From NCBI GenBank assembly GCA_015063285.1, contig SUST01000004.1, positions 62,001-126,000 on the forward strand: 64,000 nucleotides of DNA. Direction: 5' to 3'. Positions 1-64,000 of the stretch are shown here, piece by piece. Below the pieces are notes generated by a model, which did not search any database, had not been told where the DNA came from, and saw nothing but the letters and a program-made list of their open reading frames with translations. This stretch comes from Thermoplasmata archaeon (lineage in GTDB: Archaea; Thermoplasmatota; Thermoplasmata; Methanomassiliicoccales; Methanomethylophilaceae). The translations under genes were made by a program, and so were the position numbers. How positions within the stretch are numbered: position 1 is the first letter of the stretch; the number at the start of each line of letters is the position of its first letter.

Positions 1-2
1 GG

Positions 3-881
3 GAAACAGCACGCAGTCTCGAGCAGCAGATTGCGGACAAGCAGATCGAGGGAATGATGAGATACCAGCTCTTCCACAACGAGGGAGAGGCCGTCGGACT
101 CATCAACGGACTTGCAGTCCTGTCCAACGGCAACTCATCGGAGATGTCCGGTATGGTCATGCCGCTGGCGGCCGAAGTCACACCCGCACAGAGCAAGAAG
201 GGCGGAAAGATCATCGCCACCGGACAGCTCGGAAAGATTGCACAGGAAGCAGTCGACAACATCTCTGCTGTCATCAAGAAGTACACGCTCACAGACCTGT
301 CCGCACTGGACATACACCTGGAGTACGTTGCGGCATACAACGGAGTCGACGGAGACAGTGCATCCATCACCATGGCGACCGTCATCATATCTGCTCTGGA
401 GAACATTCCCATCCGTCAGGATCTGGCGATGACCGGTTCCCTGAACGTCAGGGGTGTCGTTATGCCCATAGGCGGTGTAACCGCCAAGTTGGAGGCAGCT
501 GCGAACTCAGGCATCAAGATGGCACTCATCCCCATGGAGAACGAGAAGGATGTTATGATCGACAGGAAGTACTACGACATGATGGAGATCTACACCGTGG
601 AGACCCTCCGCGATGTGTTCGAGTATGCATTCGTGGATTGCCCTGCCAAGCAGAAGTATCTCGATGCTCTGCTCCCGCTGAACCCTAACGGTGTATCCAC
701 CGCCAAGAGGGTACCGATCCCCGAGAAGTACAAGAAGGATCAGGTCCAAGAGGAAGCTCCAGCCGTTGAGGCGCCCGAGGTCGAGACTCCTGCAGTCGAT
801 GCACCCAAGGAAGACCTTATCGAGTCTCCGAAGGACCCTGAAGAGGTAGTCGTCGAGGTAGCGGTCGAGTCCGAGGACTGA
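3..881 (+). CDS. lonB: Archaeal Lon protease (LonB), C-terminal part, 5' end outside window
   Basis: ATP-dependent membrane-associated protease of archaea; only the proteolytic part and tail are in the window, because the frame is open to the left edge. The catalytic Ser-Lys dyad of the Lon family is visible: serine in 'GDSASITMA' and lysine in 'GGVTAKLEAA'. The preceding block 'GEAVGLINGLAVL' is the usual start of the Lon protease domain. After the domain there is a tail of about 50 residues rich in Pro, Glu, Val and Ala (from about base 735), probably disordered and not needed for catalysis. The stop is TGA. The gene runs ahead of hisB with a separate promoter between them. Confidence 0.93.
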   Translation, partial: ETARSLEQQIADKQIEGMMRYQLFHNEGEAVGLINGLAVLSNGNSSEMSGMVMPLAAEVTPAQSKKGGKIIATGQLGKIAQEAVDNISAVIKKYTLTDLSALDIHLEYVAAYNGVDGDSASITMATVIISALENIPIRQDLAMTGSLNVRGVVMPIGGVTAKLEAAANSGIKMALIPMENEKDVMIDRKYYDMMEIYTVETLRDVFEYAFVDCPAKQKYLDALLPLNPNGVSTAKRVPIPEKYKKDQVQEEAPAVEAPEVETPAVDAPKEDLIESPKDPEEVVVEVAVESED

Positions 882-935
882 TCAGGCAGACGGGTCCGAA
901 CGGACCTGCTGCCTACCCAAACATCTTCCTTTTCT

Positions 936-952
936 CTCCATATTTATTATTA
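936..952 (+). promoter_or_regulatory. TATA-rich promoter of the his operon
   Basis: An AT-rich stretch reading 'ccatatttattattatc' lies about 30-40 bases before the ATG at 981. It is the only TATA-like block in the lonB-hisB gap and supports the short hisB start. Confidence 0.5.
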
Positions 953-980
953 TCACGTGTGCGATACTAAGCGTGATAAC

Positions 981-1529
981 ATGGCCGGTAGGGTAGCTAA
1001 GATAAAGCGTGAGACCAGGGAGACCTGCGTCTCCGTTGAACTCAATCTGGACGGTAATGGCAAATTCGAGGTCGACTGCGATCTCCAGTTCCTCAAGCAC
1101 ATGGTCGAGACTCTGGCAAGGTATGCTGAGTTCGATATAAAGATGACCGCAACGGGGGACAACGACCACCACCTGATCGAGGATGTAGCTATCACGCTCG
1201 GGAAAGCAGTCAGGGACGCTCTTGGGGACAAGCCTATAGAGAGGATGGCGACAGCAACTGTGGTCATGGATGATGCCATGGTTATGACATCGCTGGACCT
1301 CGTCGACAGGCCTTACTGCGAAGCAGACTGTCCTGATCCGCTGTACGTCCACTTTTTCAGGAGTTTTGCGATGACAGCCGGCATAACCCTGCACATACTG
1401 GTCATCCGTGGATTCGACGAGCACCACATAATCGAGGCCGGATTCAAGTCCATGGGAAAGGCCCTGAAGGACGCCGTAGTAGTCAGGAAGCAGACCCTCA
1501 GCAACAAAGGGTCGGTAAAGATGGAGTGA
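981..1529 (+). CDS. hisB: Imidazoleglycerol-phosphate dehydratase
   Basis: Histidine biosynthesis, dehydration of imidazoleglycerol phosphate to imidazoleacetol phosphate. The 182-residue product has both manganese-binding His-rich motifs of the family, '[10 protein letters not shown]' and '[17 protein letters not shown]', and no phosphatase domain, so it is the single-function form. A GTG 24 bases further upstream would add eight residues, but '[12 protein letters not shown]' matches the usual start of the family, so the ATG at 981 is chosen. It is the first gene of hisB-hisF-hisIE-PHP, with four bases to hisF. Confidence 0.93.
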
Positions 1530-1533
1530 TCCG

Positions 1534-2286
1534 ATGCTGACGAAGAGGATCATACCCTGCCTCGACATGAGAGGCGGAAAGGTAGTGAAGGGAATCAACT
1601 TCAAGAACATCAAAGAGGTCGGCGACCCTCCCACCATGGCCATGGATTACGAGGCCCAGGGTGCCGATGAGATCACGTTCCTGGACATCTCCGCATCGCA
1701 GGAGGAGAGGGCCACGATGCTCGATGTGGTCACGAAGACTGCCGAGGGACTCAATGTGCCCCTCTGCGTGGGAGGAGGAATCAGGTCCGTACAGGATGTC
1801 AGGAACACCCTCAATGCAGGTGCGGACAAGGTGTCCATCAACTCTGCTGCGGTTCAGAATCCGGAGATTATCACGGAATGCTCCAACGCATTCGGATGCC
1901 AGTGCATTGTCGTCGCCATCGACGGAAAGTGGAAGGACGACCATTACGAAGTGGTCACTCATGGAGGGACCAGATTCACAGGGATCGATGCCATCGAGTG
2001 GGCACAGAAGGTCGAGGATCTCGGGGCCGGAGAGATACTGTTCACATCCATGGATGCGGACGGTGTCAAGACAGGATACGATATCAAGCCGACAGCCCTG
2101 ATCTCCGATGCAGTCAGCATACCTGTCATAGCCTCGGGAGGATGCGGTTCCAAGGAACACATCCTGGAGGTATTCCAGCAGACCAATGCAGCAGCGGCAC
2201 TGGCAGCGTCGATATTCCATTACAAGGAGTACACCGTGGGGGAAGTGAAGGAATTCCTCAGAGACAACGGAGTGTGTGTAAGATGA
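1534..2286 (+). CDS. hisF: Imidazole glycerol phosphate synthase, cyclase subunit
   Basis: Cyclase subunit that, with HisH (not in this window), converts PRFAR to imidazoleglycerol phosphate and AICAR. 250 residues, the normal length. It starts with '[15 protein letters not shown]', which contains the catalytic Asp of the first strand, and carries the phosphate-binding loops 'CVGGGIRS' and '[12 protein letters not shown]' of a (beta/alpha)8 barrel. Its TGA overlaps the ATG of hisIE by four bases (ATGA), so the two are translationally coupled. Confidence 0.96.
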
Positions 2287-2885
2287 CCGAACTCAAATAC
2301 GACGACAAAGGGCTCATTCCGGTGGTCGTTCAGGATTGGCTTACGAACGAGGTGCTGATGGTCGCATGGTCGAATGCCGAGGCCGTAGAGCTGATGAAGA
2401 GCACAGGTTACACGCACTTCTGGTCCAGAAGCAGACAGAAGATGTGGAAGAAGGGCGAGGAGTCCGGACACGTCCAGAAGATCAAATCCATACAGACCGA
2501 CTGTGATGGGGACACCCTCTTGGTGAGGGTGGAACAGACAGGCGTCGCATGTCATCTTGGAAAGCCTTCATGCTTCGATGAGGTCATCTACGGAGAGACC
2601 GATGAGACCATGGCAATACTCCCTGATCTCAAACGCGTCATCGAGGACAGGCACCAGAACCCATCGGACGAGAGCTACACATGCAAGCTCTTCAACGATG
2701 AGACCCGCATGTGCAAGAAGGTCATAGAAGAGGCGGGCGAGTTCGCACTGGCCATCAAGGATAAGGACACCGATGAGATGGCATGGGAGCTGGCGGATCT
2801 GATCTACCACACCATGGTGGCCATCGAGAAGACGGGACTTCCGATGTCCGAAGTCTACAAGAAGCTGAAGGAGAGGGCAGAATGA
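2283..2885 (+). CDS. hisIE: Bifunctional phosphoribosyl-AMP cyclohydrolase / phosphoribosyl-ATP pyrophosphatase
   Basis: Catalyses steps two and three of histidine biosynthesis. Residues 1 to about 105 are the HisI cyclohydrolase, with zinc-ligand cysteines in '[13 protein letters not shown]'. Residues about 110 to 200 are the HisE pyrophosphatase, with the helical motif '[15 protein letters not shown]' and '[11 protein letters not shown]'. 200 residues is normal for the fused form. The start is set by the ATGA overlap with hisF; longer readings upstream would run through hisF in another frame. The end overlaps the next gene by four bases. Confidence 0.95.
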
Positions 2886-3532
2886 GCAGAGCAGACCTTC
2901 ACACACATACCGTTTACAGCGACGGGGAACTGATCCCGGCAGAGCTCGTACGCAGGGCAATGGTCAAGGGTCACGATCTCATCGCCATAACCGATCATGT
3001 GGACATGACCAATGTCGAATGGGTGGTCACCAACATGGTCAAGGCGATAGACCTCTGCGAGGATTACATCAAGGTCATCCCCGGAGTGGAGATCACGCAT
3101 GTCCCTCCGAGGCAGATCGACAAGGTCGCAAAGATGGCAAGGAAATACGGTGCTGAATGGATCGTCGTCCACGGCGAGACAGTGACGGAGCCTGTAATGC
3201 CCGGTACGAATCGTGCATCGGTGGAGAACCCCGAGATAGACATTCTCGCCCATCCCGGTTTCATCACCTTGGAAGAGGCACAGCTCGCAAAGGACAACGA
3301 TGTCATCCTGGAAGTCACCGGAAGGGCCGGTCACAACATCACCAACGGACACGTGGTCAACATGGCCAGGGAGGCAGGTGCGATGATGGTCATCGATTCC
3401 GATACCCACCAGCCCGAGAACCTCATGAGCGAAGAAGAGGCCATGGTGGTAGCCCTAGGTGCGGGTCTGACCAAGGCCGAGGCCGACAAGGCACTCCATG
3501 TCACACCCTATGAGATGACCAGGCATCTATGA
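2882..3532 (+). CDS. PHP-domain phosphatase, probable histidinol-phosphatase
   Basis: A 216-residue PHP-superfamily metallohydrolase. It opens with the metal-binding motif 'RADLHTHTVYSDGEL' and has the further ligands 'AITDHVDMT', 'PGVEITHV', 'VHGET' and 'IDSDTH'. It is the last gene of the his operon and is coupled to hisIE by a four-base overlap. Genes of this kind in archaeal his operons are the natural candidate for histidinol-phosphatase, since no HAD-type HisB-N or HisN is present here. That role is inferred from context. The distantly related tRNA- or RNA-active PHP enzymes are an alternative. Confidence 0.8.
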   Translation: MSRADLHTHTVYSDGELIPAELVRRAMVKGHDLIAITDHVDMTNVEWVVTNMVKAIDLCEDYIKVIPGVEITHVPPRQIDKVAKMARKYGAEWIVVHGETVTEPVMPGTNRASVENPEIDILAHPGFITLEEAQLAKDNDVILEVTGRAGHNITNGHVVNMAREAGAMMVIDSDTHQPENLMSEEEAMVVALGAGLTKAEADKALHVTPYEMTRHL

Positions 3533-3587
3533 TGTGCCAGATTCCAACTTACGTTCATTCTAAATATGAGCACGAGTATGAAAGTTC

Positions 3588-4370
3588 ATGCCTGAGATAG
3601 CAATCATAGGCGGAACGGGTATCTACAACCCCGACACATTCGAACTGATCGACAAGGTCTATCCCGATACTCCGTACGGCAAACCGTCTGATGAGATCCT
3701 CATCGGAAAGATCGCAGGCGTGGAAGTGGCTTTCCTTCACCGTCACGGTACAACGATCCCGTACCCTCCGTCATCGGTACCTTACAGGGCAAACATGTAT
3801 GCTCTGAAGGAATTGGGATGCAAATATGTGATTTCAGCCTGTGCTGTCGGTTCTCTCCAGAGAAAGTTCGCCTCCGGAGATCTGGTCATAGTGGACCAGT
3901 TCGTCGATTTCACAAAGAAGCGTGACTACACGTATTTCAACGACTCCATCACGCACATCGCCATACCAGATCCGTTCTGCAGCTACCTAAATGCTGTCTT
4001 CGCAGAGACTGCAAAGAAACTCGGTATCAAGTATCACAACGGAGGGACATACGTTTGCATCGAAGGCCCCAGGTTCTCCACCAGGGCAGAGAGCAGAATG
4101 TTCAGGCAGTTCGGAGACATCATCGGTATGACCGTGGTCCCCGAATGTCAGCTGGCCAGGGAGCTCGGAATGTGCTACTGCAGCCTTGCGACTATCACTG
4201 ATTACGATGCATGGAAGGAGGAGGCAGTCGACATCGAGATGGTCAAGAAGACCATGGCTTCATGTCTGGACAAGGTCCTGAGGCTCCTCGAGGCAGGACT
4301 CCCCAAGATCAAATCCGACGGATGTTCCGAATGCATCCAGGCCGCTATCGGTTGCGGCGCATTGAAATGA
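3588..4370 (+). CDS. mtnP: S-methyl-5'-thioadenosine phosphorylase family (MTAP/PNP)
   Basis: Purine nucleoside phosphorylase of the MTAP branch, which cleaves methylthioadenosine (or a related nucleoside) with phosphate. 260 residues. Motifs: 'IIGGTGIYNPD' at the N-terminus, phosphate-site 'LHRHGTTIPYPPSSVPYRAN', 'CIEGPRFSTRAES', and purine site 'ATITDYDAW'. The two Asp of 'TDYD' are what MTAP enzymes use to bind a 6-aminopurine, so adenine nucleosides are favoured over inosine. Followed by a strong terminator. Confidence 0.9.
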   Translation: MPEIAIIGGTGIYNPDTFELIDKVYPDTPYGKPSDEILIGKIAGVEVAFLHRHGTTIPYPPSSVPYRANMYALKELGCKYVISACAVGSLQRKFASGDLVIVDQFVDFTKKRDYTYFNDSITHIAIPDPFCSYLNAVFAETAKKLGIKYHNGGTYVCIEGPRFSTRAESRMFRQFGDIIGMTVVPECQLARELGMCYCSLATITDYDAWKEEAVDIEMVKKTMASCLDKVLRLLEAGLPKIKSDGCSECIQAAIGCGALK

Positions 4371-4375
4371 TCTAT

Positions 4376-4404
4376 CCGGGGCCAGTCCCCGGTATTCTTT
4401 TTAT
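4376..4404 (+). terminator. Hairpin terminator after mtnP
   Basis: Stem CCGGGG/CCCCGG with a five-base loop, followed by a T-rich run ('tattctttttatt'). It lies six bases after the mtnP stop. Confidence 0.75.
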
Positions 4405-4468
4405 TAATCTACTTTTTTCGAATTGACTATCAAATCTGTTAATTACCTGTTATAAAATAACCGCAATT

Positions 4469-5884
4469 ATGGCAGAGAAGAAGTCCAAAGGACAGAAACT
4501 TTCCGAAGAATTGCTTTACAACCCAAAGAACATCGGGGAGAGGGACAACAAGTTCCTCGAAGAGGCCAACAAGTTCTGTGAGGGCTACAAGAAGTTCCTC
4601 ATGAACAAGACCGAGCGCGAGGCAGTCGCATACGCGATCCCCATTCTGAAGAAGCACAAGTATTCGGAGTACGTTCCCGGCAAGAAATACAAGGCCGGCG
4701 ACAAATTCTACATGTGCAACCGCGGTAAGAATCTGATCATGTGCACGAAGGGAAAGAAACCCATCTCTGATGGTATCCGTGTTTCCGTCGCTCATGTGGA
4801 CAGTCCGAGACTGGACTTCAAGCCCCACCCGCTCTTTGAAGAGGGCGAGATGGTATACTTCAAAACCCACTATTACGGAGGAATTAAGAAGTATCAATGG
4901 ACCACCATCCCTCTTTCCATCCGCGGAGTCGTCATGCTCAAGGACGGTACCAAGGTCGACATCAATGTCGGTGAGGACGAGTCCGAACCAGCATTCCTGA
5001 TCACCGATCTCCTCGTCCACCTGGCAAGGGACCAGATGCAGAAGACCGCATCCAAGGTCGTTGAAGGGGAGCAGCTCAACATCCTCATCGGATCCTGGCC
5101 GTTCGATGACGAGAAGGTATCTCAGAGATGCAAGCTAGCCATCATGCAGATACTCAATGAGAAATACGGAATCACCGAGGGAGACTTCGAGGCAGCTGAG
5201 CTATGCGCTGTCCCTGCATTCAAGCCCAGGGATATGGGATTCGACAGGTCGCTCATAGCGGCATACGGGCAGGATGACAGTTCATGTGCATACGCCCAGT
5301 TCATGGCCGAGCTCGACACCAAGAACCCCGAGTATACGACCATGACCATCTTCGCTGACAAGGAGGAGACTGGATCGGACGGAGTGACCGGAATGGCATC
5401 CTACTTCTTCAGGGACTTCGTCGAGGATCTGGCCCAGGCAGAGGGCTGTGAGGTCAGACATGTCATGAGGAACTCCTTCTGTCTCTCAGCAGACGTCGGA
5501 GCAGGATACGATCCCGCCTGGCCGGAGGTGTTCGAGAGGAACAACTGTGCCTTCATGAACTACGGTCCGATAATCGCCAAGTATGACGGAGCCGGAGGAA
5601 AGTACAGCACCAACGATGCATCTGCGGAACTGGTGAACTATCTACACAGGATCCTGAGGGATGCCGATGTCTGCTGGCAGATGGGAGAGCTCGGAAAGAT
5701 CGATGTCGGAGGCGGAGGAACCATCGCATCCTACATCTCGTTGAACAACATCGACACCATCGATATCGGTGTGCCGGTGCTGTCCATGCATGCTCCCGTA
5801 GAGGTCGTCGCCAAGGCAGACGAGTACATGCTGTACAAGGCTATCTACGCAGTCTACAACAGCAAGCTCCCTAAGGAGATCTGA
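4469..5884 (+). CDS. M18-family aspartyl aminopeptidase
   Basis: A 471-residue metallo-aminopeptidase that removes N-terminal (usually acidic) residues from peptides in the cytoplasm. The binuclear zinc ligands of family M18 can be seen: 'VAHVDSPRLD' (His), 'FADKEETGSDG' (catalytic Glu-Glu), 'SADVGAGYD' (Asp) and 'LSMHAPVEVV' near the C-terminus (His). Length fits the family. It stands alone between two terminators. Distinguishing aspartyl from general aminopeptidase activity is not possible from sequence alone. Confidence 0.9.
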   Translation: MAEKKSKGQKLSEELLYNPKNIGERDNKFLEEANKFCEGYKKFLMNKTEREAVAYAIPILKKHKYSEYVPGKKYKAGDKFYMCNRGKNLIMCTKGKKPISDGIRVSVAHVDSPRLDFKPHPLFEEGEMVYFKTHYYGGIKKYQWTTIPLSIRGVVMLKDGTKVDINVGEDESEPAFLITDLLVHLARDQMQKTASKVVEGEQLNILIGSWPFDDEKVSQRCKLAIMQILNEKYGITEGDFEAAELCAVPAFKPRDMGFDRSLIAAYGQDDSSCAYAQFMAELDTKNPEYTTMTIFADKEETGSDGVTGMASYFFRDFVEDLAQAEGCEVRHVMRNSFCLSADVGAGYDPAWPEVFERNNCAFMNYGPIIAKYDGAGGKYSTNDASAELVNYLHRILRDADVCWQMGELGKIDVGGGGTIASYISLNNIDTIDIGVPVLSMHAPVEVVAKADEYMLYKAIYAVYNSKLPKEI

Positions 5885-5895
5885 GAAACGTTTCA

Positions 5896-5918
5896 GGGGC
5901 TCCGGCCCCGGTTTTTTA
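5896..5918 (+). terminator. Hairpin terminator after the M18 aminopeptidase
   Basis: GGGGC-TCCG-GCCCC stem-loop followed by six T residues, 12 bases after the stop codon. Confidence 0.8.
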
Positions 5919-5932
5919 TTTGAGGACATCCG

Positions 5933-6655
5933 ATGGAACAGCAGCAGTTCTCCTTTGAGGATTACGTCCGTATGGCGGAACAGGGCCATCCAGATGCCAA
6001 ATACATCCTTGCTACCAAGTATCGTAACGGGGAGGGCGTGGAGATGGATAAGGCCAAGGCCGCCCAGCTGTACAGGGAATTGGCCGATCAAGGTGACTCC
6101 GATGCACAGTATGATCTCGCCTTCATGCTCGACAACGGAGAAGGTATCGAGCAGGACCGTGTCGAATCGGAGAAGTATTTCAAACTCTCAGCAGATCAAG
6201 GGGATTCAGACGCATGTCTCTGTTACGGAGGGATTCTTTTCGAGAGGGGAGAATACGCTGAGGCTGAGAAGTATTTCATGACCTCTGCCATGAAGGGCGA
6301 CGTCAAAGCGGAATACAACTTGGGCCTGCTTTACATCGGAAACTATTTTGGGGAACCTGACAGGGCAAAGGCATTCGAGTGGTTCGAGAGCGCAGCGGAC
6401 AAAGGGTTTGTGTATGCCGAGTCCATGCTCGGCTCGATATATCTCGAGGATAACGACCTTGTCAAAGCCGAGGAGTACTTCAGATATGCGGCCGATCAGG
6501 GAGAGCCTACCGCACAATATAATCTCGGTGCTCTCGGTCTCTCTGGACAGATAAAGATGGATTACAAGGAATCCGTCGAATGGCTCACAAAGGCGGCTCA
6601 GAACGGGATGCAGCAAGCGTATGAGCTGTTGATGAGACTCAACAATATGAATTGA
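5933..6655 (+). CDS. Sel1-repeat (tetratricopeptide-like) protein
   Basis: A 240-residue soluble protein made almost entirely of Sel1-like repeats of about 36 residues. Each carries the pattern Ala..Gly....Ala.Y.Lg..Y..G, for example 'AEQGHPDAKYILATKYRNG', 'ADQGDSDAQYDLAFMLDNG' and 'ADQGEPTAQYNLGAL'. I count about six repeats. There is no signal peptide or membrane segment. Such solenoids are protein-protein interaction scaffolds; no partner can be named. It sits between a terminator and a regulator gene with its own upstream AT-rich region. Confidence 0.85.
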   Translation: MEQQQFSFEDYVRMAEQGHPDAKYILATKYRNGEGVEMDKAKAAQLYRELADQGDSDAQYDLAFMLDNGEGIEQDRVESEKYFKLSADQGDSDACLCYGGILFERGEYAEAEKYFMTSAMKGDVKAEYNLGLLYIGNYFGEPDRAKAFEWFESAADKGFVYAESMLGSIYLEDNDLVKAEEYFRYAADQGEPTAQYNLGALGLSGQIKMDYKESVEWLTKAAQNGMQQAYELLMRLNNMN

Positions 6656-6711
6656 AGAGTCAAAAAATACTACAAATTTTTAACTTTATAATCTATTGAC
6701 CCGTTGATAGG

Positions 6712-8199
6712 ATGAGCGACATCGGCTACAGTTCCCAGTATGAGGTGTATCTAACTCAGAACAATGGTGTCCAGATCGTGACCAATGAATTGAGTTTGCA
6801 GATCCTCAAACAGATGCGTTTCAGGGAGATCTCCCCTTCGGAGATTGCTAACGCTTTCGGGATCTCGAAGTCAACTGTACAGGGCAACATAGGCAAGCTT
6901 CTGCGTGCCGGAATTGTTAGTCAAGAAGATCGTGTTAACGATGCACGCAGTACGGTATTCCGCCTGAATGCAGTGCTGATCTTCTGCAGCGATGCGGATG
7001 TGGAATGGCAACAGGATGCGAGATCCGCATCGATAGACCGCATCATAGCTAACGGCTTGTGCACAGTCAGAGAGGATCTGTCGCTATATGGGGTGTCGCT
7101 CACAGAGAGCGGGCTGAATGTTGTCCAGGGCCTTTTTGCAGTCGGTGAGGCAATCACGAAGGACGAAGGAGGACCCAACTGGTGGAAGAGGACGATCGAT
7201 TTCATGGAAGTGCAATGTGCGTCCCATGGAATCGAAACGACTGTGGAATATGAAAACGGGCTGAACCTTCAATTCACATCAAAAGGGGACAACATATCGG
7301 ACATTCCTTTGGTGGTCGTGCCTATGATCGGTGCAATCGTCGGTCACGCAAGGTCTTCGCTGGGATACAATCTTGCACACGAAATCAGTTTGAAGATCAC
7401 TGAAGCCGGCCGTAAGGTCGAGATGAGTGTTCCTGCCTTTGCAGGACAGGATTACCATTATGAATCATCCGAACGTATCATCAGTTCATACAAGGCTGAA
7501 CAGTCTTTTGCGATTTATTCCATCGATGGGAAGGCTACTCTGTTCCTCAATCCGACCATGATCAGTATTCTTGATAATCTGACGAATGACGATTACAGCC
7601 TGAACGGTCTGGAAGAGGTCATGGGGATTCCCAAGCCCACGATATATGCATCATTGATGAAACTGAGCAGTATGGGTGCGGTAGCCCTGGATCCCGATTC
7701 AGGAGTTCCCAAGAAGTATACTCTCTTGGCGGATCCTATTTTGTATACCGTTGAAACGAATAAACACGGTCGCAGGAAGCTCGATGATATCGTGAACAAG
7801 GCCAAGAGCGGTTCCATGGACTATTACACATCAGTGCTCGCATACTCCATGGAGACGATATCATGTATGGGGGTCCATTTCGACAAGATGTTCATCAGGG
7901 CAGGACGCAATGCGGCAATCACTGTCCTTGAGAAGATGCCTAACATCTCCCCTCAGGAATTCGTTGATTTGGCATGCACCATGGTGTCCTTGCCCGATAA
8001 AGCGAAGGTCGTGTCATATCTCCCGGTCAGCGTCAGAGTCACACTGGATAAGGATACCCTGTGGGATACTTGGCCCGGTGACTTTGTCATGGGATTCATC
8101 GCCGAAGGGCTTCGCCGTCTGATGGGTGACGGTTTCAAAATCCTGGTGGAGACATACCGTGCTGGAGAATCAAAACCGATCGCATCTCTGAAAGGATGA
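6712..8199 (+). CDS. Cytoplasmic double winged-helix regulator (HTH-sensor-HTH-sensor)
   Basis: A 495-residue protein without membrane segments. Residues about 20-85 form a winged helix ('ISPSEIANAFGISKSTVQGNIGKLLRAGIV'). A mixed alpha/beta region follows, then a second winged helix at about 270-345 ('YSLNGLEEVMGIPKPTIYASLMKLSSMGAV') and a second alpha/beta region to the end. The same order is found in the first 500 residues of the membrane protein at 17877-20321, so the two are probably paralogues. DNA binding is likely; the ligand is unknown. A TATA-like run ('tttttaactttataatc') stands about 30 bases before the ATG. Confidence 0.75.
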   Translation: MSDIGYSSQYEVYLTQNNGVQIVTNELSLQILKQMRFREISPSEIANAFGISKSTVQGNIGKLLRAGIVSQEDRVNDARSTVFRLNAVLIFCSDADVEWQQDARSASIDRIIANGLCTVREDLSLYGVSLTESGLNVVQGLFAVGEAITKDEGGPNWWKRTIDFMEVQCASHGIETTVEYENGLNLQFTSKGDNISDIPLVVVPMIGAIVGHARSSLGYNLAHEISLKITEAGRKVEMSVPAFAGQDYHYESSERIISSYKAEQSFAIYSIDGKATLFLNPTMISILDNLTNDDYSLNGLEEVMGIPKPTIYASLMKLSSMGAVALDPDSGVPKKYTLLADPILYTVETNKHGRRKLDDIVNKAKSGSMDYYTSVLAYSMETISCMGVHFDKMFIRAGRNAAITVLEKMPNISPQEFVDLACTMVSLPDKAKVVSYLPVSVRVTLDKDTLWDTWPGDFVMGFIAEGLRRLMGDGFKILVETYRAGESKPIASLKG

Positions 8200-8248
8200 C
8201 CTCTGCAATCGAGACAGATACGTTTCATTTGATGGAATCAGCTGATCT

Positions 8249-9001
8249 TCACTGTTCCTTGGTGCCCACGTAGATGTTGACGGCACCCATGGACTTCACA
8301 TAGAAGCGAGCGTCCTTGAAACCAGCCTTCTTGAAGATCGCGACCATGTCTTCTCCGTAAGGGAAACCTTCGATCGAGGTGGTCAGCCATTCGTATGGGG
8401 AGAATTTCCCGTCGATCTTCTTGCCGTTGTCGCGCTTGCGTCCGTAGGCCTTTACCCTCTTCATATACAGGTTGTATCCGATCTTTACGATCCTGTTCTT
8501 GGGTTTGGACAGTTCAGCGACTACGACCTTTCCTCCCGGTGCGAGAACCCTGTGCATCTCCGAAACGGCCTGGAGGATGTTGGTGACATTCCTGAGCATG
8601 TATCCTGACGTGACAAGGTTGACTGAATTATCGGGAAGGTCGAGTGCGAGAGCATCGCCTTCGCGCCAATCGATCTTGACAGGGAGATCCAATTCGGCCT
8701 CTTTTTTCTTGGCTAGCTCCAGCATCGCAGGTGTGATATCCACTCCTATGACGGTGGATCCGGGACCAGCGGTCCTTGCGACATGGAACGCGATCTCTCC
8801 GGTTCCGGTACCGACATCGAGGCAGGTCTTTCCTTTGATGTCCCCTGCCTTCTTCATCATGAACTTATGCCATCCCTGCACCATGTGCATGGACATGACC
8901 TCGTTCATGTCGTCATAGTATTCTGCGATCTCGGTGAAGGCGTCCTTTACGAACTCCTCCTTTCCCTCGAACTGGTTGCCGGTCTTAAGATCCTCTGTCA
9001 T
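8249..9001 (-). CDS. UbiE/MenG-type SAM-dependent methyltransferase
   Basis: A 250-residue class I methyltransferase of the UbiE/MenG family. Motif I is 'TCLDVGTGTGEIAFHVA'; the UbiE hallmarks 'VTSGYMLRNVTN' and 'MHRVLAPGGKVVVAELSKP' follow. In bacteria such enzymes C-methylate prenylated quinone precursors. Here the gene follows a UbiA-type prenyltransferase gene with a single base between stop and start, so both probably act on one prenylated ring compound. Whether the product is a quinone, a methanophenazine-like carrier or something else cannot be told from sequence. Confidence 0.88.
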   Translation of the reverse strand: MTEDLKTGNQFEGKEEFVKDAFTEIAEYYDDMNEVMSMHMVQGWHKFMMKKAGDIKGKTCLDVGTGTGEIAFHVARTAGPGSTVIGVDITPAMLELAKKKEAELDLPVKIDWREGDALALDLPDNSVNLVTSGYMLRNVTNILQAVSEMHRVLAPGGKVVVAELSKPKNRIVKIGYNLYMKRVKAYGRKRDNGKKIDGKFSPYEWLTTSIEGFPYGEDMVAIFKKAGFKDARFYVKSMGAVNIYVGTKEQ

Positions 9002-9002
9002 T

Positions 9003-9932
9003 TCAGATCACCATCGGGATAATGTTCATCTCTAAAACATATCCTATGACTAAGAGCACTCCGAAGTGCCAATTTAGTTTGAAACATAGGGGCACCAGCA
9101 TGAAACTAGCATGCGGGTCGCTAGATGCTTTCTTGCTGTTGCTCACCAGTATGTATGCATCGTACAGGGTAATTACGGCCAGGAGGCATCCTACGGGTGC
9201 GGCTCCTGCTATGACCAGTACTACTAACAATGGGAAGGAGATGAGACTTTCGAACAGGTACACCTTCATCCCAGTTTCATAGGAGAAGTGCCCGAGAAGC
9301 GTTCCTGCGTTCGCTTTCTTATCCTCATAATAGTCGCGCATCTCGTTTCCTGCCAGTACTCCTGTGATCATGAATGCGTTGGGCAGGCTGAGCAGGAGAA
9401 CGTCCCATGAGAATGTCTCGCCAGTAAGAACGCAATTCGTTCCCAGAGGCATCAGGAGCCCCATCATGATGAATACGCTCAGCTGTCCGAGCCCTAGATA
9501 CTTGTAGGAAAGTCCTACGGTGTAGGTTCCTGCACCCAGTAGGCCGAGGAGTCCGTAGATGAGAATGCTCCATCCCGAATACCAGATGAATATCAACCCA
9601 AGAAGGGCGGTGACGCCGAGACATAAGAGGCCTGCGAAGAGGACCTTTTTCGGAGTGAGAACGCCAGTCACCAATTCTGGCGATCTGGTCTCATTCTCCA
9701 CCGTATCGACCCCGCTCTTGAAGTCACCGTACGTGTTCAGGATGTTCGCGGCCGATTGCAGGAGACAACCACCTATCATGATCAGTATGATCATCGTGAT
9801 GCTCAGGATATTGATCTCAGCGGTCTGGAATGCGATTGCCCCACCGATAAGTACGGGCACAATCGCGCCGTGGAGGGTCCAAGGTCTGAACACATTCCAC
9901 CATCCAGCCTTCACAGGTTTGACGCCAGCCAT
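9003..9932 (-). CDS. UbiA-family aromatic prenyltransferase (MenA-like)
   Basis: A 309-residue integral membrane prenyltransferase with about eight to nine hydrophobic segments. The two Asp-rich motifs for magnesium-diphosphate are present in the MenA form: 'NTYGDFKSGVDTVEN' and 'DYYEDKKANAGTLLG'. It is clearly different from the DGGGP synthase at 52792-53622, which is the lipid enzyme. It is the first gene of a two-gene operon with the UbiE-type methyltransferase and is transcribed away from the SBF transporter, with a strong palindrome in between. Confidence 0.85.
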   Translation of the reverse strand: MAGVKPVKAGWWNVFRPWTLHGAIVPVLIGGAIAFQTAEINILSITMIILIMIGGCLLQSAANILNTYGDFKSGVDTVENETRSPELVTGVLTPKKVLFAGLLCLGVTALLGLIFIWYSGWSILIYGLLGLLGAGTYTVGLSYKYLGLGQLSVFIMMGLLMPLGTNCVLTGETFSWDVLLLSLPNAFMITGVLAGNEMRDYYEDKKANAGTLLGHFSYETGMKVYLFESLISFPLLVVLVIAGAAPVGCLLAVITLYDAYILVSNSKKASSDPHASFMLVPLCFKLNWHFGVLLVIGYVLEMNIIPMVI

Positions 9933-9964
9933 GTTGGTGGATTCTATTCATGTTATTTATGAAT

Positions 9965-9987
9965 TATTTATCGATAATCGATAAATA
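9965..9987. promoter_or_regulatory. 23-bp near-perfect palindrome between divergent genes
   Basis: Eleven-base arms TATTTATCGAT and ATCGATAAATA around a single central A. It lies 32 bases before the menA-like ATG and 22 bases before the chosen SBF-transporter ATG. Each arm contains a TATA-like block, so the symmetry may be a shared divergent promoter, an operator, or both. Confidence 0.55.
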
Positions 9988-10009
9988 CTCTATCCTAGAT
10001 ACGCTGGTC

Positions 10010-10972
10010 ATGAAAGCGATGACGCTCTTGACCAGCAGTGCATTCATGATGATGGCTGCAATGGTTGTAGCCTTGATTACGAATTTTGCCGGGCTCTTCC
10101 CTGGAGATGTACTGGATGCTGGTCTGCGTTCCAACCTGACCATTCTGACATTGGTCGTGATGCTTACTCTGTCCATGTCCAGGATTCCCTTGCAGAACCT
10201 GAATCCGTTGAAGTATGGAAAATCCATGGCCAGGGCAATAATCCTTGGAATGATCGTTGCTTCCATAATCCCGCTCGTCGGATATCTTCTCCTCAAGGAT
10301 ACTGAGTACGCGGCACAGGCCGCAGGTCTCGTATTTATTGCGGCGACACCCTTCGCAGGTTCGGTCCTTCCTCTTTCTATCATCCTGCGCGGAGATGCGG
10401 AGCATGCTGCCAGGGGAACTATCGTGATCTACATACTGTCGCTTGCATGGATCCCGTTCATCGTATGGTTGATGCTCGGAGATTCTGTCGACATGGAATT
10501 CCTCATCATCACAGTTCTGGAGCTTATCGGAGTCCCGTTGGTCCTTTCAAGACTTCTTGTCAAGTTGCAGATCAACAAGGATGTTCTCGCAGCCTTCCTC
10601 AACTGCTGTATCTTCTTCATGGTATGGCTTTCAGTGGGCGCGACCAACTTCTCTGGCAACGCATGGTGGATCTTCCTTGTGTTCGTGATAATAGCTGTTC
10701 TCAGATCGTTCGGTCTCGGAACCGCCGTGGAGGTCACGGAGAAGAGGATGGGCATCCACTGGGGTCAGAGGGTGACGGATATTTTGATGACATCCTACAA
10801 GAACAAGGGTGTTGCCATCGCGCTCTGTGTGGCGCTCTACCCTCCAGGAATGGTTGCCATCGCTACGTCGATCCTTATCGAGATCACATGGGTCGCATTC
10901 ATGGATTCGGTGCTGTTCTCGAAGAAGAGGATGGAGAGGGAATTGGCGGCGGAAGGGGATTCAGTCCTCTGA
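10010..10972 (+). CDS. SBF (bile acid:Na+ symporter) family transporter
   Basis: A 320-residue membrane protein with about nine to ten hydrophobic segments, of the bile acid/Na+ symporter (BASS/SBF, ACR3-related) fold. Blocks such as 'IAATPFAGSVLPLSIILRGDAEHAA' region and 'NKGVAIALCVALYPPGMVAIA' mark the inverted-repeat core. The substrate is unknown; an organic acid anion is typical. A start at 9950 would begin inside the palindrome and add a hydrophilic leader, so ATG 10010, about 25 bases after the TATA-like palindrome arm, is preferred. The 3' end overlaps the convergent XRE gene by 12 bases. Confidence 0.75.
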   Translation: MKAMTLLTSSAFMMMAAMVVALITNFAGLFPGDVLDAGLRSNLTILTLVVMLTLSMSRIPLQNLNPLKYGKSMARAIILGMIVASIIPLVGYLLLKDTEYAAQAAGLVFIAATPFAGSVLPLSIILRGDAEHAARGTIVIYILSLAWIPFIVWLMLGDSVDMEFLIITVLELIGVPLVLSRLLVKLQINKDVLAAFLNCCIFFMVWLSVGATNFSGNAWWIFLVFVIIAVLRSFGLGTAVEVTEKRMGIHWGQRVTDILMTSYKNKGVAIALCVALYPPGMVAIATSILIEITWVAFMDSVLFSKKRMERELAAEGDSVL

Positions 10973-11182
10973 GCCGTCATCCTCGACGTATTCCAGGATA
11001 TCTCCCGGCTGGCAGTCCAGTGCCTTGCAGATACCGTTCAGTGTGGAGAATCTGATGGCGCAGATCTTGCCGGTCTTGATATTGGACAGATTGACGTTTG
11101 AGATGCCCACCTTCTCGGCAAGCTCGTTGAGGGACATCTTCCTGTCCGCCATCATTCTGTCCAACCTCAGGATTATCGCCAT
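10961..11182 (-). CDS. XRE/Cro-family small transcription regulator
   Basis: A 73-residue single-domain HTH of the YozG type: 'LDRMMADRKMSLNELAEKVGISNVNLSNIKTGK' and then 'STLNGICKALDCQPGDILEY'. The ATG at 11182 is four bases after the stop of the DUF2975-type gene, so the pair is an operon. In bacteria and archaea this HTH type is habitually coupled to DUF2975 membrane proteins. The 3' end overlaps the convergent transporter gene by 12 bases. Confidence 0.88.
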   Translation of the reverse strand: MAIILRLDRMMADRKMSLNELAEKVGISNVNLSNIKTGKICAIRFSTLNGICKALDCQPGDILEYVEDDGSED

Positions 11183-11186
11183 AGTA

Positions 11187-11711
11187 TCACAGCGTATGGT
11201 CCGATTCATCCTGGAGCAGATGTCCGTAGCGGAATATGATGGTCAGACAGTACATGACCACCGAGATGAAGATGCATACCAGAAGGACACAGAGGGAAAG
11301 TACGATATCCCCTCTGCTGGCGAACTCCAGGATGGTCATTGGAACAGAGAGAATCAGGAAGGTCATGCAGATGAGCTTGAAGCCCTTCGGAGTGTCCTCC
11401 ATGAAAGGGCTGTGCTCCTTCTGGACGGCGACCATTATGTCATGGATGACCTTCACCGTGATGAACATCGCCAGGAACGCCAGCGTCATCTCGATTGCAC
11501 TGCAGATTACGGACATGTCTGACGGGTCGCATTTGATCAGATCGATGTAGGATGAACGCATCCCGTCATCTGTGAATGCCAAGACCCCATATGCCGCCAT
11601 GCCTATTGCGAGAACGATGAATGCAACCTCTCCGATCAGCATTACGACCGATGCATAGCTGCAGACTCTTTTGAGCGTATGGAGGTCTCCTCTCATATGC
11701 GGATGATACAT
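11187..11711 (-). CDS. DUF2975-type four-helix membrane protein
   Basis: A 174-residue membrane protein with about four hydrophobic helices ('VVMLIGEVAFIVLAIGMAAYG', 'TLAFLAMFITVKVIHDIMVAV', 'LICMTFLILSVPMTILEF', 'VLSLCVLLVCIFISVVMYCL' cores). It resembles DUF2975 proteins, which pair with a small XRE regulator, as here. The function of the family is unknown; a sensor or regulator role for the HTH partner is an inference. The reading frame stays open further upstream, but that part overlaps the divergent FNT channel gene and looks like shadow, so the ATG at 11711 is chosen; 11696 is an alternative. Confidence 0.7.
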   Translation of the reverse strand: MYHPHMRGDLHTLKRVCSYASVVMLIGEVAFIVLAIGMAAYGVLAFTDDGMRSSYIDLIKCDPSDMSVICSAIEMTLAFLAMFITVKVIHDIMVAVQKEHSPFMEDTPKGFKLICMTFLILSVPMTILEFASRGDIVLSLCVLLVCIFISVVMYCLTIIFRYGHLLQDESDHTL

Positions 11712-11777
11712 CTCATCAGCAATAAGAACAACGGTTATATCGCCGATTTGGATAACATCACTCAACAGTGATATCTG

Positions 11778-12410
11778 ATGGATTACCAGCACTATCTGAA
11801 ATGCTTCGTGAGGGCCATCCTCGCAGGTGTAGCGATCGGTATCGGTGGCGCCGTACTCTTGGGGACCATGGGCATAAACCCCGAGCTCAAGTGGGTAGGG
11901 GCCATCCTGTTCTCCATCGGATTGTTCACAGTTTTCACATTCGGTCTCGACCTGTACACCGGAAAGGTAGGATACATGTTCGACGACAAACCCTGGACAT
12001 ATGGCATAGACCTTCTGATCATGCTGGTGGGAAACTTCATCGGAACCCTGCTCATAGCTCAGTGCATGCCCATGGCCGATCAGTTCGTTCCGGGATTCAT
12101 CGACGGTAGGCTCAACATGCTGGATTCGCCCATCACTGTAATCCTCAAAGGAATCTTCTGCGGTATCCTGATGTTCATCGCTGCTGATGTCTACAAGACC
12201 AAGAAGAGTTACCTCGGAGCGTTCATCTGTGTCCCCGTCTTCATTCTGGCAGGTTCGGAGCACAGCATCGCGGACATGTATTACTTCTGCGCAGCGGGAG
12301 TGTTCTCCCTGGATGCACTGTTCTTCATCATACTGGTAGCTATCGGAAACGCTATCGGAGGAATACTCATCCCTGTATGCAGGAAGTACATGTACGAAGA
12401 GACTGCCTGA
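11778..12410 (+). CDS. Formate/nitrite transporter (FNT) family channel
   Basis: A 210-residue membrane protein with six hydrophobic segments, shorter than most FNT proteins. Family features are 'RAILAGVAIGIGGAVLL', 'TFGLDLYTGKVGYM' and, in the second half, 'KGIFCGILMFIAADVY' and 'FILAGSEHSIADMYYF', which is the characteristic FNT segment around 'EHSIADM'. FNT channels pass small monovalent anions such as formate, acetate, nitrite or hydrosulfide. The substrate cannot be chosen here; no formate dehydrogenase is nearby. Confidence 0.85.
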   Translation: MDYQHYLKCFVRAILAGVAIGIGGAVLLGTMGINPELKWVGAILFSIGLFTVFTFGLDLYTGKVGYMFDDKPWTYGIDLLIMLVGNFIGTLLIAQCMPMADQFVPGFIDGRLNMLDSPITVILKGIFCGILMFIAADVYKTKKSYLGAFICVPVFILAGSEHSIADMYYFCAAGVFSLDALFFIILVAIGNAIGGILIPVCRKYMYEETA

Positions 12411-12415
12411 TTGTC

Positions 12416-14347
12416 TCATTCGTCGCTGGAGCCTGAACGGACCTTTACGGCCATTCCCTTCTTCATCTGCTTTATCTCGAAGGGGATCAGGAAGGCACGG
12501 CCGGTTGCTACAGGATTATCATCCTTATCGGTGATGATTACCTCTTCCATGGGGCGAATATCGGGATCGCACTCGGTGACGAACTGCGCGAACACGTTGC
12601 GCCCCTGTGCTGCGAACGGTACGGCGTCATCCATGACCTGAACCCTCATGTGGGGTTTGGGCACTGCCTCGACTATCCTTTTAGCCCCTTCAAGTTTGAG
12701 CGTGTACATACCGTCACCTGCACGCATGGAGAGCACATGCTCTCCCGCCGAGATGACGTTCCGGATCTTGCCGGTCTTCCTGCTGGTGACGAGTTCCACA
12801 GGTTCTTTGAACAATGCATCGGCCGCTTCGATACCGAACTGGTATCTTGCAACGGCCTTCGCCCTCAGGAGGTTCGCATCGTATTCTTCCGTACCGTCAT
12901 CAGGGATCTGATTCTGGAGGATGACCTCCTTCACACCCATCTTGCTGAGGAACTGATAGGTGAGTCTGTCGGATTCAGTCTCGGTCTCCATGTCGGGGAT
13001 CTGCGGGAACAGAGATTGGGCAAGCGGATATAGTTCATCCAGTTCCGCAGGGACAGGTCCGAAGGGTGTGACGACGATAGGGGTGTAACCGGCTTTGCGT
13101 GCCTTGTCAAACTCCTGTTCATATGGTCTGCTGTACGGTTTCCCGTGAGTGTCTGCGAACAGGCATACCTTGTCCGTCGGGAGAACGTATCTCGTTCCAA
13201 GCCTGTCAAGGTACCTTTTGAACACAGGGCGGTTCCTGGATTCCGATCCAGTGTAGAATATCGCCCCGTCGCGGCTGATGGGGTCGTAAAGCTCCATCAC
13301 ATCCTGGTAGTCCCTCAGTTTTCTCAGAGCCTCAAGCAGTGCAGGATGTGCCCTGCATCTGATCTCGGCCAACTCCCACAGGCGTCCCTCGCGGATGTAT
13401 CTCCTCACAAGGTTGAGCTCCTGTACGATCTGGTAGAGGTTGTGCTCGGCGATGAGTTTGGTCTTCTTTCCCTTCTCCATCTTCCTGAGCTCTTCGAGCG
13501 TGTGCCCGCGGCATGCAGGACAGTTGCAGTCAAGTGATTCCATGTCAGCCAAGCGGAACGTTCCGTCGACGAACATCATCCTCTCATCGCGTGCGAATTT
13601 CGCATATGATGCGGAATCGAAGAAATCGCATCCCATGAGTGCCGCGAATGCGAGGATCATGGGGTGCCCGGCACCGAACAGATGCACTGGACGGTTGGGA
13701 TTGAGTCCTTTCTTGCTGGACATTATGACGTCGACAAGTTCTGCGTACCTGTACTGCTCCATCAGGGGGACGACACCACCTATGGGGTGCACATCGATAT
13801 CCATGTCGGCCATCCTTCTGGCGCAGTCCTCTCTGAGATCGGGATAGATGGAACCCTGTGCGACACCGTTGATCATCATCTCTCCTTTCATATCGCAGGC
13901 TTGCTGCGTCCTCTGAAGTGTGACTTCGATGGATTCTGCCGTTTGTTCTTTGGTCCAGTAGGGTTCTGTGAAGATGTCCAGCACGGTTCCGATATCAGTC
14001 CCTATTGACTTCTGGAATTCAACTATCTCCTCGTTGGTGAGTTCGACCTCGCCGTACATGTGGCTTTGGAAGGTTCCGGAATCGGTCATGATGATCCCGG
14101 GGAAATCCAGCATCTCATGGAGGCCGATAGCCTGCGCCTTCTCTTTGAGATCAGGGGTGTTCTTGATGATGTACGAGTTTGTAATCAGGGACTTGAAGCC
14201 GAAGGTGTCGTAGAGTTCTCTGGCGGGAACTGTGTTGATCTTCGGGTTGATGACCGGGAAAAGCGCCGGTGTCTCCATGCTGCGTCCTGAATTGGTGGTG
14301 AACTTTCCGATACGGGCGAGCCCGTCCCTTCTGATGATCTCGAACAT
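12416..14347 (-). CDS. tgtA: Archaeosine tRNA-guanine transglycosylase
   Basis: Inserts preQ0 into position 15 of archaeal tRNAs, the first step to archaeosine. 643 residues: catalytic TGT barrel in residues about 1-350, with 'MTDSGTFQSHMYGEV' (first Asp nucleophile region) and the zinc site 'CNCPACRGHTLEEL', then a C-terminal extension ending in a PUA domain with 'AGEHVLSMRAGDGMYTL' and 'VFAQFVTECD'. An ATG 12 bases upstream exists, but a TATA-like run at about 14365-14380 puts the transcript start near 14347, and the family begins 'MFEIIRRDGLARIG', so the shorter, leaderless start is used. Confidence 0.93.
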   Translation of the reverse strand: MFEIIRRDGLARIGKFTTNSGRSMETPALFPVINPKINTVPARELYDTFGFKSLITNSYIIKNTPDLKEKAQAIGLHEMLDFPGIIMTDSGTFQSHMYGEVELTNEEIVEFQKSIGTDIGTVLDIFTEPYWTKEQTAESIEVTLQRTQQACDMKGEMMINGVAQGSIYPDLREDCARRMADMDIDVHPIGGVVPLMEQYRYAELVDVIMSSKKGLNPNRPVHLFGAGHPMILAFAALMGCDFFDSASYAKFARDERMMFVDGTFRLADMESLDCNCPACRGHTLEELRKMEKGKKTKLIAEHNLYQIVQELNLVRRYIREGRLWELAEIRCRAHPALLEALRKLRDYQDVMELYDPISRDGAIFYTGSESRNRPVFKRYLDRLGTRYVLPTDKVCLFADTHGKPYSRPYEQEFDKARKAGYTPIVVTPFGPVPAELDELYPLAQSLFPQIPDMETETESDRLTYQFLSKMGVKEVILQNQIPDDGTEEYDANLLRAKAVARYQFGIEAADALFKEPVELVTSRKTGKIRNVISAGEHVLSMRAGDGMYTLKLEGAKRIVEAVPKPHMRVQVMDDAVPFAAQGRNVFAQFVTECDPDIRPMEEVIITDKDDNPVATGRAFLIPFEIKQMKKGMAVKVRSGSSDE

Positions 14348-14386
14348 TGTTCGGAGCATGGGGATTTATTTTTAATTTTTTTCTTT

Positions 14387-14415
14387 AAAAAAAGACGGTT
14401 GTGCCCAGAGGGCAC
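14387..14415 (-). terminator. Hairpin terminator for the gene at 14428-14829
   Basis: On the minus strand, a GTGCCC/GGGCAC stem with a three-base loop is followed after seven bases by seven T residues. It separates the 133-residue hypothetical gene from tgtA. Confidence 0.7.
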
Positions 14416-14427
14416 ATGTGACGATCA

Positions 14428-14829
14428 TCACTGCGAGGTCTGTTTCTTTCTCTCGTCAGCGTAGACCTTGGCGATGGCGTTCTTCATGAGTGTGTCGGGA
14501 ACGTCCTCGACATATTCCTTCTTCCAGTCCAAGGTGGGGCGTCCGAAAAGGACGGTGGAAGGTTTGCCGTGATCACAGCTCTCTTCAACGTCAAGGTGTC
14601 TTATCTCGAGTCCGTCGATGATCTCGGGAATGGTCCTCCCGTTTATCAGGACCTCGTGCTTGCCGTCATCGATTATAGTCTCCTTGAAGGAACAGGAGAT
14701 GTCGGCCGATTTCATTTCGTACACCAGATCCTGGATGTAGGCCCTCATCTTTCCTACGCTGGGCCTTCTTATGCTTACGTCCGGGATATCCTTCTCTGTG
14801 TGGATGTATTCAATGTCTATCAGAGCCAT
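14428..14829 (-). CDS. Hypothetical 133-residue protein, possible thioredoxin-like fold
   Basis: No confident family. The protein is soluble, starts 'MALIDIEYIHTEKD' and has a helix ('VGKMRAYIQDLVYEMKSA'), a strand 'HEVLINGRTIPEIIDG' and a single conserved-looking cysteine in 'EESCDHGKPS'. The strand followed by 'INGR' and a late Cys resembles DUF2703-type thioredoxin-like proteins, but the usual N-terminal CxxC is missing. It has its own terminator and lies between tgtA and the divergent thiM. Confidence 0.65.
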   Translation of the reverse strand: MALIDIEYIHTEKDIPDVSIRRPSVGKMRAYIQDLVYEMKSADISCSFKETIIDDGKHEVLINGRTIPEIIDGLEIRHLDVEESCDHGKPSTVLFGRPTLDWKKEYVEDVPDTLMKNAIAKVYADERKKQTSQ

Positions 14830-14933
14830 GGATTGGGATTGATGGTCCTTATAGAAAAAAGATGCGGGGGATCCATCAGGAATCCGGTATCAATTCAGTC
14901 ATCAATATAAGCAAGGTACCGGATAGAGGTATC

Positions 14934-15731
14934 ATGGTCTCCGATCTATCAAAGTTCATGGATACTGTACGTGAGAAGACCCCTTTGGTCCATCACATCA
15001 CGAATTATGTTACCGTCAACGACTGTGCGAACATCTGCATCTGCTCCGGAGGATCTCCTGTGATGACGGATGCGGACGCCGATGTCGTGGATATGTCCCG
15101 TATCGCCAGCGCTGTTGTTCTTAACATGGGAACTCTGAACCCGCGTACAGTCGATGCGATGCTCCTTGCCGGCAATGTTGCGAAGAAGAATAATGTGCCT
15201 GTCATCTTCGATGCGGTAGGGGCAGGAGCGACAGAGTATCGTAACAAGGTCGCCGAGGACATCATTAACAAGGTGAGGCCAGATGTAATCAAGGGCAACT
15301 GCGGAGAGATCTCATTCCTTGCAGGTGTGATCGGAGGCGTGAGGGGAGTAGATTCCACCAGCACTGCGGATAACATCGGCGACCTGGTCCTCGGCCTTGC
15401 CAAGAAATATGAGTGTATGGTGGTGGCTACCGGAAAGACAGATTACGTCTCTGACGGAAAGAGCCTGTATGTTCTCAGTAATGGATCCGATTACCAGGGA
15501 TTGGTGTCCGGTACCGGATGCATGCTCAGTTCGGTCCTCGGATCGTATGTCGGTGCTAACGGGGTCAGCCTGTGCGCACTGATCGCAGCCATAACCGCGT
15601 TCAACGTCGCTGCTGAGAAGGCCGAGTCCGATTGCAAAGGCCCGGGGTCCTTCAAGGTAGCACTTTTGGACCAACTTTACAATCTCAAATCTGACGAGAT
15701 GGCCTCCAAGGCCAAGGTCCAGAAGGTCTGA
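14934..15731 (+). CDS. thiM: Hydroxyethylthiazole kinase
   Basis: Phosphorylates the thiazole moiety of thiamine in the salvage pathway. 265 residues of the ribokinase-like ThiM family. Motifs: 'PLVHHITNYVTVNDCAN', 'GGSPVM', 'VIFDAVGAGATEYR', 'IKGNCGEISFLAG', and the ATP/catalytic site 'VSGTGCMLSSVLGSY'. The chosen ATG has an 'agaggt' Shine-Dalgarno-like sequence; the frame is open 72 bases further but without a good start. Works with ThiE at 20384 and ThiD-ThiN at 23580. It converges on pth2 with no gap. Confidence 0.95.
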   Translation: MVSDLSKFMDTVREKTPLVHHITNYVTVNDCANICICSGGSPVMTDADADVVDMSRIASAVVLNMGTLNPRTVDAMLLAGNVAKKNNVPVIFDAVGAGATEYRNKVAEDIINKVRPDVIKGNCGEISFLAGVIGGVRGVDSTSTADNIGDLVLGLAKKYECMVVATGKTDYVSDGKSLYVLSNGSDYQGLVSGTGCMLSSVLGSYVGANGVSLCALIAAITAFNVAAEKAESDCKGPGSFKVALLDQLYNLKSDEMASKAKVQKV

Positions 15732-16112
15732 TCAGAGCATCTTCAGCTCGCCGGTGATCTTATCAAGCTCACTGGCGGGCGCCGGGCCCAGGCCCATGCA
15801 TGTGACAGTTCCGGGTTCCACCTGCGTCCTTCCGGCATCAGTGATGACCGCGATATGTATCTTGTTGCTGCTGGCCATCATCCTGTACTTATCAAGTTCC
15901 TCGAATGAATCGACCTTGAGGACGATCTTTGGCTGACCGCATTTGTACCAAGCGTCGAAGGACTTCTTATCCTTCTTCTCGGTGAAAAGAGCGCATTCGA
16001 CCGCTGCATGACCGACCTGGGCCGCAATCTTGCCTTTGCCCATCTTGAGATCGTTCCTCACCAGAATTACGAGTTTGTAAGGTCCTGTGGGTTTGAAGAA
16101 ACCGAATGCCAT
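15732..16112 (-). CDS. pth2: Peptidyl-tRNA hydrolase, archaeal type
   Basis: Releases tRNA from prematurely ended peptidyl-tRNA. 126 residues, the normal size for Pth2. Signature 'KLVILVRNDLKMGKGKIAAQVGHAAV' region, then 'WYKCGQPKIVLKV', 'ITDAGRTQVEPGTVTCMGLGPA'-type end. The stop abuts the stop of thiM on the other strand. The gene may share a transcript with the minus-strand genes at 16139-20321, as only 26 bases lie between. Confidence 0.95.
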   Translation of the reverse strand: MAFGFFKPTGPYKLVILVRNDLKMGKGKIAAQVGHAAVECALFTEKKDKKSFDAWYKCGQPKIVLKVDSFEELDKYRMMASSNKIHIAVITDAGRTQVEPGTVTCMGLGPAPASELDKITGELKML

Positions 16113-16138
16113 GGATGCAGGACGCTGATTGTACTATA

Positions 16139-17443
16139 TCAGACTGTCTCTATGCCGTAGCGTTTGTCGAGCTCCTCGCCGTTGTAGAATAGGGTCCACC
16201 CATCCTCTGAGATTCCGTAGTACGGTCTGAGCTCTCCTAGTCTGAGTTCCGAGGATGTATCCGCTACTGTGTAGATGCCGTTGGAGCTCCTCACAGTTTT
16301 TGCATATGTTCCTATGAAGCTGTCGTCTAGGTTGACCTCGACGGCAGCGATCGTTGCCTCCGGGAATGAAAGTATACCGACATTCATTCCCGCTTCCTTC
16401 ATGATAGCACAGTACAGTATCGCCCTGTCCTCGTCATCGCCACATCCGCGGAAGAGAGTCTCGGTAGGATATGCCCAATAGTCGGATGTGCGGTAGTTGT
16501 AGCTGTCGAAGATCTCTGGGAAGCATGATTGGACGAAGGACATCACGAAATCGGCGTAATCCGCGTTGGTGTACTGTTTGTCCACATTCTTGTTGTAGAG
16601 TGAAAGAAGCTTGTTATTGAGATCCTGGATTGATGAGTTTTCAATAATGAAGGATGTCATACTGGACTTACTTTGCAGATCCAATCTGGCGTTCAGATCG
16701 GATGTCAGACAGGACTTCACCTCATCGGCGGACATGGTGTAGTCGAAAGTCATTGGTACGCCGTTGTACGCCCACGAATACGTCTTCTCCATCTTTCCGT
16801 AGTATGTCCCCGTTCCTACGAACACATCGTCCTTCTCTTCTGAGAAGCACTCGGCCGTGATCCAGAACTTACCGACACGGACGTTGTCCCATGTCACGCT
16901 GTAGATGCTGTCTGAATTAGTATGGTCCTTGGTGACCTTCTGGTAGAACGGATTCTTCATGTTAGTATCGTTGTAGGATTCCGTCATCACGTTCCATACG
17001 ACCCTGTCATAATCGTTCTGATATCTGGGATTAAGCTCGAAGAATAATTTGAGCTCGGGATCGTAAAGGGGGAGGACCTTGATATTCTGGTTCGCGAAGT
17101 CGTCCACCAGGTCCAGATAGCCGTTGTTCTGCAGGTCGATGACGATTCCTTCAGGAACAAGGGCATCTTCGTTGTTCGAATTGAAATTGCTGTCATAATA
17201 GTCGAAAATGACCAATGCGCCTGCGAATGCCAAAAGGAAGATGACTACTGACATGGTGATCCTTACCTTAGGACTCTTCATATCGATGTTCGTGGCCGTC
17301 TGAATGGAATTCATGATCGGGCCAAGATCATCCTTGTACATCTTCAGGTTCTGACCGCAGAAAGGACAGACGTCATGATCGCCGCCGAAACTCCTGCCGC
17401 AAAACGGGCAGAATCCTTTTTCGGGTTTGTTCTTGGCGACCAT
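16139..17443 (-). CDS. Zinc-ribbon membrane protein with degenerate transglutaminase-like domain
   Basis: 434 residues. The N-terminus has two CxxC pairs ('FCPFCGRSF', 'VCPFCGQNL'), a cytoplasmic zinc ribbon. One membrane helix follows at about 65-85 ('TMSVVIFLLAFAGALVIFDYY'-like), and the remaining 350 residues are outside the cell. Near residue 335 a transglutaminase-like core appears ('LFRGCGDDEDRAILYCAIM'). In active members the nucleophile lies in 'GDCED'; here that position is Asp and the Cys is displaced by two residues, so enzymatic activity is doubtful. It follows the PAS protein and the membrane HTH regulator on the same strand. Confidence 0.7.
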   Translation of the reverse strand: MVAKNKPEKGFCPFCGRSFGGDHDVCPFCGQNLKMYKDDLGPIMNSIQTATNIDMKSPKVRITMSVVIFLLAFAGALVIFDYYDSNFNSNNEDALVPEGIVIDLQNNGYLDLVDDFANQNIKVLPLYDPELKLFFELNPRYQNDYDRVVWNVMTESYNDTNMKNPFYQKVTKDHTNSDSIYSVTWDNVRVGKFWITAECFSEEKDDVFVGTGTYYGKMEKTYSWAYNGVPMTFDYTMSADEVKSCLTSDLNARLDLQSKSSMTSFIIENSSIQDLNNKLLSLYNKNVDKQYTNADYADFVMSFVQSCFPEIFDSYNYRTSDYWAYPTETLFRGCGDDEDRAILYCAIMKEAGMNVGILSFPEATIAAVEVNLDDSFIGTYAKTVRSSNGIYTVADTSSELRLGELRPYYGISEDGWTLFYNGEELDKRYGIETV

Positions 17444-17502
17444 ATTTAAATCTCCTATTGGGTGAGTTTCCTTTTTTATTGATAAGGGCCACTACAGGAT
17501 TG

Positions 17503-17874
17503 TCAGAATTCGTAGAAACCAGATTGGTCTCTGTTGCGGTATTCGTGCTTTTCGTAGTATCCGATGAGTTCGCCTTCGTCGTTGCGCAAGGCTATCATGT
17601 AGACATCCTTGTTCTGAAGGTTGTTGTAGAATGTGTGGACCTTATTATGGTCCTTACTGGAAGCGAACCAGTCGACGACTTTGCGTATGATCTCGTTGGA
17701 TTTGCCGCTGTGGCAGTCGAAAATGTGAAGGCCGATGATCCCGGCACCGCCGCGTTCGCTGTATTCCTCGATGGCCGCCGGGTTCATGTAGACCACGATG
17801 TGCATCGTGTCGCATATTACGACAGGTGCATCATCCTGGTCCACGATACTTTTGAAGAACGGGGAGAGATTCAT
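17503..17874 (-). CDS. Small single PAS-domain protein
   Basis: 123 residues, essentially one PAS domain: 'DQDDAPVVICDTMHIVVYMNPAAIEEYS', 'GAGIIGLHIFDCHSGKSNEIIRKVVDWF' and 'VYMIALRNDEGELIGYYEKHEYR' cover the core strands and the ligand helix. It resembles the PAS domain of DUF438 proteins, which often bind haem or flavin, but no diagnostic residue can be assigned from reading. No output domain is attached. The start lies two bases after the stop of the membrane HTH regulator, so it is probably a partner of that protein. Confidence 0.8.
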   Translation of the reverse strand: MNLSPFFKSIVDQDDAPVVICDTMHIVVYMNPAAIEEYSERGGAGIIGLHIFDCHSGKSNEIIRKVVDWFASSKDHNKVHTFYNNLQNKDVYMIALRNDEGELIGYYEKHEYRNRDQSGFYEF

Positions 17875-17876
17875 GT

Positions 17877-20321
17877 TTAGTGGAATCCCTTTTCCTTACT
17901 GTCAACGTGTATGTCCTCTCCGGGGATGACATCGATGATGAATCCGCCGTCCTGATCCTGCTCGACGAGTTTGCCGTTGACGTATACCTCGGCATTCCTG
18001 TCGTCCGCTGGTTTCAGGGTTATGGTAGGGACGTCCCCGTCAATGACGAACTCGTCAGCTACCTTTTCGCCGCTGAAGTAGTATTCCCTTCCGTCGTCGA
18101 TGTAGACTGTGTTCGTTCCGACAGGGGTCTCGATGACGTCGAGCATCCCGTAGGTGATGTTGCTGCGGGTGACGCTGGGGAGGTAGGCACCGCCATCCTC
18201 CGAAACGATCCTGAAGCCAGCCTCGGTTATGACGAACACAATCTGGTTGTGGGGTGTCACATAGAGGCCGGAGGACATCTCTTCGTACTCCGATGCTCCT
18301 TTGAAGGTCACAGGCGTGTTGCTGTCGATCTTCTTGTCGGAGCAGTAGATCGAGAAGTCGTACCTGCTGTCGTTCTTCAGGTAGGAGATGTCGATCAGAG
18401 GCTCGATGGTGAGGTTCGAGTTCATCGTAAGGCTGTACGATCCGTCGCCTTCAGGTTTGATCAGATACGCAACACCGCTGTTCACGTATCCGATGTTCTG
18501 AGGTTCGTCGAGCACCATTGTGATGGCGGTACCAGATTCAAACACATAGGGCGAAGCGAGTTCGACCCCGTCCGCATCATAGACCGTCGCATCGATGCTG
18601 TCGTCTATGGTAAGACTGAATGTTCCCGCGTCGTTCTCGTGACTCATGCCGAAACCGAAGATAACGACTCCGAGCAGAAGGGCCATGAACACACCTGCAG
18701 TGATGTACCTGACCGCCCTAACGGGCTGTTCGGATTTCTTCTTGCTGCGGTTTAGCAGGGCCGTCTTGACCGACGATGTACGTTTCTTGGGTGCGGCGGC
18801 CGCCGTGAGGTCGTCGACCATGACTCCCTTCACGGGCGTCATGCTGAGAGCGGGGTAGATCTCCTTGAAAGAGATGTTCTCTCCCTCGGGCTTCTCATCG
18901 GTACTCCTGACGAATATTCCGCTGCTAGCCATCTCCAGTCCCTGGTGGGCCATTCCCTTGATGAACGTCATCGCCTGCGACATCTCCGACTCGGGGTCGG
19001 TGCTTGTGATGCCGATGGTCAGCGGGTAGATTGAAACTATGCTGAGCGACAGTCCGATCGCCTTTGCGATGTCGGACATGTTTCCGAAGTAGGTGTCGAA
19101 GTTGCCCTGGACACTGACGTCACCTGTGGCCCTCATGTATTTGGCACCGAGGACGACCATTAGGTATTCGGAATCGAATCCCAGCTTCTTGAGGTAGGCC
19201 AGTGTGTAAAGGAGCTGACCTTCCATGAATGAACCTTCCTTGTCCTTGACGATGTCGAGCACGTTACGAAGCTCCTCGTTGTCCGTCGAGATAGGGCGCG
19301 ACTTCTTGAGAAGTATTGAACATGCGAGGCCGTAGTATGCCGATCCGGATTCTGAGTAGAATACCGAGATGACACCTTCCTCGACCATCCTGAGAAGGTT
19401 CGATGTAATGGTGGATCTGGGTGCGTCCACCTTGTTGACTATATCTGTGATGCACAGGGGCCTCTCGTAGATCGAATCGACTATTTCGATCTGGACGTCG
19501 CTTGTCATGAGACCTGCTGCGCCGTCCACGTCCACCATCATGAAGCGCTCTGTATCCTTGTGTTGCATCGTGGTGTTGATGTAGGGCTCCTCAGATTTCT
19601 CGCAACGGTCCATGACGACTTTTACCATTGTATCGGAGCCGTTGAAGTTCTCGATACTGGTGATCTTGTGGCATCTGCCTGTTGCGTTCTCGATGAGCCT
19701 TATCACGAACTGCATCAACGTGGGCGTCCTGTCGATGATGCCTTCATCGCCGGTCATGACGAGAGTGAGCGGCGAGGATGCGAATAGGGTGAAGTTGTAA
19801 CCGGTTAGTTTCGCGAAGATGTCCCTAGCGTTCATGATCGCGTCTTCGAACCCGACCTTCTCTACCTCGACGGCATCAGCTAAGGCATTTGCGTACTTCA
19901 TCCTCAAAGGATCGATGTTGACACCAATCTCGGATGTGTAGCAGTCCAGCATGTTGGCCAGAGATGATAGTCCCTTGTAGTTCTTCAAGGGATCCACGAA
20001 GGTCTTGTCGGAGATGCTCTTGAGCCTATCATTAGTCTCCGATGAACTGGCCAGCACCTTTGCACTGGTGGAGTAGTAGACCGTCTTCTTGTCGGAGTCC
20101 GGTTTCGTCCTGTCGATTATACCCGATTCTGACATCTTGTCTATGACGAAGTGCAGGGATGAGGAACTCAATCCCAGCTCTGCGGTAAGGTCACTGGGCC
20201 TCTTCATTCCGCCTACCAGACTCTGGTAGACTGAGATCTGAAGGGGGTCAGTTAACGGAACCACACCCTTGTCGGTGAGCAGGATGCAGAAGTTGCGCAA
20301 ATACTCGTCTTGTGCGCCCAT
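17877..20321 (-). CDS. Membrane-anchored double winged-helix regulator with extracytoplasmic domain
   Basis: 814 residues. Two winged helices on the cytoplasmic side, at about 30-85 ('KRPSDLTAELGLSSSSLHFVIDKMSESGII') and 285-345 ('LCITDIVNKVDAPRSTITSNLLRMVEEGVI'), each followed by an alpha/beta region. A basic stretch precedes one membrane helix at about 540-562 ('YITAGVFMALLLGVVIFGFG'). The last 250 residues are beta-rich and outside the cell. It looks like a one-component signal transducer: outside sensing, inside DNA binding. The architecture up to residue 500 parallels the soluble protein at 6712-8199. It leads an operon with the PAS and zinc-ribbon proteins. The stop is TAA, uncommon here. 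Confidence 0.75.
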   Translation of the reverse strand: MGAQDEYLRNFCILLTDKGVVPLTDPLQISVYQSLVGGMKRPSDLTAELGLSSSSLHFVIDKMSESGIIDRTKPDSDKKTVYYSTSAKVLASSSETNDRLKSISDKTFVDPLKNYKGLSSLANMLDCYTSEIGVNIDPLRMKYANALADAVEVEKVGFEDAIMNARDIFAKLTGYNFTLFASSPLTLVMTGDEGIIDRTPTLMQFVIRLIENATGRCHKITSIENFNGSDTMVKVVMDRCEKSEEPYINTTMQHKDTERFMMVDVDGAAGLMTSDVQIEIVDSIYERPLCITDIVNKVDAPRSTITSNLLRMVEEGVISVFYSESGSAYYGLACSILLKKSRPISTDNEELRNVLDIVKDKEGSFMEGQLLYTLAYLKKLGFDSEYLMVVLGAKYMRATGDVSVQGNFDTYFGNMSDIAKAIGLSLSIVSIYPLTIGITSTDPESEMSQAMTFIKGMAHQGLEMASSGIFVRSTDEKPEGENISFKEIYPALSMTPVKGVMVDDLTAAAAPKKRTSSVKTALLNRSKKKSEQPVRAVRYITAGVFMALLLGVVIFGFGMSHENDAGTFSLTIDDSIDATVYDADGVELASPYVFESGTAITMVLDEPQNIGYVNSGVAYLIKPEGDGSYSLTMNSNLTIEPLIDISYLKNDSRYDFSIYCSDKKIDSNTPVTFKGASEYEEMSSGLYVTPHNQIVFVITEAGFRIVSEDGGAYLPSVTRSNITYGMLDVIETPVGTNTVYIDDGREYYFSGEKVADEFVIDGDVPTITLKPADDRNAEVYVNGKLVEQDQDGGFIIDVIPGEDIHVDSKEKGFH

Positions 20322-20383
20322 ACATCACTGTATTTGTTTGTATTATTTTAAAGACCACTGTTTTTGGTCAGTAAAATCACAAA

Positions 20384-21007
20384 TCAAAGACGAGCCTTTA
20401 ATATGAGGTCTCTGAGGTCGTGTGCGGCTTTTTTCACGTCATCCTGTGCCACAACGGCAGAAACAACTGCTGCGCAGTCTGCTCCCGCCCTTATGACTGA
20501 CTGTATGTTTCCCTGGTTGATCCCGCCTATCGCGACGATAGGGATGTCTACAGCCTGCCTTATCGTGAATATGGCGTCGAGTCCCAATGATTGTGTGGCA
20601 TCGGGCTTGGTCGAAGTGGCGAAAATCGATCCCACACCTACGTAGGACGCCCCTCCCGCCTCTGCTTTCTTGGCCTCTTCTACCGTTGTGACCGATATGC
20701 CTATGATCTTGTCCGACCCCATCAGATCGACCGCTTCCTCAAGAGGCATATCCGACTGTCCCAGATGAACCCCGTCTGCGTTCGATTCTATTGCAACTTC
20801 GATGTTGTCGTTCACTATGAAGAATTTGTTCATTTCATCGGCGATTTTCTTGATCTGCAGAGCATCTCTGAGCATATCCTCCTTAGAAGCATTCTTCATC
20901 CTCAGCTGTACGACGTCCGCTCCTCCCTCATAGGCCAGTCTGGCGATTTCCATGTTGGAGCGTCCTTTCGACAGCGATTCATCAGTGACGACATACAGGT
21001 CGAACAT
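20384..21007 (-). CDS. thiE: Thiamine-phosphate synthase
   Basis: Joins HMP-diphosphate and thiazole phosphate to thiamine phosphate. 207 residues, TIM barrel: 'LYVVTDESLSKGRS', 'VQLRMKNASKEDMLRDA', 'FIVNDNIEVAIESNADGVHLGQSDMP', 'IGISVTTVEEAKKAEAGGASYVGVGSIF', 'IPIVAIGGIN'. An upstream ATG at 21079 is in frame, but a TATA block at 21084-21093 is only about 10 bases before it, so the transcript should begin downstream and the ATG at 21007 is favoured. The window also codes a ThiN domain with the same activity. Confidence 0.9.
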   Translation of the reverse strand: MFDLYVVTDESLSKGRSNMEIARLAYEGGADVVQLRMKNASKEDMLRDALQIKKIADEMNKFFIVNDNIEVAIESNADGVHLGQSDMPLEEAVDLMGSDKIIGISVTTVEEAKKAEAGGASYVGVGSIFATSTKPDATQSLGLDAIFTIRQAVDIPIVAIGGINQGNIQSVIRAGADCAAVVSAVVAQDDVKKAAHDLRDLILKARL

Positions 21008-21083
21008 GAATCTGCCATGTCCGGTCGGATAGATAACACGTTCTGTGCCTTCTTTCTTCTTTGTAAATAATAAAGGCATAGGA

Positions 21084-21093
21084 CTTTTATATG
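21084..21093. promoter_or_regulatory. Shared TATA block between thiE and the FKBP gene
   Basis: 'cttttatatg' is TATA-like on both strands. For the FKBP gene it lies about 30 bases before ATG 21121, typical of a leaderless archaeal gene; for thiE it lies about 80 bases before ATG 21007. Confidence 0.5.
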
Positions 21094-21120
21094 GGGTTTC
21101 AAATCGGTTGCTCGGTTAAA

Positions 21121-22005
21121 ATGACTGGCGAAAATACTGCCAAAAAGGATAGAGACCCGATTTTTACAATCTGTCTCGCGATATTCCTGGTTGCAGCTGT
21201 CATCGCTCTCGGTTCGTTCGTTGTGAAGGAATACTTCCCCAGCGGAGACGAGACGGCATCAACTGGAGACACAGTGACTGTAGACTACATTGGAACGTAT
21301 TATGACGCATACGGAGAGAAAAACGCTGTAGTGTTCGACACAAACATCTCCAGCATCGGCAACGATGACGATATTCAAAAGTCAAACGATTGGACTGAGA
21401 AGACTACCTATAGCGGTCTGAAGTTCAAGATCGGAGACAAGACAATGCTCGAAGGGTTCGAGAACGCTGTTATCGGACACAAGGTCGGAGAGACCGTTAA
21501 AGTGTACCTTACAGCATCCGAAGGATATGTCGGACCTTCAACAGAGGGAAAGATGAGTACAGTCGGAAACATGATCGAATCCACTCAGTTCGTCTCCAAG
21601 AAGGGCTTCTCGGAGATGTATCCCGACATCACACTCGAAGAGGGAAAGGCAATATCTTTCGAGTCCAAGTATAAGTTCCCTGCACAGGCCATCCTTACCA
21701 ATTCAGGAAGGGATGTTCTGGTCACATACTTCCCTGTTGTTGGAGAGACCTATGAGGCCTACAAACAGGGAGAGACCACCGTTGAATTCAAGGCAACCAG
21801 TGTAGGCGACATCATCGTGTTCGATATTATCATCAAGAACACCGTGACCGTCGATGACGAAGGCCACATCCAGATGATCAAACTCGAGCTTGAGGATAAC
21901 ATATACATAACCGCTGTCAACGGTACCGAGATCACATATAAGACTGGATCCGAGAAGATCAACCAGCCTTTGTATTTCGAGATCAAGATTACCAACATCG
22001 AATGA
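21121..22005 (+). CDS. Membrane-anchored FKBP-type peptidyl-prolyl isomerase
   Basis: 294 residues. A short cytoplasmic N-terminus is followed by one hydrophobic helix (about 14-38) that anchors the protein with the rest outside. The FKBP core has 'GDTVTVDYIGTYYDAYG', 'VVFDTN', 'KFKIGDKTMLEGFENAVIGHKVGETVKVYL' and an insert-in-flap region after 'ASEGYVG'. About 130 extra C-terminal residues are beta-rich. Probable role: folding of exported proteins. Start at 21121 is set by the TATA block 30 bases upstream; a further in-frame ATG at 21091 lies inside that block. Confidence 0.85.
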   Translation: MTGENTAKKDRDPIFTICLAIFLVAAVIALGSFVVKEYFPSGDETASTGDTVTVDYIGTYYDAYGEKNAVVFDTNISSIGNDDDIQKSNDWTEKTTYSGLKFKIGDKTMLEGFENAVIGHKVGETVKVYLTASEGYVGPSTEGKMSTVGNMIESTQFVSKKGFSEMYPDITLEEGKAISFESKYKFPAQAILTNSGRDVLVTYFPVVGETYEAYKQGETTVEFKATSVGDIIVFDIIIKNTVTVDDEGHIQMIKLELEDNIYITAVNGTEITYKTGSEKINQPLYFEIKITNIE

Positions 22006-22016
22006 CCAGTCATTTT

Positions 22017-22042
22017 CCCCGGGCTCAGCCCGGGGTTCTTTT
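22017..22042 (+). terminator. Strong hairpin terminator after the FKBP gene
   Basis: CCCCGGGCT/GCCCGGGG-type stem with a two- to three-base loop, followed by 'ttctttt'. Confidence 0.8.
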
Positions 22043-22086
22043 CACTGAATAAACATCTTACCGGTTGCTTTTTGTTGATTGTTTTT

Positions 22087-22134
22087 CATTAATGTTGAGA
22101 GATTCAACATAATAACTAGTTCGTAACTAGTTCG
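22087..22134. repeat. 48-bp upstream repeat, copy A
   Basis: Contains the inverted repeat TGTTGA-N5-TCAACA and then two tandem copies of TAACTAGTTCG. The same 48 bases recur at 22176-22223 with four differences, all inside the spacer of the inverted repeat. Both lie before the AlbA_2 regulator gene. Confidence 0.85.
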
Positions 22135-22175
22135 GAATTTTGTTATCAAAATGGCATTTTTATTGAGTTTCAATC

Positions 22176-22223
22176 CATTAATGTTGATGATTTCAACATA
22201 ATAACTAGTTCGTAACTAGTTCG
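22176..22223. repeat. 48-bp upstream repeat, copy B
   Basis: Second copy of the element at 22087, with a start-to-start distance of 89 bases. It ends about 38 bases before the ATG at 22261, adjoining the TATA-like 'ggtttaatag'. Probable operator pair. Confidence 0.85.
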
Positions 22224-22240
22224 AAATAGGTTTAATAGTA

Positions 22241-22257
22241 TTGGAGATATACTCCAA
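22241..22257. promoter_or_regulatory. Inverted repeat directly before the AlbA_2 gene
   Basis: TTGGAG-ATATA-CTCCAA ends three bases before the ATG at 22261, within the expected transcription start region. Possible operator or start-site element. Confidence 0.5.
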
Positions 22258-22260
22258 CTA

Positions 22261-23571
22261 ATGGATGATGTAGAATCCCTCAGTGTCACCGTTGAAAGCG
22301 AATCGGTAGAATTCGTTCCGGATATAGCTCATCTTGATGAAGCGTCCAAATCATTGGCCGCTATGCTGAACAAAGGGCATGAGGGGACCGTTTATTTCGG
22401 TGTCGATGACAACGGAAAGATAATCGGTCTCGAGGTGGACAGCGGAACGATAGAGGGGATCAGGGGTTTCTTCACAGGTATCATCGCACCCTTTCCTGTA
22501 TTGGACATAGATCTTCGTGTGAATAAGAGCGGGAACCGTTACATCGTTCTATCAGCAAAGGGTAATGTCGTGCCGTATTCTTGTGATGGACGCTATTACA
22601 TCAGAAGAGGAAATGAAAACGTACTGGCAGGGGCAGATGCAATCGCCCGTCTGGCGCTATCAAGGGGTCTGGACCCTCTTAAGGATACGCCGTCGGCGTT
22701 CCAGGAACTGACCTTCAACTATCTGCTGGGGATGTTAATCTCATACCGTATATATCCTCATCAAGGCGGATTGTTCGACAGTTACAACATGCTTGATATG
22801 GACGGAAGGTTCAATCTTTTGGGATATCTACTGTCGGATCAGAACGTCCTTCCGATGCAGATAATAGAGTTCAGGGGCAAGGACAAGGGATTCATCTACA
22901 AGAAGCTGGATTACGGGGGGCAGAGCATAATCGGTTCCTTCACAAGAATATTGGATGCCATGAACGGATACATGTGCAACGGAACTGATGAAGATGGTAA
23001 CAATGTGGCCCTTTTCGATTTCGCAGCATTCCAGGAGGCTTGGGTAAACGCATGTATCCATAATGCTTGGTGGAATATGATTCCTCCTTCGGTGTTTGTC
23101 TTCGATGACAGGATAGAGGTCACCTCCTTCGGCAACATCCCTTATGCGCTGTCCTTGGAGGATTTCTACACAGGTGATTCATTCCCGGTCAACCAGTCCC
23201 TTTTCGAAGTATTCGCGGAACTTCATTTCATCGGAGACGGGGGTCACGGGGTTCCGCTGATCGTCAACAGTTGCGGCAGAGATGCATTCCGTTTCACCGG
23301 CAGCAATGTCATCGTTACGATCCCGTTCCGTTTCAAACCGCCTTTCGTTGAATACAGGGAGGCAAGGGACAGGAGCAGAAGCGATCTGGACCATCTGAAG
23401 CAGGGTATCCTCAATTATCTGGAGAGGAACCCTCGTGCAAAGTTGAGCGAGGTCTCTGAAGCATCCGGTATCTCGCTATCTTCGGTGAAGAAGATCGTTA
23501 CCTCATTGAAGGCAGACGGACTGCTGGACAACACCGGTACGAACAGGAACAGTCAATGGGTAATCCGTTGA
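22261..23571 (+). CDS. AlbA_2 (Schlafen/divergent AAA-4 type) DNA-binding regulator
   Basis: 436 residues. N-terminal AlbA_2 domain with 'SVEFVPDIAHLDEASKSLAAMLNKGHEGTVYFGVDD' region and 'GKIIGLE', a middle ATP-binding-like C-terminal block ('NPRAKLSEVSEASGIS' follows it), and a C-terminal winged helix ('KLSEVSEASGISLSSVKKIVTSLKADGLL'). Family members are transcription regulators or antiviral factors; many are laterally transferred. It is leaderless (TATA-like run 30 bases upstream) and preceded by several repeats that may be its own operators. No neighbouring defence genes are seen. Confidence 0.8.
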   Translation: MDDVESLSVTVESESVEFVPDIAHLDEASKSLAAMLNKGHEGTVYFGVDDNGKIIGLEVDSGTIEGIRGFFTGIIAPFPVLDIDLRVNKSGNRYIVLSAKGNVVPYSCDGRYYIRRGNENVLAGADAIARLALSRGLDPLKDTPSAFQELTFNYLLGMLISYRIYPHQGGLFDSYNMLDMDGRFNLLGYLLSDQNVLPMQIIEFRGKDKGFIYKKLDYGGQSIIGSFTRILDAMNGYMCNGTDEDGNNVALFDFAAFQEAWVNACIHNAWWNMIPPSVFVFDDRIEVTSFGNIPYALSLEDFYTGDSFPVNQSLFEVFAELHFIGDGGHGVPLIVNSCGRDAFRFTGSNVIVTIPFRFKPPFVEYREARDRSRSDLDHLKQGILNYLERNPRAKLSEVSEASGISLSSVKKIVTSLKADGLLDNTGTNRNSQWVIR

Positions 23572-23579
23572 TTTAGATA

Positions 23580-24866
23580 TCAGAGGATGCTGTCCAGTTT
23601 GTTCATCATCAGCTCAGGGTTCCTGGCGATGAGCCTAATGATCCTGTCCTTCTTTGAACCTTTATCCACAATGGCGTCAGGGATCTTCCCAGCTATGTCG
23701 ATGGCCTTCTTGGTGGCCTCAGCGACCTTGTCCTTGGGCATCTCTATGGTGACAGCGGTCATCCCGACCTCCTCCATGACATCGAGGATGTCCTGACGAT
23801 ATGCTAGGCTCATGATGCATCTGGACTTAGGTTCGTGCTTCATGATCTCCATGAGTACGTAGGACAGATGCTCAGCGGCACCGAATTTGGCAGGTCCTCC
23901 CTTCTTCAGGATACCGTTGTGGACAAACAGCCTCTTGTCGATCGCAGCGATCTCCTCCGGTCCTGCAGCATCCTTGAGAGCGTATGCGATGTTCATTCCC
24001 GTTTTGGGAACGAATTCGTTGGGGACCAGGTCGACGATCCTGTTGGCAGCGCCGTCCAGGGCATCCAGGATCTTGAATTTGTCCGAGTCGCCTTTGAGCT
24101 TGACCATCGGGTTGACGACCACATCTCCCTTTCCTATAGGGTATTGGGTAGCTATGGACTCCTGAATCAGTTCCCTTGACTTCATCACCGCGTTCACGAT
24201 GTCAAGTCCCTTGGCCATGTTGGCAGTGATGAACGCAGACAGACAGCATCCGCTTCCATGTCCTGATTTGGCCAGGCGGGGGTATTCGAGCTTGTTGAAT
24301 TCTGACGATAGGTAGAGGTAATCTGTCACCTTGGGGCCGTTGAGGTGGCCTCCTTTGAACAGAACTGAGGATCCCTGTTTGCCGATGAGTTCGCAGGCCA
24401 ACGTGATGTCGTCCTCATTCTTGATCTTCATACCGGCGAGGATCTCTGCCTCGAACCTGTTGGGGGTAACCAATTCACAGATTGGAAGGAGTTTCTTCTT
24501 CAATGCTCTGACGAAGTCATCGTCACAGAGGGAGCATCCGGTTCCGGATACCATGACCGGATCCACAATGAGCGGGACGTCATGGTCCTCGAGGATGTCC
24601 GATACGGTCTCTACTATCTCTGCGCTGTACAGCATACCGGTTTTGACTGCCTTTATATCGCAGTCTTTCAGCACCGATTCGAGCTGGGCCTGTATGAAAT
24701 CTACAGGCATTGGGAAGATGCCGTCGACGCCCTGTGTGTTCTGGGCGGTGACAGCTGTGATCACGGAAGTGGCGTGTACTCCGACGACCGCCATGGCCTT
24801 GATATCCACTTGGATACCTGCACCGCCGATGGAGTCCGAGCCAGCCACTGTAAGAGCTGTTCTCAT
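23580..24866 (-). CDS. thiDN: Fused HMP(-P) kinase / ThiN thiamine-phosphate synthase
   Basis: 428 residues. Residues 1 to about 258 are ThiD, which phosphorylates HMP and HMP-phosphate: 'ALTVAGSDSIGGAGIQ', 'MVSGTGCSLCDDD', 'KSGHGSGCCLSAFI'. Residues about 260-428 are a ThiN domain ('FVPKTGMNIAYALKDA', 'GGPAKFGAAEHLSYVL'), the archaeal alternative to ThiE. With ThiE and ThiM also in the window, the coupling step appears doubly encoded. ThiD-ThiN fusions are common in archaea. It is divergent from the gene at 24919. Confidence 0.93.
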   Translation of the reverse strand: MRTALTVAGSDSIGGAGIQVDIKAMAVVGVHATSVITAVTAQNTQGVDGIFPMPVDFIQAQLESVLKDCDIKAVKTGMLYSAEIVETVSDILEDHDVPLIVDPVMVSGTGCSLCDDDFVRALKKKLLPICELVTPNRFEAEILAGMKIKNEDDITLACELIGKQGSSVLFKGGHLNGPKVTDYLYLSSEFNKLEYPRLAKSGHGSGCCLSAFITANMAKGLDIVNAVMKSRELIQESIATQYPIGKGDVVVNPMVKLKGDSDKFKILDALDGAANRIVDLVPNEFVPKTGMNIAYALKDAAGPEEIAAIDKRLFVHNGILKKGGPAKFGAAEHLSYVLMEIMKHEPKSRCIMSLAYRQDILDVMEEVGMTAVTIEMPKDKVAEATKKAIDIAGKIPDAIVDKGSKKDRIIRLIARNPELMMNKLDSIL

Positions 24867-24918
24867 TATCTGACTGTAAGAAAAGGAATTAAATAAAGTG
24901 TTACAAGTTCCCTTGTCA

Positions 24919-25284
24919 ATGAAGGTCAGCAGCGTTCATTTCATTCTCAAAGGCAAATCCGACTACAAGGACCTGGCGCCAGTGTTCCCCGACATACTCA
25001 AAATGTTCCTGGAATCCATAGACCAGATGCCCGAAGAGGAGGAACTTCTCCAGATGCTGATCGAGCTTAACACCGCTGATCTCGAGATGAACAGGAAACC
25101 CGAGGGATACAACAGGAAGGGAAAGGTCAGACTCGTCTTCCCCATGGATTCCAAGGAGTTCTACCTCAAGACCTACAGCAAAGCTTCTGAGCTCAAACCT
25201 ATCGCGGACAAGATCAGCGAGATGCTGACCGCTGCGAAGATCAAATTCGAAGTGAAAGAGAACGACCGCGTGGATTTCGACTGA
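24919..25284 (+). CDS. Conserved-looking hypothetical protein, 121 residues
   Basis: No family recognised. The product is a small soluble alpha/beta protein: strand 'VSSVHFILKGKSD', acidic helix 'ILKMFLESIDQMPEEEELLQMLIEL', 'GKVRLVFPMDSKEFYLKTY' and final strand 'KIKFEVKENDRVDF'. The ATG at 24919 is about 25 bases after a TATA-like 'attaaataaag', so a leaderless start is likely; upstream TTG readings are less likely. It abuts the convergent argH with no gap. Confidence 0.7.
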   Translation: MKVSSVHFILKGKSDYKDLAPVFPDILKMFLESIDQMPEEEELLQMLIELNTADLEMNRKPEGYNRKGKVRLVFPMDSKEFYLKTYSKASELKPIADKISEMLTAAKIKFEVKENDRVDFD

Positions 25285-26727
25285 TCATCCGATCAGTTCT
25301 TTCCAGCAGTTCTCGATGAGCTGTTTCTCCTGACGCAGTACCTCTTCGCGCTGCATCAGTTGCTCTATGGCCTTGGACATCTCCATGTCCACCGATGATG
25401 AGGATGTTCCTCCGTAGGATATCCTCCTCTCCACGCAGCTCTTTACAGGGATGAACTTGTAGACATCGTCCTCGATCTTATCGGAGAATGTCCTGAGCTT
25501 ATCGAGGGGCATGTCCTCGAGGTTGACTCCCGATTCGATGCTCTCCCTGACTGCTGCGCCTACTATAGCGTGAGCCTCGCGGAAGGGGATACCTTTTGTG
25601 ACGAGATAATCGGCAAGATCGGTCGCGTTGATCTGTCCCTTGCTGGTGACCTCCATGAGCCTATCGCCCTTGAAGGTGGTCGTCGCCATCACCTTTGCCA
25701 TGATCTCAAGGCAGGAGATCACGGTGTCCATGGAGTCCATCACGGCCGCCTTGTCCTCCTGGAGGTCGCGGTTGTATGTGAGGGGAAGTCCCTTCGTGAG
25801 AACGAGCATGGATACCAACGAACCCACCACTCCTCCGGTCTTCCCTCTGACGAGCTCCGCTATGTCGGGATTCTTCTTCTGGGGCATGATCGAGGATCCT
25901 GTGGTGAACTTGTCGTCCATCTCTATGAATCCGAATTCCTGGGAAGACCAGTAGACCAGTTCCTCGCAAAGCGATGACAGGTGGAGCTGAGTCTGGGCTG
26001 CGCAGAAAGCGAGCTCGTTGACGAAGTCTCTGTCGCTGACGGAATCCATGGAGTTCTCTGTGGGCTCCTTGAATCCGAGGGCGCTCGCCGTCATGAAACG
26101 GTCTATGGGGTATGTGGTGCCTGCGAGAGCGGCCGATCCCAGAGGGCATTTGTTCATCCTGTCGAACGCGTCCAGGAACCTGTCCGCATCCCTTGAGAAC
26201 TTGAACACATACGCGAGCATGTGCTGAGCGAGTGTGACTGGCTGGGCGTGCTGCATATGTGTGAAACCGGGCATGATCGTGTCGAAGTTGGTCTCCGCGA
26301 TCTTGAGCAGGCTGGTGATCAGACCTTCTATGTCTGTAACCACTTCCAGTGCCTTATCCCTCAGGTACATCCTGAAGTCCACGGCCACCTGGTCGTTCCT
26401 GCTCCTTCCCGTATGAAGTTTGCCGCCTGCGGGGCCGATCCTTTCGGTCAGCGAGAACTCGATGTTGGTGTGGATGTCCTCGAGCTTGTAGTCCAGCTCG
26501 AACTCCCCAGCCTCGATTTCCTTGAGGATGGCCCTGAGGCCTTGAATGATACTGTCGACGTCCTCTGCCGGAAGGATGTGACATGCCTTCAGCATGTTCA
26601 CATGGGCGAGGGACCCCATGACATCGTAGAATGCCATCCTGGAGTCTACATCCAGAGAGGATGTGAACTCCAGTGTGGAGTCATCCATCTTGTCTTTGAA
26701 TCTTCCGGACCAGAGGGCTTGTTTCAA
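25285..26727 (-). CDS. argH: Argininosuccinate lyase
   Basis: Last step of arginine synthesis: argininosuccinate to arginine and fumarate. 480 residues, normal. The fumarase-superfamily signature 'TGSSIMPQKKNPDIAE' carries the flexible catalytic-serine loop, and 'HTGRSRNDQVAVDFRM' and 'TPAQPVT'-equivalent 'HMQHAQPVTLAQHML' are present. It starts four bases after the argG stop, forming an argGH operon. Confidence 0.97.
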   Translation of the reverse strand: MKQALWSGRFKDKMDDSTLEFTSSLDVDSRMAFYDVMGSLAHVNMLKACHILPAEDVDSIIQGLRAILKEIEAGEFELDYKLEDIHTNIEFSLTERIGPAGGKLHTGRSRNDQVAVDFRMYLRDKALEVVTDIEGLITSLLKIAETNFDTIMPGFTHMQHAQPVTLAQHMLAYVFKFSRDADRFLDAFDRMNKCPLGSAALAGTTYPIDRFMTASALGFKEPTENSMDSVSDRDFVNELAFCAAQTQLHLSSLCEELVYWSSQEFGFIEMDDKFTTGSSIMPQKKNPDIAELVRGKTGGVVGSLVSMLVLTKGLPLTYNRDLQEDKAAVMDSMDTVISCLEIMAKVMATTTFKGDRLMEVTSKGQINATDLADYLVTKGIPFREAHAIVGAAVRESIESGVNLEDMPLDKLRTFSDKIEDDVYKFIPVKSCVERRISYGGTSSSSVDMEMSKAIEQLMQREEVLRQEKQLIENCWKELIG

Positions 26728-26731
26728 GTGA

Positions 26732-28063
26732 TCACTTCTTCTTGGTTGCTGTCTTCTTCGCTGTCTTGGCAGGAGTCTTCTTCTTGTCAGCCTTCATGTG
26801 GGCCTTAGCCGCGGTCTTTCCGGGAAGTCCCCAGCAGTAGATGAATCCGACAGCGGATTTGTGGTCGAATTCGTCTCCCTTGGCGTAGGTGCTGAGGCCG
26901 ACATCGTACAGCGAGTAGGGCGATCTTCTACCGACGACCGTCGCGGTTCCCTTGTAGAGCTTGACTCTTACGACACCTGTTACGTATTTCTGGCTTGAAT
27001 CGATGAAGGCCTGGAGGTTCTCGCGGAGACCCTCGTACCAGAGACCGTCGTAGATCAGCTGGCTGAACTTCTGCTCGATGATGCGCTTGAATTCGATTGT
27101 GTCCTTGGGCAGTGTGAGTGCCTCGAGTCCTCTGTGGGCTGCGATGAGTGTGATCGCTGCAGGGCATTCGTAGGTCTCACGGCTCTTGATTCCGACGAGA
27201 CGGTCCTCTACGTGATCGATTCTTCCGACACCGTACTTTCCTGCGAGCTCGTTGAGGGTCTCGATGAGCTTCACTCCGTCCATGCGGACTCCGTCAAGAC
27301 ATACTGGAATACCCTTCTCGAATCCGATCTCTATGTACTTGGGTGCTGCGGGTGCCTTCGCGGGGTCGACAGTGTATGCCCATGCTCCTGCGGGAGGCTC
27401 CTCCCAGGGATCCTCGAGTACTCCACACTCGCAGGAGTTGCCCCAGAGGTTCTCGTCACGGCTGTAAGGGCTGGACTTTTTCACGATGATCTCGATTCCG
27501 TTCTTCTTGGCGTAATCGATCTCTTCCTCTCTGGTGGTGATCCACTCTCTCATGGGTGCGATGATCTTCAGGTCGGGATTCTGTGAGATGAGTCCGACAT
27601 CGAATCTTACCTGGTCGTTTCCCTTTGCGGTGCATCCGTGGGCGATGTACTTTGCGCCTTCCTTCTTGGCGACATCGGCAAGGACCTTTGTGATGAGGGG
27701 TCTTGCGACTGCGGTGCTGAGGGGGTAAACGTTCTGATACATGGCGTTCGCCTTGAGAGCGGGCCAGATGTAGTCCTCGACGAATTCTTTTCTGACGTCG
27801 ATGAAATCTGCTTTGATGGCTCCGTTCCTGATTGCACGTGCAACGATGTCATCCTTGCTGGGTGGCTGTCCGACGTTGACCGCGATCGCGATGACGTCGA
27901 CGTTGTAGTTCTCTTGGAGCCAGTGAATGTCGACAGATGTGTCGAGACCTCCTGAGTAGGCGAGAACGACTTTGTCTCTCTGCGCCTTCTTTGCAGGGGT
28001 CGCTTTAACGGCCTTCTTGGCTGTGCTAGCTTTTTTTGTTGTGGTTTTCTTCGCTACTGCCAT
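26732..28063 (-). CDS. argG: Argininosuccinate synthase with lysine-rich tails
   Basis: Joins citrulline and aspartate using ATP. 443 residues, longer than the usual 400 or so. The core has the PP-loop 'VVLAYSGGLDTSVDIHWL', 'AHGCTAKGNDQVRFDVG' and 'YSRDENLWGNSCE'. Unusually, both ends carry Lys/Ala/Thr-rich extensions like histone H1 tails: residues 4-28 ('KKTTTKKASTAKKAVKATPA') and the last 20 ('KKKTPAKTAKKTATKKK'). The chosen ATG gives the first tail; the frame is open to 28219, but the region includes the likely TATA box at about 28096-28104. Confidence 0.95.
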   Translation of the reverse strand: MAVAKKTTTKKASTAKKAVKATPAKKAQRDKVVLAYSGGLDTSVDIHWLQENYNVDVIAIAVNVGQPPSKDDIVARAIRNGAIKADFIDVRKEFVEDYIWPALKANAMYQNVYPLSTAVARPLITKVLADVAKKEGAKYIAHGCTAKGNDQVRFDVGLISQNPDLKIIAPMREWITTREEEIDYAKKNGIEIIVKKSSPYSRDENLWGNSCECGVLEDPWEEPPAGAWAYTVDPAKAPAAPKYIEIGFEKGIPVCLDGVRMDGVKLIETLNELAGKYGVGRIDHVEDRLVGIKSRETYECPAAITLIAAHRGLEALTLPKDTIEFKRIIEQKFSQLIYDGLWYEGLRENLQAFIDSSQKYVTGVVRVKLYKGTATVVGRRSPYSLYDVGLSTYAKGDEFDHKSAVGFIYCWGLPGKTAAKAHMKADKKKTPAKTAKKTATKKK

Positions 28064-28228
28064 GCTAACCGTCCGAACGATACCCATCCCATCATAAATA
28101 TATGGCGAATAAATAGAACAGAAAAGGGTCGTAGTTGTCTCCTTCTCGTACAACTTACATGCCGACACAGAGCGTATCATCCCTATGTCGTTGGATAGTC
28201 TGTCTAGGTCTGGTATCAACCTAATGTC

Positions 28229-28238
28229 TTACATGTAA
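28229..28238. promoter_or_regulatory. Palindrome in the argG-argC divergent promoter region
   Basis: TTACATGTAA is a perfect 10-bp palindrome within the 253-base gap between argG and argC, about 30 bases upstream of the argC TATA-like 'ttaatata' at 28267-28275. A related 'cttacatg' occurs at about 28154. Possible arginine operator; weak evidence. Otherwise I see only AT-rich promoter sequence in this gap. Confidence 0.35.
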
Positions 28239-28316
28239 CATTTTTGTCTGAAATTTAACATCACCCTTAATATAGATGAAAACATGGGCCTTAATGATAT
28301 GATTCGAGGGAAATCT

Positions 28317-29336
28317 ATGGTTAAAGTCGGAATAATAGGTGGAACCGGGTACACGGGAGGAGAGCTCTCCCGTCTGCTGTGCACGCATCCCGATGTCGAG
28401 ATAGCTGCGCTCACGTCCCGTCAGAACGCCGGTAAGAAGGTCGAAGATGTGCACACGTTCCTCAAAGGATACGTTGGCGATCTGATGTTCACCGAGAGGA
28501 TATCCGACACAAAGGACCTGGATTTCGTGTTCGTCGCCACACCTCACGGAGTCGCAATGAAGGAGGTGCCTTCTCTGTTGGAGCAAGGCATCAAGTGCAT
28601 AGATCTTTCAGGAGACTACCGTCTGCATGACGTATCCGTGTACGAGAAATGGTACGGACACCAGCACACGGATGTGGAGAACCTCCAGAAGGCAGTATAC
28701 GGGCTTCCTGAGTTCTTCCGCGATGAGATCAAGGGAGCAGATCTGGTGGCTAATCCAGGCTGCTATGCGACATCTATCATCCTGGCATGCGGGCCGCTCC
28801 TCAAGGCAGGAGTCGTGTCTGAGGACATCATCGTTGATGCAAAGTCCGGTACGTCAGGTGCGGGAATGGTCCCCTCGGAGAGAACGCATCACTCCACATG
28901 TGGCGAGACGATAATCCCATATAGCGTCGGGAAGCACCGTCACACGCCTGAGATCGAGATGGCAGTGGACAAATTTGCGGGATCCCATACGAAGGTCACG
29001 TTCGTACCGCAGCTTCTCCCTATCGTGCGCGGCATCCTGTCATCATGCTACTTCAGCATCAACAAGGAACTCTCGCAGGAAGATGTGGATTCGATTTACA
29101 GTAAGCAGTACGGCAACGAGGCGTTCGTACATTACGTCCCCGAGCCGTCCATACGCGCAGTGGTGGCATCCAACCACGCTCAGGTGTCGTCTAAGGTCCT
29201 GGGGGACAAGGTGGTCTCCTTCGGTGTCCTGGACAATCTGGTAAAAGGGGCATCGGGACAGGCCGTTCAGTGCATGAACTTGATGCTGAACTTGGATGAG
29301 AAGAAAGGATTGAATATACCCGGATTGGGGGTTTGA
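28317..29336 (+). CDS. argC: N-acetyl-gamma-glutamyl-phosphate reductase
   Basis: Third step of arginine synthesis, NADPH-dependent. 339 residues. Motifs: 'VGIIGGTGYTGGELSRLL' for nucleotide binding, 'DLSGDYRL', and active-site cysteine in 'ANPGCYATSIILA'. An earlier in-frame ATG at 28284 exists, but 'MVKVGIIG' is the family start and is preceded by 'gaggg' at good spacing. First gene of argC-argJ-argB-argD, with two bases to argJ. Confidence 0.96.
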   Translation: MVKVGIIGGTGYTGGELSRLLCTHPDVEIAALTSRQNAGKKVEDVHTFLKGYVGDLMFTERISDTKDLDFVFVATPHGVAMKEVPSLLEQGIKCIDLSGDYRLHDVSVYEKWYGHQHTDVENLQKAVYGLPEFFRDEIKGADLVANPGCYATSIILACGPLLKAGVVSEDIIVDAKSGTSGAGMVPSERTHHSTCGETIIPYSVGKHRHTPEIEMAVDKFAGSHTKVTFVPQLLPIVRGILSSCYFSINKELSQEDVDSIYSKQYGNEAFVHYVPEPSIRAVVASNHAQVSSKVLGDKVVSFGVLDNLVKGASGQAVQCMNLMLNLDEKKGLNIPGLGV

Positions 29337-29338
29337 AT

Positions 29339-30565
29339 ATGGTAGAAGTAATAGATGGAGGAGTCACGACCCCGCAGGGGTTCAAGGCGGCAGGAGTTCA
29401 CAGCGGAGTGAAATACCGTTCATTGGACCTTGCGCTGCTGTACTCCGAGACGCCCGCGACGGCATGTGTCGGATACACCAGCAACAACGTGAAGGCCGCA
29501 CCCGTGCAGGTGATGATGAAAGAGAACTCCGACAAGCTCCAGGCTGTCGTGGTGAACAGCGGTAACGCGAACGCACTCACCGGACGCCGCGGAATAGAGG
29601 ATGCTCTGGAGATGAAGAAGGTCACCGCTAACGAGCTCGGACTGGATCCGCTCACTGTCGGTGTGATGTCCACGGGACTCATCGGACGTTTCATGGATAT
29701 GCACAAGGTACGCTACGGAATCTCCCGTGCAGCAAAGGAGCTCTTCGATGGACGTCAGGCAGATGCCAATCTGGCAGAGGCCATAATGACGACTGATACT
29801 ATCAAGAAGGAATGTGCCGTGCGCGTGAGACTCACCGACGGTACACTGGTCTACATAGGGGCCATCTGTAAGGGGAGCGGAATGATCGCACCCCACATGA
29901 AGGTCCTCCACGGGACGACGCTGTCCTTGATAACCACAGATGCGAACCTGTCCCCTGCGTTCCGTGCCAAGTGGCAGGAGATCTTAGACGGATCTCTGAA
30001 CATGGTCTCGGTCGACGGAGATCAGTCCACCAACGATACCAGCATCCTTCTGGCCAATGGAATGGCCGGAGGCAAGTGCGCAGACGATGATCCGGAGTTC
30101 TATAACGCTCTGAACTTCGTGATGACGAAGATCGCACGCACCGTCGCCTCTGACGGAGAGGGAGCCACCAAGCTAATAGAGGTCAGCGTCACCGGGGCGA
30201 AGACGAAGGAAGACGCCACAAAGCTGGTCAAGACGATCATCAACTCACCTCTGGTGAAATCAGCGATATTCGGGTCCGATCCCAACTACGGTCGTATCAT
30301 GATGGCCCTGGGGAACAGCGGATGCGAGTTCAAGCTCGAAGATGTCCGCCTGACCATCAAGGGCGGAGACATGGAAGTCCCGATCCTGGATTCAGGAGCA
30401 CCTGTCTTCCAAGACGAGCGCTCTGTTGAAGTGGTCCGTATGGCGATGGACAACAAGGAGGTCTCTATCCTGGTGGATCTGGGAATCGGAAAGGAGACCG
30501 CTACTGGATGGGGATGCGACCTCACGTACGACTACGTCCGCATCAACGCGGAATACGCCACGTGA
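29339..30565 (+). CDS. argJ: Glutamate N-acetyltransferase / amino-acid acetyltransferase
   Basis: Transfers acetyl between acetylornithine and glutamate, so the arginine pathway runs as a cycle. 408 residues. The self-cleavage and nucleophile site of the family is visible as 'DGDQSTNDTSILLANG', with Thr of 'TNDT' as the expected new N-terminus of the beta chain. 'VVNSGNANALTGRRG' matches the family oxyanion region. It starts two bases after argC and ends four bases before argB. Confidence 0.96.
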   Translation: MVEVIDGGVTTPQGFKAAGVHSGVKYRSLDLALLYSETPATACVGYTSNNVKAAPVQVMMKENSDKLQAVVVNSGNANALTGRRGIEDALEMKKVTANELGLDPLTVGVMSTGLIGRFMDMHKVRYGISRAAKELFDGRQADANLAEAIMTTDTIKKECAVRVRLTDGTLVYIGAICKGSGMIAPHMKVLHGTTLSLITTDANLSPAFRAKWQEILDGSLNMVSVDGDQSTNDTSILLANGMAGGKCADDDPEFYNALNFVMTKIARTVASDGEGATKLIEVSVTGAKTKEDATKLVKTIINSPLVKSAIFGSDPNYGRIMMALGNSGCEFKLEDVRLTIKGGDMEVPILDSGAPVFQDERSVEVVRMAMDNKEVSILVDLGIGKETATGWGCDLTYDYVRINAEYAT

Positions 30566-30569
30566 TATC

Positions 30570-31388
30570 ATGGATAACCTGTATGTCCTGAAGTTCGGAG
30601 GCAACGCCATCCGCGGAAAGGAGGCGATGATGCGCCTGGCTAAGGAGATATCACAGATGATGTCGCAGGGCGCCAAGGTCATCCTGGTCCACGGCGGAGG
30701 CCCTGAGATCTCGGAGGAGATGGAAAGGAGGGGGCTGAAACCGAAGAAGGTAGCAGGGATAAGGGTAACGGACGCTGACGGTCTGGAGGTTGCCGAGAAG
30801 GTGCTCTCCAATCTGAACAATGATGTGGTGGGATGCCTGACGGAGGCCGGTGTGAAGGCCATAGGCATGCCCGGATACCATTGCACCCTCTGCGTGAGGA
30901 AGGCTCCCGTGAAGGTCGTCGAGGACGGCAAGGAGATCACGGTTGACGTCGGACTCGTGGGTGAAGTGTCCGAATGCGACCCGAATGTCCTGCTGGACCT
31001 TCTGGAGAATGAAATAGTCCCCGTGATCTATCCTATTGGTAAGGACAAGGACGGAAAGAAACTGAATGTGAACGCCGACACGATGGTGGCGGGAATCGCC
31101 GCAGCGGTTCCATGCAAGGAGATGATCGCGATAACGGATGTCCCCGGGATACTCATGGACGTGAACGACCCCGGTTCCAAGCTGGACAAGGTGACGCTGA
31201 AGGACATCGACGATCTGATCGAGAAGGGAGTGATTTCCGGAGGTATGATCCCCAAGGTGGATGCCTGCCGCAAAGCGATACTCGCAGGAGTGAGCGAGGT
31301 CCGTATGGTGAACGGAACCGATCCGGAATGCATCGTGGCGGATGTGATGAAGGAGGGTAGCCTCCACGGAACAATCATAGTGAGATGA
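30570..31388 (+). CDS. argB: Acetylglutamate kinase
   Basis: Phosphorylates N-acetylglutamate. 272 residues of the amino-acid kinase fold: 'YVLKFGGNAIRGKEAM', 'VILVHGGGPEISEEM', 'NVNADTMVAGIAAAV', 'ISGGMIPKVDACRKAI'. The N-terminal extension typical of arginine-inhibited forms is absent. Its TGA overlaps the argD ATG by four bases. Confidence 0.95.
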   Translation: MDNLYVLKFGGNAIRGKEAMMRLAKEISQMMSQGAKVILVHGGGPEISEEMERRGLKPKKVAGIRVTDADGLEVAEKVLSNLNNDVVGCLTEAGVKAIGMPGYHCTLCVRKAPVKVVEDGKEITVDVGLVGEVSECDPNVLLDLLENEIVPVIYPIGKDKDGKKLNVNADTMVAGIAAAVPCKEMIAITDVPGILMDVNDPGSKLDKVTLKDIDDLIEKGVISGGMIPKVDACRKAILAGVSEVRMVNGTDPECIVADVMKEGSLHGTIIVR

Positions 31389-32572
31389 ATCAAATGAATT
31401 TCGAAGAAGTAAAGGAACTCAGTACACAGTACCTCTTCCAGAACTACGGCCGTATCGAGCTGTCGTTTACACACGGTGAGGGCTGCTATCTGTATGACAC
31501 CGAGGGAAAGAAGTATCTGGACTTGGTGGCTGGAATCGCTGTCAACTCCATCGGTTACTCCCACCCCGAGTGGGTGAAGGCCATGCAGGAGCAGGTTGCC
31601 AAACTGATTCATGTTTCAAACCTATACTACGTCGAGGAGCAGGCGAGATTGGCGGAGAAGATCGCGACTATAACACCTGGTGATCTGAACCGCACCCTGT
31701 TCGTCAACAGCGGAGCAGAGGCCAACGAGGGTGCACTGAAGCTAGCAGTCAGATACACCGGACGTTCCAAGGTCATGGCCGCTCTGAACGGTTTCCACGG
31801 AAGAACCTCTGCGGCACTGGGGGCAACAGGACAGACCAAATATCAGGCATCGTTCGAGCCCCTCATCAGCTCCGCATACCAGTACTATGAGTACGGGGAC
31901 TGCGAGTCCGTCAAGAAGATGATGAACAAGGATGTCGCTGCACTCATCGTCGAACCAATCCAGGGAGAGGGCGGAGTCAGAACAGCGTCGCAGGAGTTCT
32001 TCAAGACCGTTCGCGACCTGTGTACCGACAACGGCACTCTGATGATCGTGGATGAGGTCCAGACAGGAATCGGACGTACAGGAAAGTGGTTCGGTATTCA
32101 GAATTTCGATGTGACTCCCGATATAATCACAATGGCGAAGGCCTTGGGAGGAGGAGCACCTATCGGGGCAGTCACCTCGACAGAGGAGATCTCCAAGGTC
32201 ATGACGCCCGGAACACACGGTACGACATTCGGAGGAAATCCCCTCGTCACCGCTTCGGGATGCGCAGTGTTGGACATCATGAAGAACGAGAAACTGGTGG
32301 AGAACGCCCGCGATGTCGGCGAGAGATGGATGACCGACCTCATGGCAATCGGATCGGACAAGATCAAGCAGGTCCGCGGATACGGACTCATCATCGGTAT
32401 CGAGATGGATACCAATGAGACCGCTACAATGGTCCAGAAGGTATGCCGCGCATCCGGCGTGCTGGTGAATGTCTGCCACGGCAACACAGTGCGTCTGATA
32501 CCTCCTCTCATCATCAACGACGAGCAGAAGGACACTTTCACCAAGATCCTGAAGGAAGCACTGTCCGTTTGA
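31385..32572 (+). CDS. argD: Acetylornithine aminotransferase
   Basis: Class III PLP aminotransferase, 395 residues. PLP lysine lies in 'TMAKALGGGAPIGA', the cofactor Asp in 'LMIVDEVQTGIGRTG', and phosphate binding in 'NSGAEANEGALKLA'. In archaea such enzymes can also act in lysine synthesis, but its place as the last gene of argCJBD supports arginine. An internal ATG at 31394 is an alternative start. argF is not in the window. Confidence 0.94.
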   Translation: MNQMNFEEVKELSTQYLFQNYGRIELSFTHGEGCYLYDTEGKKYLDLVAGIAVNSIGYSHPEWVKAMQEQVAKLIHVSNLYYVEEQARLAEKIATITPGDLNRTLFVNSGAEANEGALKLAVRYTGRSKVMAALNGFHGRTSAALGATGQTKYQASFEPLISSAYQYYEYGDCESVKKMMNKDVAALIVEPIQGEGGVRTASQEFFKTVRDLCTDNGTLMIVDEVQTGIGRTGKWFGIQNFDVTPDIITMAKALGGGAPIGAVTSTEEISKVMTPGTHGTTFGGNPLVTASGCAVLDIMKNEKLVENARDVGERWMTDLMAIGSDKIKQVRGYGLIIGIEMDTNETATMVQKVCRASGVLVNVCHGNTVRLIPPLIINDEQKDTFTKILKEALSV

Positions 32573-32580
32573 AACTCATT

Positions 32581-32607
32581 CCGCACGGGAGACCGTGCGG
32601 TTCTTTT
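32581..32607 (+). terminator. Hairpin terminator of the argCJBD operon
   Basis: Perfect eight-base stem CCGCACGG/CCGTGCGG around GAGA, followed by 'ttctttt'. Confidence 0.85.
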
Positions 32608-32611
32608 CAAT

Positions 32612-33565
32612 TCATAGCATCAAATCGGGGACCATAGCGATAACCGCAATGTATGCCGCATAGATAGCTACCAGCACTATTCCTGATTTCCTATCGATCT
32701 TGTTCCTGAAACGCACCATAAGGAACATCACGACGCTGAGGAGAATCATCATAGGCAGGTGGAACATCAGCATCGAATCGGATACGGGTACATCCACGAG
32801 GACCGATCCGATTCCAAGCACGAACAGGATGTTGAAGATGTTGCTCCCGACGATGTTCGCGACAGCCATATCGGCTTCTCCGCGGTAAGCGGCTAGAACG
32901 CTGATGCAGAGTTCCGGAAGGGATGTTCCTATAGCGACGACGATCAGTCCGATGATGAGATCGGGTACGCCGATCAGCACTGCAAGGTCCTTCGCTCCGT
33001 CGATGAAGAAGCGGGCCCCGAAATAGAGCACGACAAGACCGAGGATGACCAGACCTACCAGAAGAGGGGTGCTGAGCGTATCAGGAGTGACATCCTCTTC
33101 ATACGCTTCCTTGCCTTCCTCATCGTTCCCTTTCTTCTTGAAGACGAAGAACAGGAACACGAACAGAAGGGCGATAAGTACGATTCCCTCGATCCAGTTG
33201 ATGTAGTGGAAGAATCCCAGAATGAAAAGCCCTACGGATGCGACCAGCATTGCGATGATCTCGATCTTCATGCCGCTGTATTTGGCGACCATCGGTCCGG
33301 CCAGGGCTGCGATTCCGATTGCCAATCCGATATTGGCGATGTTGCTTCCCACGACGTTTCCGATGATCAGGTCCGGAGTATCCGAACTGACAATCGAAGT
33401 TATGGCCTCGGGTGCTGATGAACCGAAGGCGAGTACGGTGAGTCCTATGACGAACGGTGTTATGCCGAGGCGGAGGGCCAGACCTTTGCCTCCGCGCACC
33501 AGCCATTCAGAACCGAAGTAGAGCATTATCGCCCCGACTATGAGACTCAACGCTATCCAAATCAT
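32612..33565 (-). CDS. Na+/Ca2+ exchanger family (CaCA, YrbG-type) antiporter
   Basis: 317 residues with about ten membrane helices in two inverted halves. Both alpha repeats are seen: 'AFGSSAPEAITSIVSSD' with 'GNVVGSNIANIGLAIG', and 'AIGTSLPELCISVLAA' with 'ANIVGSNIFNILFVLG'; the acidic residues in 'PE' bind the cation. A charged loop between the halves ('FKKKGNDEEGKEAYEEDV') is cytoplasmic. Exchanges calcium (or another cation) for sodium or protons. Confidence 0.93.
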   Translation of the reverse strand: MIWIALSLIVGAIMLYFGSEWLVRGGKGLALRLGITPFVIGLTVLAFGSSAPEAITSIVSSDTPDLIIGNVVGSNIANIGLAIGIAALAGPMVAKYSGMKIEIIAMLVASVGLFILGFFHYINWIEGIVLIALLFVFLFFVFKKKGNDEEGKEAYEEDVTPDTLSTPLLVGLVILGLVVLYFGARFFIDGAKDLAVLIGVPDLIIGLIVVAIGTSLPELCISVLAAYRGEADMAVANIVGSNIFNILFVLGIGSVLVDVPVSDSMLMFHLPMMILLSVVMFLMVRFRNKIDRKSGIVLVAIYAAYIAVIAMVPDLML

Positions 33566-33653
33566 TAGAGGTGTGTATCAGTTGGAGTTATTAGTTAATT
33601 GGGGAAGAATTGAATATCTAAAGTCATAAGTTATTCTACTTGAATGGAAAGAA

Positions 33654-33669
33654 CAGGGGTTTCCCCCTG
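33654..33669 (-). terminator. Hairpin terminator after the binding-protein operon
   Basis: CAGGGG-TTTC-CCCCTG stem-loop four bases after the stop of the gene at 33674; on the minus strand it is followed by a T-rich run ('ttctttcc'). Confidence 0.7.
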
Positions 33670-33673
33670 AGTT

Positions 33674-35968
33674 TCACGGTTGTGAGTTCAATATCGCTTT
33701 CACGATATTGTTTGCTTCGTCTACGGTATAGTTGGGATCATCGATCCTTAGGCATATGTCGACGTAGCATCCGTCCTTCATTCCTACGTAGTAGATCATC
33801 CATGCCATAAACGCACCGTCTCTGTGACGGTCAGACAGATATCCGTATGCTTCGTCAAAGCCTGCAATATCCATGACGTAACATTTCGTATCAGTGCCTT
33901 CGTATCCTGCCACCTTCTCTTCAAACGTCGATTTCTGAATTGCGAAGTTAGTGTATGCGTCTTTCTTTGAGCTGAAGTTGATATGACGGTCACCCGATCC
34001 GCTGTCTGCCGCCTTAATGCTGGCGAACTCCTCGTCAGCCCCAAGCAGCATTGTGTAAGGTGCGCCCGCATATTTGTCAAGCATAGAGGTGTTGACAGAA
34101 TTCGCCCAGGCTTTTGCATCCACATCAGAGATGGGAGGATAGGCTGAATAGATCAGTTTCTCGATGTCATCCAGCGTCAAGTTCGGCCTTTTGACAATCT
34201 GGAGGTCGACAAGGCACTCATCGATGTATCCGACGTATTTCATGCTTCCAAGTACATATTGGGCATCGGGGTTGGAATTGACATAATAACCGAATCCTTC
34301 AGTGAGAGCATTGGAGAATGGAATTTCTTGGCAGATTCCTGTGGTTCTTGCCTCTGTACCGATTTTGGCCTCATATGTGGCTTTCAACTCGTTAAACTTG
34401 GCTATAGGATCCTTTTCCAGAGAGTATTTGATGAAGTATGTCTCACCATCAGATACAACTTTAGCCACCTGGGAGTTGTTATCCTCTGACAACTTGTACG
34501 GTGTGTAGGAATAATCAATCATCGGATCGGGGTTGGAATTGAGATCATCCTTCATCAGATCCCAGAATCTTTCAGCCAGTCCGATGACATCGATGTCCGA
34601 CTCTATATCGTCATCTCCGGACCCGCCTTTCGCATCCATGTAGTTCTGGTAGGTACAGATTGTCGTCATGTCCTGAACTACGTTGAAGTCTTGGTCCGGA
34701 ACAGTGCTGTTCAGATAGTTCAGATACTTGTCCACCATTGTTTGGAAGTAGTTATGTGCTTCACTCATGGAGACGATATCTGGGTAGAACATTGCTGCAA
34801 CATACATTACCCTACACGGTGTGGGTATTGACAGATTCAGATAGAACATGTTCTCGAATTCGCTGGATTTCTTCAAAATGTCTATTCTGCTGTCTTCCCA
34901 CAGTTTGATCGGGTCCACGTTGATACAGTCGCATGTACGACAATTCATGATGTAGTCGATCTTATCGTTGTAGATCGTTATTGCCTCCACATCGTTCAAT
35001 GGATTGGATCCATTTCCAGGTAGATTGGCCACATCGATTCCTCCTGCCTGAAGTCCCATCTTGGTATATTGGGAATCATGCTGGGAGATATATTTCCACA
35101 TGCACAGTGCGATGAATTTGGTGCGTTCATCATCGCCGAGTTTCTCAAGTTTGTCATTCAAGTCTACTATGGCTTTACGACTGTCGTTGGCATAATTCAG
35201 TGCTTTCTTGGAGTAATCTGGGCCTAAGAGGAATCCCAGAAGCATGGTGGCATCAATTGAGTGCACAGGGTCCGTACATCTGATGTAGATGACAGGTATA
35301 CCTGTGGTTTCGATGTCATCCTTGTAATCAGACAAAGCTGCATCGTTGTAGGCCAGAATTGCACCGATACCCTCTCCTTTCTTATAAAGTTCTGAATCAA
35401 GGTCCTTTATCGCTTCCCATTCGACCTGAGTTATCATCCTGGGGGATGTTCCCAGGCATCTGGTGAAACCGTTGTTGTCAGCCTTGTAGAATGTCACTCC
35501 GTACGAGTCTCTGTTGGCTATGTATCCGATGACTTTCTCATCACCATCGAACATGAATGTGAGCTGGAGCATATCGGGGTTGATAGTTATGACATTCTCC
35601 AGAGGATAGTTGACCTCGACGATGTTCGTTTTTCCGACATCATAGACATATTGGTCTATGAAACGCACCTTTGTTTTTTCACCGTTGATGAGCTTCTTTA
35701 CAATTTCCGCATCCGTTGCGGTTATGGCTCCATCCCCGTCTGCGTCTGCAAATGGGTGCTCGGATACCTTCGTCCCGATCAGTTGGTTGATGAGATCCAC
35801 ATCTTTCTGGTCTATGGTGTAATCCTCGTTGGCGTTACCATAGACCGGAAGGTTGGTCATTTTAAGATTCTCGTAATTGCTGCTGCCAGATCCCAGGAAA
35901 AGGATTGCACCGCCTGCAGCTATCGCTACGATTGCCACTACAGAGATTATGACTATGTTCTTCTGCAC
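33674..35968 (-). CDS. Dockerin-bearing substrate-binding protein, copy 1
   Basis: 764 residues. N-terminal membrane anchor (5-26), then a dockerin-like pair of calcium loops (about 43-96; the second is 'DADGDGAITATDAEIV'), then a BtuF/FepB-type periplasmic binding fold (about 100-435). The C-terminal 280 residues hold two related repeats of about 120 residues, each ending 'YVGYIDECLVDL' or 'YVGMKDGCYVDI'. The Cys cluster 'NCRTCDC' (about 342-348) may bind metal or form disulfides. GTG start with an 'aaggtga' ribosome site. Second gene after its paralogue, nine bases away. Likely captures a metal chelate for the FecCD transporter. Confidence 0.8.
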   Translation of the reverse strand: MQKNIVIISVVAIVAIAAGGAILFLGSGSSNYENLKMTNLPVYGNANEDYTIDQKDVDLINQLIGTKVSEHPFADADGDGAITATDAEIVKKLINGEKTKVRFIDQYVYDVGKTNIVEVNYPLENVITINPDMLQLTFMFDGDEKVIGYIANRDSYGVTFYKADNNGFTRCLGTSPRMITQVEWEAIKDLDSELYKKGEGIGAILAYNDAALSDYKDDIETTGIPVIYIRCTDPVHSIDATMLLGFLLGPDYSKKALNYANDSRKAIVDLNDKLEKLGDDERTKFIALCMWKYISQHDSQYTKMGLQAGGIDVANLPGNGSNPLNDVEAITIYNDKIDYIMNCRTCDCINVDPIKLWEDSRIDILKKSSEFENMFYLNLSIPTPCRVMYVAAMFYPDIVSMSEAHNYFQTMVDKYLNYLNSTVPDQDFNVVQDMTTICTYQNYMDAKGGSGDDDIESDIDVIGLAERFWDLMKDDLNSNPDPMIDYSYTPYKLSEDNNSQVAKVVSDGETYFIKYSLEKDPIAKFNELKATYEAKIGTEARTTGICQEIPFSNALTEGFGYYVNSNPDAQYVLGSMKYVGYIDECLVDLQIVKRPNLTLDDIEKLIYSAYPPISDVDAKAWANSVNTSMLDKYAGAPYTMLLGADEEFASIKAADSGSGDRHINFSSKKDAYTNFAIQKSTFEEKVAGYEGTDTKCYVMDIAGFDEAYGYLSDRHRDGAFMAWMIYYVGMKDGCYVDICLRIDDPNYTVDEANNIVKAILNSQP

Positions 35969-35977
35969 TCAATCACC

Positions 35978-38248
35978 TTAACTCACTGAAGATATTGCTT
36001 TAGCAATGGCGTTCACTATTTCGGTGGTGTTGGTATCATCGAATGCGGTGCTGTCGCTTCTCAGGTAGACTGTTGCGAAGCATCCGTCCTGATATCCGAC
36101 GAATTTGAGCATCCAGAAGCCACCTTGTCTGACGGCTTGAGCATAGAATCCGTATCCATCTTCCAGGTTATTCTTCTCAACAGCCATTGCGATTCCGCCC
36201 ATGTAGTCTTGACCGATCTTATCGATGTATTCTTGTTTGGCGGCCATATAGCCGATGAGGGCATCGGATCTGTTGTCAAAGGTGATGTAATAGTCTTTTC
36301 CATCGTCATTCTTGCTGCATTGGATTTTAGCGAATTCGGCTGTGCTGTCCTCTGTTATCGAGTAAGGCGAGAACTTCATGTTGTTGAGGAGGCTGAGATC
36401 GAATTTCTTGGCAATCTCCAAAGCAGACTTTTCGCCGTCAGTTCCCCACAGGGCATCAACTATGTTCTCAAGATCATCATCGGTCAGAAGCGGTTTCTTA
36501 CCGAGATGGATTTCAATCAGACATTCCTTGATGTATCCGACATAGAACATGGAACCGATACTGTCCTCGTTCTCTGTGTTGACATAATAGCCGATTCCAT
36601 CAGTAAGTCCGGTCGGCAGATCGATTTCGATGTATGTGCCTCCCATGGAGGACTGTTTACCGATCTTATCCTCATATTCCGCTTTCTTTTTCTGGAATTC
36701 CGGTACAGGGTTCTTGTACAGTTTTACATCCAAGTAGTATTTGCCGGATGTGGGCAGGGCCTGTGCATGCTGGTCGTCACCGCTAGTAGTATACGGTACG
36801 CCCTGATAATCGGAAAGGTCCATCTCATTGAGGAAGTGTTTTACGACATTCAGAGAATTGATGTCAGAGATGACCTTCTCTCCTGGATCGGGATCCTTGG
36901 AATCCTCGTAATCCTTGTAGGTGATGATAGTGAACATATCTTCTTTGATGTCAAAATCTCCATCACTAACTGTTTTGTCCAGATATGACATGTATCTGTC
37001 AACGGTATTCTGGAGATAGCTGTCCGCATCTGCTCTTGAGACTATATCTGGATAGAAAATCGCAGCTGCATACATGACTCTGCACGGAACGGGCATGGAC
37101 ATGTTGATCCACACCATGTCTTTGAAGTGGGTGCTCATCTCCAGGAATCTCATATCAGTCAATTCCCATAAGTCGACAGGGTTTACCCACGCGCAATCCT
37201 GTGTTGAACAGTTGAGCATGCAATCGATCTTGTCATTGTACTTTGTGATAGCTTCAACATCCTGCAGCTTCTGTGAGGATGTGCCTTCCAATCCGCTCTC
37301 TTCGATACCTCCTGCCTGGATACCCATGTTTGTGTACTGTGACTGGTTCTCGGCAACATAGATCTTCATGGTAAGCGAAATGAAGTGTTTTCTTTCGCTA
37401 TCCGAGAGTTTGGATACTTTCTTCTGGACATTTGCTATAGTTGTACGGCAGTCATCGGAGAATGCCACGGCCTTCTTAGCATAATCGGGGCCCAGCAGGA
37501 ATCCCAGAAGCTCTGCAGCCTCAATCGAGTAAACAGGGTCTGTGCATCTCAGGTAGATTATCGGTATTCCTGCAGCTTCGATATCATCCTTGTACTCACC
37601 GAGGGCGGCATCGCTCATCACAATTATTGCGCCTATCTTGCTCCCTTTTTCTTGCAGTTCGACATCGAGGTTCTTTATCCCTTCCCAGTCGGCAGCTGCA
37701 ATGAATCTGGCCGTGGATCCGACCTGTTTGCTGACACCGTTGTGGGTCGCTTTATAGAATTCATTGGGGTAGTTGTCGATGTTGGCGACAAAACCTGCGA
37801 CCTGGTCATCTGCGTCGATGAGCATGGTCATCAAAAGCATGTCTGCATTTTGGGTTACAATATCCCTCAGGGGATAGTCCACCGTTACGTAATGGAAATT
37901 GGATTTGATCAGGTCGTACTGGTCTACAAAGGTGACTTCGGTTTTCTCCCCCTTGATCAGTTTCTCCACTATAGAGATATCTTCAGAATCAAGGATTCCA
38001 TCTCTGTTGGCATCTGCGAAGGGATGTACCGAGATCGGAGTTTTTTCTGTGATCATCGAATTGATCAGTTCTATATCTTGATCGTCAACGACATCGTCGT
38101 CGTTGGCATTCCCGAAAACGGGAAGGCTTCCTTTGACGATATCGCCTCCGCCGCCTGAATTATTGCTGTTCAGGACAAAAATGGCTGCGCCAACGATCAC
38201 TATTACCGCGACTAACGCGATTCCAATTGTTGTGACATTGGATTTCAT
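35978..38248 (-). CDS. Dockerin-bearing substrate-binding protein, copy 2
   Basis: 756 residues, paralogous along its whole length to the protein at 33674-35968. N-terminal anchor ('IGIALVAVIVIVGAAIFVL'), dockerin-like module with loops 'NANDDDVVDDQDIELI' and 'DANRDGILDSEDISIV', a BtuF/FepB-like domain and two C-terminal repeats ending 'YVGYIKECLIEI' and 'YVGYQDGCFATV'. The Cys motif here is 'NCSTQDCAW', one Cys fewer than its sister, which hints at a different ligand. Divergent from the permease gene at 38364. The stop is TAA. Confidence 0.8.
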   Translation of the reverse strand: MKSNVTTIGIALVAVIVIVGAAIFVLNSNNSGGGGDIVKGSLPVFGNANDDDVVDDQDIELINSMITEKTPISVHPFADANRDGILDSEDISIVEKLIKGEKTEVTFVDQYDLIKSNFHYVTVDYPLRDIVTQNADMLLMTMLIDADDQVAGFVANIDNYPNEFYKATHNGVSKQVGSTARFIAAADWEGIKNLDVELQEKGSKIGAIIVMSDAALGEYKDDIEAAGIPIIYLRCTDPVYSIEAAELLGFLLGPDYAKKAVAFSDDCRTTIANVQKKVSKLSDSERKHFISLTMKIYVAENQSQYTNMGIQAGGIEESGLEGTSSQKLQDVEAITKYNDKIDCMLNCSTQDCAWVNPVDLWELTDMRFLEMSTHFKDMVWINMSMPVPCRVMYAAAIFYPDIVSRADADSYLQNTVDRYMSYLDKTVSDGDFDIKEDMFTIITYKDYEDSKDPDPGEKVISDINSLNVVKHFLNEMDLSDYQGVPYTTSGDDQHAQALPTSGKYYLDVKLYKNPVPEFQKKKAEYEDKIGKQSSMGGTYIEIDLPTGLTDGIGYYVNTENEDSIGSMFYVGYIKECLIEIHLGKKPLLTDDDLENIVDALWGTDGEKSALEIAKKFDLSLLNNMKFSPYSITEDSTAEFAKIQCSKNDDGKDYYITFDNRSDALIGYMAAKQEYIDKIGQDYMGGIAMAVEKNNLEDGYGFYAQAVRQGGFWMLKFVGYQDGCFATVYLRSDSTAFDDTNTTEIVNAIAKAISSVS

Positions 38249-38348
38249 GCTATCAATTGAGTTTGGTTAGTCTCTAATAATATAAAAGTCGGAAGTATCG
38301 TCCATCGGAAGATGTGAAAAAGGTTATTCATAAATATTCAAAAGGCTC

Positions 38349-38363
38349 TGGATGTGACATCCA
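38349..38363. promoter_or_regulatory. TGGAT-N5-ATCCA inverted repeat before the first permease gene
   Basis: TGGAT-GTGAC-ATCCA lies immediately before ATG 38364. The same arms and spacing occur at 41402-41416, before the last gene of this strand's cluster. Candidate operator of the uptake system. Confidence 0.5.
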
Positions 38364-39446
38364 ATGGTCGAAGATATCAACGAAGCCAGGAAGGAAGAAT
38401 ATCGCTCTTCCATTTCAAGAAAAATCACGTTCTTGGTGGTATGTTTTGCTATACTGTTAGTAACGACTATTGTGTCATGTTCTGTCGGGACAGGTTATGA
38501 ATTCGGAAAAACAGCGCAAGTAATTTGGGACCATATCACAGGCGTTACGTACCCCGTAAGGAGTCCAGACTGGTGGGCGGATTACTATATCTTCAACAAT
38601 GTCATGCCCGGTGTAATAATGGCCCTCGTGGCCGGAGCGGGATTGGCCTTGGCCGGTACCGTCATGCAGAGTATGATGGAGAATCCTTTGGCCGATGCAT
38701 ACACGACCGGTATCTCTTCGGGAGCTTGTTTGGGTGCAGTCGTTGCAATCATTATGGGCTATTCATACTCCACCATAGTTGCTGGTGCAGGAATAGTGAT
38801 AAACGCTTTCATAGGGTCGCTGATTCCCGCCGTTATAATCATTCTGATGATCAGATATGTGGGCAATTCTCCCTCAACGATTATTTTGATAGGAACGGCG
38901 TTGACGTTCTTCTTCAATTCGATGGTCACTTTGATTATGATGACGTCGAGTGCAGAGAGTCTTCAGGATGCATACATATGGCAAGTGGGCAGCGTTACTA
39001 ACGCTTCCTGGTCAGATATGCCTTTGATGATTGTGATGTGTATAGCCTCGGCAGTACTCGTACAGATATCATCGAACAAGCTTAACATAATGGCATTGGG
39101 TGAGAAGAGCGCAAAGAGTCTGGGACTGGACGTTGTTCAGTTCAGGATGCTTTGCATTATTCTGACATCTGTTTTGATCGCATCTATCATCTCGTTCACA
39201 GGAGTCATAGGTTTCATCGGTCTTGTCGCTCCTCATATCACACGTTTCCTGGTGGGAGGGGATAACAGATTCGTCGTTCCAGGATCGATAATAATGGGTT
39301 CGACGATTCTCGTGGTAGCCGATCTGATATCGCGCATGCTGATGACATTCGGCAACATCCCTCTGGGAGTCGTAATGTCTTTCATCGGAGCTCCCGTATT
39401 TCTGTACCTTATCATCAGGCGCAGATCTGAAAGGGAGGTATTCTGA
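38364..39446 (+). CDS. FecCD-family ABC transporter permease 1
   Basis: 360 residues, about ten membrane helices, of the BtuC/FecCD family that moves cobalamin, haem and iron-siderophore. The family's 'MQSMMENPLADAYTTGISSGACLGA' region, 'GEKSAKSLGLDVVQFR' (contact with the ATPase) and 'GFIGLVAPHITRFLVGGDNR' are present. It overlaps the next permease by one base (TGATG). Probably forms a heterodimer with the 39446-40495 product. Confidence 0.92.
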   Translation: MVEDINEARKEEYRSSISRKITFLVVCFAILLVTTIVSCSVGTGYEFGKTAQVIWDHITGVTYPVRSPDWWADYYIFNNVMPGVIMALVAGAGLALAGTVMQSMMENPLADAYTTGISSGACLGAVVAIIMGYSYSTIVAGAGIVINAFIGSLIPAVIIILMIRYVGNSPSTIILIGTALTFFFNSMVTLIMMTSSAESLQDAYIWQVGSVTNASWSDMPLMIVMCIASAVLVQISSNKLNIMALGEKSAKSLGLDVVQFRMLCIILTSVLIASIISFTGVIGFIGLVAPHITRFLVGGDNRFVVPGSIIMGSTILVVADLISRMLMTFGNIPLGVVMSFIGAPVFLYLIIRRRSEREVF

Positions 39447-40495
39447 TGGGAAAGGAGGACTACAAGCGTGCAGTCCAAAAGAAATGGCTTTTCATTATCC
39501 TGTGCGCGGTGGCTACGTTGGTGGCCTTGGTGTTCTCACTCTCAATAGGTCTTTACGACATCAGTTTCGCAGATTGCTATAGGGTGCTGATAGAGCATTT
39601 AACGGGGAACATCACCAATCCCTATGAGGACGATATCGTCATCAATACCAGGCTCCCGATTTCGGTATTTGCGGTCATTGTAGGCGCTGTGCTTGCCTTG
39701 GGCGGAGCTGTGATGCAGTCTATGCTCAGGAATCCTCTTGCCGACCCTTATACGATGGGAGTATCGTCCGGAGCTTTGCTGGGCGCATCTCTTGCCATCA
39801 TCCTTGGAGAATCAATTATGCCGTTCTTCAGCGATAAATGGGTGACCATTGTTATGGCATTCCTATTCTCGCTGATACCGGTCACAGTCATTTTGATGGT
39901 TTCGACAAAACGTAAGGTTACTGCGACCAAAGTGATACTTATCGGAATAGCGATGATGTACATCTTTTCAGCCATCGTCCAGCTCATAATGATTACCTCT
40001 TCAGAAGAGACTCTGGCCGAGATCTATTCCTGGAGGGTAGGTACCCTAACTCTGACGGAATGGGATACAATCCCCATCCCTCTCGCAATCAGTCTCGTTT
40101 GCGGGATCATAATCATGTATCATTACAGACGCATCAACGTCATGATGGCTGGAGCAAATTCGGCACACTCTATGGGTGTGGATCCTAACAGGACTCTGCT
40201 GGTCGAGACAACACTGGTTTCGCTGATGACAGCAGCAGTCGTCAGTTTCACAGGTACGATCGGATTCGTAGGACTTGTGGGACCTCACATCGCTAGGCTT
40301 TTCGTGGGATCCGAATCAAAACATCTTCTTCCCGCTTCCGCAGTTTTCGGAGGATTGTTCCTTCTGTTGGCCAATTGCATCGCCAGGGTTTCAGGAGAAT
40401 ACGGTCTGCCCGTGGGAGTGGTCAGTGCGGTCATAGGTTGTCCGCTTTTCATATTCATACTGGTCAAGATGCGCAGGAAGAGCGCGTGGAATTGA
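39446..40495 (+). CDS. FecCD-family ABC transporter permease 2
   Basis: 349 residues, same fold as its neighbour: 'MQSMLRNPLADPYTMGVSSGALLGA' region, 'GANSAHSMGVDPNRT' coupling helix and 'GFVGLVGPHIARLFVGSESK'. About ten membrane helices. The next gene, the ATPase, starts nine bases after its stop. Confidence 0.92.
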   Translation: MGKEDYKRAVQKKWLFIILCAVATLVALVFSLSIGLYDISFADCYRVLIEHLTGNITNPYEDDIVINTRLPISVFAVIVGAVLALGGAVMQSMLRNPLADPYTMGVSSGALLGASLAIILGESIMPFFSDKWVTIVMAFLFSLIPVTVILMVSTKRKVTATKVILIGIAMMYIFSAIVQLIMITSSEETLAEIYSWRVGTLTLTEWDTIPIPLAISLVCGIIIMYHYRRINVMMAGANSAHSMGVDPNRTLLVETTLVSLMTAAVVSFTGTIGFVGLVGPHIARLFVGSESKHLLPASAVFGGLFLLLANCIARVSGEYGLPVGVVSAVIGCPLFIFILVKMRRKSAWN

Positions 40496-40504
40496 GGTGT
40501 TAGA

Positions 40505-41329
40505 ATGAGGTTAATTATCGACGGAATTGAATTCGGATACTCCAGTGTCCCTGTCCTCAAGGATATCACATTGGATGCTAACGGGCCCCAGCTATTATCC
40601 ATAATCGGGCCCAACGGAGTCGGTAAATCTACTTTGATACACTGCATCAACAGGATTCTTTCTCCAAACAAAGGAACCGTTATGATTGACGGGGACAATG
40701 TAAATGATGTTTCATTGAAGGACCTGGCTAAAAAAGTAGGTTATGTTCCTTATTCCGCTAATGATACTTTCCCATTGTCTGTCGTCGATACGGTCTTAAT
40801 GGGTCGTCACCCTCACGCTACGTACAAGTCTCTTGATAAGGATCTAGACATAGTTTATGATACGCTCAGACTTCTGGATATTGAAGATCTGGCCATGAGG
40901 AATTTCAATGAACTGTCGGCAGGACAGCATCAGAAGGTCATGCTTGCCAGAGGTCTTGTTCAGGAGCCTGAGATCCTGCTTCTGGACGAACCCACTTCCA
41001 ATCTCGATATAAAGCATCAGATGGAGGTAACTCGTATACTGAGAGGTCTTTCTCAGGAGAAGGACATCCTAGTGATCATGATAAGTCACGACCTGAACAT
41101 AGCTGCGAAGTATTCAGACACGATGATCATGCTCCACGGCGGTTCGATTTATGCCATCGGAACCCCCAGCCAGGTTATCACCAAGGAGAACATCAAAGCG
41201 GTCTACGATGTCGATTCAGAAGTGATCGAGAGCCACGGCAGGCCTCATTTGATCATGCTCGATGATGATTTCGATAATACGGAGCATAGTTTGCCCTCGG
41301 ACACTTATGCCGTCAATGAGATGAGGTAA
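40505..41329 (+). CDS. ABC transporter ATPase of the FecE/BtuD type
   Basis: 274 residues. Walker A 'GPNGVGKSTLIH', Q-loop 'GYVPYS', signature 'LSAGQHQKVMLARGL', Walker B 'ILLLDEPTSNLD' and H-loop 'VIMISHDLN' are intact. Energises the two FecCD permeases. The family's 'VLMGRHPH' after the Q-loop is typical for iron-siderophore and haem/cobalamin ATPases. The stop is TAA. Confidence 0.94.
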   Translation: MRLIIDGIEFGYSSVPVLKDITLDANGPQLLSIIGPNGVGKSTLIHCINRILSPNKGTVMIDGDNVNDVSLKDLAKKVGYVPYSANDTFPLSVVDTVLMGRHPHATYKSLDKDLDIVYDTLRLLDIEDLAMRNFNELSAGQHQKVMLARGLVQEPEILLLDEPTSNLDIKHQMEVTRILRGLSQEKDILVIMISHDLNIAAKYSDTMIMLHGGSIYAIGTPSQVITKENIKAVYDVDSEVIESHGRPHLIMLDDDFDNTEHSLPSDTYAVNEMR

Positions 41330-41401
41330 TCGGATTCTATATCCACCTATATTTAACGTACAATGGTGAATGATTAAGTACTATATTCATGATTAATCAG
41401 A

Positions 41402-41416
41402 TGGATACTTCATCCA
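41402..41416. promoter_or_regulatory. TGGAT-N5-ATCCA inverted repeat before the anchored surface protein
   Basis: TGGAT-ACTTC-ATCCA lies nine bases before ATG 41426. It matches the element at 38349-38363 in arms and spacing. A perfect TGATTAATCA palindrome lies just upstream at 41390-41399. Confidence 0.5.
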
Positions 41417-41425
41417 GTTGATATC

Positions 41426-42187
41426 ATGGAAAAGAAGACAATGACTATCATCGCCGTAGTGGCGGTTGTCGCGATTGTGGCTATCGTTGCAGCGGTTGTT
41501 CTGATGAACAACAATTCCAAAGAGTACAACGCTCAGGAATTGGCTCAGAAATTCGTAAAAGACTATGATGGTGAATTCGGAGATTTCACTATCGCAACAG
41601 GCGGATCTGCAACTGAAGCAGAAATGAATTATGTTGCTACCCAGAAGAACTGGAAAGGCGAAGACCTTTCTGGAACCAGAAGCATGAACATCAAGATTGT
41701 CACCTGCGAATCAAAGGAGAAAGCAGCACAAGAGTTTGAGAAATACATCAGTGTTGCGGATGCGCCATACAACTCTAAGAATGGAAGCACAGCAGGAAAC
41801 ACAATCTTGAACAAACTCGACAAACTCGGAATGGCTGGCGATTATGTTACAGTTCTGAATGGAACTAAGAACATTGACATTACCACCATACCGGATAACA
41901 CAACTCTCAAATCTGTCAAAGCTTCTGATTACGGAGCAGACCAGATTTATGTCCTCTATGCAGCATATCACAAGACTGATGATGCTACCAAACAGCAGTA
42001 CAGTCAGTTCTCGATGGTTCTTCTCGACGGAAAGAACATTGTAGTCATCAACCAGTCCTCTAAGGACGAGTTCAGTATGTACTACAACATTTCTATCAAT
42101 GAGAAGTCCAAAGCAAAGGAAGGAGAAGCCTTCATCACTGTTGAGGATTTCGAGAAGGAACTCATTAAGTTCGCAAAAGCATTCTAA
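41426..42187 (+). CDS. Membrane-anchored extracytoplasmic protein of the uptake cluster
   Basis: 253 residues: short basic N-terminus, one hydrophobic anchor (about 6-28), the rest outside, rich in Lys, Asn and Ser. No family recognised. The pattern of a helix 'KEKAAQEFEKYIS' and closing helix 'VEDFEKELIKFAKAF' is reminiscent of the C-terminal repeats of the two dockerin-bearing binding proteins, but this is a weak visual likeness. Position directly after the ATPase and a shared upstream inverted repeat suggest a role in ligand capture, like a hemophore. The base composition is more AT-rich than its neighbours. The stop is TAA. Confidence 0.7.
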   Translation: MEKKTMTIIAVVAVVAIVAIVAAVVLMNNNSKEYNAQELAQKFVKDYDGEFGDFTIATGGSATEAEMNYVATQKNWKGEDLSGTRSMNIKIVTCESKEKAAQEFEKYISVADAPYNSKNGSTAGNTILNKLDKLGMAGDYVTVLNGTKNIDITTIPDNTTLKSVKASDYGADQIYVLYAAYHKTDDATKQQYSQFSMVLLDGKNIVVINQSSKDEFSMYYNISINEKSKAKEGEAFITVEDFEKELIKFAKAF

Positions 42188-42201
42188 AACCATTAATTGG
42201 C

Positions 42202-42216
42202 GGGGGGTTTCCCCCC
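42202..42216. terminator. Hairpin between convergent genes
   Basis: GGGGGG-TTT-CCCCCC lies in the 32-base gap between the surface protein gene and the flavodoxin gene. On the plus strand 'cagttttt' follows a few bases later, so it may end both transcripts. Confidence 0.6.
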
Positions 42217-42219
42217 ACC

Positions 42220-42840
42220 TCAGTTTTTAGGGACAAAGCCGACAGAGTCTAACCAAGTGTAGATTTCTTGTTCTGAAAATCCGCTTGGGAATGAGGCACT
42301 TTTTTCCATGTGTGCATTTGGTTCAGCAGTTGTAATTCTGTTTAAAGCACCTGCAATTCCGGCGCTCCAAGATGTACAAAATGGTGCGATATTAAGACCG
42401 CTCAGATCATAAATGTCCAAGAAAGAATCGATTATTTTAGGTTCTTTATGGTACCATATCGGAAATCCTAGAATTACTGTCGAGTACCTTGATAAATCGA
42501 TTTTATTGCCAGCTATCGCTGGTCTGAAATTGGGGTCAGCGTTTTCTTTGCTAACACGGCTATTAGGGTCATCACGGTTAAGGTCTTCTTTTGTATACGG
42601 GATAACGGGTTCAATACGGTAAATATCGCATCCAAGATAGTCTTGAATCTTTTTAGCAACACCATCGGTCACTTCCGTTGCGGAGAAATAGACTAGGATC
42701 ACGTTCTCATTCAGGTCTGGGAATACAGGATCTACAGGATCGTCCGAATTGTTCCCGTTCATCATTATAACTGCAGCGGCCACACATGCGACGACAGCCA
42801 CAGCAGCTATCACGATAATCATTGTCTGTTTTGTTTCCAT
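42220..42840 (-). CDS. Membrane-tethered flavodoxin
   Basis: 206 residues. N-terminal anchor (about 8-27), a linker, then a flavodoxin fold with phosphate-binding loop 'VYFSATEVTDGVAKKI', 'YSTVILGFPIWYHKEP' for the flavin ring and 'APFCTSWSAGI'. The predicted topology puts FMN outside the membrane, or the protein may be inserted the other way. It is the second gene of an operon with the CobN-type chelatase, nine bases after it. A reductive role in releasing metal from a chelate is an inference from context. Confidence 0.85.
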   Translation of the reverse strand: METKQTMIIVIAAVAVVACVAAAVIMMNGNNSDDPVDPVFPDLNENVILVYFSATEVTDGVAKKIQDYLGCDIYRIEPVIPYTKEDLNRDDPNSRVSKENADPNFRPAIAGNKIDLSRYSTVILGFPIWYHKEPKIIDSFLDIYDLSGLNIAPFCTSWSAGIAGALNRITTAEPNAHMEKSASFPSGFSEQEIYTWLDSVGFVPKN

Positions 42841-42849
42841 TTTATCACT

Positions 42850-45800
42850 TTACTGATTCCTATCTGTAACTTCCTCTATTCTCTCTTCAACATCGAGGTA
42901 AAGGTCCTTCAATTTCTGTCTATAATCGTCTTTTGCATCCCACAATCCGCGTTCTATGGCCTCTTCCAAACGGTTGAGGATGTTCATCATCGCATACGGG
43001 TTGACATCCATCATCCATTCCTGCGTGCTCTTGTCGAAGAGATACTTATCCGCAATGCCCTCGTACATCCAGTCTTCGCCTATGTCCGATGTGGCATCCC
43101 AAGCCATGGTGAATTCCGTGAGGTTCGCCATCTCGCCGGCGCCGCGGTATCCGTGCTCCTTTAGTCCGTCGATGAATTTGGGATTCAGGATCTTGCTCCT
43201 GAACACGTAACGCAGTTCCTGCTGAGTGTCCCTGAGCTTGGACCTCTTGGGGTCCGAATCGTCGCCCATGAACGACATGAAATCCTTGTTCTTGCCATAG
43301 GCCCTCACGAATGCGTTCATGCCTCCGAGATATTCGTAGACATCGTCGCAGTCCAGAAGGTCAATCTCCCTGTCAGGCATGTTCTTGACAGTGATGGACA
43401 CGCTGCTGAAGCGTCTCATGAACTCATCTTTGAGCTTTTCCCCGTAGTGGCCTTGGGAATAACCGTTGCTGCACCAATCAAGATACACGTTCGCAAGGTC
43501 CTGGACGCTATCCCAAGTGCTGTTCTCAATCGCCATGTTAACTCCGGTACCGTATCCTCCGGGAGGGGCACCGAATATCCTTACCGCGTTGCGCCTGCGA
43601 GCCTCATCTGGAGACAGTCCGGATAATATGCCCTCGACCACATCCTTCCTCAGATTGGCGGCCAAGGCATTGTCCTCATCCTTCTCGTCCAGACCGGCCA
43701 CCAGATTCACCGCCCTGTCGATGAGATCGATGAGGTTCGGGAAGGTGTCCCTGAACAATCCCGTAATGCTCACGGATACGTCCAGTCTAGGTCTTCCAAG
43801 CTCCGAAAGGGGAACTACTTCCAAGTCCACCACCTGTCCGCCTGTGCGTGCCCATATGGGCTTTACTCCCAGTAGCTACAGGATATAGGCGACGTCATCC
43901 CCTCCGGTTTTCATTATGTCCGTCGCCCAGATGACCATACCGATCTCTCTGGGGTATTCCCCTTTCTGATCCACATAGCGCTGGACCATCTGGTCCGCCA
44001 TACGTTTACCTATCTCCCAAGCGGTGCGGGTAGGGACTATGTCCGGATCCAGCGAGAAGAAATTCCTTCCCATCGGAAGGATACCTGCGCTTCCGCGTGT
44101 AGGTGCACCGGAAGGTCCGGGCACGATATGCTCCCCTCTGAGGCCGTCGGCCATATGCGAGATCTCATCAGTCATCCTCTTGATGTTGGGTACAAGCGTT
44201 CCGCAGGCGTATTCCAAGCTCCTTTTCAGTTCATCGGTCGCTTTCCCGATGTGCGATAACGTGCGCTCGAGGTCGTATCCGTCCTCCCGCATCCATTCTA
44301 GGAGGTCCATGAGCTCCCCGTCGATCCTATCGACGGCAACGGAGTTGAACTCTCCCGTAGAACATACGCCAGCAGGATCCTCCAGGGCCTTCTACATATC
44401 GACTCCCTGATTCTCTGCGAAGGCATCCCTGAGGGATCTGATGTCTCCGTTGTCTAGGCGCATCAATGAATAGAGTGCCTCGTCGAAATGGTGCCCTTCG
44501 GGTACCTTTCCGAGGATGTGGAGGTCTGATCTGATCAGTGCATCCTTCACCTCCGATATGTATTCGTGAAGCGGGATAATGTATTCCTCGAAACCTTCTG
44601 GACCGGGGTCGTTCTCATCTGTTATCCCGATGTCCTTCAGAAGATTGTTCCTCTTCGCTGTCTCGTACACATTGGCGACTGCCTGCGCCTTCCTCTGGGC
44701 GTTCGGGGTGCCCTTCAGCCTCAGCAGGTCCTGCAGTTGGACGTTTACCTCGTCTAGCTCGGGATAGGAATCCGCACGGGCCATCGTAGGAGGCATATGG
44801 CCGATCAGTACGGATTCGATCCTGCGCTTGCACTGTATTCCCTCTCCGGGGTCGTCTATAATGTAGGGGTAGATGTTAGGGATGCAGTCCAGAACAACGT
44901 CCGGATCGCATTTTGCAGATAATCCGACGTTCTTCCCGGGGAGCCATTCGATGGTCCCGTGTGTCCCCATATGGAAGATTATGTCGGTCCTGAACGTCTC
45001 CTTCAGCCAACGGTAGTATGCAAGATACTGGTGCTGTGCGAACAGGATTGGGTCGTGGATGTTCTGCTCCATCTTGTCGGCCCATCCTCTGAGCGGCTGG
45101 TATCCCACGAACACGTTGCCTTTGATGATACCTGGGACGATGATGTCATGTCTGTCGACGCATATCGATCCCGGGGGCTCTCCCCAGGCATCGATCATCT
45201 CCTTCTGATCCCATTCAGGGATGCGTATGAACTGACCTTTGTATTCCTTGTCCGGTATCAGGTCCACGGCCTTCTCTCTGAGAGCTTGTGATGACAGGTT
45301 GTCTAGATCGTTCGTGACTCCGTTCAGTATCTCATCGATCAGAGCCCTTCCGTCCGCAGGTACGTTATCGACGGTGTATCCCTCGGCCTCCAAGGTCTTC
45401 AGGATGTTAGCGACACTCTCCGGGGTGTCGAGTCCCGCGGCCCCGCCTATGTTCCCGGAATCGGGGCGGTTCTGCCACATGAGGATGGCGACCCTCCTTT
45501 CGGATACGGGTTTGGAATGGAGGGCGCCCCAGTTCTTGGCCAATTTCACAAGATGACCGATCCTCTCCGGTATCGGATGGTAGCGGGCGGTTCCGTCAGT
45601 TTTGGACTTGTAGGCTACCGGTACGCTGACGATGCACCCTTCCAGCTCAGGATAGATGACGTTCATCTGCATGTCCTTTTTGGATAGACCGATCTTATCG
45701 TCCTCGAAGTCGTGATATGCCCCTTGGACGGAGATTCCGAACACAAGGGGAACGTTCAGCTCGTTGCGGTAGAAGTTCCATTCGTCGAGACATCTGTCGT

Positions 45801-46593
45801 GCCCATGTCCGTCTATGGCCAATCTTGAAACAGATATTATGCATGATACCAACGGTTTTCCGTTCTCGGTCATGTAGTTGCGCAGAACGGAATCCACCTC
45901 ATTCGTCAGATCCTTGTTGAAACTGGAGCAGAATATGGGGATGACGTTCATGCCCTGTCTCTCGATCTCGTCAGTTATGGCGTCGATATGCTCCGTGGTG
46001 CCGTATATCCAATTGTTAGTGGGGAATACGAGGCCTAACGTCATCTTCTTTGGATCCAGAGTCTTGAGATAATCCTCTTTGGAGATTTCCGTATCCATGC
46101 CGCGATGGTAGATCCCATGAGGTCTGTGGACGATCGGAGGATCAGGGAATCTATCGCAGAATCCAAGCCTGTACATGGCCCACCATATGATCCCTCTGTC
46201 ATTTTCGGGACATCTGTCCTTCACATAGGAATACAGTTCACGATATTCCTCGTCCGTTCCTTTGAATAGAGGTCTGGCCAGAAGATTCATCTCCGGATTT
46301 CCGGAGAATACTGCAGGGAACCCCTTCACATTCTTCAGAACATCCTCGTAGCGGTCCCATTTCTTGAAACGATAGAGGTCCCCCATCCCTCTGACGTAGA
46401 TGAAATCGGCCTGTTGTGTGCGCTGAATGAGGTCATGGTAGACCAGAACATCCTCGTCGGCATCATCGGCGTAGATCCCGTAGAATTCCACATCCAAACC
46501 CAGGTCCTCTCCGAGCTTCTCGGCGGTGCTCTGGAGCTGATCGGGCTCGTTCTCCAGAATGGAGATGAATACCATGCGGAATACCCTGGGCAT
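42850..46593 (-). CDS. cobN: CobN/ChlH-type metal chelatase subunit with two in-frame amber (probable pyrrolysine) codons
   Basis: 1247 residues if TAG is read as an amino acid. TAG codons are at 44392-44394 (codon 734) and 43876-43878 (codon 906); the final stop is TAA. The frame does not shift, and family motifs lie on every segment: 'MGTHGTIEWLPGKNVG' and 'IGHMPPTMARADSYPEL' before the first TAG, 'GRNFFSLDPDIVPTRTAWEIG' and 'DIMKTGGDDVAYIL' between, 'LLGVKPIWARTGGQV' directly after the second, and 'GYRGAGEMANLTEFTMAWD' later. Total length matches CobN. No CobS/CobT or ChlI/ChlD partner is near. The homologous HmuS of Bacteroidetes acts on haem beside an HmuTUV transporter, like the arrangement here; cobalt insertion into corrinoids is the alternative. 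Confidence 0.9.
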
Positions 46594-46595
46594 CA

Positions 46596-46616
46596 GGTAG
46601 GAGATATCATCCTACC
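46596..46616. promoter_or_regulatory. Inverted repeat directly before the cobN-like gene
   Basis: Perfect seven-base arms GGTAGGA and TCCTACC around GATATCA, ending two bases before the ATG (minus strand). It lies where the transcript should begin, so a repressor bound here would block the chelatase-flavodoxin operon. Confidence 0.55.
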
Positions 46617-46739
46617 TATATTGCTTATCCTTGTTCTAGCAATATTATGCTGATAATCTGTCGAGAAGACAAGTTGTTTTAATACCGACTTATTTGTTCG
46701 AGAATAGACTTTATTATTCCGTTCGTCATTATGACCTGC

Positions 46740-47423
46740 ATGGCAAAGAACGAGATGAAGGAAAGTCTCGCAGAGAAGACAAGGATCTACATCGATGCGC
46801 ATCCCAGTGTCAAGGATTGCGTGGCCAAGGGACTGATCAACTATTCGTCCCTGGCCAGGATGATCATGAAGGATATTGATGTAGATAATGAGGAGGCTGT
46901 GATGATCGCATGCCGCAGGTATGCATCGAAGCTCAATGTCACCACGGATCACGAGCTCAACATCCTCAAGGTCCTGAAGGACAGCAGGCTGGAGATGAGA
47001 ACGAAGACCTGTATCGTCACTGCGAAGAACGATTGGTCCGTTCTCCACAAGATGGACAATCTGTTCAAGGACCTCTGGAACGAGAATTCCATCATGCAGT
47101 GCGTCCAGTCCGCCTCGGCTGTGACCATCATCGCCGACAGGATGCTCAAGGACAGGATCACCGACACCGTAGGAAGGTTCAACATCATCAAGATCAGGGA
47201 GAATCTCGTTGAGATCGCCGTGAAGTCCCCCGAGCTCATCGTGGACACAAGCGGAGTCATAGCCTATCTGATCACCAACCTCTCGGATGCGGGAATCAAC
47301 ATCGAGGAGACCGTCAGCTGCCATACCGATACGATATTCATTGTTGCGGAGAGCGACATGATCAACGCCTATTCCGTGTTGACCAAGTGCATACAGTCGG
47401 CAGAAGCTACGGCAAGGGACTGA
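46740..47423 (+). CDS. ACT-domain-like archaeal regulator
   Basis: 227 residues. The N-terminal half is helical ('KTRIYIDAHPSVKDCVAKGLINYSSLARMI'), a pattern repeated in methanogen proteins with C-terminal ACT-like domains. The C-terminal half has ACT-like 'LVEIAVKSPELIVDTSGVIAYLITNLSDAGINIEETVSC' features and 'TIFIVAESDMINAYSVL'. Probably a ligand-binding regulator of amino-acid or similar metabolism; the ligand is unknown. A TATA-like 'ctttattat' at about 46709 favours the ATG at 46740, although 46731 is also in frame. Four bases separate it from the pseudouridine synthase. Confidence 0.65.
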   Translation: MAKNEMKESLAEKTRIYIDAHPSVKDCVAKGLINYSSLARMIMKDIDVDNEEAVMIACRRYASKLNVTTDHELNILKVLKDSRLEMRTKTCIVTAKNDWSVLHKMDNLFKDLWNENSIMQCVQSASAVTIIADRMLKDRITDTVGRFNIIKIRENLVEIAVKSPELIVDTSGVIAYLITNLSDAGINIEETVSCHTDTIFIVAESDMINAYSVLTKCIQSAEATARD

Positions 47424-47427
47424 TCCT

Positions 47428-48135
47428 TTGTCTGAGGGAACGCGTCTCAACAAATACATCAGTGAGGCCGGCGTGGCCTCCCGCAGAGCTGCCGACAGGC
47501 TCATCGAGGAAGGCAGGGTGACCATAAACGGGAAGCCCGCTGTGGTGGGCGACAGGGTGTACGAGGACGACATCGTCGCAGTGGACGGAAAGAACATCAC
47601 CATAGAGGAAGAGGACATCATCCTGGCGTTCAACAAGCCCCGCGGGATTACCTGCACCTCCAACCCTGACGACAAGGACAACGTCATCGATTTCATCGGC
47701 TATCCCAAGAGGATATACTCCGTCGGAAGGCTGGACAAGGATTCACAAGGTCTTTTGCTCATGACCAACAACGGTGAGCTGGCCAATCAGATCATGCGCT
47801 CCAGGGGGGAGCATGAGAAGGAATACATCGTGACCGTGGACAAACCGGTAACCAAAGCTTTCATCAAGGGGATGTCCAATGGGGTACCCATCCTGGAGGA
47901 CAGGATAACGAAGAAGTGCTTCGTCGAGATGACCGGAGAATGCGAGTTCAGGATAATCCTGAAGCAAGGTCTTAACAGGCAGATACGTCGTATGTGCGAG
48001 TACTTCGGTTACGACGTGGTCAGGCTCGAGCGTATCAGGGTGATGAACATCGAGCTCGGTAAACTGAAAGAGGGGCGTTACAGAAACATCACTAAGCAGG
48101 AACGCGAGGAATTATTCAGAGAATTGGGGTTGTAA
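47428..48135 (+). CDS. RluF/RsuA-type 23S rRNA pseudouridine synthase
   Basis: 235 residues: N-terminal S4 RNA-binding domain ('TRLNKYISEAGVASRRAADRLIEEGRVTING') and an RsuA/RluB/RluF catalytic domain with the Asp in 'SVGRLDKDSQGLLLMTNNG' and 'LKQGLNRQIRRMCEYFG'. The residue order 'FIGYPKRIYSVGRLDKDS' resembles RluF. This family is typical of bacteria; its presence in an archaeon suggests transfer from bacteria. TTG start; the stop is TAA, rare in this window. Confidence 0.9.
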   Translation: MSEGTRLNKYISEAGVASRRAADRLIEEGRVTINGKPAVVGDRVYEDDIVAVDGKNITIEEEDIILAFNKPRGITCTSNPDDKDNVIDFIGYPKRIYSVGRLDKDSQGLLLMTNNGELANQIMRSRGEHEKEYIVTVDKPVTKAFIKGMSNGVPILEDRITKKCFVEMTGECEFRIILKQGLNRQIRRMCEYFGYDVVRLERIRVMNIELGKLKEGRYRNITKQEREELFRELGL

Positions 48136-48136
48136 T

Positions 48137-48652
48137 ATGGTAATGATAGGTTCGCCAATAAGCAGATTGTCTCCAGAGGTCTATGCATTGTATGATTATT
48201 CCTTCTCGAAAGAGGAGAAGATCCCCGCGGCCAATCTCAAAAGGGCCATGGAGAAAGGGGCGGTCCTCAACGTGTTCAATGAATCCTGGAGGTTCATCGG
48301 CTTCACTTTTTCATTCATCGACGGCGATAAGATGTTCCTCGTCTATTTCGCCACCAAGCCTGAACTCAGAGGTAAGGGATTCGGCAGCCAGATATTGGAT
48401 GAGATGCGCTACATGTATCCGGACAAGCGCATCTTCCTGGTTACGGAGATCAAGGATCCCGAGGCCCCTGACTACGATCTCAGGGTGAGGAGGCAGAACT
48501 ACTATCTCCGCAACGGATGCAAGGAGACCGGGATCAGGGTCCTTTCAGACGACGTGTGGTTCGACACGATGTTCGTCAAGGGGGAGCTTACCGAACAGGA
48601 GATGGTGGACACCATCCGCCTGTATGAGGACATTCATAACGGCAGGGTTTGA
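48137..48652 (+). CDS. GNAT-family acetyltransferase
   Basis: 171 residues with the acetyl-CoA pyrophosphate loop 'VYFATKPELRGKGFGSQIL' (R/Q-x-x-G-x-G) and a preceding strand 'WRFIGFTFSFIDGDKMFLV'. 'RRQNYYLRNGCKETG' is the typical final motif of GNAT enzymes. Substrate unknown. One base after the RluF-type gene, so probably co-transcribed. Confidence 0.88.
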   Translation: MVMIGSPISRLSPEVYALYDYSFSKEEKIPAANLKRAMEKGAVLNVFNESWRFIGFTFSFIDGDKMFLVYFATKPELRGKGFGSQILDEMRYMYPDKRIFLVTEIKDPEAPDYDLRVRRQNYYLRNGCKETGIRVLSDDVWFDTMFVKGELTEQEMVDTIRLYEDIHNGRV

Positions 48653-48696
48653 CGGGACAGGCATAGCATCATAAACCTGTTGGGAAATCATCTCTC

Positions 48697-49467
48697 ATGG
48701 CGTTCGATGGAAGGGCAAGCATCGTCGAGATCGACGAGGAAGAGAAAACGGTCATTTTCGATATCTACAGGTTCAAGAAGATAACAGGGACCAAGGTCGG
48801 GCCGATCCTCGGCATGAGCGAATTCTCCACTCCTTTCAAGGTCGCATGCGAACTTGCCGGATTATATCCCGGGGACAAGCCCAACAAGTACATCGATGCT
48901 GGGAACATCCTGGAACCGGTCCTGAGGGAATATCTTGCGGCCAGGCCGACCATTTTGAAGGAATGCCTCGGGCTCTCTGAAGGCCAGAAGGTAGGCGTGG
49001 AGGAACCTGTTGCCAAAGAGAAGTGCGGGTATGACCATTTCCATGACAACAAGGTCTTCGGAGGACTCGTGGACGGCTATATCCAAGTCGACGGGGTCAG
49101 AGATACGATCCTGGAGATCAAGACCTCTCACGACATGGATAAGTGGAGGGATGAGAACGGGGGTTTCACGAACATCCCCATGACATACATGCTCCAGGCA
49201 TCACTGTATGCCGAACTCTCCAATCTTGACAGGATAGTCTTCCTTGTCGGTTTTCTCGAGGAGAAGGATTACGACCGTCCCAAGCAGTGGGTGCCGACAC
49301 CTGACAACACGAAGGTCATCGTTGTTCCGAAACTGGACATGACAGAGTACATGAAGCAGTGCGAGGATTGGTACAACGAGTACATCAAGGGCGGATACAC
49401 CCCTGAGTGGACCGATAAGGACGAAGAGGTTCTGAAATACCTCAAAGCCTACAAACCGAAGAGATGA
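48697..49467 (+). CDS. YqaJ-like (PD-(D/E)XK) nuclease-type protein
   Basis: 256 residues. Contains the pattern of YqaJ/lambda-exonuclease-like recombinases: 'GMSEFSTPFKVACELAG', 'DAGNILEPVLREYLAA', then 'FGGLVDGYIQVDGVRDTILEIKTS' region, where Asp of 'LVDGYI' and 'EIK' supply the metal site, and 'MTYMLQASLYAEL' with the Gln typical of the family. Such nucleases act in recombination or in phage and plasmid systems. No RecT-like partner or phage genes are beside it, so a house-keeping or remnant role is open. Confidence 0.78.
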   Translation: MAFDGRASIVEIDEEEKTVIFDIYRFKKITGTKVGPILGMSEFSTPFKVACELAGLYPGDKPNKYIDAGNILEPVLREYLAARPTILKECLGLSEGQKVGVEEPVAKEKCGYDHFHDNKVFGGLVDGYIQVDGVRDTILEIKTSHDMDKWRDENGGFTNIPMTYMLQASLYAELSNLDRIVFLVGFLEEKDYDRPKQWVPTPDNTKVIVVPKLDMTEYMKQCEDWYNEYIKGGYTPEWTDKDEEVLKYLKAYKPKR

Positions 49468-49470
49468 ATC

Positions 49471-50592
49471 TCAATTGAACAGGTAGTAGGTCGGTATCAA
49501 TACCGCCAGCATCACAATGTTTACGAGGAGGAAGATTTTCAGATACGACAGTATCGATGAATCCTCTTCCTGAAGATAGAATTTCAAAGAAATGATGCTG
49601 GCCATCGAGGCTATGGGGGTACCGAAACCTCCTATGTCCGCACCTACGAGTACCGCACCCCAATCCGATGTGAAAGGCTGCAGAAGGATGGTGGAAGGCA
49701 CGTTGCTGGTGAATTGGGATGTCAGCACCGTTGTGAGCATAGGGTCCCAGGCCATCAGGTCGCTGATCAGGCTGTGAACGCTCTCCATATTCGTGAGTCC
49801 GTTCGCGAATATGAACAGGAAGAAGAAGATGAACAGTATGCTGTAGTTCACCTTCACGAATATCTTTGGCATCATGATCAGGAAGGCGACAATGAAGATG
49901 ATTAGCGTGATGTAGAAAGGTATCAGGTCGATGACCGTTATTATCGCCAGGGTGAAAAGTGCGATCAATACGAACACTACCCTTTTGTCCTTGATCTCAT
50001 CGTTGTTCTGTATCCTCGAGTCCAGCGGCATGTTCTTGATCAGCATGGTCATGATCAGGAGTGCTATCGCGCCTATCGCCACTATCGGGATTAGTTTCAT
50101 CTCGTATTCCCAAAGATCGAAATCGTACAGATCGTGCAGGTTGAAGATGTAAAGGTTATGGGGATTGCCGAAGGGTGTGAGGTAGCTGCCGACGTTTGCT
50201 GCCACTGTCTGCAGGACGACCACAACGATCATCATCCTCTTCATATCAGCCATCCCGAGGATGGCGATCGCCAGCGGAACGAATGTCAGCAGGGAGACAT
50301 CGTTGGAGAAAAGCATGGCGCAGAAGAAGGGTAAAAGGATCAGGACCAGGCATAGCGCCCTTGTGGTCTTGATGTTTGATAGTGCAAGCTGGGCCATCTT
50401 GTTCAATGCGTTGCATTCCCTCAATCCCGCTACGATCAAGAGAAAGAGGAGCAGTGTGCAGATCGTTTCCAGAATCCTGTCGTACTTGTACGACATCACC
50501 GTGTCGAAGGGGACCAGGAACAGCGAGATCAACGCTAAAAACGCGGATATCACGAGTAGGTAATCTTTTTTGACGAAACCTATGATATCCAT
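49471..50592 (-). CDS. ArsB/SLC13-type anion permease
   Basis: 373 residues, about ten membrane helices, of the ion-transporter superfamily (ArsB, NhaD, CitT). Family features: 'FCAMLFSNDVSLLTFVPLAIAIL' and, in the second half, 'SQFTSNVPSTILLQPF' with the 'SN(V)P' hairpin, and 'GADIGGFGTPIASMASII'. It could export arsenite, or carry a dicarboxylate or sulfate; nothing nearby decides. It is likely leaderless: TATA-like 'ttataatgg' about 25 bases before the ATG, overlapped by a palindrome. Confidence 0.85.
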   Translation of the reverse strand: MDIIGFVKKDYLLVISAFLALISLFLVPFDTVMSYKYDRILETICTLLLFLLIVAGLRECNALNKMAQLALSNIKTTRALCLVLILLPFFCAMLFSNDVSLLTFVPLAIAILGMADMKRMMIVVVVLQTVAANVGSYLTPFGNPHNLYIFNLHDLYDFDLWEYEMKLIPIVAIGAIALLIMTMLIKNMPLDSRIQNNDEIKDKRVVFVLIALFTLAIITVIDLIPFYITLIIFIVAFLIMMPKIFVKVNYSILFIFFFLFIFANGLTNMESVHSLISDLMAWDPMLTTVLTSQFTSNVPSTILLQPFTSDWGAVLVGADIGGFGTPIASMASIISLKFYLQEEDSSILSYLKIFLLVNIVMLAVLIPTYYLFN

Positions 50593-50607
50593 ATACGGTT
50601 GAATGAT

Positions 50608-50634
50608 ACAACCATTATAACGGTGTTGTCGTCA
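50608..50634. promoter_or_regulatory. Palindromic operator over the ArsB-type promoter
   Basis: ACAAC-N12-GTTGT spans 50608-50629 and continues as TTGTCGTCA to 50634. The AT-rich centre is the minus-strand TATA box of the permease gene. The same layout occurs at 62407-62432 before the dikinase gene. The rest of the 155-base gap holds no gene; it also carries the promoter of the plus-strand transporter. Confidence 0.6.
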
Positions 50635-50747
50635 GTTGAGTCGACTATCAGACAACCGATAGATTCAACCATTTGCGGAAATCATTTTAATGCTTAATCG
50701 ATACGACTTTCTGTAGAGGAACGAAGAATCACCCTGGAGGATTGTTT

Positions 50748-52421
50748 TTGGACGATTTGTTGATCGCGACAGCAGTACTGACCTTGCTCGCCGGAGTGGG
50801 CGTCTTCCTCACCGCATGCATAATGCTCAGTTCCAATCTAGAGTCCCTTAGCAGCGGCAAACTCAAGAAGATGTTCGCGAAGGCATCTAAGAGCAAACTT
50901 TACGGTGTCGGTATCGGTACAGTAGGTACCGCGGCGATCCAGAGTTCCGGAGCGATGACCGTCATGGTCATCGGATTCGTCAATGCGGGAATCATGACAT
51001 TACCGCTGGCGGCCACCATCATATACGGTGCCAACATCGGTACCACCATAACCGCTCAGATAGCCGCAATTGGAATGTTCAATGACGACACATTATCCCT
51101 TTCTGTCATCTTCGCCGCTCTGGCAGGTATCGGGGCGTTCGTCATGGCATTCTCCAAAAAAGAGAAAACCAAGGTTTGGGGCGGTGTTATAGCAGGTTTC
51201 GGTCTTCTCTTCGTCGGTTTGATGATGATGGCCACATCCATGGAAGACTTCGCCAAACTCCCTGAGGTCGTAGAATTCCTTTCCAGCATCCACAACATCT
51301 TCCTCGTTCTTCTGATCGGTATCCTTTTGACAGCCTTGGTCCAGAGTTCATCGGTCGTGACCACTCTGGCGATCACAATGGTCGTTAGCGGATTGATTGA
51401 TCTCGAACAGGGTATTTATCTGACCCTGGGTTCAAACATCGGTTCATGTATAGTTGCTATCCTGGCAGGATTCTCGGGCGGAAGGAATGCCAAGCGTACC
51501 GCGGTTATCCATCTATTGTTCAACGTGTTCGGAGTGACACTATTCGTAGTAGCCGACATGTTCTTAGGAATATTCGGTATAGAATATGCAGAGATATTCC
51601 AGACCATATTCCCCGATGTGCCTTCAACGCAGCTCGCGATGTTCCATACCGTGTTCAACGTCATCACTGTGATCATAATGCTCCCGCTGACCGGATTGCT
51701 CATCAAACTGGTCATGAAGATCGTTCCCGAGAAGGAAGGGGAGAAGGAAGAGGAGTTCAAACCCAGGCTCTACTTCATCAACGAGTATATGCTCAGAACG
51801 CCCCCCATGGCCGTTCAGCAGGTAATGAAGGAGGTAGTGAACATGTCGCATATTGCCATGGACAACTACCGTACGGCATGCCACATGATACGTACCATGG
51901 ACTTCGAGGAAATGGACAAATTCTGCAATAACGAATAGGAGCTGAATTATCTGAACAAGGAGATCGCCAGATTCCTGGTCAAGCTGTCGGAAAACCAGCT
52001 TTCAGAGAGGGATCAGATCTATGTCTCCACAGTCTACCATACAATTTCTGATTTGGAGCGTATCGGGGATTATTCCAAGAATATAATGGAATATGCTCAG
52101 AAGCTCAAGGAACAAGGAAACACCTTCTCCGAGGTAGCCTTGAAGGAGACCATGGTCATGGAATCGCTGATCGAGCAGCTCTATGAGAAGATCGAGATCG
52201 CCTACACGGAGACCAACGAGGCCGCATTGGAGGCAGCATATGATATCGAAGAGAACATCGACATCATCACTGAATCCATGGCGGAGAACCATGTAAAGAG
52301 GCTCAATGAGGGCGTCTGCACATTGGATGTCGGTTCCGAATTCCTCGCAATGACGTCGGATTCCGAGAGGGTAGCCGACCATCTTATCAACATGGGAAAG
52401 GTCATCAGGCTGTATTCCTGA
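50748..52421 (+). CDS. Na+/phosphate cotransporter with PhoU-like tail and one in-frame amber (probable pyrrolysine) codon
   Basis: 557 residues if the TAG at 51936-51938 (codon 397) is read through. Residues about 1-320 are the Na/Pi-IIb type carrier with the two 'QSS' repeats 'AAIQSSGAMTVMVIG' and 'ALVQSSSVVTTLAIT'. The tail is PhoU-like and helical. The TAG falls inside that tail, between 'MDFEEMDKFCNNE' and 'ELNYLNKEIARFLVKLS', and the frame goes on to a TGA at 52421 with the PhoU-type 'SDLERIGDYSKNI' and 'SDSERVADHLINMG'. TTG at 50748 has 'ggagg' seven bases upstream, so it is preferred to TTG 50742. Confidence 0.88.
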
Positions 52422-52790
52422 TCAGACATATTCCGTCTTTATCCGCTTTCCGTTCTTTACCCGGCCATAGAACATCTGCACCATCTCGCAGTCATCTGCC
52501 GTGAGGTCGCCCAATTTGTAGTTGAATCTCGGACGAGACACGCTGAATGTCCTGTCGGTACGCACGGTCGACGTCTTGTCCAGCATCACCTCGTACGGGT
52601 CCACAAGTTTGATGTCGGTCTCGGGATGGTGGCCATGAGAGGTCACCATGAATACGATGAATGATTCGCCCTTCTTATCCAAAACGATAACTGGACGGTT
52701 CTTCGCTCCCGACGAGCCGTCAAAATCCACCTTGGCATTCCACACTTCCATCGGCCTAGGTGTCGATGTGTCCGCCTTGAATTTCATCAT
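52422..52790 (-). CDS. PemK/MazF-like protein without a visible antitoxin
   Basis: 122 residues with the order of a PemK/MazF fold: 'RPMEVWNAKVDFDGSSGAKNRPVIVLDKKG', 'SFIVFMVTSHGH', 'STVRTDRTFSVSR' and 'YKLGDLTADD'. PemK/MazF toxins cut RNA. No small antitoxin gene lies upstream; the DGGGP synthase gene ends two bases before it on the same strand. It may be a domesticated RNase-like protein, or not toxic at all. The stop abuts that of the transporter on the other strand. Confidence 0.7.
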   Translation of the reverse strand: MMKFKADTSTPRPMEVWNAKVDFDGSSGAKNRPVIVLDKKGESFIVFMVTSHGHHPETDIKLVDPYEVMLDKTSTVRTDRTFSVSRPRFNYKLGDLTADDCEMVQMFYGRVKNGKRIKTEYV

Positions 52791-52791
52791 A

Positions 52792-53622
52792 TCACGCCAG
52801 GAAGCTGAAGTAGATGGCGCTTAGGATGAATGCGAGCAGTCCGAAGAGCATACCGATCTTCGCTTTCTTCTCTGCCGCATGAGGGTCCTTGAATACGATG
52901 TATGCACAGTAGAAGAATGCTACATCTGCCAGGATCACAGAGTAGTAGAGATAGTTCTCCGGATGGAGATAGATCGGATACCAGCTGAGGATAGGGCCCG
53001 CAATGTAGAAGATCGAAGCGACGATGGATGCATTCTTCACACCGATCGCCATGGGAAGCGTCCTTCTGCCTATATCCGAATCCATATCCTCGATATCCTT
53101 CGAGATCTCCCTTCCTACTGTCACGAGTGCCGCCATACCGCCGACGGCGATGTTGGCCGTCCAGTCGCCCACAAGAGCTCCTGCCAGAAGGAAGACCATA
53201 CCGGTCATCAGGGCTATCGTTATGTTTCCGATGAATCCGCGCTTCTTGGTCAGCAGTTCATATGAGAACATCAGGATGACTGCGATGATGACTATCGCGA
53301 TGCAGGAAACATCCATTGTGATAAGGGACAGCAGCGCCGAAAGCACCAGCATGAAGATCCCTATGTTTCTGGCCTGTATCGCGGTCAGTTCCCCTGAAGG
53401 TACAGGCCTGTCAGGATGTGCCGTTCTGTCGATCTCGACATCGATGTAATCGTTCAGGGAATTGCCTCCGGCGATGAACGCGAATACCACGAAGAAACCG
53501 ACTATGAGGTTCTGCCAATAGTCGATCATAGCGGTACCGGTAGCCATGAATGCAGCGATCAGAATGGCAAAGGAGCCGATAAGGACATTGCCCATCCTGA
53601 ACAGCCGGAGGTACTTGTTCAT
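52792..53622 (-). CDS. Digeranylgeranylglyceryl phosphate synthase (UbiA family)
   Basis: 276 residues, about eight membrane helices. It adds the second geranylgeranyl chain to the archaeal glycerol phosphate lipid. Asp motifs: 'GGNSLNDYIDVEIDRTAHPDRP' region and 'DIEDMDSDIGRRTLP', in the DGGGPS form with 'RPVPSG'. The frame is open to 53769, but the ATG at 53622 with 'ggag' upstream gives the family-like start 'MNKYLRLFRMGNVLIG'. Divergent from a polyprenol-kinase-like gene. Confidence 0.88.
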   Translation of the reverse strand: MNKYLRLFRMGNVLIGSFAILIAAFMATGTAMIDYWQNLIVGFFVVFAFIAGGNSLNDYIDVEIDRTAHPDRPVPSGELTAIQARNIGIFMLVLSALLSLITMDVSCIAIVIIAVILMFSYELLTKKRGFIGNITIALMTGMVFLLAGALVGDWTANIAVGGMAALVTVGREISKDIEDMDSDIGRRTLPMAIGVKNASIVASIFYIAGPILSWYPIYLHPENYLYYSVILADVAFFYCAYIVFKDPHAAEKKAKIGMLFGLLAFILSAIYFSFLA

Positions 53623-53734
53623 GCATCTCCATCGCAGAAGTGATATAATTCCATTTGTCGGGAACAGGTCGCTCATGTCGAACATATCTTTATCTCTAAC
53701 TTGAGTATATCTAAGAGTATCAGGTGTGTGGCAC

Positions 53735-54463
53735 ATGGGGATGGAAGACATATTCCAGATGACGACCAACGACGTTATTGCCCTGGTGCTGGTCTACGCC
53801 CTGATCATCGTGGTTCTCGCCGTCGCACTCATAACACAGAAGAAGACCGGCGACAAGTATGACATCCGCAAGATAATCCACATCGGCATTGGAAACTTCG
53901 TATTCATATGGTGGATGTTCGAGAACGCTTGGGTTATGGAAGCTTTTTTCGCGATACCGTTCGCCATAATTCTGTTCCTGGCGATGCTGAAGGATAACGT
54001 TATCGCGAAATCGACTTTAGGGGACATCTCAAAGAACAAGGGGCATAAGCAGGGCCTCTTCCTGTATGTGGTCAGCATCGTTATCTTGGTCGCCCTCTGT
54101 TTCAACGAGCACTGGACTGCCGCTTCCATAGGTATTGTCGCAATGACCTGGGGAGACGGTTTCGGAAGCATCATCGGTAAGAGGTTCGGTAAGCATCACA
54201 TAATCAAAGGAAAATCCGTCGAAGGTACTTTGGGTGTGTTCGCAGCCACCGTGATTGTGTCTCTCATCCTGGTGGTGTTCCTGGGATCGGTCACCCTTCC
54301 AGATCCAACTGGGATCAAACTCACTGCCAGTATACCTATTTGGGCGTGCTGTGTGATAGCCGGTGCGACAGTCTCTGTCACGGAGATGGTAACGCCCGGA
54401 TGGATTGACAATATAGTGAACTGTATGGCCGTCACAGGCGTCATGATTCTCCTGGGGCTCTGA
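53735..54463 (+). CDS. Dolichol/phytol kinase-like CTP-transferase family protein
   Basis: 242 residues, about seven membrane helices. The family's conserved blocks are 'KIIHIGIGNFVF', 'STLGDISKNKGHKQG', 'AMTWGDGFGSIIGKRFGK' and 'KGKSVEGTLGVF', as in Sec59/VTE5-type prenol kinases. Likely phosphorylates a prenyl alcohol with CTP. The ATG at 53735 follows 'aggtg'. It leads an operon with a nucleotide-kinase-like and a PAP2-like gene, which fits prenyl phosphate metabolism. Confidence 0.82.
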   Translation: MGMEDIFQMTTNDVIALVLVYALIIVVLAVALITQKKTGDKYDIRKIIHIGIGNFVFIWWMFENAWVMEAFFAIPFAIILFLAMLKDNVIAKSTLGDISKNKGHKQGLFLYVVSIVILVALCFNEHWTAASIGIVAMTWGDGFGSIIGKRFGKHHIIKGKSVEGTLGVFAATVIVSLILVVFLGSVTLPDPTGIKLTASIPIWACCVIAGATVSVTEMVTPGWIDNIVNCMAVTGVMILLGL

Positions 54464-54467
54464 TCCG

Positions 54468-55055
54468 ATGACCTGGTATGCTGTTGACGGAATGGATGGT
54501 TCGGGGAAGACAACCTCATCCGATTTCATCCGCGAACAGCTGATATCAGAGGGAAGGAAGGTCTTGGAGATCACGCACCCCAATTCGGAGACGTCCTTCG
54601 GCAGGACTGCAGCGAAGTACCTATTGAAGGAAGGCAAAGGCGCAGTGATGATCTCCACGCTCTACTACATCCTTGATGTGCTCCATTCCCTGAGGATCAA
54701 AAGGAAGCACGGCAAGGAGTATGACGACATCATCTTCGTAAGGTACAGTCTGGCAGCGGCATATATGCCTGAGAAGCTGTGCAAGCCCATTTACAAGCTT
54801 ATCGAGTTCGTACTTCCGGTCCCCGACGTCAAGATCTACGTCGATGTGGAACCCAAGATCGCATTGGATAGGATTCTGGCAAGAGGAGAGGCTCTCGAGA
54901 CCTTCGAGACCGAGGAGAGTCTGGAGAAGACCCGCCGCAGGATGAAGCTCATAACGGACTCATGGATAACTATAGACAATTCGGGCACCCCTGAGGAGAC
55001 GCATGAACAGACCAGGAAGATCCTTGAAAAGGTGAGGAGCGAGTCCGATGCATGA
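54468..55055 (+). CDS. Thymidylate kinase-family protein
   Basis: 195 residues. P-loop 'VDGMDGSGKTTSSDF', 'HPNSETSFGRTAAKYL', 'YDDIIFVRYSLAAAYMP' (Arg/Tyr motif) and 'PDVKIYVDVEPKIALDRI'. It departs from typical Tmk: the DRY motif reads 'VRYS'. Lying between a prenol kinase-like and a PAP2-like gene, it could phosphorylate a prenyl phosphate instead of dTMP. The TGA overlaps the next ATG by eight bases. Confidence 0.75.
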   Translation: MTWYAVDGMDGSGKTTSSDFIREQLISEGRKVLEITHPNSETSFGRTAAKYLLKEGKGAVMISTLYYILDVLHSLRIKRKHGKEYDDIIFVRYSLAAAYMPEKLCKPIYKLIEFVLPVPDVKIYVDVEPKIALDRILARGEALETFETEESLEKTRRRMKLITDSWITIDNSGTPEETHEQTRKILEKVRSESDA

Positions 55056-55671
55056 TCCCACCAGTAAGTTCAGCGGTACGATATCGCCCAAGACTGAGAA
55101 GGTCGCAAAACTCCTCTCGTTGATCGGTCAGCCCCCATTTCTCTCCATTATACCTTTCGTAGCAATATGCATCGCATTCTCGGACGAGCTGACCAGTGGA
55201 ATAGCTTGTTCTGTTGCTGCTGTATTCGCGGCAGTGGTACTCCCCATCGTCAACATCGTGTTTTTCTCAAAGAAGTATAACAATTCAGATAAACTCGACG
55301 TGGAGAAGAAAGAGGACAGGTTGTTCCCGCTAATTGCAGGCGTAATCGGATATGCCGTAGGGGTGGTCCTCCTGTACTTCCTGGAGGCGCCTTGGCTGGC
55401 CACAGTTTTGATGATCTGCTATGCGGTAGTGACATTCGCTATCCTTCTTATCACGCCTTTTTGGAAGATCAGTATCCATTCATGCGGTGTTATCGGCCCT
55501 ACTATGGGGCTGGCAGTGGCATTCTGGCCTTTCGGAATCCTCTATATTCTGCTGCTGCCCCCGATAGCTTGGAGCCGTTATGTTTTGAAGAAGCACACTC
55601 CTCTCCAGTTGGCGATGGGTGCGGTCGTGGGTTTCATCCTAACCGCATTGATATTTTGGATTTTCCTTTGA
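55048..55671 (+). CDS. PAP2-like membrane phosphatase
   Basis: 207 residues, about six membrane helices. The PAP2 active site appears as 'ISIHSCGVIGPTMG' (Ser-x-His type motif) and 'WSRYVLKKHTPLQLAMGAVVG' (Arg...His motif in 'R....KKHT..Q...G'). Such enzymes remove phosphate from prenyl or lipid diphosphates. The first PAP2 motif (K....RP) is weak, so activity is less certain. Overlaps the kinase gene by eight bases. Confidence 0.75.
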   Translation: MHDPTSKFSGTISPKTEKVAKLLSLIGQPPFLSIIPFVAICIAFSDELTSGIACSVAAVFAAVVLPIVNIVFFSKKYNNSDKLDVEKKEDRLFPLIAGVIGYAVGVVLLYFLEAPWLATVLMICYAVVTFAILLITPFWKISIHSCGVIGPTMGLAVAFWPFGILYILLLPPIAWSRYVLKKHTPLQLAMGAVVGFILTALIFWIFL

Positions 55672-55704
55672 TGAACAGGAACGGCTTGCGATCGTGCCGA
55701 CGAC

Positions 55705-57105
55705 TCAAATGCTCGGTATGATGCCGTAAGTCAGGTAGAAGTATCCAAGGAAGATCAGTCCGAGTATCCAAATGATCAGCGGGACCTCCTTATACCTCTT
55801 GGTCACTAGCATTCCGAGAAGGTATGCTAAGAGACCGAATGCGATACCGTCAGTTATGGATCCAGAGAGAGCCATCATGAACATTGTCAAGAACGCTGTG
55901 GCGATGTTCACAGGTTCGGTCCATTCGATATCTTTGACAGAGGTTATCATCATCAATCCAACGAGGACCAGCGCACCGACGGTACAGGCCGAGGTGATTA
56001 TCGAGAATAACGGTACGAAGAATAGCGCTACGAAGAACAGAATTCCAACGGTCACCGCCATCAGTCCTGTCCTCGCACCTGAAGCGATACCAGTGCTCGA
56101 CTCTATGAACGAGGTTGTGGTCGTGGTTCCTGCTATAGCACCGAAGATGGAGCCCACTGCATCGGTCTGAAGTGCCTTCTCGTTACCTTCTATGTTCCCG
56201 TCCTCATCAATGATCCCTGCTACCTGGCCTATTCCCAGAAGGGTTCCGGCGGTATCGAACATATCGACTATCAGCAGAGCTACGACCGATGCTAAGAAAG
56301 CAGGGATAAGTGACGAATCGAACATGGTGAATTCGGTGAACATGGCTCCGAACAGACCGAAATCAGGCATGGAAATGAGTTCAGTGACGGCTGCGGTACC
56401 TACTCCGGGAATCAGACTTGTACCATCAATCGTCGTGTCCCAACCGAAAAGCTGTCCTCCCATGAAACCGAATGCGACAGAGAACACTACTCCGACCAGG
56501 ACGGCGTACCAGAGCTTCTTATACCACAGGATTAAGGTGATTATTATGCACATGATGGAGAGATTCACACCAGGTGATGCAATGTCTCCCAGCTGAAGGG
56601 CCGACCCCTCTCCATGTATGATGATTCCTGAGTTGTAGAGCCCCACCAGGACTATGAAGAATCCGATACCCGCGGTGATGGCCAGTCTTACGATGGCAGG
56701 TATGCTGGAAAGCAGTTTTTTCCTGACTCCGGAGACAGTGAGAACAAGGAATATTATTCCGGATATCAGAACCACCAACAATGCTTGGTAGTATGTGAAG
56801 CCCATCGCGATCACGATGGTGTATGCGATGAATGCGTTGATACCCATTCCTGGAGCCAATGCTACGGGGAATCTTGCATAGATTCCCATCAGGATGCATG
56901 ACACAAAAGCTGCCAGTCCTGTGGCGGTGACTAACTGTCCGAACAGTTCGGGCCCGGCCGCCTCCTGTAGGATTAATGGGTTGACGGCCATTATGTAGAA
57001 CATTGCAAGGAAGGTTATCAGACCGCCTCTCACTTCTGTTCCGATCGTTGATCCTCTTTCGGTGATGTGGAAAAAATGATCGATGCGCTCCGATACTCCA
57101 GACAT
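55705..57105 (-). CDS. AzgA/NCS2-type purine permease
   Basis: 466 residues, about 13-14 membrane helices. AzgA marks: 'TEVRGGLITFLAMFYIMAVNP', 'ALAPGMGINAFIAYT', 'DMFDTAGTLLGIGQVAG' and 'TTTTTSFIESSTGIASGARTGL'. Imports adenine, hypoxanthine or guanine with protons. TTG 57117 is in frame upstream, but a TATA block at about 57126-57133 puts the transcript start near ATG 57105. Confidence 0.92.
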   Translation of the reverse strand: MSGVSERIDHFFHITERGSTIGTEVRGGLITFLAMFYIMAVNPLILQEAAGPELFGQLVTATGLAAFVSCILMGIYARFPVALAPGMGINAFIAYTIVIAMGFTYYQALLVVLISGIIFLVLTVSGVRKKLLSSIPAIVRLAITAGIGFFIVLVGLYNSGIIIHGEGSALQLGDIASPGVNLSIMCIIITLILWYKKLWYAVLVGVVFSVAFGFMGGQLFGWDTTIDGTSLIPGVGTAAVTELISMPDFGLFGAMFTEFTMFDSSLIPAFLASVVALLIVDMFDTAGTLLGIGQVAGIIDEDGNIEGNEKALQTDAVGSIFGAIAGTTTTTSFIESSTGIASGARTGLMAVTVGILFFVALFFVPLFSIITSACTVGALVLVGLMMITSVKDIEWTEPVNIATAFLTMFMMALSGSITDGIAFGLLAYLLGMLVTKRYKEVPLIIWILGLIFLGYFYLTYGIIPSI

Positions 57106-57300
57106 GTAGTTGGACAACGTTTTCTGAGTATATAATGGACTTTCGTAATACCAGAATATGATGTACAGTATCTGCCCTAATGATTATGTATTAACATTTA
57201 GAAGTCAATAATCCTGTACTCTTTTGTCCATCACATGCCATAAAATGTCATATAATGCATAAGGACGAACATTGTTATATTCACAACATCTTACACTTTC

Positions 57301-57798
57301 ATGGACCAGCTCACAGCTATGCTCAAAAGATATCCTTCGCAGCGCAAGGTGGCAAGGAAGCTTCTCGAATACGGGATAAGGGTTGAGAACGGTGTTGCTT
57401 ACTGTGGGGACATAGAGCAGACGGATGCGGGAATCGCGCGTGCGTGCGAGGTCGACAGAAGGGTCGTCAGGACCACTTTGGAGCACATCTCTGCCACTCC
57501 GGAGCTGGACAGCATATTCTCAAAACTAAGGCCGATGCTTTCTATGGTCGATATGGCGGATGCGATCAACTGTTCGGCTGTCGTCATCATCCCGACTGAT
57601 GCAAGGGTGCCCGGCATTATCGCCGATGTCACTACCGTCCTTTACAATTCAGGCATCACGCTCAGACAGGCCATGGTAAGCGATGACGGCGAGAGGGACA
57701 GGTCCACCCTTCAGATCGTTGTCGACGGTAAGCTGCAGGAGAATGTGATCATGCTCCTCAAGAACTGCCGTGGTGTCGCCAGCGTCCTTATAAAGTGA
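57301..57798 (+). CDS. HTH-ACT regulator of amino-acid metabolism type
   Basis: 165 residues. N-terminal helical, HTH-like part ('SQRKVARKLLEYGIRV', 'TDAGIARACEVDRRVVRTTLEHI') and C-terminal ACT domain ('AVVIIPTDARVPGIIADVTTVLYNSGITLRQAMV', 'STLQIVVDGKLQENVIMLL'). It matches the archaeal 'predicted regulator of amino acid metabolism' layout. Leaderless: 'gttatatt' stands about 25 bases before the ATG. Confidence 0.85.
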   Translation: MDQLTAMLKRYPSQRKVARKLLEYGIRVENGVAYCGDIEQTDAGIARACEVDRRVVRTTLEHISATPELDSIFSKLRPMLSMVDMADAINCSAVVIIPTDARVPGIIADVTTVLYNSGITLRQAMVSDDGERDRSTLQIVVDGKLQENVIMLLKNCRGVASVLIK

Positions 57799-57848
57799 AA
57801 TCCCAAACTTTAAGGCGATTAAAGCAATCGCGAACATAGGTAGTTAAA

Positions 57849-57986
57849 ATGCCTATGTCAAAAAAGCAGCTGGAGAAGAAACAGCAGGCAAAGAAAGCTG
57901 AATTGGCGGAATTGGAAAAACAGGCCGCTGCCGGAGACGGTGAGGCCAAGAAGAAGATCGCCAAGCTCAAGAAGAAGATGAAATGA
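57849..57986 (+). CDS. Small basic coiled-coil-like protein, 45 residues
   Basis: A short frame of 45 codons that begins 'MPMSKKQLEKKQQAKKAELAE' minus the last residue and ends 'KKKIAKLKKKMK'. Fifteen or so residues are Lys; the rest are mainly Ala, Glu, Leu and Gln, so a charged helix is predicted. The codon pattern is like that of its neighbours, it has a TATA-like 'actttaag' about 35 bases upstream, and no other gene claims the gap. It could be a nucleic-acid- or ribosome-associated peptide. Confidence 0.6.
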   Translation: MPMSKKQLEKKQQAKKAELAELEKQAAAGDGEAKKKIAKLKKKMK

Positions 57987-58041
57987 CCTTTTATCCTGGC
58001 CAGTCATTTTAAACCTTTTCAGCTATTTTTGAAACGATACT

Positions 58042-58443
58042 ATGGTAAATGCATGTCCACCACAATCGGATCCCCGTCCGAACGTAGCCAATTTCATATC
58101 AAACGAGGAGACGAAGGCATTGGCTGGTCTGACTGTCGAAGGTCTGGACTCGCTGGTGCAAGTGGTCTACGATGAGCTTGTCAGGCAGGACCCCGAATCC
58201 AATACAGTTAAGGTCGATCGCGATCTTCTGTCTGATGAGGACATAACCTTCGCCAAGGACCTTGGAAGATTCATCGACAATAAGCTGTCCGAAGGAAAGA
58301 GACTCAATCTGATCATTTGCGGAGACATACCTGTCATTGGCTGGAATCTTCAGCTGGAGAAATACAGAGGCCAGAATATCAGAGCATATTACGTAGCCCT
58401 GGCCTGCAGACAGGTCCCCCTATGTACGAAGATAGAGTTGTGA
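58042..58443 (+). CDS. Hypothetical 133-residue protein
   Basis: No family recognised. Starts 'MVNACPPQSDPRPNVANFISN', helix 'ETKALAGLTVEGLDSLVQVVYDELV', and an alpha/beta end ('LNLIICGDIPVIGWNLQLEKYRG', 'AYYVALACRQVPLC'). Four cysteines. No membrane segment. The 3' end abuts the convergent gene at 58444. A TATA-like 'tcattttaaacc' about 30 bases upstream suggests a leaderless start. Confidence 0.65.
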   Translation: MVNACPPQSDPRPNVANFISNEETKALAGLTVEGLDSLVQVVYDELVRQDPESNTVKVDRDLLSDEDITFAKDLGRFIDNKLSEGKRLNLIICGDIPVIGWNLQLEKYRGQNIRAYYVALACRQVPLCTKIEL

Positions 58444-58782
58444 TCAGGCCTCTGAGTCATCATCGATGAATTTGATGCTGACATCACGTTTCAGGCCCAG
58501 ATCTCCTGCTACTTCTATGGCCTTGACCATTGCAGACGGTACGGGGCATGCCGTATGAGGGATCGGGGTTTCCTGGGCGAGTTTGTAGACTTCGGATTTA
58601 TAGAATTCAGCCTCAACTTCGGAGTAAGGGCTGAATGATTCCATTTTCCAAGTCATCCTCAGGATGTTGGGGCAGTCGCTCTTTATGTCAAGCTCAACCA
58701 TCCCCATTTCGTTCGCCCTAGCGGTTATGATGGTCTTCATCTTACAAACGCCGGCATCAACACAGAGCTTACAGTCAGGCAT
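58444..58782 (-). CDS. Cysteine-containing hypothetical protein
   Basis: 112 residues starting 'MPDCKLCVDAGVCKMKTIITARANEMG'. The N-terminal Cys cluster (C-x2-C-x5-C) and 'KSDCPNILRMTW' and 'TACPVPSAMVKAIEVAGDLGL' suggest metal binding. Similar short proteins are known in methanogens, without a known role. The frame is open nine codons further, but the ATG at 58782 starts right at the Cys cluster. Confidence 0.65.
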   Translation of the reverse strand: MPDCKLCVDAGVCKMKTIITARANEMGMVELDIKSDCPNILRMTWKMESFSPYSEVEAEFYKSEVYKLAQETPIPHTACPVPSAMVKAIEVAGDLGLKRDVSIKFIDDDSEA

Positions 58783-58852
58783 GATATTCGAGGACTGATG
58801 GATATCCAATCATATAAGTGTGTTGTGTAGAGCTCGTCATCTGAAATGGTGT

Positions 58853-58885
58853 AAAAACCATCCATTTTGGCTGAAGATGAATGGT
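58853..58885 (-). terminator. Terminator of the dikinase-lipocalin operon
   Basis: Minus-strand hairpin ACCATTCAT/ATGGATGGT (one mismatch) followed by five T. A second perfect hairpin CCCGGA-GTTCA-TCCGGG stands at 58886-58902, between it and the stop codon. Confidence 0.7.
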
Positions 58886-58908
58886 CCCGGAGTTCATCCG
58901 GGTTGGAT

Positions 58909-59778
58909 TCATTCCTTTTTGACAGGAACGAGGAATTCGGCGATACCGAAACCGACCTTTCCGTTGTAAATCGTCTGAGAGATGGTCTCGATAAGCATCA
59001 TGTCCTTGCTTCCCTGCATGGGGAGCTGTGCACGCTGGAGTATCTTACCTTCGATGTCGTAGGTCCTACCGCTCTTCCCGGTCATCTTCATGATATAGGA
59101 TGCAGGCATGTTTCCGTCGTATCCTATGTCGACGTCGATCTTGACCACAGGATCATTGCAGCTCTTCGTACCGACGAATCCTGCGTCGACATCCCCTATC
59201 TGAGTGGACAGCTTGGTCGCGTTCCATCCGAGGTCGGTTCCGTAGACGGAGTTCAGCCAAAGCCACATTTTGGGGGAGCCCCAGTCGCGCACACCTTCGC
59301 TCTTATCTCTTTCTCCTGTCGCTTCGATTGAGAACTCATCTTCGCCCACCTTGATCTTTCCGGTAACGACTCCGAATTGTTCGAAGTGTTCTGATGCCGT
59401 TTTGGCAGACATCGCGGCTCCGCGTTCATCCACGCAGTCGTGGTAATCCATGAGCGGATTCACCGGAACCCAATCCAGGTCCAGAGAGGACATGGTGGGA
59501 ACGGGCTCCTTTGAAACGTCGAAGAGAGGCCCGCTATAGGTGATCTTCCATTTGCCTTCGCATTCCTTGAATTTCAGTCCCGAGCACTCTGTGTGGCGAT
59601 CATCGCAAGGCTCGGTGTTCCTGATTCCAAATACGCCTTTCTTGCTCATAACGAACAGGAAGACGGATTTCTCGTTCCTGTTGGGTTTGTTCCCTATGCG
59701 CATGAATCCTGTGACGCCCTGTTTGGGGTCGAACAGGTTGAAGTAGTAGCTCTCATTCCAATCCAATTCTGTGCTCAT
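58909..59778 (-). CDS. CrtC/DUF7064-like lipocalin-fold protein
   Basis: 289 residues, soluble, beta-rich. 'NESYYFNLFDPKQGVTGFMRIGNKPN' at the N-terminus and 'GEDEFSIEATGERDKSEGVRDW' later resemble the two-barrel fold of hydroxyneurosporene-synthase (CrtC)-like proteins, in which the first barrel carries the small-molecule site. The assignment is by eye and moderate. Longer readings upstream run inside the dikinase gene in another frame; the ATG at 59778 overlaps the dikinase stop by four bases, so the two are translationally coupled. Confidence 0.72.
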   Translation of the reverse strand: MSTELDWNESYYFNLFDPKQGVTGFMRIGNKPNRNEKSVFLFVMSKKGVFGIRNTEPCDDRHTECSGLKFKECEGKWKITYSGPLFDVSKEPVPTMSSLDLDWVPVNPLMDYHDCVDERGAAMSAKTASEHFEQFGVVTGKIKVGEDEFSIEATGERDKSEGVRDWGSPKMWLWLNSVYGTDLGWNATKLSTQIGDVDAGFVGTKSCNDPVVKIDVDIGYDGNMPASYIMKMTGKSGRTYDIEGKILQRAQLPMQGSKDMMLIETISQTIYNGKVGFGIAEFLVPVKKE

Positions 59779-62390
59779 TGCGTTTCCTCCAGTATCGTTA
59801 CTTCTCCCTTGCTTCCGTCCACAGACACCAGATCGCCTGTGTGAAGCGCAGTGGTTGCGGATTTGACTGCGGTGACCGCAGGTATCCTGTACTCTCTTGA
59901 GATGACCGCTCCGTGGCAGAGGATCCCGCCGGTCTCGGTGATGAGCCCTCCGAGTTTGGAGAACACCACGGTCCATCCTGGGTCGGTATTGCTTGTGACA
60001 AGTATCTCTCCTTTCTCGACCTGTCCGAGGTCCCTCACATCCATGATGATGCGTACCCTTCCCTGGTATCTTCCGGGACTCGATGCGGCCCCGTAGAGCA
60101 TAGCGCCGTGTGAAAGCGGCTCGTCGTCGAAATCCACTCCGTTGAGAAGGAATTTGGGCGGCAGTCTGTCCCTGTATTTCATGAACTCTGCCTTCCTGGG
60201 TGCGATTATCGCCTTTATGTCGCCGATATTATCTCCGTTCAGATACGCTATGGCCTCCAGATCCTCCAGGAAGAATATGTCCTCGCGGTCATCGATGAGC
60301 CCTTTCTCGGCCATCCTCCTTCCCTGCTCCAGGAATATCAGCCTGTTCCTGTACATCATATGGTCAAGGTAGAATCTCTGATTCTCCCTGAAGATGAGGT
60401 ATGTGCGTGCGAACTTCAGAACTGTGAACAGCAGTTTCCTTCTGAAGAATCCGAGCTTCTTGGTGATCTCTTTCTCGGTCTCCTCTCTGCGCTTGACCCC
60501 GTTCTCGAATTCAGCTCTCAGGTCAACATCCCCAGCGCACATCTGCAGGGCTATTCCCATGACGTAATCGGGGTCCTCTGCCCATCTGAGAGCGTTGAGT
60601 TCCCTTGTGCCGGATCTGTGTCCGAATTCCTTGATGAAGTTGTCATAGACCTGCTTGAACGGGACATCAGATGTCTTCAGCCATTCCACGAACTCCTTTG
60701 GTTTCATGGATTCCGCCTTTGCCCTGACCTCAGGGTCTTTCCTCAGGGCAACTCCGAGGTCGGAGAATCCTTTGTTGGTCTCTATGGTCTTATTGTCCTC
60801 CAATCCGGACATCAGGCCTGCATAGATGGATCCGTCATCGCCGAGCCATTTGCCGCACCAGTTTTTGACCAAGAGGTTTGTCATGATCGAATGGGAGACC
60901 ATTCCGTAACGGATGAGCTGATAGTGCTTTATGGATCCCTTCTGTATCTTGAAATACCAATCCGCAAGTTCCTTGTCCTCTAATGCTGTCAGATCCAAAG
61001 AGTCGAATTCATCGCACAGTTTGAGGAACCCTTGTGCCCATTTCCTGTAGACCTTATCGGTCTTCCAGATCATACCGTCGCGGTCGCGTATCAGAAGGCA
61101 GATCTGCGATTTGATCATGCCGAGGAAGTCATTGGGGTATTTGGAGATCCTCTCCTGCTCGCTGCGGGGGAAGTAGTCCAACAGTTCCCTGGAACGGATG
61201 AGTTTCGGATAGTGGGCGAATATCCTCTCTAGAACCGTTGCAGAGAAGTATACTCTTGACTTGTGCAATTTAGTGAGGGGGCCGGATTCGAGATCTTTGT
61301 ACCCCATCATATGTGCCCCCTCGTGGTTGACGTAGTCGGTGAGCAGCTTTCCCATCACGGTATAGAACATAGGCGTGGTAGCATCCGCCCAGTATTCGTC
61401 ACCGTATCCTCTGGACCAGAGGATGTCATCCTTTTCTGAAGCATCAGGAAGCGTCGTGATCGCCCTGGATTGCAGGATGTAGACCTTTCCTCCCTCAACG
61501 GCCCATTCTATGTCCTGAGGGCATCCGAAGTGGTTGCGTAGTTTGTCGCCCTCTGCGGCTATGAGTCTGAGGATGTTGTCATCAGCACAGCGCGCGTTGA
61601 CCTTCTCCTGTTCTATATCTACCAGTTTATTCTCGCCGTCGATGAGGAAGAATCCCTGCGTCTTCTCTTTGATGACGGCCTTGATGATCTTTCCGTCTCT
61701 TGATAAGACATACCTGTCCGGGGATACCAATCCCGACACGATGGATTCTCCGAGACCCCATGAGGCCTCTATGACCGTATTGTCCTCGCCTGTGACGGGA
61801 TCCGATGTGAACATGACTCCGCTGATCTCGGATCTGACCATCATCTGGACCACTACAGCCATTCCTTTGGCGAGGTGATCCATCGACGCATCCTCTCTGT
61901 ATTTCATCGCTCTCGCATTCCAGTAGGATGCCCAGCATGTGATGACCATTTTTGCGATATCATGCTTCCTGACATTCAGATACGTGTCCTGCTGGCCTGC
62001 GAAACTCGCGTCTTCCAGATCCTCTGCCACTGCTGAGGAACGGACTGCGAAATACTCCCCTTCAAGGTTGAAACAGTTCTCCTTCAGGAAAGCAAGTTCC
62101 TTTTCAGGAATGGGCGTCTCGAAGAACAGGCGGCGTATCTCCTGGGAGGATGCCTCGAGGGATTCTTCGTCATCGAAGTCCGTAGAATCAAGGATATCAG
62201 AGATCGTCTTCCTAATCCCTGTCAGGTCCAGGAACATCTCGTATGCATCGACCGTCACGGAAAGGGCCGGAGGAACGCTGAAACCGTTGGAGATCATCTT
62301 TGCTAGATTGATTCCCTTTCCACCGACCAGGCTTATTTCTAAGTCGGGAGAATCCAAAGGGATTATAGGGCGCAACTCAGGCGTTGTCAT
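59775..62390 (-). CDS. Rifampicin phosphotransferase-like dikinase (PEP-synthase superfamily)
   Basis: 871 residues: ATP-grasp domain (1 to about 320; 'VGGKGINLAKMISNGFSVPPAL', 'YFAVRSSAVAEDLEDASFAGQQDTYLN'), a large central domain (about 330-760; 'FGHRSGTRELNALRWAEDP'), and a swivelling phosphohistidine domain with His826 in 'GGILCHGAVISREYRIPAV'. Length and order match rifampicin phosphotransferases rather than true PEP synthase, whose C-terminal PEP-binding barrel is missing. Family members phosphorylate a small molecule with ATP beta-phosphate. Likely leaderless; the operator at 62407 covers its TATA region. Confidence 0.85.
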   Translation of the reverse strand: MTTPELRPIIPLDSPDLEISLVGGKGINLAKMISNGFSVPPALSVTVDAYEMFLDLTGIRKTISDILDSTDFDDEESLEASSQEIRRLFFETPIPEKELAFLKENCFNLEGEYFAVRSSAVAEDLEDASFAGQQDTYLNVRKHDIAKMVITCWASYWNARAMKYREDASMDHLAKGMAVVVQMMVRSEISGVMFTSDPVTGEDNTVIEASWGLGESIVSGLVSPDRYVLSRDGKIIKAVIKEKTQGFFLIDGENKLVDIEQEKVNARCADDNILRLIAAEGDKLRNHFGCPQDIEWAVEGGKVYILQSRAITTLPDASEKDDILWSRGYGDEYWADATTPMFYTVMGKLLTDYVNHEGAHMMGYKDLESGPLTKLHKSRVYFSATVLERIFAHYPKLIRSRELLDYFPRSEQERISKYPNDFLGMIKSQICLLIRDRDGMIWKTDKVYRKWAQGFLKLCDEFDSLDLTALEDKELADWYFKIQKGSIKHYQLIRYGMVSHSIMTNLLVKNWCGKWLGDDGSIYAGLMSGLEDNKTIETNKGFSDLGVALRKDPEVRAKAESMKPKEFVEWLKTSDVPFKQVYDNFIKEFGHRSGTRELNALRWAEDPDYVMGIALQMCAGDVDLRAEFENGVKRREETEKEITKKLGFFRRKLLFTVLKFARTYLIFRENQRFYLDHMMYRNRLIFLEQGRRMAEKGLIDDREDIFFLEDLEAIAYLNGDNIGDIKAIIAPRKAEFMKYRDRLPPKFLLNGVDFDDEPLSHGAMLYGAASSPGRYQGRVRIIMDVRDLGQVEKGEILVTSNTDPGWTVVFSKLGGLITETGGILCHGAVISREYRIPAVTAVKSATTALHTGDLVSVDGSKGEVTILEETQ

Positions 62391-62406
62391 CTAAAGTCCG
62401 TATAGT

Positions 62407-62427
62407 ACAACTCATTATTTGAGTTGT
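62407..62427. promoter_or_regulatory. Perfect palindrome over the dikinase promoter
   Basis: Arms ACAACTCA and TGAGTTGT around TTATT, continuing as TTGTCGTCA to 62432; its complement TGACGACAA follows at 62447-62455 and a variant TGACGAAAA about 30 bases further. The AT centre is the presumed minus-strand TATA, about 25 bases before the ATG. Confidence 0.65.
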
Positions 62428-62491
62428 CGTCATGATATACGGCGATTGACGACAATTACTCGTTATTATCGACTATTGACGAAAATTGTGC

Positions 62492-62514
62492 GGCCGGACC
62501 ATAGTGGTCCGGCC
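62492..62514 (-). terminator. GC-rich hairpin downstream of the YaaH-type gene
   Basis: Perfect ten-base stem GGCCGGACCA/TGGTCCGGCC with a TAG loop. A second hairpin GGCCCC-TTTC-GGGGCC lies at 62537-62552. Both are 3' of the minus-strand gene at 62572 and probably end the mtaB transcript or shield its 3' end. Confidence 0.6.
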
Positions 62515-62571
62515 AGGGGGAATGAAATGGCTTTATGGCCCCTTTCGGGGCCTAAGTGTTTTAGTGTTCAA

Positions 62572-63063
62572 TCAGAACACGGGGAACTTTCCTTCGGATG
62601 CAAGTGCGGATGCCATGTAGAAGGTGAGAACGAAGTTCAGGAGAGAAACGATTCCAAGAACTGTCGCCAGATCTACATCGCAGATTCCCTCGATCGCAAT
62701 GACGAGGAAGATCGCTGCCGTGGTGCATAGGATGAGGGTCAGGTTCTTCGGGGTCTTCGCGAGTATCGACCATATGATACACATCACGAAGATTATTCCG
62801 AATGCCAGGTTTCCTATGATTCCAATTCCGTATCCGCTTGCGAATACAGCTGCTCCGACGAGTAAGAACACTGTGAACCCGAAGTTGCTCTCTGCCCTGT
62901 ATGCGAGCAATGCCACGACGGTGATGAGGGCACCGAGGAGCAAGAAGAGTTCAGCAGGTACGGAGAACTTGCTGTCGAAGCATGAGACCGCCAAGGGGAG
63001 CGAGATTGCCGCCACGAGGAAGAGACCGCATGCTGTCGGATCTAATGGCTTGAATTCAGACAT
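62572..63063 (-). CDS. GPR1/FUN34/YaaH-type membrane protein
   Basis: 163 residues with about six hydrophobic helices filling almost the whole protein. Start 'MSEFKPLDPTACGLFLVAAISLPLA' resembles the 'NPAPLGL' start of acetate/succinate channel proteins (AceTr, YaaH). Other marks: 'LGALITVVALLAYRAESNFGFTVFLLVGAAVFASGYG'-like middle and 'FYMASALASEGK' end. Acetate or another small acid may be the substrate. It follows mtaB on the same strand, with a hairpin in between. Confidence 0.75.
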   Translation of the reverse strand: MSEFKPLDPTACGLFLVAAISLPLAVSCFDSKFSVPAELFLLLGALITVVALLAYRAESNFGFTVFLLVGAAVFASGYGIGIIGNLAFGIIFVMCIIWSILAKTPKNLTLILCTTAAIFLVIAIEGICDVDLATVLGIVSLLNFVLTFYMASALASEGKFPVF

Positions 63064-63090
63064 TACAAAACCTCCATCGAAAAAATGGTT

Positions 63091-63108
63091 CCCGGGGTCT
63101 CCCCCGGG
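63091..63108 (-). terminator. Hairpin between mtaB and the YaaH-type gene
   Basis: CCCGGGG-TCTC-CCCGGG stem-loop; on the minus strand it is followed by 'aaccattttttcg', a T-run. It may partly end transcription after mtaB or stabilise its mRNA. Confidence 0.6.
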
Positions 63109-63130
63109 TTTAGAGTTTGATCAGTTCAGC

Positions 63131-64000
63131 TCAGAGACCGTAGTTCTTCAGGTTGAAGTTGGGGACGTCTGCGTACTTCTTGCAGCAGTACTCGAAGAAC
63201 TTGTCCTCGTCATCGGGGAGGGCGGACAGGTCCTTGATGATTCCCTCGAGAACCTCTCTCTGCTTCCTGGTGAGCTGGAGTTCCTTCGCGTCGTTGTGAG
63301 CCTTGATGAGCTCTGCTGCCTTGAGTCCGGCTGCCTTGGCCCTGAGGTAGTAGTTGTCTCCCTCAGATACGATTGCCTTTCCGATCTCGTAGGCGTTGTC
63401 GTATGCGAGGATGTGTCCCTCAGGTCCTCTCTCCCTGTCGGTGATCATGTACAGGTCTCTCAGGTCCTTCTCCTTTCCGGTCTGGATTGCGGTGTTCATC
63501 AGAGCAACCTCGTATCCAAGGGATCCCATCCAACACTGGACTGAGGTTCCTCCGAACTCGGGGTGGTACTCGATGGACTCGTTGGACCACAGGTCGCAGA
63601 CCTGGGCCATCAGGTTACCCTGAAGGTCGGCGTGTGCGCACTGACAGTTCTTTCCTTCCTGTGCACAGGGCTTTCCTGCGATTGCCTTACAGATGGGTCC
63701 CTCGTATCCACAGTCCTTGTCAGGTCCGGATGCTCCCTGCTCCCATGCGACAAGGGTCCTTGCGGATGCGATTGCACGGGTGACTGCAGAGTAGGTCCTC
63801 TGGACATCCTGGTCGAGCATACCTCCTGCCATGAACATCGAGGTGTTGGCTCCGGAACAGTTGGTGTCTCCTCCTGCGATGGTCTTGTTCTTCTTGGCGA
63901 TGTTGACGAACTCTTTCCACACGTACTCCATATCGATAGATCCGAGGTATCCGATTCCGAACAGGAATGCGACGATATCTCCGTTGGTGGTTGCGTAGTC
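63131..64000 (-). CDS. mtaB: Methanol:corrinoid methyltransferase MtaB, 3' part
   Basis: Transfers the methyl of methanol to the corrinoid protein MtaC, the entry step of methylotrophic methanogenesis. 289 residues are visible and the frame is open at the window's right edge; the whole protein is about 460. Zinc-site cysteines of MtaB lie in 'GGDTNCSGANTSMFMAGG' and 'KPCAQEGKNCQCAHADLQGN'. The end is 'PNFNLKNYGL'. No mtaC or mtaA is in view. Codon use is strongly biased, as for a highly expressed gene. Confidence 0.95.
   Translation of the reverse strand, partial: DYATTNGDIVAFLFGIGYLGSIDMEYVWKEFVNIAKKNKTIAGGDTNCSGANTSMFMAGGMLDQDVQRTYSAVTRAIASARTLVAWEQGASGPDKDCGYEGPICKAIAGKPCAQEGKNCQCAHADLQGNLMAQVCDLWSNESIEYHPEFGGTSVQCWMGSLGYEVALMNTAIQTGKEKDLRDLYMITDRERGPEGHILAYDNAYEIGKAIVSEGDNYYLRAKAAGLKAAELIKAHNDAKELQLTRKQREVLEGIIKDLSALPDDEDKFFEYCCKKYADVPNFNLKNYGL

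Follow-up and report, generated by a model that had tools for sequence, protein, structure and literature searches.

A metal-chelate import system adjoins a CobN-family chelatase gene with in-frame TAG codons in a gut-type methanogen

We describe a locus of a gut-type methanogen (Methanomethylophilaceae) in which a surface system for metal-chelate import adjoins a gene encoding a CobN-family chelatase. The locus lies in a 64,000-nucleotide stretch of contig SUST01000004.1 (hereafter the window), and its features are listed in Table 1. A first-pass annotation had named eight of these genes, all of which lie where it placed them. Its basic observation is confirmed, its proposal that the locus takes up a metal chelate or a tetrapyrrole is supported, and its interpretation as a whole is partly supported.

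Table 1. Features of the importer and CobN locus (window positions)
Feature	Position	Strand	Description
SBP1, 764 aa	33674-35968	(-)	Membrane anchor at the N-terminus; EF-hand pair resembling a dockerin; divergent domain of Peripla_BP_2 type; two repeats of ~150 aa at the C-terminus, without assigned function
SBP2, 756 aa	35978-38248	(-)	Architecture as SBP1; 43% identity to SBP1
FecCD-type permease 1	38364-39446	(+)	PF01032, E 1.2e-76
FecCD-type permease 2	39446-40495	(+)	PF01032, E 2.9e-84
Importer ABC ATPase	40505-41329	(+)	Pfam ABC_tran, 2e-29
p253, anchored 253-aa surface protein	41426-42187	(+)	Member of conserved importer cassette
Flavodoxin_4 protein	42220-42840	(-)	N-terminal membrane anchor; Pfam Flavodoxin_4, 8e-36
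CobN-type class I chelatase large subunit, 1247 codons	42850-46593	(-)	Pfam CobN, 1142 bits
In-frame TAG, CobN codon 906	43876-43878	(-)	Column is Trp in 31/41 aligned homologues; probably read as pyrrolysine
In-frame TAG, CobN codon 734	44392-44394	(-)	Alignment column variable; probably read as pyrrolysine
ACT-domain gene, 230 aa (ACT230)	46731-47423	(+)	Flanking; marks insertion hotspot

The cassette contains all the components of a FecCD/BtuCD-type importer: permeases, an ABC ATPase and Peripla_BP_2 binding proteins. The sole Pfam match of SBP1 and SBP2 is to a weak dockerin model, and these divergent proteins were placed as Peripla_BP_2 type through homology to their sister-locus relatives, which do match that family. 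The best NCBIfam model for permease 1 is BtuC, with a score below cut-off, and that for the ATPase is the haem ABC ATPase PRK13548 (220 bits against a cut-off of 261). The best scores of ligand-subfamily models (BtuC, haem, siderophore) all fall below cut-off for this importer, and its profiles do not discriminate among siderophore, haem and corrinoid. No significant match links p253 to the C-terminal repeats of the binding proteins, and an AlphaFold2 model of SBP1 from single sequence was set aside (mean pLDDT 33). Neither a cobalamin riboswitch nor any other known RNA element reaches the gathering threshold in the window or in L003, L041, L042 and L053, and inspection of the CobN and importer promoters yielded no common operator, just an 8-bp inverted repeat before CobN.

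The CobN gene had been correctly named, but its two TAG codons (734 and 906) had been missed. Under table 11 it falls into three ORFs of 733, 144 and 327 aa, and standard gene calling would break the chelatase into these three fragments. A decaying pseudogene, cut at a TAG, might be suspected from these codons and from the three orthologues checked (L053, L065 and L066), which have no TAG inside the gene body. Yet TAA, TGA and frameshifts are all absent from the 1247 codons, the branch leading to the window CobN shows no rate rise and the same TAG pattern recurs in other CobN genes of the order, making decay highly improbable. Since the genome carries pylBCD and a contig-cut pylS, and dN/dS beyond the TAG codons is low (0.121 and 0.046), we regard the gene, on the evidence of selection, as a pyrrolysine-coded one that would reach full length only via readthrough of both TAGs. 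A scan of 8 kb revealed no tRNA-Pyl. In some archaea, according to a 2025 claim, all TAG codons are reportedly read as pyrrolysine.

By sequence comparison, the window protein belongs firmly with CobN. It passes the cut-off of the curated CobN model TIGR02257 (876.7 bits against 822.05), and its phmmer-type scores descend from Mycobacterium tuberculosis CobN (620 bits) through BchH/ChlH (457) to HmuS (347). In the tree it groups, with support of 99/99, with the cobalamin-operon CobN proteins of Sinorhizobium meliloti and haloarchaea. A literature search found no paper joining Methanomassiliicoccales and CobN, with or without pyrrolysine.

The first-pass annotation had instead modeled the locus on the hmu operons of Bacteroidota, proposing HmuS-like dechelation of haem or a corrinoid. 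HmuS is described in PMC12583661 as removing iron from haem, and CobN-like proteins of M. barkeri respond to iron/sulfur source (PMC10846266); both would favor such chemistry. Kinship with HmuS was rejected on the basis of phmmer comparison, marker residues and two trees, together with two AU tests. Besides the placement with CobN, the AU tests reject joining the window protein to all four HmuS/BtuS rows (p 7.4e-9) or to HmuS alone (p 2.1e-4). Its domain IV insertion spans 53 aa with 3 Met, as opposed to the methionine-rich 124 aa with 30 Met of Prevotella HmuS, and the terminal membrane helices are absent (19-residue hydropathy maxima of 0.28 and 0.09 versus 2.76 and 3.04). The Asp-1208/His-1209 pair of HmuS, a numbering mapped onto the Prevotella protein by motif, is Asp-Asp in 33/33 class A rows. 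The column of the axial haem ligand Met-79 does hold Met in 31 of the 33 class A rows (M70 in the window CobN), and His occurs at the offset of the axial ligand His-254 in the four closest orthologues only, an ungapped offset rather than a structural match. Prevotella HmuS has HmuY, a TonB receptor, MotA/TolQ and DUF2149 as neighbors; the window locus genes scanned include no HmuY, TonB receptor, DUF2162, MotA or DUF2149. Given also the ChlI/ChlD genes of this genome, HmuS-like dechelation here appears improbable.

Those ATPase genes bear on a further claim, that ChlI and ChlD are lacking. This holds for the window, where none adjoins CobN, but the genome encodes two ChlI-ChlD pairs elsewhere, one beside a second CobN with its own importer and the other on C3. 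ChlI stands head-to-head with CobN in 12 of 31 close CobN relatives, and in L059 CobN, ChlI and ChlD are consecutive on one strand. A chelatase grouping with CobN together with a co-occurring ChlI ATPase, the outcome that the first-pass annotation had named as telling against its model, is largely what we observe, with cobalt insertion itself a putative activity of the window protein.

Could the protein simply be the cobaltochelatase of de novo B12 synthesis? Its TIGR02257 score and its grouping with cobalamin-operon proteins speak for this role. The genome, however, already encodes a CbiK-type sirohydrochlorin cobaltochelatase beside CbiC, CbiH, CbiF and CbiL, no cob/cbi genes were recognized beside either CobN, and a search of 120 genomes of the order left 52 without any match to PF02514; we assign this role little probability. 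Two CfbA genes occur with CfbC and CfbE, and an F430 reductive cyclase subunit is also found. Cobalt insertion for B12 and nickel insertion for F430 are hence the work of separate enzymes in this organism, CbiK and CfbA, and because these cover both steps CobN is left without an obvious biosynthetic job, as had been proposed.

The expectation that the whole gene set would be conserved was not borne out. In two relatives, G056 and G048, the locus keeps every gene except CobN, so the importer and flavodoxin form a core to which CobN is accessory. The ACT230 gene of G054 is adjoined by another CobN and another importer, and for three close CobN relatives (L095, L096 and L097) the flank covered contains no importer. 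A search of genome contigs for related loci in named relatives returned one locus only (L125). That CobN-type genes repeatedly pair with FecCD importers in this lineage, also anticipated, is seen: of 21 CobN-family genes flanked on each side by 6 kb or more, 13 lie within 8 kb of a FecCD gene, which exceeds chance, as 10% of the genome lies that near FecCD. Within the lineage, as many as seven CobN genes occur in one single-contig genome. CobN genes of this lineage are a large importer-linked family to which no function is assigned.

These patterns also bear on an alternative in which the cassette imports ferric chelates, reduced at the surface by the tethered flavodoxin, and CobN is an unrelated passenger at an insertion hotspot. 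The loci lacking CobN, the exchange at ACT230, the difference in GC (~0.46 in the importer against 0.54 over the initial half of the CobN gene) and the iron-siderophore binding proteins among the SBP profile matches are consistent with it. Against it, CobN lies near FecCD far more often than the genomic density of FecCD predicts, and the two families co-diversify, although the correlation between CobN and permease divergence is weak (Mantel r 0.24, p 0.005; 24 pairs). We hold this alternative to be unlikely, though a serious contender.

We tentatively favor, at somewhat less than an even chance, an importer of metal chelates joined to an accessory CobN chelatase that acts with ChlI/ChlD on an imported tetrapyrrole. 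Two membrane-tethered binding proteins would catch a chelate, presumably of the siderophore, haem or corrinoid class, and two FecCD/BtuC-type permeases with one ATPase would carry it inward, assisted by p253 and the anchored flavodoxin, which may reduce the ligand outside. CobN, read to full length through two UAG codons, would most likely partner in the cytoplasm with ChlI/ChlD from other genomic loci and insert or exchange the metal of the tetrapyrrole brought in, the most probable case being cobalt in a corrinoid-type ring obtained by salvage. By topology, the flavodoxin domain is probably extracytoplasmic and CobN cytoplasmic; because the two would face opposite sides of the membrane, and because G113 has CobN without flavodoxin, the suggestion that flavodoxin reduces the CobN substrate is not supported. 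The favored reading draws on CobN kinship, linkage to ChlI/ChlD, the absence of a remaining biosynthetic job, FecCD pairing and readthrough; the loci with only one of the two units, the lack of ChlI/ChlD beside the window CobN, the weak Mantel correlation and the non-discriminating importer profiles weigh against it.

More speculatively, and with a rather low probability, CobN may have radiated into importer-coupled, substrate-specialized tetrapyrrole metallases or demetallases that swap at hotspots. Class C would have come to resemble HmuS: all five of its rows have Met at the Met-79 column and the Asp-His pair, and in every case a FecCD gene lies no more than 1 kb away. The window member would then combine Met70 and the second His of GHGHDR, at the HmuS head-neck haem ligand positions, with a full length attained only with pyrrolysine, so that metal salvage would depend on methylamine metabolism. 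The number of CobN genes in this lineage, their links to importers and ChlI/ChlD, and the assignment of the known cobalt and nickel steps to other enzymes make the role of CobN testable.

With the HmuS/BtuS haem dechelatases of Bacteroidota hmu operons, the window protein shares its superfamily, a nearby importer and the Met at the Met-79 column, but it lies on another branch, has neither the insert rich in methionine nor the membrane anchors nor the Asp-His pair, and is not accompanied by HmuY/HmuR, DUF2162 or DUF2149. The BchH/ChlH magnesium chelatase large subunit belongs to the same superfamily, and ATPase partners of the ChlI/ChlD type occur in the genome, yet it scores lower than CobN and occupies another branch. 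The window protein resembles CobN, the large subunit of class I cobaltochelatases (TIGR02257; working with CobS/CobT or ChlI/ChlD), in whole-length homology, GTHG and GEG motifs, the Asp-Asp pair and genomic ChlI/ChlD; the window differs in having an importer alongside instead of cobalamin genes, two putative pyrrolysine codons, and de novo cobalt and nickel insertion by separate class II chelatases. The cassette, finally, resembles FecCD/BtuCD-type importers of iron-siderophores, haem and B12 in its permeases, ATPase and Peripla_BP_2-type binding domain, and departs from them in that its two binding proteins are large and anchored and carry dockerin-like modules as well as C-terminal repeats, and in the anchored flavodoxin that it includes.

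The eight genes at window positions 33674-46593, in which the first-pass annotation had proposed a tetrapyrrole or metal-chelate importer accompanied by a CobN-type protein, were confirmed in both position and family by gene calls and profile matches, and fall by strand into three transcription units (see table). The two binding proteins, SBP1 and SBP2, have a common architecture, found also in most binding proteins of sister loci, of N-terminal anchor, dockerin-like EF-hand pair and Peripla_BP_2-type domain, and the C-terminal third of each contains two tandem repeats of ~150 aa (four copies in total) with no Pfam match. A profile derived from 14 such binding proteins matches dockerins as well as binding proteins of known structure, of both iron-siderophore and haem type (IsdE included), and is thus compatible with more than one ligand class. 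The set likely imports a metal chelate.

Positions of features discussed in the text (window coordinates unless a locus or contig is named)
Feature	Position	Strand or direction	Details
SBP2-SBP1 unit	from 38248	leftward	
Unit of permease 1, permease 2, ATPase and p253 (anchored 253-aa protein)	from 38364	rightward	
CobN and flavodoxin unit	from 46593	leftward	genes about 10 bp apart
Region of the SBP1/SBP2 C-terminal repeats	33674-38248		
Inverted repeat	46594-46617		8 bp, 7-nt spacer; immediately before CobN start
ACT-domain gene (230 aa)	46731-47423	+	
Na/Pi symporter fused to PhoU-like domain	50742-52421	+	in-frame TAG at codon 399
ChlD of the genome's second chelatase cluster	L003:7557-9437	+	in-frame TAG at 310 and 315
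Double-domain CfbA-type nickelochelatase genes	L136:2654-3448 and 4292-5131 (G000:C18)		on both sides of cfbC
Four CobN-family genes in a related genome	G048:C4:174124-224194		about 50 kb; ABC-2 type transporters between, in the parts read

The likeness to HmuS, the haem-iron-removing protein of Bacteroidota, that had been proposed for the window CobN was not borne out by phylogenetic placement. Searched against the PDB with phmmer, the protein matched Mtb CobN at 620 bits, a second CobN at 600, ChlH at 457 and HmuS at 347. Trees were anchored with a Prevotella nigrescens HmuS gene (from an hmu operon that also encodes HmuY and a TonB receptor), two BtuS-like genes, CobN genes of S. meliloti and two haloarchaea that lie beside cobalamin genes, one more CobN, two BchH and a Pseudoalteromonas gene lacking annotation. 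An 81-row tree places the protein within a group of 33 rows (class A) adjoining one of 31 rows (class B) that includes the second CobN of the same genome. A 25-row mixture-model tree, in which the four class B rows included do not form one clade, groups both classes with bacterial and haloarchaeal CobN (99/99) and sets the HmuS and BtuS-like rows apart (100/99). Forcing class A together with all four HmuS/BtuS rows (p 7.4e-9) or with HmuS alone (p 2.1e-4) was rejected, HmuS being a long branch and both p values inheriting the model's weaknesses. By its sequence, the window protein is placed as a true class I chelatase relative.

The CobN reading frame is 1247 codons long and is interrupted only by TAG codons, at 734 and 906, both of which are read here as pyrrolysine. 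PylB, PylC and PylD each score above cut-off in the genome, PylS falls below it because a contig end truncates the gene, and an ARAGORN scan of 8 kb around the Pyl genes found no tRNA. Comparison with L053, the syntenic orthologue, gives a dN/dS of 0.112 ahead of the first TAG, 0.121 in the stretch separating the two and 0.046 past the second. With L065 as reference, the window branch shows little rate excess over L053 (dN 0.192 vs 0.191 between the TAGs, 0.115 vs 0.101 past the second). Of 41 aligned homologues, 31 have Trp at column 906, and the residue at column 734 varies, on which grounds pyrrolysine appears tolerated rather than catalytic. Readthrough of amber codons has been described in the order (Borrel 2014, PMC4153887; ISO4-H5 genome, PMC5011839). 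The PF02514 matches listed for 120 of its genomes include at least nine rows with in-frame TAG (at least 12 codons), one in-frame TAA and no TGA; several rows of the CobN match table count '1 TGA', which we take for terminal stops, and G054:C1:567308 has none inside the gene. Three of 47 window ORFs (≥180 aa) end in TAG: CobN, the Na/Pi symporter, which likewise reads through, and a 184-aa antisense ORF. Symporter relatives in G056 and G048 (loci L139 and L140) have TAG at the identical codon. As a ChlD also carries two TAG codons, both it and CobN need amber readthrough. The inverted repeat ahead of CobN could mask the ribosome site.

The flavodoxin, p253 and the binding proteins have the same kind of N-terminal anchor, and by the positive-inside rule their domains are predicted to face outward. 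CobN has no membrane helix at either end. The suggestion that the flavodoxin serves as reductant for CobN is accordingly unlikely; an external flavodoxin could instead reduce a ferric ligand at the cell surface.

The complete gene set is not conserved. Locus L053 (genome G113) retains everything save the flavodoxin, and L139 and L140 hold argD, both binding proteins, both permeases, the ATPase, p253, the flavodoxin and the ACT gene in window order, with no CobN at the locus and a flavodoxin-ACT gap of 136 bp. In G054 (loci L095 and L100) the neighbour of the ACT gene is a divergent CobN, distinct from the window one and with an importer of its own, and the orthologue of the window CobN sits elsewhere with no importer. 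Given these CobN-less loci and the swapped CobN, importer, p253 and flavodoxin look like an older unit, and CobN like a part that is variably present; the importer unit and CobN differ in GC content as well. A FecCD gene lies within 8 kb of 24 of the 53 CobN-family genes in the fetched loci, a non-random sample of CobN matches, several picked for TAG codons or closeness to the window protein. For genes flanked by 6 kb or more on each side the figure is 13/21 (class A 4/8, class B 5/7, others 4/6) where 2.2 are expected, the binomial p of 1.5e-8 ignoring relatedness and assuming this genome's FecCD density elsewhere. CobN distances show a weak correlation with those of the nearest permeases (Mantel r 0.24, p 0.005; 0.20, p 0.018 without L053). 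The single-contig 1.6-Mb genome G054 holds seven CobN-family genes (eight match rows, two being pieces of one gene), and the G056 region matching the four-gene cluster of G048 has FecCD importers in addition.

ChlI and ChlD, reported as missing by the first-pass annotation, occur in the genome as two pairs. One lies immediately upstream of the second CobN, beside an importer that has two permeases and a dockerin-type binding protein; the other is on C3, with no CobN in the 12 kb fetched there. The window CobN itself has no ChlI/ChlD neighbour. In the genus, 12 of 31 CobN matches (at least 1100 residues covered and at least 46% identity to the window protein, shorter or more distant ones being left out) stand head-to-head with ChlI at most 260 bp away by hand count, and L059 has CobN, ChlI and ChlD in that order on a single strand. 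CbiK (cobalt) and CfbA (nickel) belong to the class II chelatases. A CbiK-type cobaltochelatase occurs on C28 with CbiC, CbiH, CbiF and CbiL, and two CfbA on C18 with CfbC, CfbE and an F430 reductive cyclase subunit; CbiK, CbiC and CfbC score below curated cut-offs, yet these models are their best. Judged by this gene content, no biosynthetic task is left for CobN.

The nearest named locus is from the MAG Methanomassiliicoccaceae archaeon Tb.RUG.172 (46% identity); together with the pylBCD and MtaB genes of the genome, it indicates Methanomassiliicoccales, and we infer a gut habitat for the host. Our best guess, somewhat more apt to be wrong than right, is that CobN acts on an imported tetrapyrrole. 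Two CobN-like proteins of M. barkeri are up with Fe(II)/cysteine and with pyrite vs Fe(II)/sulfide (PMC10846266), and the authors suggest that iron is being reclaimed from haem. Such a response agrees with metal salvage at large and is the only published hint favouring the iron reading first proposed for the locus.

HmuS markers were taken from PMC12583661, and we mapped the B. thetaiotaomicron numbering to alignment columns. Unlike HmuS, the window CobN has no methionine-rich insert and neither of the membrane helices, and the Asp-His pair is Asp-Asp in 33/33 class A rows. Of those 33, 31 have Met at the Met-79 column (one gap, one Gln), where 28/31 class B rows have His and both bacterial CobN have Leu. 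At the ungapped His-254 offset, an alignment match alone, the four window orthologues and no other class A row have His; these two positions may favour some HmuS likeness. Membership in HmuS is nevertheless rejected on tree placement, constrained-tree p values and missing markers. A divergent CobN group, class C (L102, L103, L104, L109, L110), has Met at the Met-79 column, the HmuS-type Asp-His pair and a FecCD gene within 1 kb in all five rows; it is a stronger candidate than the window protein for an enzyme of HmuS type.

Follow-up and report, generated by a model that had tools for sequence, protein, structure and literature searches.

An archaeal genetic code in which all TAG codons, genome-wide, stand for pyrrolysine (Pyl) was reportedly described by Kivenson et al. 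in Science in 2025, and a 2009 paper (listed as reference 79 in PMC4153887) is said, going by its title, to concern the neutral gain of Pyl by a different protein, one with no part in methylamine metabolism. For 'Ca. Methanomethylophilus alvus', Borrel et al. (2014, PMC4153887) predicted 16 Pyl proteins that do not belong to methylamine metabolism; TAG makes up 1.6% of its stops, in-frame TAGs were argued to become stable where TAG is efficiently decoded, and for half of its TAG genes two related genomes contain homologues free of TAG (PMC4153887). Within the chelatase family, a CobN homologue with a TAG was predicted in Methanosarcina acetivorans and Pyl was proposed (Chaudhuri and Yeates 2005, PMC1242214); this TAG-containing CobN was called a probable pseudogene in 2007 (Fujita and colleagues, PMC1914089). 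The family also has archaeal members to which no function has been assigned (PMC12583661).

The 64-kb stretch of DNA analysed here (the window) comes from contig C4 in a draft genome of 1.79 Mb in 33 contigs (96.7% complete). It contains a gene that most likely encodes an intact, selected, full-length CobN/ChlH-class chelatase-like protein with two probable Pyl residues (Table 1).

Table 1. Positions of the chelatase gene, its TAG codons and further features of the window
Feature	Coordinates	Strand	Remarks
FecCD-type ABC importer, two permeases and one ATPase	38364..41329	+	metal-chelate / tetrapyrrole / corrinoid class
Flavodoxin-domain protein, N-terminal hydrophobic segment	42220..42840	-	9 bases downstream of the chelatase gene
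CobN/Mg-chelatase H-subunit-like gene	42850..46593	-	1247 codons, two in-frame TAG, terminal TAA
TAG codon 906, probable Pyl	43876..43878	-	aligns with Trp in 37/44 genes
TAG codon 734, probable Pyl	44392..44394	-	CAA/CAG (Gln) in nearest relatives
Na/Pi cotransporter with PhoU domain	50748..52421	+	TAG codon 397 inside PhoU

The chelatase gene, its TAG codons and its neighbours

Translation of the minus-strand frame, from its ATG start to its TAA end, reproduced the coordinates of both TAGs, their place in one continuous frame, the terminal stop, the length of the product and the two Pyl positions as they stood in a preliminary description of this DNA; the 1247 codons hold no other stop and no frameshift. 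With TAG read as an amino acid, PF02514 gave one match of 1142 bits (residues 122-1223) that spans both TAGs, as expected from the earlier claim of a CobN-type protein running across them, and the score against TIGR02257 (CobN) was 876.7, compared with a cut-off of 822. By a full-length profile match above the curated cut-off, the protein is thus a member of the CobN/Mg-chelatase family. Its best match among solved chelatases was CobN (620 and 600 bits), with homology over most of its length, followed by ChlH (457 bits) and HmuS (347 bits), and on this ranking an identity as HmuS heme dechelatase was rejected. The motif LLGVKPIW, which the preliminary description had pointed out directly after the second TAG, has its aligned counterpart in relatives and in the solved CobN sequences. 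Separate downstream ORFs arising from re-initiation were rejected because alignment to relatives resumes directly past each TAG.

The homologue alignment proposed in that description placed Gln at 734 and Trp at 906 in relatives. The column of codon 734 is variable (D, Q, R or E). At codon 906, the Trp is encoded by TGG in the five near relatives printed and is also present in ChlH, with Ala in solved bacterial CobN (7c6o and 9uk9); by a gap-free offset, residue 906 corresponds approximately to HmuS 1029, which lies outside the named HmuS cleft residues (Ser1014, Ser1067, Gln1198, Ser1199 and Trp1202; PMC12583661). Codon 734 would be derived from Gln (CAG or CAA ancestry), CAG to TAG being a single transition, and codon 906 from Trp by the single transition TGG to TAG. 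Because ChlH and 37 of 44 relatives have Trp there, the change at codon 906 may not have been quite neutral. TAG was found at neither column in the other genes of the 44-gene alignment; the TAGs are therefore not shared in the same column across relatives, as would be seen for a functional, conserved Pyl site of the MtmB kind.

Among the matches listed, in-frame TAGs were present in ten chelatase genes from nine genomes of the family, at ten alignment columns, of which one is common to three genes and another to two, a distribution that reads as scatter and not as conservation. PylS was detected in eight of these nine genomes, and the ninth (G061) is 82% complete. In chelatase loci checked one by one, TGA occurred at natural ends only, and the single internal non-TAG stop was a TAA in a genome without detected PylS. 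Three of the loci (L069, L070 and L075) have a TAG at one column common to genes from two genera, which is either old, transferred or convergent. The chelatases of L012 and L032 have C-terminal extensions that contain a TAG, either a stop or Pyl. The idea that TAG favours CobN genes was rejected, as there was no sign of enrichment (approximately 1 TAG per 13,000 codons in the genome sample versus 1 per 14,000 in the family chelatases; both rates are rough estimates, the latter from the matches listed in the family).

The flavodoxin gene is probably co-transcribed with the chelatase gene; no flavodoxin gene was found beside the chelatase of the nearest relative. The FecCD importer adjoins the chelatase in the nearest relative too and is thus a conserved neighbour. 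Flanks common to this locus and that of the sister gene in genome G064 comprise ACT, RsuA, GNAT, lipoprotein-like, FecCD and dockerin-like genes. On the basis of the family and of the importer and flavodoxin neighbours, the protein would likely insert metal into, or extract it from, a tetrapyrrole or corrinoid that the cell imports. An Rfam search of the 64-kb window gave no matches. At 33674-38248 (minus strand), two large proteins of approximately 760 residues are encoded in tandem and have dockerin-like matches towards their N-termini; in G064 they are conserved beside the FecCD importer, and a weak relative of them adjoins a second importer on contig C2. The same contig carries a second chelatase paralogue, TAG-free and with AAA+ genes adjoining. 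Of the genes with Mg_chelatase (AAA+) matches in this genome, two stand a short way upstream of this paralogue, and none is adjacent to the two-TAG chelatase. Given the paralogue, the two-TAG copy may be dispensable.

Pyl machinery and TAG usage in the genome

The organism had been taken for a Pyl-decoding methanogen, and this view was supported by pylB, pylC, pylD, a partial pylS, two mtmB genes with one TAG each, and a nearly vacated TAG. Of the pylTSBCD set, whose presence the preliminary description had proposed to check, pylB, pylC and pylD (names assigned from sequence and gene order) and the 3' part of pylS were recovered at the start of contig C13, where the last 86 codons of pylS come first and pylB, pylC and pylD follow. 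The partial PylS is 96% identical to that of the nearest relative. We did not find pylT and the 5' part of pylS in the assembly, pylS being cut at the contig edge; they would sit in an unassembled gap. The nearest relative has pylT, a tRNA-Pyl with a CTA anticodon, upstream of its pylS. Within the family, PylS was present in 76 of 102 genomes, among them almost every genome from the source genus. A search with TIGR03912, the family of the PylS N-terminal domain, gave no match, which is uninformative because PylS of Methanomassiliicoccales is known to lack that domain. With no pylT and little of pylS assembled, it is the partial pyl cluster, the mtmB genes and the relatives that argue for TAG decoding in the source genome.

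Stop usage was assessed in a sample of approximately 560 kb (31% of the genome), in ORFs of at least 100 codons that were called with a simple codon-usage script, so that counts are approximate. ORFs ended in TGA in 403 cases, in TAA in 56 and in TAG in 11 (2.3%; 11/470), a TAG share lower than the 11.2% (14/125 ORFs) in a family member without detected PylS (P ~9e-5), and TAG made up 2.1% and 2.8% of stops in two other PylS-positive genomes. In-frame continuation into coding sequence was seen for 7 of the 11 TAG-ended ORFs versus 29 of the 459 that ended in TGA or TAA (Fisher P ~2e-6), and two of these seven are the chelatase's own TAGs. TAGs were located inside Pfam domains of NADAR, TnpB, YegS, LicD and Na/Pi cotransporter-PhoU proteins and, in an HD protein, in the part after the HD domain. 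The Na/Pi cotransporter-PhoU protein is likely a further Pyl-containing protein in the window, and its TAG supports general TAG decoding.

Two IS605-type TnpB genes (L048:6063-7217 on contig C11 and L056:175-1329 on contig C20) have a TAG in common, immediately behind a DRD motif close to the C-terminus, and one copy has an extra TAG where the other has Gln. This element could make its protein only in TAG-decoding hosts. In the window, a UbiA-type prenyltransferase gene (52792-53808, minus strand) has a TAG at codon 5 of its longest frame, probably upstream of the real start; a digeranylgeranylglyceryl phosphate synthase is among the proteins predicted to contain Pyl in 'Ca. M. alvus'.

Selection and competing readings of the two TAGs

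With the TAG-free syntenic sister gene of G064 (79% identical) as the reference, dN/dS was 0.111 for residues 1-733, 0.118 for residues 735-905 and 0.047 for residues 907-1247, absolute values that are rough because dS to the nearest relative is approximately 1.5, near saturation. Lineage-specific nonsynonymous/synonymous ratios of the three segments were 0.50, 0.62 and 0.20, versus 0.48, 0.56 and 0.19 in the sister. These ratios indicate strong purifying selection on all three segments, like that on the TAG-free sister, and speak against a pseudogene. That the gene is not broken, as the preliminary description had held, agrees with these values (approximately 0.11, 0.12 and 0.05) and with a frame free of other disruption. 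Relaxed selection, frameshifts and mixed stop types, the marks of a pseudogene, were not seen, and two features of a Pyl protein were: in-frame TAGs flanked by homologous coding sequence, and purifying selection downstream of them. The selection signal could predate the TAGs if these are very recent, and a very recent loss of function could escape this test on its own; a scan of genome contigs for a close strain yielded only one distant relative, at 46% identity.

We assign a probability of about 0.86 to the reading in which the chelatase is intact, both TAGs are read as Pyl via tRNA-Pyl and PylRS, and Pyl is tolerated but not catalytic. The lineage, a genus of Methanomassiliicoccales that carries PylS, has almost abandoned TAG as a stop, and for this reason the chelatase TAGs would be read as Pyl; the ribosome would insert Pyl at 734 and 906, and the full chelatase would be produced. 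The TAGs would have been gained by neutral drift and kept where Pyl is tolerated, and tolerance is most likely since relatives have Gln or Trp at these sites and TAGs fall at ten scattered columns. Both the insertion of Pyl at the two codons and its neutrality are predictions from sequence. A recent pseudogene, in which chelatase function is lost and both TAGs are real stops, is improbable: the TAG-free paralogue beside AAA+ genes on contig C2, the well conserved Trp on which codon 906 falls, and the M. acetivorans case, in which a TAG-containing CobN was judged a probable pseudogene for its additional TAA (PMC1914089), would fit it, but both stops are TAG, with TAA, TGA and frameshifts absent from the frame, constraint past each TAG is as strong as in the TAG-free sister, and TAG is nearly vacated as a stop genome-wide.

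That Pyl at 906, in place of a conserved Trp in the best-conserved part of the protein, alters its chemistry or ties its output to Pyl supply is decidedly improbable; if true, it would be a functional Pyl in a tetrapyrrole chelatase. The genome has one clear aRF1 gene, and since the archaeal factor ordinarily recognises each of the three stops, termination could compete with Pyl insertion at TAG. Partial read-through would then give a 733-residue form and the full-length form, and chelatase output would track Pyl (methylamine) supply, for which the link between corrinoid demand and methylamine use in these organisms could speak. Such a Pyl-dependent switch is very unlikely: a site with a regulatory role should be retained, yet no aligned relative shares either TAG, and the TAGs seen in unrelated genes resemble these. 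Sequencing or assembly error at both codons, conceivable in a 33-contig draft, is the least probable reading; it would need two independent errors, both yielding TAG, and TAG recurs within other coding frames of the genome and in chelatase-family genes of relatives. 

Comparison with known Pyl proteins and chelatases

The preliminary description had implied that a chelatase would be a special, new setting for Pyl. This part was not supported, as TAG occurs in unrelated genes, the sites are not conserved, CobN had its precedent in 2005 (PMC1242214) and 'Ca. M. alvus' its 16 predicted Pyl proteins in 2014 (PMC4153887). The chelatase is most likely a new example of a known phenomenon and not new enzyme chemistry. 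With it, the Pyl proteins outside methylamine metabolism gain a large enzyme that is under selection and probably contains two Pyl residues, and the finding supports an almost complete reassignment of TAG in the lineage. Standard gene callers split the gene into three pieces, so that annotation of chelatases and of other genes in these methanogens is incomplete. The functionality of TAG-containing CobN genes, set aside in 2007, is reopened by the TAG-bearing chelatase genes found among the matches listed in the family.

As in the archaeal code reportedly described in 2025, TAG appears to be reassigned to Pyl genome-wide in an archaeon. Like 'Ca. M. alvus', a methanogen of the same order, the source organism has a pyl cluster, recovered in part, very few TAG stops, and TAGs scattered in unrelated genes (PMC4153887); unlike in 'Ca. 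M. alvus', whose Pyl table contains no CobN (PMC4153887), one such gene here has two TAGs. The chelatase and M. acetivorans CobN belong to the same protein family and both have an in-frame TAG, but M. acetivorans CobN also has an in-frame TAA, whereas the chelatase described here has TAG only and full constraint. Compared with the class I chelatases CobN, ChlH and HmuS (7c6o, 9uk9, 4zhj and 9d26), the protein is homologous and differs by its two probable Pyl residues.
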